Positions 1 to 39,737 of a DNA stretch of 39,737 nt are shown piece by piece (position 1 is the stretch's first letter; every line of letters starts with the position of its first letter). The notes beneath the pieces were generated by a model. It was not told the origin of the DNA. It searched no databases and saw nothing but the letters and a program-made list of their open reading frames with translations. A program made the position numbers and the translations under genes. The stretch comes from Chitinophaga pinensis (GTDB taxonomy: Bacteria > Bacteroidota > Bacteroidia > NS11-12g > UBA955): positions 1 through 39,737 of the forward strand of contig CAMDAF010000023.1 in the NCBI GenBank assembly GCA_945888525.1, read 5' to 3'.

Positions 1-955
1 GTGAATTCACAAATTCTTCAGGATTAAATATTTTTATGTCCTCTATTCCTTCCCCAGTTCCAATAAATCTAACAGGGATTTTAAACAAATCACTGACCCC
101 AAGCACAACACCACCCTTAGCTGTGCCATCAAGCTTTGTAAGTGCCAATGAACTAACTTCGGTTGCGGCAGTGAATTGTTTGGCTTGTTCAAATGCATTT
201 TGACCTGTTGATGCATCTAGGACCAACATAACATCATTGGGCGCATGGTCTAGCACTTTGCTCATTACACGTTTGATTTTGCTCAATTCATTCATTAAAT
301 TGATTTTGTTATGGAGTCTTCCTGCGGTATCGATAATTACGATGTCATAATTCTCGTTTTTTGCTTTTTCTAAAGCATCAAAAGCAACTGCAGATGGATC
401 GGCATTCATTCCTTTAGAATAAAAGTCACAATCAACCCGCTTGCTCCAAATTTCCAATTGATCTACAGCACCCGCTCTGAAGGTATCTCCCGCTGCAAGA
501 AGAACTTTATTGCCATGCTTTTTAAATTGATTGGCTAATTTTCCAATGGTTGTGGTTTTGCCTACACCATTAACGCCAACTACCATAAGTACATATGGCT
601 TTGTTTGCTTGTCTAGTTTGAAGTTTAGCTCTTCCGTTTTTTTGTTTTCAGTTAAAAGCAAAGTGATTTCATCTCTTAGTAAAAGGTGAAGTTCATTTGA
701 ATTTAGATATTTGTCTTTTTTGACTCTTTTCTCTACTCTTTCAATAATTCTAAATGTGGTTTCAGTTCCCACATCGCTGCTGATTAGAATTTCTTCTAAT
801 TCATCGAGGAAACTTGCATCAATAGATGTTCTTCCAGAAAGTGCTTTGCCTAATTTCCCAAAAAAAGATTCTTTGGTTTTGTCTAAACCGAGTTGAGATG
901 CCTCTGATTTATTAGCAGACGTTTTGTCTTTTTTAAAGAAATCAAATATAGACAT
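1..955 (-). CDS. ftsY: Signal recognition particle receptor FtsY (3' end cut by window edge)
   Basis: SRP-receptor GTPase that docks ribosome-nascent chain-SRP complexes at the inner membrane for co-translational insertion. Reading from the ATG at 955 gives 318 codons to the window edge. The last visible residues (PEEFVNS) are where FtsY proteins normally end, so only a few residues are missing. An N domain (about residues 20-100) precedes the G domain, with P-loop GVNGVGKTTT (127-136), DTAGR (209-213) and TKLDG (273-277). The long acidic A domain of enterobacterial FtsY is absent, as is common in this phylum. It is the last gene of the rpmB-rpmG-DUF4295-ftsY run, although a terminator-like hairpin lies just upstream of its start. 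Identity is secure. Confidence 0.97.
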   Translation of the reverse strand, partial: MSIFDFFKKDKTSANKSEASQLGLDKTKESFFGKLGKALSGRTSIDASFLDELEEILISSDVGTETTFRIIERVEKRVKKDKYLNSNELHLLLRDEITLLLTENKKTEELNFKLDKQTKPYVLMVVGVNGVGKTTTIGKLANQFKKHGNKVLLAAGDTFRAGAVDQLEIWSKRVDCDFYSKGMNADPSAVAFDALEKAKNENYDIVIIDTAGRLHNKINLMNELSKIKRVMSKVLDHAPNDVMLVLDASTGQNAFEQAKQFTAATEVSSLALTKLDGTAKGGVVLGVSDLFKIPVRFIGTGEGIEDIKIFNPEEFVNS

Positions 956-970
956 GGTATTGGTGTTTAA

Positions 971-996
971 TAAAAAAGCCCCCGTTTCCGGAGGCT
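971..996 (-). terminator. Rho-independent terminator between DUF4295 gene and ftsY
   Basis: On the minus strand an 8-bp stem (AGCCTCCG / CGGGGGCT, one G-U pair) with a GAAA loop is followed by TTTTTTA. It lies 21 bp after the DUF4295 stop and 16 bp before the ftsY ATG, so it probably attenuates read-through from the ribosomal genes into ftsY. The tetraloop and T-tract make this a strong call. Whether ftsY has its own promoter cannot be seen. Confidence 0.8.
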
Positions 997-1016
997 AACT
1001 TTTATATAAGATCTTA

Positions 1017-1166
1017 TTATTTAAAATAGGTTTTAGCCTCTTCGCCGCTAATGATATCTTCTTTAAAAGAGTAAGCGCCATTTTTGGATTTTACTGCTCT
1101 AAAAACTTTAACAAAGTCTTTGCCTTCTCCTTCTTTTTTTAGTGTTGCAACAACCTTTTTTGCCAT
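1017..1166 (-). CDS. DUF4295 family small basic protein
   Basis: A 49-residue Lys-rich protein beginning MAKKVVATLKKEGEGKDF. I read it directly from the sequence because it is very short. It sits 9 bp after the L33 stop and shares the MAKK-type start of small ribosomal proteins. The family (DUF4295) is, as far as I know, found in Bacteroidota and nearly always encoded beside rpmG/rpmB and ftsY, which implies a translation role, most simply as a ribosomal protein. I recall that a Bacteroidota-specific large-subunit protein was reported from a Flavobacterium ribosome structure, but I cannot confirm that it is this family. The gene is clearly real; its molecular role is inference. Confidence 0.88.
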   Translation of the reverse strand: MAKKVVATLKKEGEGKDFVKVFRAVKSKNGAYSFKEDIISGEEAKTYFK

Positions 1167-1175
1167 AATCTATAA

Positions 1176-1358
1176 TTATTTAATTTCTTTGTGAAGTGTA
1201 ACCTTTTTCATGAAAGGATTGTATTTTTTCAATTCAATTCTTTCAGTTGTATTCTTTTTGTTTTTGGTGGTAATGTACCTGCTCATTCCTGGTACGTCAG
1301 TGTTCTTTTGTTCAGTACACTCCAAAATAACCTGTATGCGATTTCCTTTTTTTGCCAT
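1176..1358 (-). CDS. rpmG: 50S ribosomal protein L33 (bL33)
   Basis: A 60-residue large-subunit protein with the L33 pattern: [17 protein letters not shown], then a TTKNKKNT segment, then KKYNPFMKK near the C-terminus. Only one cysteine is present, so this is a zinc-independent (C-minus) form. It starts 2 bp after the rpmB stop and is followed 9 bp later by the DUF4295 gene, consistent with one transcript from the promoter upstream of rpmB. Confidence 0.97.
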
Positions 1359-1360
1359 GA

Positions 1361-1594
1361 TTATATACTACCTTTTTTGAATACTCTATTAATTGCTTCG
1401 GTGATACCGATTTTATTTATTGTCCTGATTGCAGAAGTAGACACTCTTAGAGTAATCCATTCTCCTGTTTCAGGAATATAAAATCTTTTATCCTGAAGAT
1501 TCGCGTAGAATCTACGCTTAGTTTTTCGATTACTATGAGAAACATTGTTTCCTGCTAGTGCTTTTTTTCCTGTAAGATCACAAACTCTTGACAT
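1361..1594 (-). CDS. rpmB: 50S ribosomal protein L28 (bL28)
   Basis: A 77-residue large-subunit protein with the L28 signature [20 protein letters not shown], an [12 protein letters not shown] basic segment and the [10 protein letters not shown] region. The open frame continues 21 codons upstream, but the family start is the ATG at 1594. The extra upstream codons would overlap the promoter -7 box at 1614-1621, so 1594 is chosen. Only one Cys is present, so this is a zinc-free form, matching the neighbouring L33. It is the first gene of the rpmB-rpmG-DUF4295 unit. Confidence 0.97.
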
Positions 1595-1613
1595 GACTAT
1601 AAAATTGGGAGTG

Positions 1614-1646
1614 CAAAGGTAGGGACAATGTGGATTAAAATCCAAA
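1614..1646 (-). promoter_or_regulatory. Bacteroidota-type promoter for rpmB operon
   Basis: On the minus strand, TTTG (1643-1646) and TACCTTTG (1614-1621) are separated by 21 bp. This matches the -33 TTTG / -7 TAnnTTTG pattern of the primary sigma factor of Bacteroidota. The -7 box ends 19 bp upstream of the rpmB ATG. Confidence 0.75.
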
Positions 1647-1690
1647 TGTTTTTTCAATTTTTTTGATATAGGTCTCTAAATGCACCATTT

Positions 1691-2857
1691 CTAAGGGTAT
1701 AGCAAATATTTATTTCTCGTAATTTTGTAAGAATCAAGTCCACTTTGCCAAGATTGTCTAATTTCTGATACAGTTTTACCTGCAATTATTTGCTTTCTTA
1801 AACTGCTGGTTCCCGCTAATTTATCTATAAATTCAGTGAAAAAATCCGCCTTGTTTTTGCTTAATCGATAGGAAAGAACCAAGTAGTTTAAATTTATTTC
1901 AGATTCCTGATAGGCTCGGTAATTTCCATACCAGGTTAAATTGAAGCCCAAACAAGGAATTTCAAGACATTTTGGTTTTTCTGAGACACCTTTAATACTG
2001 ATTGGGGTAAAGGCATAATTCCCCCAGTCTAAGGCAGGTGATCCAAAGCATTGATATGGTGTGCTGGTTCCTTGCCCCATACTCATATTTGTACCTTCAA
2101 ACAGACCTAAGGAAGGGTATAAATAAATCGAACTTTGGGTTTGTAGGTTCGGAGATGGTTTAATTGGTAAAACATAAGCTGTTTTGTGGGTGTAATTTAA
2201 GCAAGTAATTACCTTAAGCGAACACTGCACTCCGTTTTTAAGCCATGATTCACCATTGATCATTTGGGCTATTTCTCCGACGGTGCAGCCATGAACCAAA
2301 GGGATTTTATGCATGCCTACAAAACTTCTATACGCCGTGTCGAGCATCGGCCCATCAATATAATGTCCATTTGGGTTGGGTCTGTCCAAAACAATCATCG
2401 GAATAGTCATTTCAGCAGCAGCTTCCATGACATAATGCATTGTGCTGATGTAAGTGTAAAAGCGCACTCCAACATCTTGTATGTCAAAAATAATGGCCTC
2501 AATGCTATCTAAATCAACTGCAGTGGGTTTTTTGTGGTTGCCATACAGGGAAATGATTTTAAGTTTTGTTCGCTCGTCTCTTCCATTGTTAACGGTGGTG
2601 CCGGCACTGGCATTTCCTCTAAAGCCATGCTCTGGAGCAAAGAGACATTTGATTTTAATTCCTAAACTTAACAATGTGTCAACCAAATGGGTGCTTTTGA
2701 TGCAGCTGGTTTGATTTACGACCAAGGCAATCCTCTTGTTTTTTATTAGAGGCAGGTATGCAGCAGTTTGCTCAGCTGCAGTAATAATTTGCGCGTTACT
2801 TGTATTTATTACCCAAAGGCATAAAATAAAAAAGCAGTATACCTTTGATTTTGGCAT
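1691..2857 (-). CDS. namZ: DUF1343 family exo-beta-N-acetylmuramidase (NamZ-like)
   Basis: A 388-residue protein with an N-terminal signal peptide (hydrophobic stretch about residues 7-20, cleavage likely after SNA). The DUF1343/NamZ signatures are visible: NQTS (48-51), FAPEHGFRG (73-81) with the presumed catalytic Glu at 76, and DIQDVGVRFYTY (125-136). NamZ enzymes (B. subtilis YbbC, Tannerella NamZ) release N-acetylmuramic acid from the non-reducing ends of peptidoglycan fragments. A periplasmic role in cell-wall recycling or scavenging is therefore likely. No other murein-recycling genes adjoin it; the efflux operon follows upstream on the same strand. Family membership is firm; the exact substrate is inferred from characterised members. 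Confidence 0.9.
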   Translation of the reverse strand: MPKSKVYCFFILCLWVINTSNAQIITAAEQTAAYLPLIKNKRIALVVNQTSCIKSTHLVDTLLSLGIKIKCLFAPEHGFRGNASAGTTVNNGRDERTKLKIISLYGNHKKPTAVDLDSIEAIIFDIQDVGVRFYTYISTMHYVMEAAAEMTIPMIVLDRPNPNGHYIDGPMLDTAYRSFVGMHKIPLVHGCTVGEIAQMINGESWLKNGVQCSLKVITCLNYTHKTAYVLPIKPSPNLQTQSSIYLYPSLGLFEGTNMSMGQGTSTPYQCFGSPALDWGNYAFTPISIKGVSEKPKCLEIPCLGFNLTWYGNYRAYQESEINLNYLVLSYRLSKNKADFFTEFIDKLAGTSSLRKQIIAGKTVSEIRQSWQSGLDSYKITRNKYLLYP

Positions 2858-2911
2858 ACTGCAATGATAAATATTTATTCTTCAAAATGCATCTTTGCAA
2901 AAGAAGATTAA

Positions 2912-2939
2912 TACACCTGCTAGACATTAAGCAGGTGCA
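2912..2939 (-). terminator. Hairpin after the RND operon
   Basis: Just after the stop of the RND gene, the minus strand can form GCACCTGC / GCAGGTGT with a 10-nt loop. The following bases are AT-rich but include only a short T run, so this is either a weak intrinsic terminator or an mRNA 3'-end stabiliser. It separates the efflux operon from the NamZ gene. Confidence 0.5.
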
Positions 2940-2948
2940 TTGTTTAGA

Positions 2949-5900
2949 TTAATGGTCTAAATCACCAAATTCAATTTTTTCGCCTTTTAATTTTAAAATT
3001 AGTCTTAAAATCAAAATTAAGAATGGAACATAAATTAATGAAGGTGGCATCTCAAAATGATTTAAAACAATAATTGACTTTCTCTTAAGTCTTTCAGTGA
3101 TTAAATACATTGATGGAATTAGCAATAGAGTTAAAATAGTAGCGAATAATAATCCGAAAATCATCGTCCAACTTAAAGGCCCAAAAAAGGCTACACTGTC
3201 ACCACCAAAGAATATTTTAGGATCGAAATGGGTAAACAAAGTCTCAAAATTGATGTTTAATCCAACGGCTAAAGGTATCAAACCAAGTATAGCAGCTGTA
3301 GCTGTCAAGATAACGGGAGTCATACGTGTTCTTCCTGCTTCAACAGTTGCCTCGTAAAGGCTCATCCCACCAGCACGTGAATACTCAGCAAACTCTACCA
3401 ATAGTATGCCATTCCTGACAACAATTCCCCCAAGTGCCACAATTCCAATGCCTGTCATAACAATACTCATTTCCATTTTAAATATTGCAACACCCAGTAA
3501 AACGCCAATAATACTAAATATGATTTCAGATAAGATGATTAGAGGTTTTCCTATTGAATTAAACAAACCAACAAGCACCAACATCATTAATCCAATAGCA
3601 GTTAACATGGCATTCCCTAAGAAACTCATGGTTTCTTGTTGCTCTTCTTTGTCGCCTGCAAATTTTACCAAAACATTGCCACTCGGTTTAAACTTATCCA
3701 TTGCTACTTGAACCTTAGCAACCACTTCATTAGGGTTAAAGCCTTCCTTTACATCAGATGAAATTGTAATAACCCGTTTGTCGTTTTTGCGTTTGATACC
3801 AGCATAAGTATAATCATAACGTATGTCACAAACCGATGAAATTGGAACACTTCTTACCATTCCACCCATACTCATATCTCTATAGGTGATTTTTAAATTT
3901 CGGATGGTTTCAATGTCCATTCTTTGGTCGGCTTGATAGCGCAATTGAATTGGGTATTCGTCGTCTACATCTCTGAATTTGGAAGCTTCTACACCATAAA
4001 CAGCACCTCTGATTTCCATAGCAAGTTGAGCGGCAGAAAGGCCCTCTCTTAGTGCACGTTCGCGGTCAATGTCAAAAATAATTTCTGGTTTGTTGCTAAC
4101 AAAATCTGACTTCAAATTAGCAATACCATCGATTTTAGAATCAGTTAGGAGTTTTTTTAGATTGTTTGAATTTTTTACCAATTCGTCAAAATCTTCACCA
4201 ATTATTTCAAGCGAAACTGGTTTTGGTGTTGGCGGTCCACTTACTTCTTTGTTTACAACAATTTCTGCTGCAGGAATGTCCCACTTTAAATCTTGTAATT
4301 TCTTTAAATATATACTTGTTGATTCTCCATTTCTTTCCGAAAATTCAACAAAAGCAATTGCGATTTTACCTTTATTAGGGTAGGCATTTTGATCGCCATC
4401 TTGTGGGTCGGTAACGCCAATGGTTACATTGCTAATCATCGACTCAACAATTGGATTGTCTTTGCCAATAACCCCATTAACTTTAGCTTCTACCTGACGC
4501 ATAACATTATTGGTAACTGCAGGATCGGTGCCTTCTGGTAATTTTACATATACATACAAACTGTTAGGGTCGCTGCCTGGAAAAAATACCACTTTGGGAC
4601 TTCTTGCAACGAAGAAAACTATAGAAAATATAAATGTTATTAAGACTGCGAAAAGTGGTCTCCAAGGTTTTTTCAAACACCAAACCAATACTTTTGTGTA
4701 GGAATTGATAAATCCTGGCCAAATATTATTCTGCCATGCATTGATAACCTTGTATAACCACAAACGGTTGAGAACTAAGAATAAAGCAAGAAAAATAGTA
4801 AAGTTTCCTATTCCAACACTTCCGCTTGCATAAGATACTAAAGCGATAATGCCATAGATCGCCAAACGCATGTAGGTCTTTTTATTTAACTTACCATAAT
4901 TCTTGTTTTCCTCTTCTTTGGTTTTCATAAAGTCAACCGCAAAAACCGGGTTAATGATATAGGCAACAAACAATGAGGCAAGCAATGATATTATAAGTGT
5001 TACAGGTAGGAAGTACATAAACTTACCTATTATTCCACCCCAGAAAGCAAGGGGAATGAAAGGTGCTAGGGTGGTTATGGTTCCGGATAAAACAGGCATA
5101 AAAACTTCCCCTACAGCCATCTTTGCCGCTGTTTTGATGTCGCGTTTTCCATCGCCGAATAGCCTATGGGTATTTTCAATAACAACAATTGCGTCATCAA
5201 CAACAATACCTAAGGCTAAAATGAATGAGAACAGCACAATCATGTTAAATGAGAAGTCAATACTTGGCATTACAAGGAAGGCAATAAACATTGACAATGG
5301 AACAGATAGCGCAACAAATAAGGCATTTGTAACGCCCATGAAAAACATCAATACGATGGTGACTAAAATAAATCCAATAATGATGGTATTAATCAAGTCG
5401 TGTAGCATGGTTTTGGTTTTGGTGCTTTGGTCGCCAGTTACACTTATGTCAAGGCCTTTAGGGAATTCAGTGGCCTTCATTTCTTCGATCACTTTGCTGA
5501 TCTTTTCTGATGCTTTTATTAAGTTTTCGCCAGAGCGTTTAATGATATTTAATGTGATTACATTTTTGCCACTGCTACTAGAATAACTTTCTTTTTCTTT
5601 GAAACCATCTACAACTTGTGCAAAATCTCTAATAAATAGTCTTGCTCCAGATTGCGAGGTTACTACGATGTTTTCGATTTCTTTTGGGTTTTGGAATTCA
5701 CTCTTTATACTCAGAGTCGGCTTCATTCCATTTAGGGGAACGGTGCCACCTGTAATGGTTAAGTTTTCCTGGCTGATAGCTCTCTGCACATCGCCAATAG
5801 TTAATTGAGCAGCTTGTAATTTGTATGCATCAATATTCACTTGAATTTCTCTTTCAAGTGCGCCAATGATTTTGACTTCGTTAATTTCGCTTAAACCTTC

Positions 5901-6413
5901 AATTCTGTCACCTAGGTTATCCGCATACTTCTTCAATTCTTTTAAATCGAAATTACCTGAAACATTAATGTACATAATTGGAATTTCAGAAAAAGCAATT
6001 TCTTTGATCATTGGCTCTCTGGTAAGCGTAGAAGGCATGTCGCCTCTAGCCTCATCGACAGCATCTTTTACTTTTTGTTTTGCTACGCTAACATTGATGT
6101 CGGTGTGAAATTCAACAACAATAACTGAAACGTCTTGCATCGATGTGCTATTGAATTTTTTAACACCTGAAATGGCTTTCAATCTTTTTTCGATTGGTTT
6201 TGTAATGGTGTTTTCAATATTTGTAGGTGAATTACCACCATTAACAGTGCTTATGTAAATGGTTGGAACAGTAATGTCCGGAAAATTCTCTTTAGGTAAA
6301 GAGTTGTATGCCATAATTCCTGCCAACGAAATAAATATCGTTATTAAATATACGGTAATTTTATTGTCTATGGCCCAACTTGAGGGCTTAAATTCTTTAA
6401 TTTTATCTAACAT
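2949..6413 (-). CDS. RND efflux pump, inner-membrane permease (AcrB/MexB superfamily)
   Basis: Proton-driven RND exporter of 1154 residues, counted from the ATG at 6413 (MLDKIKEFKPSSW). An in-frame upstream start would add seven residues lacking family resemblance. Visible features are TM1 after the NK motif, a first periplasmic porter region (about 40-335), TM2-TM6 (about 340-495) with the proton-relay pair DD at 406-407 in GIVVDDAIVVIEN, then TM7, a second porter region, and TM8-TM12 near the C-terminus. Between TM6 and TM7 (about 513-555) are two extra hydrophobic segments absent from E. coli AcrB. It follows the lipoprotein adaptor by 45 bp and completes a TetR-TolC-adaptor-RND operon. 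The substrate cannot be read from sequence; hydrophobic/amphiphilic compounds are more likely than heavy metals, since no CusA-type methionine relay is evident. Confidence 0.95.
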   Translation of the reverse strand: MLDKIKEFKPSSWAIDNKITVYLITIFISLAGIMAYNSLPKENFPDITVPTIYISTVNGGNSPTNIENTITKPIEKRLKAISGVKKFNSTSMQDVSVIVVEFHTDINVSVAKQKVKDAVDEARGDMPSTLTREPMIKEIAFSEIPIMYINVSGNFDLKELKKYADNLGDRIEGLSEINEVKIIGALEREIQVNIDAYKLQAAQLTIGDVQRAISQENLTITGGTVPLNGMKPTLSIKSEFQNPKEIENIVVTSQSGARLFIRDFAQVVDGFKEKESYSSSSGKNVITLNIIKRSGENLIKASEKISKVIEEMKATEFPKGLDISVTGDQSTKTKTMLHDLINTIIIGFILVTIVLMFFMGVTNALFVALSVPLSMFIAFLVMPSIDFSFNMIVLFSFILALGIVVDDAIVVIENTHRLFGDGKRDIKTAAKMAVGEVFMPVLSGTITTLAPFIPLAFWGGIIGKFMYFLPVTLIISLLASLFVAYIINPVFAVDFMKTKEEENKNYGKLNKKTYMRLAIYGIIALVSYASGSVGIGNFTIFLALFLVLNRLWLYKVINAWQNNIWPGFINSYTKVLVWCLKKPWRPLFAVLITFIFSIVFFVARSPKVVFFPGSDPNSLYVYVKLPEGTDPAVTNNVMRQVEAKVNGVIGKDNPIVESMISNVTIGVTDPQDGDQNAYPNKGKIAIAFVEFSERNGESTSIYLKKLQDLKWDIPAAEIVVNKEVSGPPTPKPVSLEIIGEDFDELVKNSNNLKKLLTDSKIDGIANLKSDFVSNKPEIIFDIDRERALREGLSAAQLAMEIRGAVYGVEASKFRDVDDEYPIQLRYQADQRMDIETIRNLKITYRDMSMGGMVRSVPISSVCDIRYDYTYAGIKRKNDKRVITISSDVKEGFNPNEVVAKVQVAMDKFKPSGNVLVKFAGDKEEQQETMSFLGNAMLTAIGLMMLVLVGLFNSIGKPLIILSEIIFSIIGVLLGVAIFKMEMSIVMTGIGIVALGGIVVRNGILLVEFAEYSRAGGMSLYEATVEAGRTRMTPVILTATAAILGLIPLAVGLNINFETLFTHFDPKIFFGGDSVAFFGPLSWTMIFGLLFATILTLLLIPSMYLITERLKRKSIIVLNHFEMPPSLIYVPFLILILRLILKLKGEKIEFGDLDH

Positions 6414-6458
6414 ATAGATGTTTGTTTGTTGCACATTTTACTTGATAGTAAACTTAAT

Positions 6459-7574
6459 TTATTTTTTTACAATAATTTTATCGCCATCATTAACCAAGTC
6501 GTATCCTTCGGTTATCAGCAAATCTCCTTCTTTTAAACCTTCAGAAATCTCAGCCAAGCCATTGTATTCTTTGCTAATAACAATCGATTTTTTAACTGCA
6601 ATTCCATTTTCAGCCACCAATACAAAAGACTCTTCAATTCCTTTTTGAATAAATTTGACAGGAACAATGATTTGCTTTTTAGCAGATTGATAGTCGTTTA
6701 TTTTTAATTTGGCAACCATATTTGGGTGGTATTTTTGACTATTCGGCAGCAAAATTTCAACTGTAAATGTTCTGGTCATATTGTTGATTGCTCTTGTTGC
6801 ATAGTTTATTTTACCGGCAAAAGAATCATTCATATCAGGAAAGTATATCATAACTTGGTCTCCTGTTTTTACGCGCATTGAATAGCTTTCAGCAAGTTCA
6901 GCTTTCACTTTCAAGTTTGAGAAATTAACAACATTGATTGCTGCCATGCCCGGACTAACCATTTGTGCTATTTTTATGTTTACGGCATCAACAGTTCCGC
7001 TTATAGGCGAAATGATTTTGCTCATTCTCAATTGCTCATTTAAGGCGCCTAGTTTTTTCTCTAAACTTTCTTTGGTGGTTTTTGATTGTAATAATTGGAT
7101 TTCAGTCCCAATATTTTGCTTCCATAAATTTTGTTGTCTTTGAAAAACTTGTTTGGCTAATTCTAGGTTGGTTTCAAGGTCCGATATTTGTTGTAAGATT
7201 GCATTGGCGTCAGTTTCTGCAAGAACTTGACCTTTTCTAACTTCGTCACCTGATTTAACATTTATTTTTGTGATTAGTCCAGGAATTTGAGATGAAAGTG
7301 AAACGTTTTCATCTGCGTCTACGCGTCCTTGCACGTCAATGTATGTTTTGAAGTTTTCTAAAACCAAAGCTGTGGTTTTTATTTCTAATAACTCTTCGAG
7401 TTTCTTACTTGTGTCAAGTTTTGCAATGTCTAATTCTAATTTAGAAATTTTGTCTTGGGTTTCTTTAAGTGTGGTTTTAAGTTTTTCTAATTCTTTTTTC
7501 TTTTGGTCTAAAGAATTGCTGCTACAAGCAGTAAATAATAGGGCAACGATTGCTATTTGGATTAGGGTCTTCAT
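6459..7574 (-). CDS. RND efflux periplasmic adaptor (membrane fusion protein), lipoprotein
   Basis: A 371-residue HlyD/AcrA-type adaptor linking the inner-membrane pump to the TolC-type channel. The N-terminus has a lipobox (LLFTACSS, Cys17), so it is probably lipid-anchored. A Lys/Glu-rich coiled-coil segment (about 25-60) is unusual in lying before the first barrel half. The biotinyl-lipoyl half (SGDEVRKGQVLAETDANA, about 108-125) leads into the helical hairpin (about 125-185). The second lipoyl half (SPISGTVDAVNIKIAQMV) and beta-barrel/membrane-proximal domains follow. It is 26 bp downstream of the TolC homologue and 45 bp upstream of the RND gene, consistent with a stoichiometric tripartite pump. 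Confidence 0.93.
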   Translation of the reverse strand: MKTLIQIAIVALLFTACSSNSLDQKKKELEKLKTTLKETQDKISKLELDIAKLDTSKKLEELLEIKTTALVLENFKTYIDVQGRVDADENVSLSSQIPGLITKINVKSGDEVRKGQVLAETDANAILQQISDLETNLELAKQVFQRQQNLWKQNIGTEIQLLQSKTTKESLEKKLGALNEQLRMSKIISPISGTVDAVNIKIAQMVSPGMAAINVVNFSNLKVKAELAESYSMRVKTGDQVMIYFPDMNDSFAGKINYATRAINNMTRTFTVEILLPNSQKYHPNMVAKLKINDYQSAKKQIIVPVKFIQKGIEESFVLVAENGIAVKKSIVISKEYNGLAEISEGLKEGDLLITEGYDLVNDGDKIIVKK

Positions 7575-7600
7575 CTGAATGAATGGTTATTTGTATTGTA

Positions 7601-8959
7601 TTAAAGTTTGATTGATTGTCCTAGCGCAACTTGGAAATCTAGTTTAGCCACTAAAAGGTCGTAAACAGCGCTTAGGTAATTTGTTTGGGTTGTTTTTAGG
7701 TCTTGAATAGACGTAGTAAGTTCTAAATTGCTTCCTACACCTTCATTGTATTTAATGTTGGTTATATTAACTATTCGCTTTGCTAACTCTAAGTTTTCAG
7801 TTTGTTGAACAACATATTCCATAGCTCTTAAGTACTTAAGCTTGGTTTGTTGCACTTCAAGGTCTATCATGTTTTCAACCTTGTGGATAGTGTTCTCAGT
7901 TTTTAATTGTTGAATTCTAGCTTTTTGAATTCTAGCATCATTCGCAAATCCACCAAAAATTGGAATATTGGCTTGTAAGGCTAAAAATGAGTTGCCATAC
8001 CAATTGCTGTAGTCAATTTTTTCGCCGAAATTACTTTGTTGAACAGTAAAAGCGCCTGCAAGGTTTGGCAATTTGCCGTATTGGTATCGCTTAACATCCA
8101 TTTTATTAAGCACCAATTGCTGCTTCAGAATTTGAAAATCAGATCGTTTGTTTAAATCAACTGTTGTGGAGGTGTCAGCAACATTGAAGCGGGAGTTTAA
8201 GTCGCTAATATTGTCGCTTAATTTAATGTTAATGGCTTGTTCCAATCCTATTTTAGCTTTTAACAAGCCAAGCACTATACTGTATTGGTCTTTTAATTTT
8301 TGTTTGCTAATTTCTAAGTTATTGAGTTGCAATCTGATTCTATCTACATCCAAAGATTCAGTAAATCCTTCTTTGTTTAAAGCTTTTACTTGATTGTATG
8401 TTTTAGTTAAGGTTTGACAAGATGCATCAAGTAAGCTGATATTTTCGTTTGCAATTAACGCTAGGAAATAGGTTTTTGCCACATCAATTTTAATGTCCGC
8501 CTCTGTTTTGCTGGAAATTTTCTTTGACATACCTGTAAATTCTTTTGCAGCTTTCAGACCAAGGAAATAAGTGCCATCCAACAGCAACCATGAAACGTTT
8601 ATTGCAGCCTGTGTTGTATAAGTATTGCCAATTCTTATAGGTGTACCTACACCATTAATTGGGAATACAAAAACTTGTTTTTGTATAGCGTCTTGAAAGT
8701 TTATTTGGCCTCTAACCTGCGGAATGCCAATTGCTTTAACTTCTTTTACTGTCTGATCTGCTATCGCAATGTCTGCGTATGCATTTTTAAGATCAGGGTT
8801 ATTGGTCATTGCATAATCAATGGCTTGACTTAAGGTCATAGACATTGTATCGCTTGTCTTGCTCTGGGCGAACATGCCAAAGCTGAACATAAATGAACAA
8901 AAGACCATAAAAGAACGCAGTCTTTTTTGGTTTTTATTGGAATATTTAAGGGGATACAT
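7601..8959 (-). CDS. TolC family outer-membrane efflux protein
   Basis: A 452-residue outer-membrane factor. A basic N-terminus is followed by a hydrophobic signal peptide ending near SFGMFAQS (about residue 33). The mature part begins with the OEP-family opening LSQAIDYAMTNNPDLKNAYADI and shows two long helical repeats, the second ending NEGVGSNLELTTSIQDLKTTQTNYLSAVYDLLVAKLDF-like, typical of the TolC/OprM fold. Several Met codons near the N-terminus could serve as start; 8959 gives a reasonable n-region. It lies 15 bp after the TetR gene and 26 bp before the adaptor gene, so the regulator, channel, adaptor and pump are probably cotranscribed. Confidence 0.93.
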   Translation of the reverse strand: MYPLKYSNKNQKRLRSFMVFCSFMFSFGMFAQSKTSDTMSMTLSQAIDYAMTNNPDLKNAYADIAIADQTVKEVKAIGIPQVRGQINFQDAIQKQVFVFPINGVGTPIRIGNTYTTQAAINVSWLLLDGTYFLGLKAAKEFTGMSKKISSKTEADIKIDVAKTYFLALIANENISLLDASCQTLTKTYNQVKALNKEGFTESLDVDRIRLQLNNLEISKQKLKDQYSIVLGLLKAKIGLEQAINIKLSDNISDLNSRFNVADTSTTVDLNKRSDFQILKQQLVLNKMDVKRYQYGKLPNLAGAFTVQQSNFGEKIDYSNWYGNSFLALQANIPIFGGFANDARIQKARIQQLKTENTIHKVENMIDLEVQQTKLKYLRAMEYVVQQTENLELAKRIVNITNIKYNEGVGSNLELTTSIQDLKTTQTNYLSAVYDLLVAKLDFQVALGQSIKL

Positions 8960-8974
8960 ATTGTAAAAATTGTT

Positions 8975-9595
8975 TTAAATTGTAGCGTTTTCTAATTTAT
9001 AGTCTTTTAAATTTTCTGTCATAAACTCAAGGCCTTCAGCAGAACAAATTGAGTTGAGGTGGTATTTTACCAGGTAGGCGTATTTTTCATAAAAAGGCAT
9101 CTTTGATAGGATCCCAATTTCACTGCCGATGCATTGCTCAACTAGCGCCATATAAAATCCTGCACAAAGGTTGACGTTAATATCGGTTTTATACAGTCCT
9201 TGCAAAATACCTAGATTAAGATTGTCTATAAGTTGTGTTTGTATTGTTTTTTCGCGGTGCTCTGTAAACAAAATGTAAGTCTCTGGATGGTATTTTTTTA
9301 GATCGAATAACAAACTTGGATTCATTTCTTTGTGTAACCCAATCATCATATTGGCTATTTTTAGAATTTGTAGAATCGCATTTACTTCCGACTTAAATAC
9401 GCTCTCACATAAAGATTCCATAGATTTTGTATGTAAAAGCAAGGTCTTTTTCACCAAATCATCTTTGTCTACCACGTATTGATATAGCGTCTTTTTAGAC
9501 ATGCTTAGTTCTTTAGCAACATCGTCCATTGTTATGCTTTTGATGCCATAGAGCATAAAAAGTTTTTCTGTTGAATTGCAAATTTTTGATAGCAT
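8975..9595 (-). CDS. TetR/AcrR family regulator of the efflux operon
   Basis: A 206-residue regulator with an N-terminal TetR HTH: LFMLYGIKSITMDDVAKEL, then SMSKKTLYQYVVDKDDLVKK (about 13-50). This is followed by an all-helical ligand-binding/dimerisation region without recognisable ligand specificity. It is the first gene of the efflux operon and would repress its own transcription as well as that of the pump, a common arrangement. A candidate operator (CGGAAAC-N16-GTTTCCG) lies 35-64 bp upstream of its ATG. Family assignment is secure; the inducer is unknown. Confidence 0.92.
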   Translation of the reverse strand: MLSKICNSTEKLFMLYGIKSITMDDVAKELSMSKKTLYQYVVDKDDLVKKTLLLHTKSMESLCESVFKSEVNAILQILKIANMMIGLHKEMNPSLLFDLKKYHPETYILFTEHREKTIQTQLIDNLNLGILQGLYKTDINVNLCAGFYMALVEQCIGSEIGILSKMPFYEKYAYLVKYHLNSICSAEGLEFMTENLKDYKLENATI

Positions 9596-9831
9596 AGTAA
9601 AACCGGCCGCGAAATAACAAAATAAACTTCGGAAACAAAAATAATCTTCAAAGTTTCCGCTGAAAATGGACCAACAGATAACTTGGGCCGATGAAAGATG
9701 CTTTAATTAAGTATGTTATTGTTTATTTTCTTTTTTTGACAATTGTTTAAAGACATAATATTGTAATATTTTACTAAAAATTACAGACTTAAAAGGAATA
9801 AATGTAATATTGCTTCTTTGAATTAATTTCA
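9596..9831. other. Divergent intergenic region between efflux operon and apaG
   Basis: A 236-bp AT-rich divergent control region. It holds the CGGAAAC inverted repeat near the efflux side and a 9-bp direct repeat TGTAATATT at 9762-9770 and 9803-9811 on the apaG side. No ORF, tRNA or convincing -33/-7 pair is visible for either gene. Confidence 0.5.
9630..9659. promoter_or_regulatory. Inverted repeat, candidate TetR operator
   Basis: Perfect 7-bp inverted repeat CGGAAAC / GTTTCCG with a 16-bp spacer, in the leader/promoter region of the TetR-efflux operon. The half-site spacing (centre to centre 23 bp) is wider than the classical TetR operator, so binding by two dimers or by another factor is possible. 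Position and symmetry support a regulatory role; no binding evidence can be seen. Confidence 0.45.
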
Positions 9832-10218
9832 ATGAGCAAAACTATTGCAGAGCTGGTAAAAATTTCGGTAGAGACTAAGTTTAATGAGTTTCAAAGCGAC
9901 ACAGAAAATGGTGTCTATTTCTTCTCCTACCATATTCTTATTGAAAACAATAGTGACCACACCATTCAGCTTGTATATCGAAAATGGAAAATTACAGATA
10001 GCAATGGTGAACATAGGTTTGTTGAAGGGGAGGGCGTTGTAGGGGAGAAGCCCATACTTTGCAGTGGTGACATTTATGATTATTACTCTGCTTGCATTCT
10101 GCAAACAGGCATAGGTAAAATGAGTGGGTCATATATTTTTCGTTTGCAAGATGCGGGGGGACATTTTGAGGTCCCAATAAGTGAATTTAATTTAATTTTG
10201 CCTTGGGCCTTAAATTAG
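9832..10218 (+). CDS. apaG: ApaG family protein
   Basis: A 128-residue single-domain protein with an immunoglobulin/fibronectin-like beta fold. The conserved ApaG core is visible: FFSYHILIENNSDHTIQLVYRKW-type strands, the GEGVVGEKPIL loop (about 62-72), and a YYSACILQTGIGKMSGSY-type segment ending in FEVPISEF. ApaG proteins have been linked to Co2+/Mg2+ homeostasis in enterobacteria by genetics, but their biochemistry is unresolved. It starts 236 bp from the divergent TetR gene and is followed 34 bp later by the M28-family gene on the same strand. It carries no signal peptide and should be cytoplasmic. Confidence 0.9.
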   Translation: MSKTIAELVKISVETKFNEFQSDTENGVYFFSYHILIENNSDHTIQLVYRKWKITDSNGEHRFVEGEGVVGEKPILCSGDIYDYYSACILQTGIGKMSGSYIFRLQDAGGHFEVPISEFNLILPWALN

Positions 10219-10239
10219 GCAAATTGGTTAATCTCTTGT

Positions 10240-10247
10240 TATCTTTG
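10240..10247 (+). promoter_or_regulatory. -7 box (TATCTTTG) directly before the M28 gene
   Basis: TATCTTTG matches TAnnTTTG and ends 5 bp before the ATG at 10253, which would put the transcript start at or within a few bases of the start codon. No TTTG/TTG is present at the expected -33 distance, so the promoter may be weak or the match fortuitous. Confidence 0.4.
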
Positions 10248-10252
10248 CTGCA

Positions 10253-11230
10253 ATGAGGATTTTAATCATTTCTTTTGTTTTTTTGTTTTTAGTTTCTTGC
10301 AACAATCAAACCTCCAATGCCGGGCTTGATACTGAAGAAGATTCTACTCAAGTAAGTAATCCAGTTATTGCTCGTATTTTTAATCAAGACAGCGCATATT
10401 CTCATGTGTTGAATCAAGTAAACTTCGGCCCGAGAGTTCCAGGTACTAAAACCCACAAACAGTGCTTTGATTATTTAATTAAAGTTTTAAGACCCTTGGC
10501 TGATACTCTGTATTTGCAATATTCATCTGCATTGACATTTGATAAGAAAACGATACCAGTAATGAACATCATTGCATCGTTTAATCCCCATGCGAGCAAA
10601 AGGATATTGTTGTGCGCACATTGGGATACTAGACCATTTGCCGATCAGGATGATGTGGATAAAGATAAGCCAATTTTAGGGGCAAATGATGGCGCAAGCG
10701 GCGTTGGTGTTTTGTTGGAAATAGCAGCGGAATTAAAAAAACAGCCGGTAGAAATTGGGGTTGATATTGTTTTATTTGATGCAGAAGATTGGGGGGATAA
10801 TACTGGTGAAATACAAGATAGTTATTGTTTAGGGTCTCAATATTGGGCTAAGAATCCGCATGTTCCTTCTTACAAAGCAGATTTTGGCATCTTGTTGGAC
10901 ATGGTAGGTGCACCGAATGCAGTTTTTGGTTTTGAAGGATACAGTTTAGCTGAGGCTCAAAATTATTTATCAATGGTTTGGTCGAGCGCAAACAATGCCG
11001 GATACTCTGGGTATTTTAAAAATTTCGAAAGAGGTTATGTAACGGATGACCATGTTTATGTTATGAAGCATCTCAAAATACCAATGATAGACATTATCGA
11101 TTGTGATGTAAACACGGCAAGTCATTTTGGTAAATATTGGCACACGCACAATGACAATATGGATGCCATAGATAAAAAGACTTTGAAAGCCGTTGGTCAG
11201 ACATTGTTAAATGTCTTAAGCTCTTATTGA
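10253..11230 (+). CDS. M28 family zinc peptidase / glutaminyl-peptide cyclotransferase-like lipoprotein
   Basis: A 325-residue protein with a lipoprotein signal (FLFLVSCNN, Cys16). The M28 catalytic region is visible: AHWDTRP (122-128), GANDGASGVGVLLE (143-156) with zinc ligand Asp146, FDAEDWGD (175-182) with the Glu178/Asp179 pair, LLDMVG (214-219), and a C-terminal THND His299 that fits the third zinc ligand. The order and the AEDWG motif resemble the glutaminyl cyclase-like branch of M28, which forms N-terminal pyroglutamate, more than aminopeptidases. The protein would act in the periplasm or at the outer membrane. Its 3' end overlaps the convergent PLP-enzyme gene by 7 bp. Cyclase versus peptidase activity is not decidable from sequence. 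Confidence 0.88.
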   Translation: MRILIISFVFLFLVSCNNQTSNAGLDTEEDSTQVSNPVIARIFNQDSAYSHVLNQVNFGPRVPGTKTHKQCFDYLIKVLRPLADTLYLQYSSALTFDKKTIPVMNIIASFNPHASKRILLCAHWDTRPFADQDDVDKDKPILGANDGASGVGVLLEIAAELKKQPVEIGVDIVLFDAEDWGDNTGEIQDSYCLGSQYWAKNPHVPSYKADFGILLDMVGAPNAVFGFEGYSLAEAQNYLSMVWSSANNAGYSGYFKNFERGYVTDDHVYVMKHLKIPMIDIIDCDVNTASHFGKYWHTHNDNMDAIDKKTLKAVGQTLLNVLSSY

Positions 11231-12090
11231 AGCAGTTGAGGCAAGCCACCAGTGTGGATGCAGAGGATTTTATCGCTTGAATTAAAGAAGCCTTTTGAAA
11301 TAAAATCTTGGACTGCCATCATCATCTTTGCCGTGTATACAAATTCCAGTCGGATGGTCGTTTCTAAAAAGAAATCCTCAATAAAACGCCTCAACTCTGT
11401 ATCGTTTTTAGCATATTTCCCCCTGTGGTAGTCGTGTTCAATTTGCCAGTTTTTTACAGGAAATTGGGCCATAATTTCGTCCAATTCGCTGTTGTTTTTC
11501 AAACTGCTAATTCCAATAACTTTTGTTTTTAGTTGTTTTGAGACACATGCCCCAACAATGCCTTCCATGGTTGTGCCAGTTCCAATTGATAAAAAAATGT
11601 AATCATAGGTTTTCTCTAATTCATTGAGGATTTCTGCACAACCCTTCAAGGCTAAAGGATGCCTGCCGCCTTCACCAACAAAAAAAGCATTTGGATTTTT
11701 CTGTTTAAATTGTTCAAACAACGTGTATTTATCCTTGTATTCAGCTCTTGCAACATGTTCTAATGTCATTTCATTTTCCACGCAAATTTTTTCATAAGCA
11801 TTCATATCTCTTGGTTCATTGCCCCTTACAAATCCATGTGTTTTAATTCCAAATAGTTTGCCGGCATAAGCTGCTGCAACTAAATGGTTGCTGTACGCAC
11901 CACCAAAAGTAACAAGCGTTTGGCCTTTGTTCTTAGAGATATGGTCTACGATGTATTTTAGTTTGCGCCACTTATTGCCAGAAATTATAGGATGTATAAG
12001 GTCATCCCGTAATATGTCAATTTCTAATTCATTGCCAAATCCTGAAAACTTAAGCGCTTCAATCTTGCTGTTGTTAAATGGCAAATTCAT
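11224..12090 (-). CDS. PLP-dependent D-cysteine desulfhydrase / ACC deaminase family enzyme
   Basis: A 288-residue fold-type II PLP enzyme. The PLP-binding lysine is Lys40 in ISGNKWRKLKY, followed by the phosphate/substrate loop FGGAYSNHLVAAAY and a C-terminal-half glycine loop SIGTGTTMEG. The frame is open 11 codons further upstream, but the family begins near MNLPFNNSKI, so the ATG at 12090 is preferred. Characterised relatives split D-cysteine to pyruvate, H2S and ammonia or deaminate 1-aminocyclopropane-1-carboxylate. At under 300 residues it is shorter than the roughly 330-residue characterised enzymes, so neither activity can be assigned. It is monocistronic and convergent with the M28 gene. 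Confidence 0.87.
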   Translation of the reverse strand: MNLPFNNSKIEALKFSGFGNELEIDILRDDLIHPIISGNKWRKLKYIVDHISKNKGQTLVTFGGAYSNHLVAAAYAGKLFGIKTHGFVRGNEPRDMNAYEKICVENEMTLEHVARAEYKDKYTLFEQFKQKNPNAFFVGEGGRHPLALKGCAEILNELEKTYDYIFLSIGTGTTMEGIVGACVSKQLKTKVIGISSLKNNSELDEIMAQFPVKNWQIEHDYHRGKYAKNDTELRRFIEDFFLETTIRLEFVYTAKMMMAVQDFISKGFFNSSDKILCIHTGGLPQLLQ

Positions 12091-12171
12091 CTTGACGGCA
12101 AAAATAACAATTACTCTTGTCAATATAACAGAGTGAAATTTTAAAGGAAATTGAATTATGGTATATTACTA

Positions 12172-12203
12172 TTTGCAGATACGGTAAAATTTAAGTTGGT
12201 TTG
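12172..12203 (+). promoter_or_regulatory. Promoter for the DUF4286 gene
   Basis: TTTG (12172-12175), 20 bp, then TTGGTTTG (12196-12203), which differs from TAnnTTTG at one position. The -7 box ends 6 bp before the ATG, predicting a very short or absent 5' leader. Confidence 0.5.
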
Positions 12204-12209
12204 CACCCT

Positions 12210-12515
12210 ATGTTTATTTACAACGTTACTTGCAATATTCCTGATTCGATTGAAACTGAATGGTTACACTGGATGAAACACGAACACATTCCAGAAGTAA
12301 TTGCAACAAAGAAGTTCACAGAATTTAAAATGTTAAAACTTTTAACCAATGTAGAGGACAATGAAGGTGTTAATTACGCCATCCAGTATTATTGCCACAG
12401 TTTAGAAGATTACAACGATTATGTTGAGAATTATGGGCCTAGTTTAAAGGCCAAAACATATGCTAAATACGGGGATAAAGTTCTTGCATTTAGAACTTTA
12501 TTGGAAGAAGTTTAG
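12210..12515 (+). CDS. DUF4286 family protein
   Basis: A 101-residue cytoplasmic protein beginning MFIYNVTCNIPDSIETEWLH. An in-frame TTG nine bases earlier overlaps the -7 box, so the ATG at 12210 is preferred. The pattern of an N-terminal beta strand, the WLHWMKHEHIPEVI segment and a C-terminal YAKYGDKVLAFRTLLEEV helix matches the DUF4286 family of Bacteroidota, which looks like a ferredoxin-like alpha/beta barrel (Dabb/ABM type) fold. No catalytic residues are recognisable and its function is unknown. Its stop codon directly abuts the stop of the convergent S9 peptidase gene. Confidence 0.82.
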   Translation: MFIYNVTCNIPDSIETEWLHWMKHEHIPEVIATKKFTEFKMLKLLTNVEDNEGVNYAIQYYCHSLEDYNDYVENYGPSLKAKTYAKYGDKVLAFRTLLEEV

Positions 12516-14690
12516 CTATAGATTTTCTATAATGTATTCTGTGATTTTTTGCATTAAATGCACACGGTCTTTTCCCATTACATTGTGTTTATGTGCAGGA
12601 TATACAAAGTAATCTAAATAAGTATTTCCGGCATCTACGGCCGATTTGCAATACAACAAACTGTGTTGCCATAAAACAACGTCATCATCACAACCATGAA
12701 TCATCAAGAGTTTGTCTTGTAAATTGTTGACATAGTTTGTAAGATTTGCATTTTTGTATCCTTCTGGATTTTCAAGTGGCGTATCCATGTATCTTTCGGT
12801 ATACATGATTTCATATAAACTCCAATCGATTACTGGGCCACCTGCTACACCAACTTTAAATACTCCGGGTTGACGGCTCATTAAACTTGTGGTCATAAAT
12901 CCACCAAAACTCCAACCATGAACCGCAATTCTGTTTGCATCCACATAAGGTAGGTTTTTAAGATAATTAACGCCTGCAATTTGGTCGGCCATTTCTATTA
13001 ATCCAAGGTTTCTAAAAGTTGAACTTTCAAACTCATGGCCTCTATTAGAAGAACCTCTGTTGTCTAGGGTAAAAACGATATACCCTTTTTGAGCCATCAA
13101 TTGCATCCATAGATTGCTTCCTGCCAACCATGAGTTGCTTATCATTTGTGCATGAGGTCCCCCATATACATAGACCACAACTGGATATTTTTTTGACTTA
13201 TCATAATTTGGAGGAGTAATCATTCTGCAGTAAAGAACGGTTCCTTCATTTAGGATAGGGAAAATGCTGGTTTCGCCCAAAGTGTAATCCGATAATGGAT
13301 TCGGGGCATCTAAAAGTGACTTTATTTGATCGCCTTTATAGGTTTTAATAAGTATCTTTTTTGGAACATTTGTGCTGGAATAAGCATCTATAAAATGGGT
13401 AAAGCTTGAATTAAACAGGGCCATATGTGTGCCCTGCTCGGTGCTGAGCTTTTTTATATCACCATTGCCTATGTTAGCGCTGTATATATGCCGCTCTAAA
13501 GGGCTCTCTTTAGTTCCTTCGAAATACGCATACTCACCTTTGTTGTCAACGCCCAATAACCTTGTAACCATCCACTTCCCTGAGGTGATTTGACGAATCA
13601 ATTTGCCATTGGTATTGTATAGGTATAAATGGTTGAAGCCATCTCTTTCGCTTTGCCAAATAAACTTATTATTATCGTTTGGTAAGAAATAGAAACCGTG
13701 CTGAGGCTCAATATATTTTTCATCACGTTCTTCAAATAAAGTTTTTTCAAGGCTTCCGCTATTGGTATTGTAGCTGTTGATGAAATCTTGATTCTGCCCA
13801 CGGTTAACAATTGCCATATACAAGAATTCTTCATCAGGGCCCCAAGAAACATTTGTTAAATATTGATCAATTGGTTCGCCTGTCTCAAGATAGTTCACCC
13901 TTTGTGTACTTAAATCATAAATTCCAACGGTAACATGATGGCTTTTAGCGCCGGCGATAGGGTACTTAATCATGTTCACCGCGGCTGGCATTTTGCTGTT
14001 GTCATAAATTGCGTAGTCGCTTACCATACTTTCGTCCATTCTGTAAAAGGCCAATTTGTTGCCGCTTGGACTCCAAAAAAGCCCCTTGTCTATTCCAAAT
14101 TCATTGCGGTGAACTGTTTGCCCATAGACTATTCCTTTGCCCCCATCACTGGTTATTTGTTTAATGCCATTGCTGCCTAGAATAAATATATTGTTGTTTT
14201 CAACATAGGCTATTTGCTGGTTTCCATAATTGTATTCGATAGACTCCACGTTTTTTGAAATCTGAAGAATGAGTCTGAAGGCCTGAGCGGGTATATTGAA
14301 ATTGAGATATTCATTTTCTTTAAAAATTTTAATGTTGTCATTGTCAATCCACTCAAATGCAGGAAATGATTTGAAGTTCAAACCAGCTTTATACGTATTT
14401 GCTGCTGTGTTTAAACTTTCGAGACTAACACTGCTGTCTTCCTGATTGGTTTCAATATCAACAATGATCAGTTTTTGAGGCTTCCCTGATCTAAGAAAAG
14501 CATATTTAAGACCTCCTGGCAACCATTGTAGAGCATTCAAATTTTGAGGGCGTAATGATTTGTTGTTTTCCTTATCAAACATTAAAATGGCTTCTTCCAT
14601 GTTTAAGTATTTTGTTCCTTGGGCGGATAAGGATGAAGAAATTAGAATACAGAAGCTGACTAAAATTGATTTGAAATGGTTTAAATGCAT
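12516..14690 (-). CDS. S9 family (dipeptidyl-peptidase IV type) prolyl peptidase
   Basis: A 724-residue secreted serine peptidase. A signal peptide (about 1-23, cleavage after LSAQ) is followed by an eight-bladed beta-propeller (about 35-470) and an alpha/beta-hydrolase domain. The triad is visible: Ser594 in GWSFGGF, Asp669 in HGCDDDVV, and His702 in PAHKHNV. The propeller carries HRNEFGIDKGLFWSPSG, corresponding to the N-terminus-binding glutamate region of DPP-IV-type enzymes. Such periplasmic enzymes remove dipeptides ending in proline or alanine during protein utilisation. It is monocistronic and divergent from dapD. DPP-IV versus tripeptidyl peptidase specificity is not settled. Confidence 0.93.
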   Translation of the reverse strand: MHLNHFKSILVSFCILISSSLSAQGTKYLNMEEAILMFDKENNKSLRPQNLNALQWLPGGLKYAFLRSGKPQKLIIVDIETNQEDSSVSLESLNTAANTYKAGLNFKSFPAFEWIDNDNIKIFKENEYLNFNIPAQAFRLILQISKNVESIEYNYGNQQIAYVENNNIFILGSNGIKQITSDGGKGIVYGQTVHRNEFGIDKGLFWSPSGNKLAFYRMDESMVSDYAIYDNSKMPAAVNMIKYPIAGAKSHHVTVGIYDLSTQRVNYLETGEPIDQYLTNVSWGPDEEFLYMAIVNRGQNQDFINSYNTNSGSLEKTLFEERDEKYIEPQHGFYFLPNDNNKFIWQSERDGFNHLYLYNTNGKLIRQITSGKWMVTRLLGVDNKGEYAYFEGTKESPLERHIYSANIGNGDIKKLSTEQGTHMALFNSSFTHFIDAYSSTNVPKKILIKTYKGDQIKSLLDAPNPLSDYTLGETSIFPILNEGTVLYCRMITPPNYDKSKKYPVVVYVYGGPHAQMISNSWLAGSNLWMQLMAQKGYIVFTLDNRGSSNRGHEFESSTFRNLGLIEMADQIAGVNYLKNLPYVDANRIAVHGWSFGGFMTTSLMSRQPGVFKVGVAGGPVIDWSLYEIMYTERYMDTPLENPEGYKNANLTNYVNNLQDKLLMIHGCDDDVVLWQHSLLYCKSAVDAGNTYLDYFVYPAHKHNVMGKDRVHLMQKITEYIIENL

Positions 14691-14807
14691 TTGAATTGAC
14701 TTTGCAGCAAATTTGCAAAAAAATAAGTGTAAATAAAATATTCAATTTTTTTTAGGCAAGAATCGAATGATATAAAATGATTTGTTATTCTATACTGACT
14801 AAATCTA

Positions 14808-14839
14808 TTTGATGTTTCATCGTTTTTTGTGTTATTTTG
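14808..14839 (+). promoter_or_regulatory. Promoter for dapD
   Basis: TTTG (14808-14811), 20 bp, then TTATTTTG (14832-14839), one mismatch to TAnnTTTG. The box ends 23 bp before the dapD ATG. It lies inside the extended open frame upstream of dapD, which supports the downstream start. Confidence 0.55.
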
Positions 14840-14862
14840 TACTGTTTTTAAAATTTAATAAA

Positions 14863-15693
14863 ATGACAGAATTGCAAGACCTAAGGAATACTATTGAAGC
14901 GGCTTGGGATAACAGAGAACTCTTGAAAGACGAGCAAACAAAAAAGGCTGTTCTGTCATTGATAGAATTTTTAGATAAGGGTCTCGTTCGCGTCGCTGAG
15001 CCAAAAGAAAATGGAGAAGCTTGGCAAGTTAATGAATGGGTTAAAAAGGGTGTAATTCTATATTTTCCTATTCAACAAATTGAAACCGAAAAATTTGGCA
15101 GCTATGAATTCTGTGATAAAATACCACTTAAAAATGATTATGCTTCTCAAGGTGTTCGTGCTGTAATGGGTTCCGTTGCGCGTTATGGCGCTTTCATTAA
15201 TAGGGGCGTTATTTTGATGCCAAGTTTTGTTAATATTGGCGCCTATGTTGATTCAGGAACTATGGTTGATACATGGGCCACGGTTGGTTCATGTGCTCAG
15301 ATTGGCAAAAATGTTCATCTAAGTGGAGGTGTAGGAATCGGTGGGGTATTAGAACCTATTCAAGCTGCGCCAGTAATTATAGAAGATGATTGTTTTATAG
15401 GATCAAGATGCATCGTAGTGGAAGGCGCACACATTGGCAAGGAAGCAGTATTGGGCGCAGGTGTCACAATTACCCAGTCAACTAAAATTATTGACGTAAC
15501 TGGGGCAGAGCCGATTACTTATAAAGGTTATGTTCCAGAAAGATCAGTTGTGATTCCTGGTTCGTATGAAAAAGAATTTCCAGCCGGAAAATACCATGTA
15601 CCATGTGCAATAATTATAGGAAAAAGAAAGCCTAGTACTGATTTAAAAACTTCATTGAATGATGCTTTACGTGATTTTAATGTAGCTGTCTAA
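14863..15693 (+). CDS. dapD: 2,3,4,5-tetrahydropyridine-2,6-dicarboxylate N-succinyltransferase
   Basis: Converts tetrahydrodipicolinate and succinyl-CoA to N-succinyl-2-amino-6-oxopimelate in the succinylase branch of lysine and diaminopimelate synthesis. The protein is 276 residues from the ATG at 14863 (MTELQDLRNTIEAAWDNR), the usual family length. An N-terminal helical domain (about 1-100) precedes a left-handed beta-helix of hexapeptide repeats (about 110-230), with the family segment VDTWATVGSCAQIGKNVHLS and the LSGGVGIGGVLEP loop. The upstream Met codons at 14809 would add 18 residues unlike the family. It ends in TAATG, overlapping the GT4 gene start by one base, so the two are translationally coupled. 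Confidence 0.97.
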   Translation: MTELQDLRNTIEAAWDNRELLKDEQTKKAVLSLIEFLDKGLVRVAEPKENGEAWQVNEWVKKGVILYFPIQQIETEKFGSYEFCDKIPLKNDYASQGVRAVMGSVARYGAFINRGVILMPSFVNIGAYVDSGTMVDTWATVGSCAQIGKNVHLSGGVGIGGVLEPIQAAPVIIEDDCFIGSRCIVVEGAHIGKEAVLGAGVTITQSTKIIDVTGAEPITYKGYVPERSVVIPGSYEKEFPAGKYHVPCAIIIGKRKPSTDLKTSLNDALRDFNVAV

Positions 15694-16775
15694 TGAATAT
15701 TGGATTTGATGCAAAGCGGTACTTTCACAACAATTCAGGTTTGGGCAATTATAGCCGTGACTTGGTAAACAGTCTCATTAAATTACAACCTTCAAACAAA
15801 TATTACTTATTTGATCCCAGTCCTTCTACTTTAAATCTGCCGCCAAATACCATCGCAGCAGTGCCCCAGCACAATTCAATTTTTTGGAGGATTAAAGGTA
15901 TCCAGAAGGATATTGAAATGCATAAAATTGATCTTTATCATGGTCTAAGCAATGAGTTGCCCTTTGGTAAATGGCCTGAAAAAACAAAAAAAATTGTGAC
16001 CATTCACGATATCATTTTTCGACTTTACCCAAACCATTATTCAGTTTTAGATAGAGAAATTTACCACCAGAAAACAAAGCATGCAATAAAAATAGCAGAC
16101 CATGTGGTTGCAACTAGCCAGTCGACCGCCGATGACTTGCTTAACCACTATGGCGTGCAAGAAGATAAACTAAGTGTGGTTTATCAAACTTGTGGCGAAG
16201 GCCATTGGAAATCATATTCTCAAGATGCGTTAAATAGTTTTGCTTTCAACAAGCGTTTGCCTTCTAAGTTTGCTTTATATGTAAGTAGTTTTCAAACAAG
16301 AAAGAACCATTTGCAATTGTTAAAGGGACTAAAAGAATCTGGTTTAAAAGACTTTAATTTGGTGCTTGCTGGCAAAAAAGGTGAAACATTAATTGCCTGT
16401 CATCAATATATTATTGAGAATGGGTTAGGCAAACAGGTTATTATTTTAAATGACTTGCAAAATTCTGAATTGCCTTTACTGTATAGGTGTGCAAGCTCAT
16501 TCATTTATCCAAGTATGGCGGAGGGTTTTGGCATTCCGTTGATAGAGGCTGCCTGTGCTGGCTTGCCACTTGCCGTAAATGATATTCCTGTTTTTAGAGA
16601 ATTGGCGCCTGAAAGTGCTGTTAAATTTAATGCAAGTGATGAGATTTCAATTGCTGATACCATTTTGAATTTAAACAAAATGGAAAAACTAGATTACAGT
16701 CTCTATTTAGAAAAATTTAAAACAGATTATGCTGCCGAAATGATGTATTCACTTTATACTTCATTGGTAAGTTAA
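15693..16775 (+). CDS. Glycosyltransferase family 4 (GT-B)
   Basis: A 360-residue retaining GT-B glycosyltransferase. The N-terminal acceptor domain opens with a glycine-rich NNSGLGNYSRDLV loop, and the C-terminal nucleotide-sugar domain contains the GT4 E-x7-E signature in EGFGIPLIEAACAGLPLAV (about 274-292). YVSSFQTRKNHLQLLKG marks the domain boundary. No membrane segment is present; it is probably a peripheral cytoplasmic enzyme adding a hexose to a lipid-linked glycan. It overlaps dapD by one base and is convergent with galE, 4 bp away. The sugar and acceptor are not predictable, though nearby galE and WbpD-like genes suggest cell-surface polysaccharide. Confidence 0.9.
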   Translation: MNIGFDAKRYFHNNSGLGNYSRDLVNSLIKLQPSNKYYLFDPSPSTLNLPPNTIAAVPQHNSIFWRIKGIQKDIEMHKIDLYHGLSNELPFGKWPEKTKKIVTIHDIIFRLYPNHYSVLDREIYHQKTKHAIKIADHVVATSQSTADDLLNHYGVQEDKLSVVYQTCGEGHWKSYSQDALNSFAFNKRLPSKFALYVSSFQTRKNHLQLLKGLKESGLKDFNLVLAGKKGETLIACHQYIIENGLGKQVIILNDLQNSELPLLYRCASSFIYPSMAEGFGIPLIEAACAGLPLAVNDIPVFRELAPESAVKFNASDEISIADTILNLNKMEKLDYSLYLEKFKTDYAAEMMYSLYTSLVS

Positions 16776-16779
16776 AAGC

Positions 16780-17784
16780 TTATTTGTTTTTTAACTCAAG
16801 TTGCCAATTCCAAGAAGAAATTAGCATGTCATTTAAATTTAGTTTTGCTTCCCATCTTAGTTTTTCTTTGGCTTTAGATGCATCTGCCCATACTTTTTCT
16901 ACATCTCCTGATCTTCGAGGGCCAATGGTGTAATTAAGTTTTAGGTTATTCACCTTCTCGAAAGTTTGTATAACTTCCAAAACTGTAAATCCGTTGCCGG
17001 TGCCAATATTTACAACTTCAAATTGGTTTTCAGGGTTGTCGTTTATGTAGCTAAGTGCTTTGACATGCGCGGCTGCTAAATCAACAACATGGATGTAATC
17101 TCTAATACAAGTGCCATCTTTGGTGCTGTAATCATTGCCAAAAACGGTTATTTGTTCTCTAATTCCTATAGCCGTTTGGGTAATAAAAGGGACTAAATTA
17201 TTAGGGACGCCTAATGGAAGTTCGCCAATTTTGCTTGATGCATGTGCACCTATAGGATTGAAATACCTTAAAGAAACTGTGTTTAGAAATTTGCAATCTT
17301 GCAATATATCTTCGCCAATTTGTTTGGTTCTACCATATGGAGAGTTGGCTCTTTTTATTACAGCATTTTCATTAACAGGAGAAAAATCTGGTTCGCCATA
17401 AACAGTGCAAGAGGAACTAAATACAATGTTTTTAACTTTGTTTTTCTCCATTGCATTTAATAATGTGTTTAAGCCATTGATGTTGTTTAGGTAGTACTTT
17501 AAAGGTTTTTCTACCGATTCTCCAACAGCTTTGAATGCTGCAAAATGTATAACTGCATCAATATTGTGTTTTGTAAAAATCTCTTCCAAAGCTAAGCCAT
17601 CACAAATATTCAAATTGTAGTATTCAAGTTTATGGTTTGTAATAGACTCTAGTCTTTCAAGAACATCAATTTCAGTGTTGCTTAGATTGTCAATAATTAT
17701 AGGGGTATAGCCATTTTTAATAAGTTCAACAACCGTATGTGAACCGATATAACCCAAACCGCCAGTTACTAATATGTTTCTCAT
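16780..17784 (-). CDS. galE: UDP-glucose 4-epimerase
   Basis: Interconverts UDP-glucose and UDP-galactose (possibly also the N-acetyl forms), supplying sugar donors for surface glycans. The protein is 334 residues from the ATG at 17784, where [16 protein letters not shown] gives the Rossmann GxxGxxG motif. The catalytic [10 protein letters not shown] serine region and SPYGRTK (Tyr-x3-Lys) follow, then the NPIGAH segment and the [13 protein letters not shown] motif. Upstream codons to 17841 lie in the preceding gene and lack similarity. The start overlaps the stop of the acetyltransferase gene (ATGA), implying translational coupling. Confidence 0.96.
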
Positions 17785-18356
17785 GAAATTCTTGTTACGT
17801 TTCCGTTTAATAATTGATACATTTGATTGCTTTCTGGGCACTTAGCCATCCCATTGGAATCAAAATTTAGTTTCTGTCCGTATTCACTCATCCAAGCAGA
17901 TTGAAACGCAGGATTGCCAATAAATAAGGCATAATCAGGCACGTCTTTGGTTATCACTGCACCGGCTCCAATAAAGGAGAATTTACCCAATGTATTCCCA
18001 CAAACAATAGTTGCATTTGCGCCTATACTTGCACCTGTTTTAACTAGGGTTTTTTTGTATTGGTCTTGTCTAGATATAGCACTTCTAGGGTTGATGACAT
18101 TTGTAAATACAACGCTTGGTCCAATAAAAACATCATCTTCACAAATGACACCAGTATACAATGAAACATTGTTTTGTATTTTAACATTGTTCCCAACTTC
18201 AACCAAAGGGGATACAACGACATTTTGTCCAATATTGCAGTTTTTGCCAATTATAGAATTTGGCATAATATGGCTAAAGTGCCAAATTTTTGAGCCTGAA
18301 CCTATTTGACAACCTTCGTCTATTATAGCACTAGGATGAACAAAGAATTCAGACAT
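17781..18356 (-). CDS. WbpD/WlbB-like N-acetyltransferase (hexapeptide-repeat)
   Basis: A 191-residue left-handed beta-helix acyltransferase with hexapeptide repeats from about residue 8 to 150 (for example [20 protein letters not shown] and [14 protein letters not shown]). The C-terminal extension contains [16 protein letters not shown], typical of WbpD/WlbB enzymes that acetylate UDP-2-acetamido-3-amino-2,3-dideoxy-glucuronate in O-antigen sugar synthesis. The predicted catalytic Asn/His region (QNNVSLY, residues about 61-67) agrees with that group. The companion genes wbpA/B/E are not in this window, so the precise substrate is an inference. It is cotranscribed with galE (4-bp overlap) and follows the E2 gene by 12 bp. 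Confidence 0.87.
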
Positions 18357-18368
18357 ATTGATTGTGAA

Positions 18369-19634
18369 TTAAAGTCCAAGTACTTTTTCAGCAGGTGTTC
18401 TTCCGTCGAACAACATTTCAGGGTTTTCTAGCAATTGTTTAACACGCACCAAGAAACTAACACTCTCTCTTCCATCGATAATTCTGTGGTCGTAAGATAA
18501 TGCAACATACATGATTGGTCGAATAACGATTTGACCATTTTCTGCCATAGGTCTTTCAACAATATTATGCATACCTAAGATTGCTGATTGTGGAGGGTTA
18601 ATAATTGGAGTACTCATCATACTGCCAAAAACACCGCCATTGGTGATTGTAAATGTACCACCGCTCATTTCCTCCATAGATAATTTATTGTCTCTTGCTT
18701 TTGCTGCAAGTCTTTTCACTTCTTTTTCGATATTAGCCAAACTTAAAGATTCAGCATTGCGGATAACAGGAACAACCAATCCACGAGGACCAGAAACTGC
18801 TATTGAAATATCGCAGTAGTCATTGAATTGAATTTGATCGCCATCAATAAAAGCATTTACAGCTGGCCAATCAAGTAAAGCAATACAGCATGCTCTTGTA
18901 AAAAAGCTCATAAACCCTAAACCAACTTCATGCTTTTCAGCGAATATGGTTTTGTATTTATTTCTAAGATCCATAATTGGCTTCATGTTAACTTCGTTGA
19001 ACGTAGTTAGCATAGCGGTTTCGTTTTTAGCCGCTACCAATCGTTTAGCAACTGTCTTTCTTAGGTTGCTCATTTTTTCAACCCTAGTGTTTCTCTCGCC
19101 AGAGCTGCTATACTTGTTTGAACTTCCATTGCTAGCACCTTTGGCTACAATAGCTTCAAGAACATCTGTTCTATTTATCCTGCCATTTGGTCCACTGCCT
19201 ATAACTTGCGAAGGTTTTAGTCCATAGGCCTGCATTAGTTCTTTTGCAAGAGGAGCAATGTGTACATCGGAATCCATGCTGATAGCAGCAGCTGCAGGAG
19301 CGACAGGTTTTTCTTCTGCCTTCTTTTCGGACTTAATTGGAGCCGCTACTTCTTTTTTGGCTTCAGCTTTCGGCGCTGAATTCTCAGGGGCTTTGGCTGT
19401 TTCATCAATCTCTAGGATGATAGAACCAACTTTAATTTCATCTCCTTCTTTAGCCAATTGTTTGGTTAATGTGCCAGCAGATTCCGCATTGACTTCAAAA
19501 GTTGCTTTTTCACTTTCAAGTTCAACAAGAGGTTCATCAAGTTGGACATAATCACCTACTTGTTTCAGCCATTTTGAAATGGTAACTTCACTAATGGATT
19601 CACCTGGACTGGGAACTTTGATTTCGATTGACAT
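18369..19634 (-). CDS. odhB: 2-oxoglutarate dehydrogenase E2, dihydrolipoyllysine succinyltransferase
   Basis: E2 core of the 2-oxoglutarate dehydrogenase complex in the TCA cycle, transferring succinyl groups to CoA. The protein is 421 residues. The lipoyl domain (1-76) has the lipoylated Lys43 in [10 protein letters not shown]. An Ala/Lys-rich linker (about 80-120) leads to the E3/E1-binding domain (about 127-165, [14 protein letters not shown] and [14 protein letters not shown]) and the catalytic domain (about 195-421) with His383 and Asp387 in SYDHRIIDG. The lipoyl motif [11 protein letters not shown] and single lipoyl domain fit SucB/OdhB better than pyruvate dehydrogenase E2. E1 and E3 genes are not adjacent. 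It has its own strong promoter. Confidence 0.94.
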
Positions 19635-19654
19635 AATGAGCTTATAACTTTGGG

Positions 19655-19686
19655 CAAAAATAGGTCAATTTTATAAGATGCACAAA
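19655..19686 (-). promoter_or_regulatory. Bacteroidota-type promoter for odhB
   Basis: Minus strand: TTTG (19683-19686), 20 bp, TATTTTTG (19655-19662), a perfect match to -33/-7. The -7 box ends 20 bp before the odhB ATG. Confidence 0.8.
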
Positions 19687-19769
19687 TTGAGAAATAGAAG
19701 AATACGAATTAATAGGAAAATACGCCAACTATTAGCTGTTGTAGGCGCATTTGAGGCAGTAAATCAAAG

Positions 19770-20291
19770 TTACCAAACATGGGAATGGTCATTCCACCAA
19801 TTGTTTTGAATTTTCAAGGTCATTTCAATAACCTCTCTTACACAGCCTTTTCCACCATTTAATTGGGAAATAAATTGACAAATTGACTTAATGTCTTTTG
19901 CCGCATCATTTGGGCAAGCCGCTAGGCCAACAATTTTGAGCAATTCATAATCTGGCATATCATCACCCATATACAAGATTTCATCGGGGCTTAGATTGTG
20001 TTTGCTTAAGAACGCATCAAATGCTGCTTTTTTGTGCTGTTGACCAACATGAATGTCACTTAAGCCAAGCTGTTGAAAGCGTCTAATAATGCCCTGAGAG
20101 TTTCCGCCTGAAATAATTGCAATTGGGTATTTCATTTTGTTGGCATGCTGGATGGCATAGCCATCTTTAATGTTGAATGATCTTAAAAATTGGCCGTCTT
20201 CAGTGGCAAATACGCTGCCGTCTGTCATTACGCCGTCAACATCAAACACAAAAGCTTTGATGTTTTTTAATTTATTATGGATGAGTTCCAT
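19770..20291 (-). CDS. kdsC: 3-deoxy-D-manno-octulosonate 8-phosphate phosphatase
   Basis: HAD-superfamily phosphatase releasing KDO from KDO-8-phosphate in lipopolysaccharide core synthesis. At 173 residues it is the compact cap-less (C0) KdsC type that forms tetramers. Motif I is FDVDGVMTDG (15-24), with nucleophile Asp16 and acid/base Asp18. Motif II is the Ser in IISGGNSQG, the motif III lysine lies in QQHKKAAF, and motif IV is MGDDMPDYELL. The start overlaps the upstream SGNH gene by 17 bp, so the two are cotranscribed. It implies that the organism makes KDO-containing LPS. Confidence 0.95.
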   Translation of the reverse strand: MELIHNKLKNIKAFVFDVDGVMTDGSVFATEDGQFLRSFNIKDGYAIQHANKMKYPIAIISGGNSQGIIRRFQQLGLSDIHVGQQHKKAAFDAFLSKHNLSPDEILYMGDDMPDYELLKIVGLAACPNDAAKDIKSICQFISQLNGGKGCVREVIEMTLKIQNNWWNDHSHVW

Positions 20292-21348
20292 TGCTGATTT
20301 CGGGGATTAATTTTTTTGAAATAATTTCATCGTAAATGATGCCAGAGGTTATTTCTGAGCCGTCATTCGTAAAGTGGCATCCGTCATAGAAGAACCTTGA
20401 GTCTTTTGGCAAGCGAGCGGCTAAATTTACATAGGGAATTTGCATGGATTCTGCAAAGTCAAAGGTTACTTTGTTGTACATTTTTAGAATATATCCACGC
20501 GTTTTTCCATTGATATCTCCTGTTTTTATGTCTCCTAAATAAGCATTGCTGTACAAGTCATTTTCATCTGAAAACAAAATGCTTTGAGAGACGAAAATAA
20601 GTTTGATCTTGTTTTCGATGCAAATTTTTGCAAATTCACTTAATCTAGCTCTGTATGCGTATAGGTATTTTTTTTCAATTTCTAAGCGCTTGTAAATTGC
20701 TGAGTCAGCCATTGGGAATGTTGCAGCTTTGCTAAGATCCAATAAGTATGGTTGGTTTAAGCCAGATTCTTTTGCCTTACCAGCCCGAACAATATTTACT
20801 ATTGTAGATGGAATTTCCAAGAAGTCATAGACCTTTTTAAAAATTGATTTATTCTCAACAAAATGGCTTGGAACTTCTAATCCCATATCATTTAAACCGC
20901 ACATTAAAATAATGTAATTCGGTTTTAATTTTACGGCGTATTTTTTTAGCATTTGAAGATTCCCAAGCGAGGATTGACCTTCCATGCCTGCATTGTTAAG
21001 CCAAGAAGAAGGGAATACTTTTTTGATTTCACTACCCAGTAGGTTCGGCCAATCTTTGCCGTCATTTAAATAAAAACACTCTGTGGTGCTGCCACCCATG
21101 CAGATGATTTTAAGCTTTTCCGAACCATCTAGTTCTGGTCCTCTCATGCCTAAACTGTTCTTGTTGTGAATGATTTCTTTGTCAAGCCCAGGGTAGTTAG
21201 GCATTGCAACTGCATATCGGGTGTTTTTGGGCAATATGTTTTCACCATTTTTAACCCTCGATGAAAATGGGTTATAAAGATGAAGGGTAAATTCAAGACA
21301 AGCCAATACAAGAAAGATAAATGCACAGATTTTCAGAAATCTTTTCAT
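20275..21348 (-). CDS. SGNH/GDSL-type hydrolase, membrane-anchored
   Basis: A 357-residue protein with one N-terminal hydrophobic segment (about 5-22, no clear cleavage site), so it is probably an inner-membrane-anchored periplasmic enzyme. The SGNH blocks are visible: block I GGSTTEC with Ser87, block II NNAGMEG (Gly121), block III CGLND with Asn153, and block V DGCHFT with Asp322 and His325. Members deacylate or transfer acyl groups on carbohydrates or lipids. Its close link to kdsC suggests action on LPS or another envelope glycan, but the substrate is unknown. It has its own promoter ending 5 bp before the ATG. Confidence 0.85.
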   Translation of the reverse strand: MKRFLKICAFIFLVLACLEFTLHLYNPFSSRVKNGENILPKNTRYAVAMPNYPGLDKEIIHNKNSLGMRGPELDGSEKLKIICMGGSTTECFYLNDGKDWPNLLGSEIKKVFPSSWLNNAGMEGQSSLGNLQMLKKYAVKLKPNYIILMCGLNDMGLEVPSHFVENKSIFKKVYDFLEIPSTIVNIVRAGKAKESGLNQPYLLDLSKAATFPMADSAIYKRLEIEKKYLYAYRARLSEFAKICIENKIKLIFVSQSILFSDENDLYSNAYLGDIKTGDINGKTRGYILKMYNKVTFDFAESMQIPYVNLAARLPKDSRFFYDGCHFTNDGSEITSGIIYDEIISKKLIPEISNGTHP

Positions 21349-21353
21349 AACGG

Positions 21354-21382
21354 CAAAGGTATATAAAATTGATATTGGTCAA
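21354..21382 (-). promoter_or_regulatory. Promoter for SGNH-kdsC, near-leaderless
   Basis: Minus strand TTG (21380-21382), 18 bp, TACCTTTG (21354-21361). Only five bases separate the -7 box from the ATG at 21348, so the transcript should start at or almost at the start codon. Confidence 0.65.
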
Positions 21383-21404
21383 TGCATTGATTGAATAATT
21401 TCAT

Positions 21405-21412
21405 TAATTTTG
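21405..21412 (+). promoter_or_regulatory. -7 box (TAATTTTG) immediately before the ALDH gene
   Basis: TAATTTTG fits TAnnTTTG and ends 4 bp before the ATG at 21417. No TTG lies at 18-21 bp upstream; the closest are at 15 and 27 bp, so the -33 element is poor. Confidence 0.45.
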
Positions 21413-21416
21413 CAAG

Positions 21417-22958
21417 ATGCAAAATATAGCAACCGTATTAAAGCAATTAGGGATTAAAAAATTAAATGAGAGTGTTTGTACAGGCGTTAATTGGATAAGC
21501 GCAGTTGGAAGCACCACACGTGAAATTACTTCTCCTGTAGATGGGAAAGCAATTGGTTCAGTTGTTTTCGCTACTGAAACAGAATACGAGGCTGTTATGA
21601 AGCGCGCACAATCCGCTTTTCCGATATGGAGAGCATTGCCAGCGCCAAAAAGAGGAGATATAGTTCGCCAGTATGGAAATGTTTTAAGGACTTACAAAGA
21701 TCAACTTGGTGCATTGGTTAGCTATGAAATGGGCAAAAGTTTGCAGGAAGGCAAAGGCGAAGTGCAAGAGATGATTGATATTTGTGATTATGCCGTTGGT
21801 TTAAGCCGACAAATGTATGGTTTGACCATGCCTAGCGAAAGGTTAAATCACCGGATGTTTGAACAATGGCACCCACTAGGTATCGTTGGTGTGATATCTG
21901 CTTTTAATTTTCCTGTTGCCGTATGGAGTTGGAATGCTATGATTGCTGCCGTGTGCGGAAATGTCACAGTATGGAAACCATCAGAAAAAACACCTTTATC
22001 AGCAATTGCATGTATGAATTTAATGAAATTGGTCTTAGAGGAAAATAATTTACCTGAGGGTGTTTTTACGCTTGTAAATGGAGATGCCGCAATAGGAAAA
22101 ATGATGGCTGAGGACAGACGCATTGGCTTGGTTTCTGCTACAGGAAGTACTGCTATGGGAAAATCAGTTGGCAAGGTGGTTGGAGAGCGTTTGGGCAGGA
22201 GTCTTTTGGAGCTAGGAGGAAATAACGCTATAATTTTAAGCGAACATGCTGACATGAATATGGCATTAAGGGCTGTGGTTTTTGGTGCTGTTGGAACGGC
22301 CGGTCAAAGATGCACAACAACCAGAAGGTTGATGGTTCATGAAAAAATATACGATGATTTTATTAAAAAATTAATTAAGGTATACAAACAATTGTCTATA
22401 GGAAACCCTTTGGATGAGAACAACCATGTGGGTCCGTTGATTGACCAAGCTGCAGTTAAACAATTTACCAATGCTATTGAGCAACTTAATAAAGAAGGCG
22501 GTAAAGTATTGTTTGGTGGTAAGGTATTGAAAGGCGCAGGGTATGATAGTGGATGTTACGTGCAGCCCGCCATTTGCGAGGCTAGAAACACCTATAAAAT
22601 TGTGCAAGAAGAAACATTTGCACCGATTTTATATGTGATGAAATATAAAAATATTAGCGAAGCATTGGCAATGCAAAACGATGTAAAACAAGGTTTGAGT
22701 TCGGCAATATTTAGCAATAATATTAGAGAAACAGAGCTGTTTTTATCTTCAGCCGGAAGCGATTGCGGTATTGCAAATGTTAACATAGGGACAAGTGGTG
22801 CTGAAATCGGAGGTGCTTTTGGAGGAGAAAAAGAAACAGGCGGCGGAAGAGAAAGCGGCAGCGATAGTTGGAAAGCTTATATGCGCAGACAAACCAATAC
22901 CATCAACTATGGCGATACTATGCCATTGGCACAAGGAATAAAATTTGATTTAGGATAA
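21417..22958 (+). CDS. amaB: Aldehyde dehydrogenase, ALDH7 (antiquitin) type; L-aminoadipate-semialdehyde dehydrogenase
   Basis: An NAD-dependent aldehyde dehydrogenase of 513 residues. Catalytic Cys299 lies in GTAGQRCTTTRR, the general base Glu265 in LLELGGNN, and the oxyanion Asn164 in SAFNFPVAVW. The GQRCTTTRR motif and the N-terminal layout are characteristic of the ALDH7 branch, which oxidises 2-aminoadipate 6-semialdehyde in lysine catabolism and also protects against other aldehydes. No other lysine-degradation genes are adjacent, so the pathway assignment is inference while the family is firm. It stands alone, divergent from the SGNH gene and separated from the response regulator by a promoter. 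Confidence 0.93.
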   Translation: MQNIATVLKQLGIKKLNESVCTGVNWISAVGSTTREITSPVDGKAIGSVVFATETEYEAVMKRAQSAFPIWRALPAPKRGDIVRQYGNVLRTYKDQLGALVSYEMGKSLQEGKGEVQEMIDICDYAVGLSRQMYGLTMPSERLNHRMFEQWHPLGIVGVISAFNFPVAVWSWNAMIAAVCGNVTVWKPSEKTPLSAIACMNLMKLVLEENNLPEGVFTLVNGDAAIGKMMAEDRRIGLVSATGSTAMGKSVGKVVGERLGRSLLELGGNNAIILSEHADMNMALRAVVFGAVGTAGQRCTTTRRLMVHEKIYDDFIKKLIKVYKQLSIGNPLDENNHVGPLIDQAAVKQFTNAIEQLNKEGGKVLFGGKVLKGAGYDSGCYVQPAICEARNTYKIVQEETFAPILYVMKYKNISEALAMQNDVKQGLSSAIFSNNIRETELFLSSAGSDCGIANVNIGTSGAEIGGAFGGEKETGGGRESGSDSWKAYMRRQTNTINYGDTMPLAQGIKFDLG

Positions 22959-22972
22959 TTTTCAATCCCCTA

Positions 22973-23004
22973 TTTGTTTTTGTTAAATAATCCCATTAAC
23001 TTTG
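22973..23004 (+). promoter_or_regulatory. Bacteroidota-type promoter for the LytTR regulator
   Basis: TTTG (22973-22976), 20 bp, TAACTTTG (22997-23004): a full -33/-7 match. The box ends 22 bp before the ATG, so the regulator is transcribed independently of the ALDH gene. Confidence 0.8.
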
Positions 23005-23026
23005 GTTTATTAAAACACAAATAGAC

Positions 23027-23767
23027 ATGAAAATTCTTTTAATTGAAGATGATTTATTAGCCATTGAGTATTTAGAAAAGCTTATTAATACTCATTTTCC
23101 TAATTATTTAATAGTAGGGAAGGCCCGCAGCATTAAAGAAGCATCCAAAATTTGCAATGCGGAGAGACCTGATTTATTGATTATGGAAATTCAGTTAAAG
23201 CAAGAGTCAAGTTTTGATTTGTTTGAATATATTGATTCCTCTCAATTGAATGTTGTTTTTACAAGCCGATTGCCAGAATTTGCGTTTAAAGCCATTAAGT
23301 TTGATGCCGTAGATTATTTGCTTAAACCATATGGTTTGGAGGATTTAAAACACGCAATCAAAAGGGTTGAAGTTCGCTTGAAATTGAACCAAATCATGCA
23401 AAACAATAAAGATTTGTTGAAGTTGGATAGGCATACAATTGGAGGAAATAAAATAATGGTATACGGCAATGAAAAAATGAATCCAATAAGTATTGAACAT
23501 ATTGTCAAAATTAAATCACAAGGGGCTTATTCAGACATTTATTTAGTAGGGAATAAGAAAATAACCTCTTCAAAACATCTTGGCTTGTATGAGCGTTTGC
23601 TTGAAGACAAGCATTTTGTAAGAATACACGATAATTGCCTAGTCAATGCAGAGCAAGTGGTGTCATACAAACCAGGTATAAATGCAAAGGTCATATTAAA
23701 GGATGAAACGTCTGAAAGTGTTTCAAAAAGAAAGAAGCGCGACTTCTTAACCTACTTTAGGGCTTAA
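23027..23767 (+). CDS. LytTR-family response regulator with Glu at the phospho-acceptor position
   Basis: A 246-residue regulator with an N-terminal receiver domain (1-115) and a C-terminal LytTR DNA-binding domain (about 145-243). The acidic pocket is IEDD (6-9), the switch Thr/Ser is in FTSR (78-81), and the conserved Lys is in LLKPYG. The residue aligned with the phosphorylated Asp (usually D in hydrophobic-x-D-I) is Glu54 in LLIMEIQL. The LytTR part shows IVKIKSQGAYSDIYL and FVRIHDNCLVN, the usual recognition region. No histidine kinase is encoded nearby. The Glu could mimic phosphorylation, giving a constitutively active or phosphorylation-independent regulator; the family call is firm, the mechanism is inference. 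Confidence 0.9.
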   Translation: MKILLIEDDLLAIEYLEKLINTHFPNYLIVGKARSIKEASKICNAERPDLLIMEIQLKQESSFDLFEYIDSSQLNVVFTSRLPEFAFKAIKFDAVDYLLKPYGLEDLKHAIKRVEVRLKLNQIMQNNKDLLKLDRHTIGGNKIMVYGNEKMNPISIEHIVKIKSQGAYSDIYLVGNKKITSSKHLGLYERLLEDKHFVRIHDNCLVNAEQVVSYKPGINAKVILKDETSESVSKRKKRDFLTYFRA

Positions 23768-24495
23768 AAAATTGATAGATTGTTTCCATTGTGCTTACAC
23801 AAAACAGAATAAGCATTTGGTTTTATTTTTTTGTAAGGGCTAAGAGAAACTATAAAGTTTTTTAGTTTCTGAATGTACTTCCTTTTTAAATTGTTTTTAA
23901 ATTGAAATTCAATCAATTCATCACTGGTGAACAAAAACCGCTCATCTAGAACTTCAAAGCCTTCGCTTTTTAATAAAAATTTAAATAAGGCAGGGGTATA
24001 AATATTGATGTGTCCGTAATCTAAGTAGTGTTTGATTTTTTCATCTACAAAAAAACTAAAATCAATTGGCACTTCAAAGTACTGGTATTCAGATACCCTT
24101 GCGATCTCTCTCAGCAATAGCCTTGGATGTTCAACATGCTCTACAACATGGCTGCAGGTTGCCAATTCAAATGATTTGTCTTGATGCGGAATATTGTAGC
24201 CATCAAATTTTTTAAGCTCCTTTAGTGAGGCAAGGTTTCGGGCATTTATGGCTGCTATTCCAGAATCAGATATTTCTAAACTGCTTAAGTTGTTTGTGAA
24301 ATTGCGTTTATCCAACCAGTATAAAACTGCACCATCTCCCGAACCAATATCTAAGGTTTTTTTTGAAGCATGCGCGGCACATAAATCAATAATATTAGAT
24401 GATTTTTGTTTTCCTCCAAGGTTTCGCCACTCGGAACTTTCATTTAAGTATTGCTCATTATAAGTAGCTGAAATTTGATTGGATGCCTGACTCAT
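23764..24495 (-). CDS. Class I SAM-dependent methyltransferase
   Basis: A 243-residue methyltransferase of the Methyltransf_11/23 type. Motif I is TLDIGSGDGAVLYWL (about 47-61) and the acidic motif II residue is in LEISD. Motif III is FELATCSHVVEHVEHP, with HVVEHV typical of ubiquinone/glycan-type methyltransferases. The C-terminal part (INIYTPALFKFLLKSEGFEV) is the standard helix-strand ending. No substrate can be assigned. It is monocistronic with its own promoter, and its stop codon shares the TTAA palindrome with the stop of the convergent response regulator. Confidence 0.87.
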   Translation of the reverse strand: MSQASNQISATYNEQYLNESSEWRNLGGKQKSSNIIDLCAAHASKKTLDIGSGDGAVLYWLDKRNFTNNLSSLEISDSGIAAINARNLASLKELKKFDGYNIPHQDKSFELATCSHVVEHVEHPRLLLREIARVSEYQYFEVPIDFSFFVDEKIKHYLDYGHINIYTPALFKFLLKSEGFEVLDERFLFTSDELIEFQFKNNLKRKYIQKLKNFIVSLSPYKKIKPNAYSVLCKHNGNNLSIF

Positions 24496-24499
24496 AAGG

Positions 24500-24529
24500 C
24501 AAATTTAAACATTTCAATTGCAAATTCAA
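24500..24529 (-). promoter_or_regulatory. Promoter for the methyltransferase gene, near-leaderless
   Basis: Minus strand TTG (24527-24529), 19 bp, TAAATTTG (24500-24507). The -7 box ends 4 bp before the ATG at 24495, predicting a transcript with essentially no 5' leader. Confidence 0.6.
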
Positions 24530-24567
24530 TTTTTTGTTGCTTCATAGGGATTATGTGCGATGAGAAA

Positions 24568-25332
24568 TCAATAATTTACCAAATATTGTCCTTTTGCATC
24601 AATTCTCAAATGGGGTGGATTTCTCATAAGTTCAAAATAATTGTAACCTTCTTGGAGGTTTTTCCAAAATACAATTTTTGCTGGGTCAAAATTGTAATAC
24701 GATTTTAAATATTGCCAATTGCTTGCATCCATTTTACAGGGATAAATATGTATGGGAATGTGGTAATTGGTATCTTTATTGTTTTGGGCTTGAACATTGC
24801 ACCAATAGAGCTCTTTGATTATTTGGTCATTCATCGGCAAACAGCCAATGGTTACACTATCTCCATGCACGAATATTTGCCCCCCATAATTCCCTTTTTT
24901 ACCAAGAATACTATCGCTTTTATTGGGGTAAGATACTTTGTACGAAAGATAAAAACTGCTGTATGGATTGTATTGGTTAATGTGGTAATATCCTTCAGGA
25001 ACTTGATTGTCTCCTTCACAACGCTTCGGACCTAATGCGCCAGAAAGTGCCATTATTTTGTAGGTTTTGATCAGTTTATAGCGGTGTTGAAGGCTATCGG
25101 CGCCCCATAATTCCATAATTTTCTCTTTTTTGAAGACCCTCCAGTAAATAAATTTTGGTGGGTATTGTAAATTGGCTGATGTAAAAGCTTGTTTTAGCAC
25201 ATCATCACTGCTAAGTCTTGCATTCCAAACCCTTTGATTGCCAAGTTGTTTTTCAGTGTATATTTGAGGCTGAGCCCATGAAAGGTTAGCGAATAGACTA
25301 AAAAAAAGAAATATTAGTTGGCGCAAATACAT
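24568..25332 (-). CDS. YafK-like L,D-transpeptidase family protein
   Basis: A 254-residue periplasmic protein with a signal peptide (1-20, cleavage after SWA). The YkuD catalytic core is visible: SYPNKSD (134-140), then VHGDSVTIGCLPMND with His156 and nucleophile Cys164, in the H-x-[ST]-x-G-C arrangement. The MALSGALGPKRCEGDNQVPEG segment upstream (about 94-114) is the substrate-facing motif shared with E. coli YafK/DpaA, an enzyme that removes Lpp from peptidoglycan. Whether this one is a transpeptidase or an amidase-like hydrolase is not decidable. It follows pyk by 5 bp on the same strand and may be cotranscribed with it. Confidence 0.88.
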   Translation of the reverse strand: MYLRQLIFLFFSLFANLSWAQPQIYTEKQLGNQRVWNARLSSDDVLKQAFTSANLQYPPKFIYWRVFKKEKIMELWGADSLQHRYKLIKTYKIMALSGALGPKRCEGDNQVPEGYYHINQYNPYSSFYLSYKVSYPNKSDSILGKKGNYGGQIFVHGDSVTIGCLPMNDQIIKELYWCNVQAQNNKDTNYHIPIHIYPCKMDASNWQYLKSYYNFDPAKIVFWKNLQEGYNYFELMRNPPHLRIDAKGQYLVNY

Positions 25333-25337
25333 TTGTC

Positions 25338-26771
25338 TTACTCAACCACTGATATCTTAATACTATTTGCCATTGACTTTTGTTTGATGGGCATACTTGC
25401 AGTGTGTATTACGATATCGTCTTTTTTAACTAAGCCATTTGATTGAAGAACCTCAATTACATCAGTAAATGTTTGGTCGGTACTTTCATATTTGTCATAA
25501 TAAAACCCTCTAACACCCCAAACCAAACTCATCGATTTTAATAAGCGTTTGTTGTTGGTGAAAATATAGATTTCAGCCCTTGGTCTGTATGAGGATATTT
25601 CAAGTGCAGAGTATCCGGATCTTGTCATACCAACAATAGATTTGGCTTTTAAGTGGTCACTCATTCTTACAGCGGTAAAACAAATTTCATCTGAAATAAA
25701 CGTCTCGCTTTGAGAAGTAGGCTTTGCACCTTTGTAATATACTCTTCTGTCTTTCTCAACGTCTTTTATGATTTTTTCCATTGTTTCAACTACCTTAATG
25801 GCATGCTCACCAACACTGGTTTCGGCGCTCAACATTACAGCATCTGCTCCATCAATCACAGCATTTGCAACGTCACTAACTTCTGCCCTAGTAGGAGTTG
25901 GGTTTACAATCATCGACTCCATCATTTGTGTAGCTACGATAACAGGCTTTGCTGCTTTCATGCATTTTTCAATGATGTTTTTTTGTATGATTGGTAAATC
26001 TTGTAAAGGCATTTCAACACCTAAGTCACCTCTTGCAACCATTATACCATCCGTTACTTCGATGATTTCGTCAATATTTGCGACAGCCTCAGGTTTTTCA
26101 ATCTTAGCAATTACTTTTGACTCTTTTCCGGCCGCAGCAATCCTGGCTTTTAAATCTACGATATCTTCGGCCTTTCTCACAAAAGACAAGCCAATCCATT
26201 CAATGTCATTTTCTAATCCAAACTGCAAATCGATGATATCTTTTTCGGTCAAACTGGGAAATGAAACATCCGTGTGTGGCAAATTGAAACCTTTTTTGGA
26301 CTTCAGAAGACCGCCTGTTACAACACTTGCTTCTACATCGGTTGCATTTAAAATCCTTTCAATTTTCAATTCAATTTTACCGTCATCAATTAGAATCAAT
26401 TCTCCAGGCTTAACATCATTGGCTAAATCCACATAGCGAATGCAAATTTTTTCCGCATTTCCAATCATTTCATTAGAAGTGAGCGTTAGTATTTGCCCTT
26501 TGGTAATTTCTATAGCGTCGTTTTCGATAAGGCCGATACGCAATTTTGGACCCTGTAAATCCTGGAGAATACAAACATCAGAATTTAATTCTTCGTTAAT
26601 GCTTCTAATGTGTTTAATCACTTCCAAATGGTCAGCGTGCGTGCCGTGGGATGAATTAATTCTGCAAACATCAACGCCTGCAAGGATAATATTCTTTAAC
26701 ATTTCTCTAGAACAAGTTGCTGGGCCTATGGTAGCTACAATTTTTGTTCGATTAAAATTCGATCTATACAT
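25338..26771 (-). CDS. pyk: Pyruvate kinase
   Basis: Glycolytic enzyme converting phosphoenolpyruvate and ADP to pyruvate and ATP. It is 477 residues from the ATG at 26771 (MYRSNFNRTKIVATIGPAT); an ATG four codons earlier is also possible. The A-domain motifs are NSSHG, KIEKPEAV with the catalytic Lys, VARGDLGVEMPL (metal-binding), and TQMMESMIVNPTPTRAEVSD, with a B domain inserted at about residues 75-165. The C-terminal domain (about 350-477) carries the allosteric region. It overlaps the upstream small gene and is followed 5 bp later by the YafK-like gene. Confidence 0.97.
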   Translation of the reverse strand: MYRSNFNRTKIVATIGPATCSREMLKNIILAGVDVCRINSSHGTHADHLEVIKHIRSINEELNSDVCILQDLQGPKLRIGLIENDAIEITKGQILTLTSNEMIGNAEKICIRYVDLANDVKPGELILIDDGKIELKIERILNATDVEASVVTGGLLKSKKGFNLPHTDVSFPSLTEKDIIDLQFGLENDIEWIGLSFVRKAEDIVDLKARIAAAGKESKVIAKIEKPEAVANIDEIIEVTDGIMVARGDLGVEMPLQDLPIIQKNIIEKCMKAAKPVIVATQMMESMIVNPTPTRAEVSDVANAVIDGADAVMLSAETSVGEHAIKVVETMEKIIKDVEKDRRVYYKGAKPTSQSETFISDEICFTAVRMSDHLKAKSIVGMTRSGYSALEISSYRPRAEIYIFTNNKRLLKSMSLVWGVRGFYYDKYESTDQTFTDVIEVLQSNGLVKKDDIVIHTASMPIKQKSMANSIKISVVE

Positions 26772-27219
26772 AAAAGTCTTCAATAAATAATTTGTTGTTA
26801 AGTATGTTGTTGTAAAATGGTGTTTTTTTTGGGATTAAATCAAATTTAAACTCAAAAATATTTTCAATGTCTGAATTTTGTTTAATTGCTTCTATAGCGC
26901 GCTCGAAATAATTGTAAATATCATCGCCATTGCAAATCAGAAAAAAATCAAATAAGGGTTTACTTTGAAAAAAGTATGCGTTGGTGCCTTTGTTTCTTAT
27001 CAGGTGCCAACTAAGTTCAACATCTTCAAAAGGGTAATAATAATGCCGATGCTTACTCATTAAATTTTCCACTCCAGCCTTTTCCCAATCTATATTAAGG
27101 GCTAAATTCATGCCGAAACTATTGTTAATGTGCCAAGCTAAAGTATAATCTGGCAAAACCGTTTTAATGCCGGCAATCTTCGGGTAGGTATAGGAAATGT
27201 CAAAATCTATTTTATCCAT
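26764..27219 (-). CDS. Small protein upstream of pyk, IPExxxVDY-family-like
   Basis: A 151-residue soluble alpha/beta protein without signal peptide or known catalytic motif. Its position overlapping the pyk start, its length, and internal features (LAWHINNSFGMNL near the N-terminus, HYYYPFEDVELSWHLIRN mid-protein, LFDFFLICNGD) resemble the Bacteroidota 'IPExxxVDY' family encoded before pyk. The eponymous C-terminal motif is not present here; the end reads KLFIEDFYV. Membership is therefore tentative. The overlap suggests translational coupling with pyruvate kinase; function unknown. Confidence 0.65.
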   Translation of the reverse strand: MDKIDFDISYTYPKIAGIKTVLPDYTLAWHINNSFGMNLALNIDWEKAGVENLMSKHRHYYYPFEDVELSWHLIRNKGTNAYFFQSKPLFDFFLICNGDDIYNYFERAIEAIKQNSDIENIFEFKFDLIPKKTPFYNNILNNKLFIEDFYV

Positions 27220-27232
27220 GATTCAAGCCATG

Positions 27233-27240
27233 CAAATATA
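27233..27240 (-). promoter_or_regulatory. -7 box for the small gene-pyk-YafK unit
   Basis: Minus strand TATATTTG matches TAnnTTTG and ends 13 bp before the ATG at 27219. The nearest TTTG upstream is 13 bp away, shorter than the 18-21 bp seen elsewhere in the window, so only the -7 element is supported. Confidence 0.45.
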
Positions 27241-27288
27241 GACAAATCAAAACCAAATAGTTTTTAATATTTATTAAGAAATAGATAA

Positions 27289-28368
27289 TTAATTTATTTC
27301 TAAGACGCGGTTCACAGCATTTAAAACTTTTGCAGGTGCAAGATCTTTCATGCAAGAAGCACCAAGTTTACAAGAACCTCTGTAAAAGCACTCACAGGCT
27401 TTCTCAGGCATTACAATTTCTCCTTTGCCGAATAAGTCAAATTCATTAGGATTGAAAATATTATTCATCAAAACAATTTTCTTTTGCAGCCCGAGTGTTA
27501 GGTGCATACCCATGGTAACTTGGGTAACGATTAAATCACATTGATCGATTAAATTAATGAACTGTGAAAGAGAAAAATAGCCTAAATATTTTGCATTGCT
27601 GGAAGCTTGGATATTTTTATTTCTATTGTCTTCCTGCTCGCCTCCAAGAAGCACAACTTCAAACCCTTGGGCAATCAATGATTTTGCCAATTCAGCAAAA
27701 TAGGATTCTGGCCATAAGCGGGTAGTCCAGCGGTCGCCACATCCGGTATTCAAACCGATGATTGTTTTGTTGCGGTCTAATTGAGGCCATTCATAACCTT
27801 TGTTGCTGTGGTTGTCTAGTAGATAGGGCTCTCCGTCATAAACTAAACCACACATGGCGTAAATTTCAGTGCAATAGTTCAATGTATTGGCTTGGCTAAC
27901 ATCGTCAAACAAACCAGTTTGGTATTTGTGAAAAGCAAGGTCGTTTATGGGCTGAGAAACATTGTCTTTCAATGTATAGCCATATTTTTCTTTGGCTTTA
28001 ACTACCGATAAAAGGGCTGACGCTTCTTTTTCCTTGTCGAGGTTTATGGCAATATCAAATTCAGCATTTTGCAAATAAAGAGCTGATGCGTAATCGAATT
28101 TTAATATTTCATCTATTTTACCAGCTGGCAAAATAGCTGGTGTCATTGTTAGCCAGGTGATTTTACAATTTGGATAACGTTTTTTGTAGGTGCTAATTAG
28201 AGGTGTTGTTCTTATAACATCACCAATTGCGCCCAGTTTAATAATTAAAATGCGTTTGCTTATCTGCGCATAGGCAGGGCAATTCTTGCAATGGTATCCG
28301 TTTTCTTTATGCGGAGCACAAGGCAAATCGCCTTTAAAATGTAAACAATCTGAATGGTAGATTTCCAT
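27289..28368 (-). CDS. Glycosyltransferase family 9 (heptosyltransferase-like)
   Basis: A 359-residue GT-B enzyme of the ADP-heptose:LPS heptosyltransferase family. The core begins at ILIIKLGAIGDVIRTTPL (about 38-55), the standard GT9 opening. The nucleotide-binding half shows GLNTGCGDRWTTRLWPE and a VVLLGGEQE strand, then LIVTQVTMGMHLTLGLQ. The ATG at 28368 is preferred over one 17 codons earlier because the conserved sequence begins here. An N-terminal cluster (C8, H10, C17, H20, H26, C27, C30) and a C-terminal one (C325, C327, C333, C339) bracket the fold and might bind metal. It is monocistronic, divergent from the large secreted protein, and fits LPS or O-glycan assembly. Confidence 0.88.
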   Translation of the reverse strand: MEIYHSDCLHFKGDLPCAPHKENGYHCKNCPAYAQISKRILIIKLGAIGDVIRTTPLISTYKKRYPNCKITWLTMTPAILPAGKIDEILKFDYASALYLQNAEFDIAINLDKEKEASALLSVVKAKEKYGYTLKDNVSQPINDLAFHKYQTGLFDDVSQANTLNYCTEIYAMCGLVYDGEPYLLDNHSNKGYEWPQLDRNKTIIGLNTGCGDRWTTRLWPESYFAELAKSLIAQGFEVVLLGGEQEDNRNKNIQASSNAKYLGYFSLSQFINLIDQCDLIVTQVTMGMHLTLGLQKKIVLMNNIFNPNEFDLFGKGEIVMPEKACECFYRGSCKLGASCMKDLAPAKVLNAVNRVLEIN

Positions 28369-28538
28369 GTCGTAATAGGTGCAAAATAATAGTTTTTGAG
28401 ACGAAATAAAAAATCGCAAGGTAATTCGGTCGAAAAAAAGCCATTTTTCTCTCTAAAAAGAAACCTTTTGGCTTTAACTGCGTCTAATCATACAATAAGT
28501 TGTACGATTTTTGTTTATTTTTGTATTATAGTTTGTAA
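28369..28538. other. Divergent intergenic region
   Basis: 170 bp between the GT9 gene and the large secreted protein. It contains an inverted repeat AAAGCCA (28437-28443) / TGGCTTT (28469-28475) with a 25-bp loop, and AT-rich sequence with several TTTG words before the ATG at 28539. No unambiguous -33/-7 pair could be chosen for either gene. Confidence 0.4.
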
Positions 28539-31500
28539 ATGTTTAGAAATAGAATTTTCTATGGTTTAATTGTGCTTTTGTCACTATTGTTTGCTAAAAG
28601 CGCAAATGCAACCCACCTGGTAGGTGGATTTATAAGCTATGAATACGTTGGAACTTCGAGTTTCGGGGCTAGATATACAATTACCATAACATCTTATAGA
28701 GATTGTAAGCCTGGGTCAATTCCATTTGAACCAAACATTGATGTTTGTGTTTTCCAAATTAGTGACAATCGATTGTATAAATCCTATAATTTTGTTAGAC
28801 AAAGTGTTGGTAAAGTTAAGCCTATAGGAAGAACTGATTGCCCTGAAGCTACTCAAGTTTGTTTGGAAAAGGCAGTTTATCAAAGGCAAATTGATTTGCC
28901 AACAAGTGCATTTGGTTATTTTGTTAAATGGGAAGTTTGTTGCCGGAATACCCAAGTGAATTTGCGCGATGGGCAAGGCGGCACACCCTATATCGGTCAA
29001 ACCTATCAAACCATTATACCACCAACGAATGTTAAAAATAGTACAGCATTTTTTACAGAGACTCCGGTGCCTTTTATTTGTATAAATGACACCACAGAAT
29101 TAAATAATTATGCAGTTGACCCAGATGGGGATTCTTTGGTTTACAAACTAGCCACGCCTTGGGACGGAGCCTCGTCGGCGACAAATTACCCTGGATGCGG
29201 GCCTGTTTATTCTCCTCCCGTGCCTATCGATCCTGCCGATTATCAGCTTGGTTATAATGGCAATATTCCATTCGGTGCTAACGGGTTATGCAAGATTAAT
29301 CCATCAAATGGGGTGGCTACGGTTTTTGCACAACAGGTTGGAAATTATGCTGTAGCAATCGATTTGTATGAGTACCGAAATGGCGTGCAGTTAAGTGTCA
29401 CGCGCTTGGATTTGCAAATATTGGTTATTAATTGTGGCGTAAATACAAAGCCCAGCATTTCCACCACCTCCAAAAAATACACAATTTTTGCTGGCGACAA
29501 GCTTTGTTTTAATGTCACAGGAAAAGACAAAGACAATCAGAATTTATCTTTGGATGGTTTTGGTGATTTGTTAACTGGTGCAAATGGTTTTGTTGGCAAT
29601 AAGGCCACATTTGCATCTGCTTCGGGCAATAGTTCGGTTTCTTCTCAGTTTTGTTGGCAAACGTCTTGCAACCAAGCCCGCAACACACCATATATATTCA
29701 CAGCAAGAGTGATTGACGATGGATGTCCATCAAAATACAACTTAGTTAACATTGAAATAAAAGTAAAGCCTTTTACAGGGAAAGCAACACTTACAGGTCC
29801 AAATACCGCATGTGAAGGGGCGAAAGGATTGGTTTACACTATTTCAACAAGTGCAGATTCATTGCCTGAATTAGCTGGGATAAGTCATCAAGTTGTAATT
29901 ACAAATGGTGTTCTAGTATCTCAAAGTCTGAACCAAATAGTGGTCAATTGGAATCGAGGTATAGCGCAAGGTGAAATAACTATTCAGGCCGTTTCTAAAT
30001 TTGGCTGTCTAGGGGCTCCTTTTACTTATAAAGTTAATCTTGTGCCATCACCAGCAAAGCCAATTGTAAAAAATATAGATACAGTTTGCGAAAATTCAAG
30101 TGTAAATTATAGCACTGTTCTGACCAATGGATACACTTACCAATGGTTTGTGCTTAATGGAAGTATTTTTGGGTCAAGCAACAGCAATTCTGTTTCAGTA
30201 GTTTGGGGTGCACCCGGCAAGGCCGCTGCTTATTTGGTTCACTTCAATCAAAATGGATGTCCAAGTGATACAGCAGTTATTGATGTCTGGATTTCAAAAC
30301 CAGCAGTTCCGGGTATAATTGGCAAACAATCTATTTGTCCCAATGCAAAAGGCTTAATTTACACAGTAGCCACAGCGTCAAATGGAAGTTCTTTTAAGTG
30401 GTTTGTTGCAGGTGGTGCAATCTATGGAAGTTCAAACAGTAATTCCATCACAATAAATTGGGGTAACCCTGGACTTGGATATGTGAAAGTTATTGAAACC
30501 AATCGCTTTGGATGTCCTAGCGACACCGGATACTACCCTGTTTCAAAATCATACAACTTAAATGCCGAGTTTATTGAAGGCGATACGGATGTTTGTGAAT
30601 ATACAAAGGCCCAAATATTTACGGTAATTTATGCGCCAAATACAACATACAATTGGACGGTTACAGGCGGGACATTGATTAGCGGGCAGGGAACGAATTC
30701 AATTCTAATAGATTGGGGAATAAGCGGTCTTGGTTCTCTTGGTATGTACCAAACAAGTTATGATTCTGTTAATCAAAAGGCGTGCGTGAGTAATTTAGTT
30801 AGTCGTGCTGTTAACATTAGAGCTTACCCTACAGCCAATAAAATCAATGGGGTATTAGAGGTTTGTCAATATTCAAGCTCTGGAGTTTATTCAGTGAATG
30901 GCTTGCCGAATTCAAGATATGTTTGGATGGTAAATGGTGATACGAGCAATATTAATGGGCAAGGCACAAAATCAATTCTATTTGATTATAGCAAAGAAGG
31001 TACATTTAATTTAGAAGTTATAGAAACAAGTGAATATGGCTGTTCGGGACCAAATTTAAAAATACAGGTCATAGTTCATCCAAAACCTCGCACCAGCCCA
31101 ATATTAGGTGATAGCATTATTTGTTCACCAAATTTATTGAATTATAATTATTCTGTAACAGGGTTTAATACCTCTAAATTCTATTGGACAGTATCCGGAG
31201 GATTGCCTCAAGCAATTAATAATTTACCTAACATTACAATTGATTGGAATGGCCAACAATACAATAAACTAAAAGTGGTAGAAGTCTCAGACTTTGGCTG
31301 TGTAGGCGACACAGTGCGCTTGGATGTGTTTTATGACAATCCATATTTGTATTTAAATTATATTACAGTAAATCCGCCGCCTGGAGCAGATGATGGTGTC
31401 GATGTTTATTGGTCATTGCGCAATGCGCCAAAATACAATAACCAATTCTTTATTGAAAAGAGGGCAGCAGGATCAGCGGGGATTTTCAATACTGTTGGCA

Positions 31501-32168
31501 CTGTTAATGGAAGTGCTGTGACTTTTAACGATTTCAATACCATGAACGATTCCAATGCATGGGAATACCGAGTGAAAGGATTTGATTTATGCGGAAAGCC
31601 ATTTTATACCTCTGTGCACACCAATATATTGTTGAAAGGTCAGAAGTTGGGCGGATACGATATCAGCATGAAGTATACACCTTATTTAGGTTGGGGTTCA
31701 AGCACAATCAAGTATGATTTATACCGCTATCTAAAAAACACAGGTCAATACGAATTGTTTGAGCCTAACATGAATACATTTAATCTGTCTTATTCAAATG
31801 GCTTGGAATATTACACCCAATGTTATAGAGTAAAAGGCACCAAATTAGGTACGGATACAGTTACATGGAGCAACGAAGTTTGTTTCAATTTTGATCCAGT
31901 TATTTTTATACCCAATGCATTTTCTCCAAATGACGACGATTTCAACGATGCTTTTGCGGTAAAAGGTGGAGCATTGAAATCTGTAGAGTTATTCATTTAT
32001 AACAGATGGGGGGAGAATTTATTCGTTGGAAAAAGCATCAACGATACCTGGGATGGTACCTATATGGGCAAGCCGCAGGCACAAGACGTTTATATGTACT
32101 ATTGTTATTATTACGGATTTGATGGCCGCAAATATTCAACAAAGGGTACTATTACGCTATTGCGTTAG
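28539..32168 (+). CDS. Large secreted protein with Ig/PKD-like repeats and T9SS type B C-terminal domain
   Basis: A 1209-residue extracellular protein. A signal peptide (about 1-24) precedes a mature start THLVGGFISYEYVG, a typical opening of Bacteroidota gliding-associated proteins. An N-terminal domain rich in paired cysteines (about 25-410) leads to six tandem Ig/PKD-like units of about 85 residues (about 412-934), each with one Cys near its start and one near its end. A fibronectin-like region follows (about 940-1115). The last about 85 residues (IFIPNAFSPNDDDFNDAF, then YNRWGE and WDG) are the CHU_C/type B sorting domain that directs secretion and surface attachment through the type IX system. 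A role in adhesion or surface structure is inferred; the SprB partner and PorSS genes are not in the window. Confidence 0.93.
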   Translation: MFRNRIFYGLIVLLSLLFAKSANATHLVGGFISYEYVGTSSFGARYTITITSYRDCKPGSIPFEPNIDVCVFQISDNRLYKSYNFVRQSVGKVKPIGRTDCPEATQVCLEKAVYQRQIDLPTSAFGYFVKWEVCCRNTQVNLRDGQGGTPYIGQTYQTIIPPTNVKNSTAFFTETPVPFICINDTTELNNYAVDPDGDSLVYKLATPWDGASSATNYPGCGPVYSPPVPIDPADYQLGYNGNIPFGANGLCKINPSNGVATVFAQQVGNYAVAIDLYEYRNGVQLSVTRLDLQILVINCGVNTKPSISTTSKKYTIFAGDKLCFNVTGKDKDNQNLSLDGFGDLLTGANGFVGNKATFASASGNSSVSSQFCWQTSCNQARNTPYIFTARVIDDGCPSKYNLVNIEIKVKPFTGKATLTGPNTACEGAKGLVYTISTSADSLPELAGISHQVVITNGVLVSQSLNQIVVNWNRGIAQGEITIQAVSKFGCLGAPFTYKVNLVPSPAKPIVKNIDTVCENSSVNYSTVLTNGYTYQWFVLNGSIFGSSNSNSVSVVWGAPGKAAAYLVHFNQNGCPSDTAVIDVWISKPAVPGIIGKQSICPNAKGLIYTVATASNGSSFKWFVAGGAIYGSSNSNSITINWGNPGLGYVKVIETNRFGCPSDTGYYPVSKSYNLNAEFIEGDTDVCEYTKAQIFTVIYAPNTTYNWTVTGGTLISGQGTNSILIDWGISGLGSLGMYQTSYDSVNQKACVSNLVSRAVNIRAYPTANKINGVLEVCQYSSSGVYSVNGLPNSRYVWMVNGDTSNINGQGTKSILFDYSKEGTFNLEVIETSEYGCSGPNLKIQVIVHPKPRTSPILGDSIICSPNLLNYNYSVTGFNTSKFYWTVSGGLPQAINNLPNITIDWNGQQYNKLKVVEVSDFGCVGDTVRLDVFYDNPYLYLNYITVNPPPGADDGVDVYWSLRNAPKYNNQFFIEKRAAGSAGIFNTVGTVNGSAVTFNDFNTMNDSNAWEYRVKGFDLCGKPFYTSVHTNILLKGQKLGGYDISMKYTPYLGWGSSTIKYDLYRYLKNTGQYELFEPNMNTFNLSYSNGLEYYTQCYRVKGTKLGTDTVTWSNEVCFNFDPVIFIPNAFSPNDDDFNDAFAVKGGALKSVELFIYNRWGENLFVGKSINDTWDGTYMGKPQAQDVYMYYCYYYGFDGRKYSTKGTITLLR
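29771..31341 (+). repeat. Six tandem Ig/PKD-like protein repeats
   Basis: The repeat region encodes six units of roughly 84 residues. Each has a Cys near the start (TACEG, TVCEN, SICPN, DVCEY, EVCQY, IICSP), a central YxW or FxW element, an N-S-I-x-(I/V)-x-W strand, and a Cys near the end (FGCLG, NGCPS, FGCPS, KACVS, YGCSG, FGCVG). Units two and three are the most alike (shared GSSNSNS). The repeats have diverged at DNA level, so this is old duplication rather than recent expansion. Confidence 0.8.
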
Positions 32169-32247
32169 GTCTGTAAAGACAGATAAAATTCAGTAATTTT
32201 TATTTCCAATTTTGTGGGATTTTTTTACGAGATTTGCTGCATAGATT

Positions 32248-32595
32248 ATGGCAATAATTATAACCGACGATTGTATTAACTGTGGGGCTTGCGAGCCCGA
32301 ATGTCCGAACAATGCTATTTATGAAAGTGGTGTTGAATGGAGAATAAAAGACGGCACCAGTGTTGAAGGTACCTATAAATTAAATGATGGTTCTTCTGTT
32401 GATGTTGACCAGAAATTTGCACCAGTGAGCAGCGAAGTCTATTACATTGTTCCTGATAAATGCACAGAGTGTATGGGCTTTCATGAAGAGCCACAATGCG
32501 CAGCGGTTTGTCCAGTTGATTGCTGCATACCTGATCCTGACCGAGTTGAAGCCGAAGAAGTTTTACTTGACAGAAAGTCTAGATTGCATATATAA
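32248..32595 (+). CDS. 2[4Fe-4S] ferredoxin (Alvin type)
   Basis: A 115-residue electron carrier. The first cluster motif is [12 protein letters not shown] (C-x2-C-x2-C-x3-C-P, residues 9-20). The second is [18 protein letters not shown], where an eight-residue insert separates the second and third cysteines, the hallmark of Alvin-type ferredoxins with very low redox potential. An approximately 45-residue acidic segment between the motifs is longer than in clostridial ferredoxins. A short C-terminal extension rich in acidic residues follows. It ends in TAATG, overlapping the NlpC/P60 gene by one base. Its redox partner is not visible in the window. Confidence 0.93.
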
Positions 32596-33332
32596 TGTCT
32601 AAGAAGGGCACCTGTCTCCAATCCTATATTCCAATTCGAAGTTCAGCGAGTTCTGCTTCAGAGATGGTAAGCAGTTTGATTTTTGGAGAATCTTATACGG
32701 TACTAGATTCTGAAAAAGGTTTCTTGAAAATAGTAAACGATTTTGACCAATATGAAGGTTGGATTAGTGAGAACTCATATTCTGAATATACTGTTTACGA
32801 TTCTTTAAATGAATTTGCTTTTTTAGAGGCCAAAGGCGACCACCATATTTTGTTTATTCCATGCGGTGCCCATATACCTTCCGAGGGTAACATGTCGATT
32901 GGTGGTGTTTCATTTTCAATTGACCGGAAACTGAAAACATACCACCACTTACCCCTATCTATTAGGATACAAAAATTGGCTTGCTCATTTGTTAACATGC
33001 CTTATTTGTGGGGAGGAAGAACCTTCATGGGTATTGACTGTTCCGGTTTTATGCAAGTGGTTTTTAAAGCTTGTGGATTTACTTTACCTAGAGATACTTC
33101 CAAACAAATTGAATCGGGAGAACGCGTAAATATTAAAGATGCAAAAGCTTGCGATTTGGTGTTTTTTTCAAATATAGATTCCGATAAGGTTTCGCATGTT
33201 GGATTGATGTTAGACAAATCAAAAATTGTACATGCCAGCGGAAAGGTTAGGATAGATGACTTTAAACCTGAAGGGATTATGCAAAATGGCAAGCTAATCT
33301 ATAAGACGGCATCAATTAGAAGAATCTTATAG
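32595..33332 (+). CDS. NlpC/P60 (C40) peptidase with N-terminal SH3-like domain
   Basis: A 245-residue murein peptidase-like protein. An SH3b-like region (about 8-65, with EGWISENSY) precedes the NlpC/P60 domain (about 125-240). Catalytic Cys149 is in GIDCSGFMQVVFKACG, His201 in SHVGLML, and the third polar residue is His213 in VHASGK. The family hydrolyses gamma-D-glutamyl-diaminopimelate (or Lys) bonds in peptidoglycan stems. No signal peptide is visible, so it may act in the cytoplasm on recycled muropeptides, as with YkfC-type enzymes. It is coupled to the ferredoxin upstream (1-bp overlap) and followed 1 bp later by the YkgJ gene. Confidence 0.92.
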   Translation: MSKKGTCLQSYIPIRSSASSASEMVSSLIFGESYTVLDSEKGFLKIVNDFDQYEGWISENSYSEYTVYDSLNEFAFLEAKGDHHILFIPCGAHIPSEGNMSIGGVSFSIDRKLKTYHHLPLSIRIQKLACSFVNMPYLWGGRTFMGIDCSGFMQVVFKACGFTLPRDTSKQIESGERVNIKDAKACDLVFFSNIDSDKVSHVGLMLDKSKIVHASGKVRIDDFKPEGIMQNGKLIYKTASIRRIL

Positions 33333-33333
33333 T

Positions 33334-33810
33334 ATGCCAATAGATCCACATTGGAAACGCAAAAGTAAAGACAAACAAAAGCAGTTTAAACGCTATTTAG
33401 ACAGGGTCAATCCATCCAAATTAATTCGTGAACTTCCTGCACTTCATTCGGAGGCTTTTTCCAAGATAGATTGTTTGGATTGTGCCAATTGTTGTAAAAA
33501 CCATAGCCCTACCTTCAAAGCAACTGATATAAAACGCATCAGTAAATATTTGGGATTGAAGGAAGCTGATTTTGTAGATACCTACTTAAAATTAGACGAA
33601 GAAAATGATTTTGTCGTAAAACAATCGCCTTGTGCATTTTTAAATGAAGACAATTCATGCCATATTTATGATGTTCGACCTTCTGATTGTTCACGTTATC
33701 CATACACTGAAGAAGACGTATTCATAAAGAGGAAAGCACTAACAATGGCGAATTCAATGGTTTGTCCGGCTGTTTTCCATATTCTAGAAAAAATATCCGC
33801 GATTGATTAA
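33334..33810 (+). CDS. YkgJ family cysteine-cluster protein
   Basis: A 158-residue cytoplasmic protein with the YkgJ (Fe-S/zinc cluster) arrangement: CLDCANCC (Cys47, 50, 53, 54), then SPCAFLNEDNSCHIYDVRP and DCSRYPY further on, plus a final Cys in MVCPAVF. The C-x2-C-x2-CC plus C-x8-C-x9-C layout is the family signature. The biochemical role is unknown; a metal- or cluster-bound function is presumed. It begins 1 bp after the NlpC/P60 stop, and its end almost touches the start of the next gene. Confidence 0.85.
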   Translation: MPIDPHWKRKSKDKQKQFKRYLDRVNPSKLIRELPALHSEAFSKIDCLDCANCCKNHSPTFKATDIKRISKYLGLKEADFVDTYLKLDEENDFVVKQSPCAFLNEDNSCHIYDVRPSDCSRYPYTEEDVFIKRKALTMANSMVCPAVFHILEKISAID

Positions 33811-33815
33811 CTTTG
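33808..33815 (+). promoter_or_regulatory. -7 box (TAACTTTG) before the ACMSD gene
   Basis: TAACTTTG overlaps the stop of the YkgJ gene and ends 5 bp before the ATG at 33821. No -33 element is visible, so its use is uncertain; if used it would give a leaderless mRNA. Confidence 0.35.
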
Positions 33816-33820
33816 CAGCA

Positions 33821-34816
33821 ATGAAAATTGACTGCCATGCGCACATAATGCCAGCCAAGTGGCCTGATTTAAAATACAAATTTGGTTACGGAGGGTTTAT
33901 ACATTTAGTCCATGATGAAAAAACCAAAACCGCAGATATGATGCGCGATGATGGAAAGTTTTTTAGAAAAGTTGAGGAGAATTGTTTCAATCCTGAAGCC
34001 ATACTTTGGGACATGTCGGCAAACAATGTAGACAAAATGGTTTTGTGTACCGTACCTGTGTTGTTTAACTATTGGGCTCAGCCAAAAGATGGAGCTTGGT
34101 GGGCCACGTTTTTAAATGAACATATAGCAGAAGTTCAAAACAATTATTCAGATAAATTTATTGCCTTAGGAACTTTGCCTATGCAGGATATAGAGCTTTC
34201 AATTATAGAATTGCAAAGATTGAAAAGCATGGGTGTTAAAGGTGTCCAAATTGGTTCTAATATTAACAAAGTTAATTTGGATGATGAACGCTTCCTGCCA
34301 TTGTATGAAGCTATGGAAAGCATGGATATGGCTTTGTTTGTGCACCCTTGGGAAATGATGGGAGAAGAGTATACCCAAAAGTTTTGGTTGCCTTGGTTGG
34401 TTGGAATGCCAGCTGAAACCAGTCGTGCGATTTGCAGTATGATATTTGGCGGCGTGTTTGATAAATATCCAAAACTACGTGTTATGTTTGCGCATGCTGG
34501 AGGTTCTTTTCCTTTTACCATTGGACGTATTGCCCATGGTTGGGCTGTTAGACCTGATTTGGTGAACTTGAATGATGTTAGGAATCCCAAAGATTACATA
34601 GGGAAATTTTGGGTAGATGGAATAACACACGATCAAAAATCATTTGAGTATTTATTGGACTTATTCGGAGCAGATAAAATCTGTTATGGAACCGATTATC
34701 CTTTCCCATTGGGCGATTTAGAACATGGAAAATTTATCGAAGAAAATCCTCGAATTTCAGATGCTGATAAGACTAAAATTTTTAGTGAATCGGTTATAAC
34801 ATTTTTAAAATTATAA
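33821..34816 (+). CDS. 2-amino-3-carboxymuconate-6-semialdehyde decarboxylase (ACMSD)
   Basis: A 331-residue metal-dependent decarboxylase of the amidohydrolase superfamily that converts ACMS to aminomuconate semialdehyde, diverting tryptophan carbon from quinolinate and NAD. Metal ligands are His6 and His8 (CHAHIMP), His175 (LFVHPWEM) and Asp292 (YGTDYPFP), with catalytic His225 (MFAHAGGS). Long stretches (LGTLPMQDIEL, FWLPWLVGMPAET, FPFTIGRIAHG) match the ACMSD branch closely. The codons between 33803 and 33821 are in frame but unlike the family, so the ATG at 33821 is used. No kynurenine-pathway genes are adjacent. It sits last but one in a compact plus-strand cluster. Confidence 0.93.
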   Translation: MKIDCHAHIMPAKWPDLKYKFGYGGFIHLVHDEKTKTADMMRDDGKFFRKVEENCFNPEAILWDMSANNVDKMVLCTVPVLFNYWAQPKDGAWWATFLNEHIAEVQNNYSDKFIALGTLPMQDIELSIIELQRLKSMGVKGVQIGSNINKVNLDDERFLPLYEAMESMDMALFVHPWEMMGEEYTQKFWLPWLVGMPAETSRAICSMIFGGVFDKYPKLRVMFAHAGGSFPFTIGRIAHGWAVRPDLVNLNDVRNPKDYIGKFWVDGITHDQKSFEYLLDLFGADKICYGTDYPFPLGDLEHGKFIEENPRISDADKTKIFSESVITFLKL

Positions 34817-34830
34817 GTATCAAAGACAGC

Positions 34831-35616
34831 ATACTCATATCGAGCAGTTCGAATGCTAGATTCAAGTTTCTTCAAAGCTTGGAGAAGTCTAAGGTGCGCA
34901 GGCAACTTAGCTTAACCGCTGTTGAAGGCGTAAAAGAAATTGAGATGGCTTTAGAGTCTAAAGTTCAATTCCACTCTTTGTTTTATGTTAAAGACTTAAG
35001 CAATTTTGATTTAATCAATAAAATTATTGGTGCAAATTCTAATTTGGAGATTTATGAAATCAGTGCAGATTTGTTTTCTAAAACCGCGTACAGGGAATCA
35101 ACAGGTGGTTTGGTTGCAATTATTCATACTTCAGAAAATAAAATAAGTTCATTTAAGCCAAATAAAAATCCACTTGTCTTGGTGATAGATGGCGTTGAGA
35201 AGCCCGGAAATCTTGGGGCTATTTTGCGCACTGCTGATGCGGCGGCAATTGATGCAGTTATTTGCAGCGACTTGCCAGGTGATTTGTACAATCCAAATAC
35301 GATAAGAGCGAGCTTGGGTACAGTCTTTACAGTGCCGGTTTATGTTGGAAAAGGAGATGAGGTTCGCACATGGTTGAAAAGCAATCATTTCAAAACCTAT
35401 TGTACCAATTTACATTTGGCGCACGACTATGATGTTGAAGATTACAGGGGAGCTTGTGCAATTGTTGTTGGTACTGAAGCAACAGGGGTTACTGATGAGT
35501 GGATACAGTTTGCGGATCAAAATGTTAAAATTCCGATGCTGGGTAAAATTGACAGCATGAATGTGTCTGTGGCGGGTGCCATTATGCTGTTTGAAGCAAA
35601 GAGACAAAGAAAATAG
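34831..35616 (+). CDS. TrmH/SpoU family RNA 2'-O-methyltransferase, non-standard start
   Basis: A 2'-O-methyltransferase acting on tRNA or rRNA (TrmH/RlmB family). Motif 1 is the GVEKPGNLGAILRTADAAA segment, motif 2 VVGTEATGVTDEWI, and motif 3 MNVSVAGAIMLFEA at the C-terminus, forming the SPOUT knot. The only standard start, TTG at 34879, would begin at EKSKVRR and lose the family N-terminus. In the same frame upstream, codons from about 34837 read ISSSSNARFKFLQSLEKSK, which fits the usual ITSLQNP-type opening, so translation must begin earlier. The only options there are ATA, ATC, ATT or CTC codons; 34831 (ATA) is given as an estimate. RNA target unknown. Confidence 0.82.
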   Translation: MLISSSSNARFKFLQSLEKSKVRRQLSLTAVEGVKEIEMALESKVQFHSLFYVKDLSNFDLINKIIGANSNLEIYEISADLFSKTAYRESTGGLVAIIHTSENKISSFKPNKNPLVLVIDGVEKPGNLGAILRTADAAAIDAVICSDLPGDLYNPNTIRASLGTVFTVPVYVGKGDEVRTWLKSNHFKTYCTNLHLAHDYDVEDYRGACAIVVGTEATGVTDEWIQFADQNVKIPMLGKIDSMNVSVAGAIMLFEAKRQRK

Positions 35617-35700
35617 GTTTAAACAGTTTAATTCTCTTCTAATGAAAGTGCTTGTAAAATTACTGTCATGGAAAGATTTTAATCGAATGTAATAATGATG

Positions 35701-37119
35701 CTATTCGAAAGATCTAGCCAAATCCAGTAATACACCTTCTGCAAAGGGTTTGCCCATTAACTGCATGCCAATGGGCATCTTGTTTTCTGAGTGGCTGCCG
35801 TAAGGAATAGAAAGTCCTGGGATTCCAGCTAGATTGGCTTGAACAGTAAACAAATCGGCCAAATACATAGCGATAGGGTCGCTAGATTTTTCGCCTATTT
35901 TGAAGGCCACCGTACTGGTTGTTGGTGTAACTATAACATCAAAGTTTTTGAAAATATCCAAAGTCTTTTGACGGATCAGCTGTCTTACCTTTTGTGCTTT
36001 TGTATAATAGGCATCATAAAAATCACTGCTTAGTACGAAAGTGCCCAGCATGATTCTACGTTTAACCTCAGGACCAAATCCCTCAGTTCTTGATTTTTTG
36101 AATGTGCTTTCTAGATCAGTCGCATTTGGACTTCTGTAACCATAGGTAAGACCTGAAAAACGGCTTAGGTTACTACTAGCCTCAGCGGTAGTAAGGACTT
36201 GATAGCAAGGAACCATTTGGTCTAAGTATGGAAAATCTATGCCTTCAACAATATGACCTTTGGATTTTAGTTCATTGATAAATTGCTCTGTTTGTAATTT
36301 TATGTCAGCGTCCAATCCTGGGTGTTGCAAACAATCTTTGATGTAGGCAATTTTTAGAGGCTTCTGACTTGACTCTGAATGGTATTGGTATGCTTTATGG
36401 GCATACATGGTCGCATCGTGTTCGTCTGCTCCACTGATTACTTCCATGATTAACTGCATATCAGAAACAGAGGAAGTAAAAGGTCCAATTTGATCGAAGC
36501 TGCTTGCAAAGGCTATTAGTCCCCAACGGCTTATGGTTCCATACGTTGGATATAAGCCATAGATTCCAGTAAATGCAGCTGGTTGACGGATAGAACCACC
36601 GGTATCGCTGCCTAGAGATAGCAAACACATGTCAGATTGAACCGCAACGGCACTGCCGCCGCTACTTCCACCTGGCACACGGCTGTGGTCTAATGCATTA
36701 AGCACTGAGCCAAATGCAGAATTTTCGTTGCTTGCACCCATGGCGAATTCATCGCAATTGGTTCTTGCAATAATAATGGCATCCTCAGCAAGCAGTCTTT
36801 CGACAACTGTTGAGGAGAAAAGAGATTTGAAACCACTTAAAATTTTTGAAGAAGCTGAAGAGGCGTGGTCTTTATATACAATATTGTCTTTAATTGCTAT
36901 AACCATGCCTGCAAGTTTGCCTGCAGATTTTGCATCTATTTTTGCTTGGATTTCTAACGCTTTTGATTTTGCCTCATCCGAGTATACTTCTAAGATGGCA
37001 TTTAGATTTTTTTGCTCATCTATTTTAGATAAGTAGTAATCTACAAGTTGGGGTAATGAAAGCTTGGATTCAGAAATTTCTTTTTGAATTTCCTTCAAAG
37101 AAGAAAAGCGTTTATTCAT
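35701..37119 (-). CDS. gatA: Asp-tRNA(Asn)/Glu-tRNA(Gln) amidotransferase subunit A
   Basis: Amidase subunit of GatCAB, which releases ammonia from glutamine to convert Glu-tRNA(Gln) to Gln-tRNA(Gln), and similarly for Asn. At 472 residues it has the amidase-signature Ser-cisSer-Lys triad: Lys77 in AIKDN, cis-Ser152 in GGSSGGS, and Ser176 in SDTGGSIRQP. The NCDEFAMGASNENS segment (121-134) and C-terminal PIGMQLMGKPFAEG are typical of GatA rather than other amidases. gatB and gatC are not in the window. It follows tatA by 12 bp and is probably cotranscribed from the promoter upstream of tatA. Confidence 0.96.
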   Translation of the reverse strand: MNKRFSSLKEIQKEISESKLSLPQLVDYYLSKIDEQKNLNAILEVYSDEAKSKALEIQAKIDAKSAGKLAGMVIAIKDNIVYKDHASSASSKILSGFKSLFSSTVVERLLAEDAIIIARTNCDEFAMGASNENSAFGSVLNALDHSRVPGGSSGGSAVAVQSDMCLLSLGSDTGGSIRQPAAFTGIYGLYPTYGTISRWGLIAFASSFDQIGPFTSSVSDMQLIMEVISGADEHDATMYAHKAYQYHSESSQKPLKIAYIKDCLQHPGLDADIKLQTEQFINELKSKGHIVEGIDFPYLDQMVPCYQVLTTAEASSNLSRFSGLTYGYRSPNATDLESTFKKSRTEGFGPEVKRRIMLGTFVLSSDFYDAYYTKAQKVRQLIRQKTLDIFKNFDVIVTPTTSTVAFKIGEKSSDPIAMYLADLFTVQANLAGIPGLSIPYGSHSENKMPIGMQLMGKPFAEGVLLDLARSFE

Positions 37120-37131
37120 TGAGGGGAAAAA

Positions 37132-37347
37132 CTATTTAGTTTCTTCAGTATCGCTTTTAGGTTTTTCGTTTAAACCTTTTTCGATTTGACCTTTAACGTT
37201 GTTCTTAGCGTCATTGAATTCGCGAATTCCTGAGCCTAAACCTCTCATTAATTCAGGGATTTTTTTGCCACCAAAGAAAAGTACAACAACCAAAATGATA
37301 ACAATCCATTCTGCGCCTCCAATTCCTGGTATTAATAGTATAGACAT
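37132..37347 (-). CDS. tatA: Twin-arginine translocase subunit TatA/TatE
   Basis: A 71-residue TatA-type protein that forms the translocation pore for folded proteins with TatC. A single N-terminal TM helix (about 9-26, [18 protein letters not shown]) is followed by the conserved [20 protein letters not shown] amphipathic helix and an acidic/basic tail. The PGIG loop before the TM helix and the FGG hinge are standard. tatC is not in the window. It is the first gene of the tatA-gatA pair. Confidence 0.95.
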
Positions 37348-37368
37348 TTTTTATTTTGTTTAACCCCG

Positions 37369-37398
37369 CAAAGATAATCTTTAAATATGGTTTTCAAA
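37369..37398 (-). promoter_or_regulatory. Bacteroidota-type promoter for tatA-gatA
   Basis: Minus strand TTTG (37395-37398), 18 bp, TATCTTTG (37369-37376). The -7 box ends 21 bp before the tatA ATG. Confidence 0.7.
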
Positions 37399-37486
37399 AT
37401 AATTTATGTATCTGATTTGAATTGAAAAAAAATTTTTATAAGTATCGATAAATATGTTGATTTGCAAGTACAAATCGTTATTTACC

Positions 37487-38050
37487 ATGAGTCAAACCAT
37501 TAGTGATGTTTTAAAAGAATTTACAGGCAATCTTGAAAAGTGTATCAACCACACTTCTTACGAGTTTTCTAATATCCGAGCAGGCAAAGCTTCGCCGGGT
37601 ATGCTGGAGAGTGTAACTGTTGAGTATTATGGCGCACCAGTGCCCTTGTCTCAAGTTGCCAATGTGTCTTCGCCAGACGTTAGAACCATATTGGTTCAAC
37701 CTTGGGAACGCAATATCATCAATGATATTGAACGTGCTATTGTCAATAGCAACTTAGGCTTTGCACCAGGAAATGATGGAGTATCCATCAGAATTACAAT
37801 TCCTCCAATGACCGAAGAGCGCAGGGCGCAATTGGTTAAAATGGTGAAGCAAGAAGGTGAAGCTAGTAAAATTGTTGCTAGAAATTACCGAAAAGACACC
37901 AACGAGAAAATCAAAAAGCTTCAAAAAGATGGCTTGAGCGAAGATGAAGCAAAAGATTCAGAAGCTAAAGTTCAGAAGCAATTGGATGCATGCATGGTTA
38001 AAATTGATTCAATGATAGTGGACAAGGAAAAAGAAATTATGACAGTGTAA
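37487..38050 (+). CDS. frr: Ribosome recycling factor
   Basis: Dissociates post-termination ribosomes together with EF-G. It is 187 residues from the ATG at 37487 (MSQTISDVLKEFTGN); an ATG 11 codons earlier adds a basic tail foreign to the family. Hallmarks are the RAGKASPGMLESVTVEYYG segment (about 31-50), WERNIINDIERAI, NDGVSIRITIPPMTEERR, and a final coiled-coil helix ending MIVDKEKEIMTV. The usual partner gene pyrH is not upstream; the neighbour is the divergent tatA. It ends before a strong bidirectional terminator. Confidence 0.97.
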   Translation: MSQTISDVLKEFTGNLEKCINHTSYEFSNIRAGKASPGMLESVTVEYYGAPVPLSQVANVSSPDVRTILVQPWERNIINDIERAIVNSNLGFAPGNDGVSIRITIPPMTEERRAQLVKMVKQEGEASKIVARNYRKDTNEKIKKLQKDGLSEDEAKDSEAKVQKQLDACMVKIDSMIVDKEKEIMTV

Positions 38051-38067
38051 GGCTGTATTTGAGTTAT

Positions 38068-38105
38068 AAAAAAAGCTGCACTAAATTTTTAGTGCAGCTT
38101 TTTTG
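38068..38105. terminator. Bidirectional terminator between frr and the MFS gene
   Basis: A perfect stem AGCTGCACTAAA / TTTAGTGCAGCT with a 2-nt centre, flanked by A-tract and T-tract (AAAAAA...TTTTTT). It lies between the convergent frr and MFS genes and should terminate both transcripts. Confidence 0.9.
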
Positions 38106-38120
38106 TTTGATTAATTAGTA

Positions 38121-39737
38121 TTAATGTCCTCCACTTGTTGTGGTATCATATTCAACGCCTTGTTTTTTCAACAATCCTTTGACCCTGAAGGCAAAGAAAG
38201 TTATGTAGGCAAAACATAGTACAGCGATCCAATACGATTGATGTATGCCAATAATGTCGGCGAGCTTGCCTTGTATAGGTGGGATTATACTTCCTCCTAA
38301 AATCATCATCACTAAAAAGGCAGCACCCTGGGTGGTGTATTTTCCTAAACCAGCAACAGATAAGGTGAAAATAGAAGGCCACATGATTGAACAAAACAAT
38401 CCACCGCTTAGGAAAGCATAAACAGCAACTTGACCTTTTGTAAATACACCTATTAGCATGGCAACTATGCTCAATATTCCAAAGACCAATAAGGTTCTAG
38501 CAGGTTTTTCTTTGCTGATGAAAAATGCGATGATTTGTACAAGCACACAAACCACATAAAAGTATAGAGGGCTCATGTCTTTTTGAGCCAAAGTATTTAC
38601 CCCAATTACAACACCAAAGGCAATAAGTGGAACTATAACTAGAAGAATAGATTTTAAATTTTTTGATGGATTAAACACGTTAATGGCACCTGCCCAACGG
38701 CCAATCATTAAACTGCCCCAGTACATTGAAACGAATGGCGCAATTTGAGAAGACTGGTATCCGCCAAATTCAGCTTGTTTGAGCAATTCACCTAAGTTAC
38801 TTCCAATGGCAACTTCAACACCTACATATAGGAATATTGCGAGCATGCCCAATACCAACTGAGGGTATTGCATAGCGCCCCAATTTTCAGGCTTTTTACT
38901 CGCTGAAGCATTGGCAAATAACAAACCTAATACAATTACGAGTAATGAGCCAAGTAGCCATTTCATGCGGTATATTTCAAGAGGCGCTTTAATGCTTTCT
39001 TTTGCTTTATTAAGTGAAGCGATATTGATTTTCGCCAATATAGTGGAGCTGTCTGCAACGCCTTTGTTAGAACCCGGAAGGATAATATCATTCTTGCCAA
39101 GGCTCGATTTTACAGCTTTTATAATTTTTTCTTCGTTGGCAATTTTCTTTTCGATTTTCTCGATGGCCGCAACTTCAGAACTCTTATAACTGCTGAATAC
39201 AGGTGTAAAGGTTATGATTAGTAAGCCTGTAATAACTAGAAGTGTATATAGAGCTTTTTTTGCAGGTTCTTGCTTTTCGGTGCTAATACCTGCAGGAACT
39301 TTTTTAGAAAAGTGGAATAAGGCCGCTGCAGCTACAAATAGTGCGCATACACCTGAATATAGAATCAATACTTTCCCAAGATCTAAAGCGGCAATTTGCT
39401 CATCAGAAATATCAGCTGCACTGCCAAATAGCGCAAGACCTAATACCAAAGGACCAATGGTGGTCCCGAATGAATTAATACTTCCACCTAAGTTAATTCT
39501 GTTACTCCCAGTTGCAGGATCTCCTAGCATAATGGCAAAAGGATTGGCAGCAGTTTGTTGAAGACTGAAGCCCAAAGCCACGATAAACAAACCGAATAGC
39601 ATACCAGAGAATGTATTTGCATTCACAGCTATTATCATTGCTACAGCGCCAAGCGCGCTAAACAATAAACCATAAACTATGCTTTTCTTGTAGCCCCACT
39701 TAGCCACTAGGTCTTTGCCACCCAAGGCGCCATAGGC
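38121..39737 (-). CDS. FucP-type sugar:proton symporter, MFS (5' end cut by window edge)
   Basis: Inner-membrane sugar importer of the FucP/glucose-galactose MFS family, with at least 538 visible residues and the N-terminal part outside the window. The frame stays open to the edge, so no start is assigned. The family segment [31 protein letters not shown], and the TM7 region [20 protein letters not shown] are clear. Between TM6 and TM7 there is an unusual insertion: two extra hydrophobic helices with a charged coiled-coil segment between them. The C-terminus ends with a short hydrophilic tail. Substrate (fucose, glucose or galactose) is unresolved. Confidence 0.92.

Follow-up and report, generated by a model that had tools for sequence, protein, structure and literature searches.

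Gene, neighbours and upstream region

The window, that is, the whole analysed stretch of 39,737 nucleotides, carries at 23027–23767 on the + strand an orphan LytTR response regulator gene encoding 246 aa with an Asp-less receiver. The receiver (REC) domain covers residues 3–112 (23033–23362, + strand; Pfam PF00072, Response_reg, 55 bits against a cut-off of 30.2) and follows the (beta-alpha)5 order in the predicted model. The LytTR DNA-binding domain covers residues 150–242 (23474–23752, + strand; PF04397, 46 bits against a cut-off of 22.6). An N-terminal receiver and a C-terminal LytTR domain, both above cut-off, give the protein the architecture of the LytTR (AlgR/AgrA/LytR) response regulators.

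The gene belongs to an orthologue group of nine members among the genomes of the genus. In seven of the nine group genomes the regulator gene lies directly downstream of an aldehyde dehydrogenase gene (21417–22958, + strand; Pfam PF00171); in G008 and G013 it is separated from the latter, yet adjoins the L,D-transpeptidase-like gene. No such regulator gene follows the aldehyde dehydrogenase gene in the other eight genomes of the genus. A convergent methyltransferase gene (23764–24495, − strand; Pfam Methyltransf_23), the end of which overlaps that of the regulator, stands beside it in six of the nine group genomes and is absent from the examined stretches of G008 C14, G013 C178 and G012 C20 (L045, L046, L049). 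The L,D-transpeptidase-like (YkuD) gene (24568–25332, − strand; Pfam) and the pyruvate kinase gene form a conserved block with the regulator in all nine. Beside the pyruvate kinase gene, 26764–27219 on the − strand encodes a 151-aa protein with no Pfam match at E ≤ 0.001, which is syntenic and fast evolving (51–61% in six distant relatives). At 28539–32168 on the + strand lies a gene for a protein of 1209 aa that has PKD-like domains and, at its C-terminus, a type IX secretion signal (CHU_C); this gene is syntenic wherever the stretch of a group genome was examined. At 2949–9595 on the − strand, an RND efflux pump, a membrane fusion protein and an outer-membrane channel are encoded by consecutive genes, whose upstream end is marked by a TetR-type regulator.

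Upstream of the regulator, TTTG-N20-TAACTTTG at 22973–23004 (+ strand) matches the Bacteroidetes-type −33/−7 promoter consensus and lies at the same distance in the close relatives G009 and G010. The pattern has four matches in the window against 2.1 expected, and the support for this match is therefore solely its position and conservation. It is the candidate for the strong promoter that the initial annotation had proposed. A sigma-70 promoter was rejected, as its pattern gave fewer matches than the shuffles (4 vs. 7.8). The promoter match is enclosed by an inverted repeat with an inner distance of 39 nt, which is found in the window genome (G000), G009 and G010. Its left arm, CTATTTGT, lies at 22970–22977 and its right arm, ACAAATAG, at 23017–23024, two bases before the start codon (both + strand). 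Each of the three genomes has a single site of the form CTATTTGT-N39-ACAAATAG, always before the regulator, and the reversed control has no match in any of them. The arms are invariant (16/16) and the interior is so at 30 of 39 columns; all nine variable columns thus fall outside the arms (p = 0.033). In the six remaining group genomes the gene is not preceded by this repeat. The upstream stretch as a whole, identical at 55/68 and 57/68 positions (81–84%), is no more conserved than seven other intergenic stretches of the block (84/118 to 74/79, 71–94%). The inverted repeat is a candidate operator and offers a weak lead for autoregulation.

Residue 54 and its surroundings

Glu54, encoded by GAA (23186–23188, + strand), lies within LLIMEIQL at the phospho-acceptor position. 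In phmmer alignments, the Asp of the solved receivers 6m8o (LytR), 9qih (SenB) and 2qv0 (MrkE) stands opposite residue 54. The predicted model (mean pLDDT 80.9, pTM 0.49) has strand beta-3 ending at this residue, and the column holds Asp in 75 of 75 LytTR receivers of the genus outside the orthologue group. These three lines agree that residue 54 is the acceptor position. Another Asp as the true acceptor is ruled out by the solved-receiver alignments and the Asp column elsewhere. A phosphorylatable Asp at the end of beta-3 is absent from the window protein and, likewise, from eight of the nine orthologues, the window gene included. Standard phosphotransfer is impossible for a receiver without the acceptor Asp.

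The metal-binding acidic pair is kept as E7-D8 (23045–23050; alignment with 6m8o and 2qv0), the Thr/Ser switch position as Ser80 (23264–23266), followed by Arg81 at T+1, and the active-site Lys as Lys100 (23324–23326), the latter two by alignment and all on the + strand. E7-D8, S80, Y97 and K100 are all kept in the window species and its two closest relatives. Unusual letters stand beside the pocket of the window protein, namely Arg at T+1, Lys at D+4 and Ser at D+8; T+1 is His in the two close relatives. According to section 7 of PMC12632262, T+1 is usually small, and Arg at T+1, Lys at D+4 and Ser at D+8 are unusual in true receivers.

The window protein is 88% and 87% identical to the proteins of G009 and G010, two genomes of the same genus, both of which have the same GAA codon. 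Synonymous sites are near saturation among the three (pS 0.64–0.83), and receiver dN is 0.023–0.119. Receiver dN/dS is 0.050 and 0.072 against the window gene and 0.009 between G009 and G010, values that are rough owing to the large dS; control receivers gave 0.005–0.043 where computable. The receiver dN of the window gene (0.101–0.119) is higher than the 0.012–0.078 of three other LytTR receivers of the same genomes, and that between G009 and G010 (0.023) has no excess over the controls (0.004–0.037). These substitution rates indicate purifying constraint on the Glu-bearing receiver of the window species, G009 and G010. Glu54 has been kept despite near-saturated synonymous sites and is therefore neither an error nor strain-specific. 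Three genomes that were assembled independently share the GAA codon and six of the nine orthologues have Glu, which leaves virtually no probability for a sequencing error or a mutation of one strain.

The initial annotation had placed Glu at the acceptor site of a receiver that was otherwise intact and not decayed. The placement is confirmed by the GAA codon at 23186–23188 and by the alignment to the Asp of solved receivers. The rest of the five-residue pocket is indeed kept, including S80 and K100, with the correction that the acidic pair is E7-D8 and not residues 8-9. The absence of decay holds in the window species, where the dN/dS of 0.050 and 0.072 against the relatives speaks for constraint. 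A strain-specific change or sequence error, which the annotation had named as a refutation, is contradicted by the three assemblies and the orthologues with Glu.

Receivers, LytTR domains and kinases across the genus

A search with PF04397 in 17 genomes of the genus gave 92 places. Eight of these have no receiver match, and the 84 receivers that remain were recognised by alignment, the Pfam receiver scan being confined to the nine group members and G012a, an Asp-type regulator described below. The column of residue 54 holds 76 Asp, 6 Glu, 1 Asn and 1 Phe across the 84 receivers. All eight Asp-less receivers belong to the orthologue group that contains the window gene; its nine members have six Glu, one Asn (in G005), one Phe and one Asp, the last in G008. 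For G005, G015 and G003, where divergence is greatest, the letter at the site is assigned by alignment. Asp is universal among the 75 receivers beyond the group, and 72 of these also retain the complete five-residue pocket; of the other three, one comes from a start-truncated gene, one has a D-N pair and one carries Cys at the position of Thr. Asp-less receivers therefore number 8/9 inside and 0/75 outside the group (Fisher p = 2e-10, a descriptive value as the rows are related). Orthologues carrying Asp had also been named as a refutation, which the eight Asp-less members contradict; conservation of Glu54 across the group, for which an alignment had been proposed, did not hold up beyond six of nine.

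Several proteins outside the group have features of their own. The receivers at G015:C43:4530-4814 and G003:C52:1316-1600 (L121, L088) each have one odd pocket residue, namely Cys as the Thr/Ser switch and D-N as the acidic pair. Five LytTR proteins (L085, L087, L142, L149, L154) have, by eye, a hydrophobic and probably membrane N-terminal part, and three (L153, L155, L156) are barely larger than the LytTR domain. PMC6193735, a paper on LytTR regulatory systems, may concern one or the other kind.

In a 27-row tree of chosen rows, the group is a single clade (support 100/97) with G012a as its sister (98/97). An 82-row quick tree, which leaves out two cut-off genes, agrees (SH-aLRT 97 and 96). 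Long branches are flagged in both trees and include G005, G015, G003 and the group member G012b, as well as G012a in the 27-row tree. Read by eye on the 27-row tree, a single early Asp-to-Glu change with a reversal in G008 takes 4 changes; alternatively, repeated Asp-to-Glu changes with Asp retained in G008 take 4–5, so that neither history is clearly the shorter. A search of the genomes of 84,980 species gave nine loci, comprising seven group members, the G012 locus, where the gene matched is G012a, and one weak clostridial match (E 3e-8, residues 1–129). The eight non-clostridial loci lie in MAGs of Bacteroidia, Bacteroidetes or Bacteroidota. A viral origin was rejected, since no relative is encoded in 165 pattern-matching stretches of viral contigs.

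The receiver differs by degrees within the group. Its Pfam score is 72.6 bits in G008, 61.7 in the sister G012a, 56.1 in G010, 55.8 in G009, 55 in the window genome and 53.4 in G013. The score of G012b, 27.0 bits, is below the cut-off of 30.2, and Pfam gives no receiver match at E ≤ 0.001 for G005, G015 and G003. LytTR scores are 42–58 bits in all nine members. Comparisons that involve G005, G015, G012b or G003 give 14–31% identity in the receiver against 47–68% in the LytTR part; for instance, the window gene and G005 share 23% and 68%. Against the Asp-type G008, the window gene has 51% in the receiver and 48% in the LytTR part, and G000, G009 and G010 together 50–51% and 48–50%. Among the nine orthologues 33 columns are invariant; 30 of them lie from residue 153 onwards and three belong to the receiver. 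Columns at residues 1–29 are uncountable because the row of G003 lacks its first 29 residues.

Glu is accompanied by Lys, Thr/Ser and the acidic pair in G000, G009 and G010, and stands without the full remaining pocket in G013, G012b and G003. Two of the six Glu proteins have lost Lys, with Ser in G012b and Arg in G003; the acidic pair of G003 is ambiguous, reading L-C in one alignment and E-E past a gap in another. None of the nine frames contains a stop. G005 is predicted with the strand and helix order of a receiver (mean pLDDT 82.9; the other four models 66–69), relatives being present in the alignment.

The statement that no kinase lies nearby holds for histidine kinases, as no match to a histidine-kinase family was found at E ≤ 0.001 (Pfam) among the 33 likely window genes scanned, out of 64 mechanical ORFs of 80 aa or more. 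A kinase remnant in the window was rejected, since neither the G012 nor the G008 kinase had a tblastn match there at E ≤ 1. The window genome (98% complete) has four LytTR proteins and one PF06580 kinase, on contig C7, where it adjoins another LytTR regulator. The regulator thus stands alone as pseudo-receiver genes usually do, with no histidine kinase among the window genes scanned and the sole PF06580 kinase on C7. A cognate kinase beside the regulator, as in a LytS/LytTR pair, is likewise missing from the window genes scanned, and the kinase subfamily of the locus was seen only in G008 and G012.

In G012, contig C20 (L049:5978-9314 and 12912-13643), an Asp-type kinase pair and an Asp-less orphan flank the aldehyde dehydrogenase gene. 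G012a has Asp54 and five of five pocket residues. The start of its gene and the end of a PF06580 kinase gene (884 aa) overlap; this pair lies between the transpeptidase-like gene and the aldehyde dehydrogenase gene. G012b, directly after the aldehyde dehydrogenase gene, has Glu54, Ala in the acidic pair and Ser for Lys. G008 keeps Asp54 and the whole pocket. Its kinase gene starts 1.2 kb past the aldehyde dehydrogenase gene and runs off the contig end; the genome is 68% complete, with regulator and kinase on separate contigs. The gene before the G008 regulator is not kinase-like in the 69 residues visible.

Within the genus, the G008 kinase matches that of G012 best (E 3e-43; next 1.6e-29). 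In a tree of 43 kinases these two make up a clade of their own (100/99), without a third member. The tree covers 43 of 56 PF06580 places (two of the 43 being short pieces), the 13 omitted being short frames of 348–372 aa. In this lineage, Asp was thus found in just those two genomes which retain the kinase of the locus. The link is not strict, as G012b has lost its pocket although its genome encodes that kinase, and the presence of the kinase alone is therefore no predictor of Asp; in G012, the locus kinase has its own Asp-type partner, G012a.

Interpretation and comparison with known regulators

From the observed substitutions, the clade, the kinase-paired sister and the graded differences, we infer that the window gene probably encodes a pseudo-receiver (Asp-less) LytTR regulator, a phosphorylation-independent orphan derived from a kinase pair. 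Its ancestor would have been the LytTR partner of a LytS-type kinase, the two-component pair being encoded next to the aldehyde dehydrogenase gene. Most species would have lost the kinase, and Glu, Asn or Phe would have taken the place of the acceptor Asp; several species would have lost all of the pocket and even a receiver that can be recognised by sequence, with the DNA-binding half staying. Losses presumably went in this direction and order. The regulator would bind DNA without phosphorylation, and its output may be set by the amount made, via its own promoter. In the window species and its two closest relatives, the persisting constraint and the retention of E7-D8, S80, Y97 and K100 make it most likely that the receiver continues to dimerise or to hold an active-like state, to which Glu54 may contribute. 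The regulator had been proposed to be constitutively active or differently triggered, which is likely.

Whether Glu itself does this is a separate matter. Glu54 could act as a built-in phosphate mimic that pairs with K100 and S80, for which the remaining pocket is kept in G000, G009 and G010, and pins the receiver in the active state, which would be the reason that no kinase is needed. Glu54 is fixed in these three genomes over near-saturated synonymous sites, and Glu is the commonest letter of the site in Asp-less receivers, at 26% according to PMC4395418. An engineered Asp-to-Glu change activates AlgR, and also ComE, where D58E raised DNA affinity, with a Kd of 21 nM against 371 nM for the wild type at pH 6.0 without StkP (PMC6010298). 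With StkP at pH 7.8, however, both ComE forms were weak (D58E >800 nM, wild type >1000 nM) in the same source. As reviewed in PMC12632262 and PMC4395418, Glu alone is often insufficient for activation, and its role was disproved in some natural cases. Moreover, only six of the nine group members have Glu, and two of these lack Lys, the expected contact of a phosphomimic. The proposal of the initial annotation is thus sustained as to Glu at the acceptor site, the kept pocket, the orphan gene and the constraint, and it lacks support as to Glu mimicry as a general explanation; its premise that such changes mimic phosphorylation applies to ComE at pH 6.0 and to AlgR, and often does not suffice. 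For the window regulator, mimicry of phosphate may be the cause, and we regard it as possible, though short of an even chance.

Alternatively, the receiver or the LytTR domain may respond to a different signal, be it a protein partner, a small molecule or the oxidation of Cys204. Cys204 (23636–23638, + strand), in the LytTR domain, is present in nine of nine orthologues against 3 of 82 other LytTR domains of the genus, and is Tyr in the kinase-paired sister. A Cys of a LytTR regulator that directly precedes the conserved His joins a disulfide (PMC12323615); partner control, by MirA, is described in section 18 of PMC12632262, and RitR is called a redox sensor in the title of a reference cited there. 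Cys204 nevertheless lies three residues past the conserved His instead of directly before it, and no second Cys is common to all nine orthologues. A signal of any of these kinds appears rather unlikely.

A passive, decaying receiver in the whole group, with the LytTR domain working alone, is a little less likely still. Pfam misses the receiver in three orthologues and scores a fourth below cut-off, and the receiver holds three of the 33 invariant columns (in an alignment whose G003 row lacks residues 1–29). Its dN against the window gene exceeds that of the three controls, and three genomes of the genus encode receiver-less proteins that barely exceed the LytTR domain. Against decay stand the receiver dN/dS of 0.009–0.072 in G000, G009 and G010, the match of these three receivers to that of G008, as good as that of the LytTR half, the nine frames free of internal stops, and the receiver fold predicted even for G005, the most diverged member, with relatives in the alignment. 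Phosphorylation on another Asp, or by cross-talk from the single LytS-type kinase of the genome, is very improbable. The acidic pair, Ser and Lys are kept in the window species and one PF06580 kinase is encoded in the genome; another kinase could in principle act on the receiver. However, the Asp residues that lie near the pocket in sequence, D8/D9, D49 and D96, are usual letters in Asp-type receivers too, and not acceptors, the sole PF06580 kinase adjoins its own Asp-type LytTR regulator, and a bulky Arg or His occupies T+1.

A broader reading of the pseudo-receiver regulator is offered tentatively, as something we would hold doubtful rather than probable. This single locus in one genus may record how a two-component regulator turned into a transcription factor free of phosphorylation, with control shifted to its own promoter and the flanking inverted repeat. 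The series would start from a kinase paired with an Asp regulator and pass to an Asp regulator that has no kinase beside it; Glu regulators would follow, first with the pocket intact and then with it broken, and at the end would stand a receiver no longer recognisable by sequence. Glu would usually come first, since it would keep the output on once the kinase had gone, and may have evolved repeatedly.

The closest full-length structural match is ComE of Streptococcus pneumoniae (4cbv), which like the window protein combines REC and LytTR (Foldseek E 1e-11, TM 0.35–0.39, rmsd 14–17, identity 16–19%), as if the domains of the window model were set differently from those of ComE. For the LytTR domain, Foldseek matched 3d6w, 4g4k and 4xqn. 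Natural ComE has Asp58 and the kinase ComD, its Glu being engineered (PMC6010298); D58E is employed as the active form (PMC11109429). Similarly, D54E of AlgR from Pseudomonas aeruginosa, employed as the active form, is a phosphomimetic at the same residue number as the window Glu54 (PMC5790918), and AlgR shares with the window protein the AlgR/AgrA/LytTR subfamily, so named in PMC6010298. Natural AlgR differs from the window protein in having Asp54 and a kinase, and its D54E is engineered.

ChxR of Chlamydia trachomatis has an output domain of the OmpR type. Like the window protein it has a natural Glu at the acceptor site, and it binds DNA constitutively; changing this Glu to Asp or Ala did not abolish the DNA binding of ChxR (PMC4395418). 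The aspartate-less receiver (ALR) or pseudo-receiver (PsR) response regulators, as presented in PMC4395418 and PMC12632262, resemble the window regulator in having a REC-family domain without the acceptor Asp, an orphan gene, a Glu replacement, and atypical letters at T+1, D+4 and D+8. The trait that defines ALRs in section 5 of PMC12632262, a missing acceptor Asp, is found in the window protein with its Glu54 and in eight of the nine orthologues. Asp-less receivers are about 4% of receivers (Maule et al., as cited in PMC12632262), and section 4 of the same review gives estimates of about 4, 6 and 13% for the pseudo-receiver share of domains called receivers; its abstract calls their activation and inactivation a mystery.

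The message of the single gene is modest because Glu is the most usual letter in Asp-less receivers. Glu in such receivers is already known, and the new interest is the orthologue series. The window regulator differs from ALR/PsR regulators in its LytTR output, LytTR being unmentioned in the main texts of PMC4395418 and PMC12632262. No description of a LytTR pseudo-receiver was found in the literature searched, which, consisting of open-licence papers, is weak evidence of novelty. The pair of G012a and its kinase resembles the window regulator in being the sister of the group within the same gene neighbourhood, and differs from it in Asp54, all five pocket residues and the kinase gene that overlaps its start. 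In contrast to known ALR/PsR regulators, one locus in one genus has Asp, Glu, Asn and Phe versions together with an Asp-type, kinase-paired sister. The orthologues of this neighbourhood, running from a full pocket to an unrecognisable receiver with the sister pair surviving in one species, provide a natural series for asking whether Glu keeps the output on after the loss of a kinase, what use remains for the receiver fold, and what the conserved LytTR half targets.
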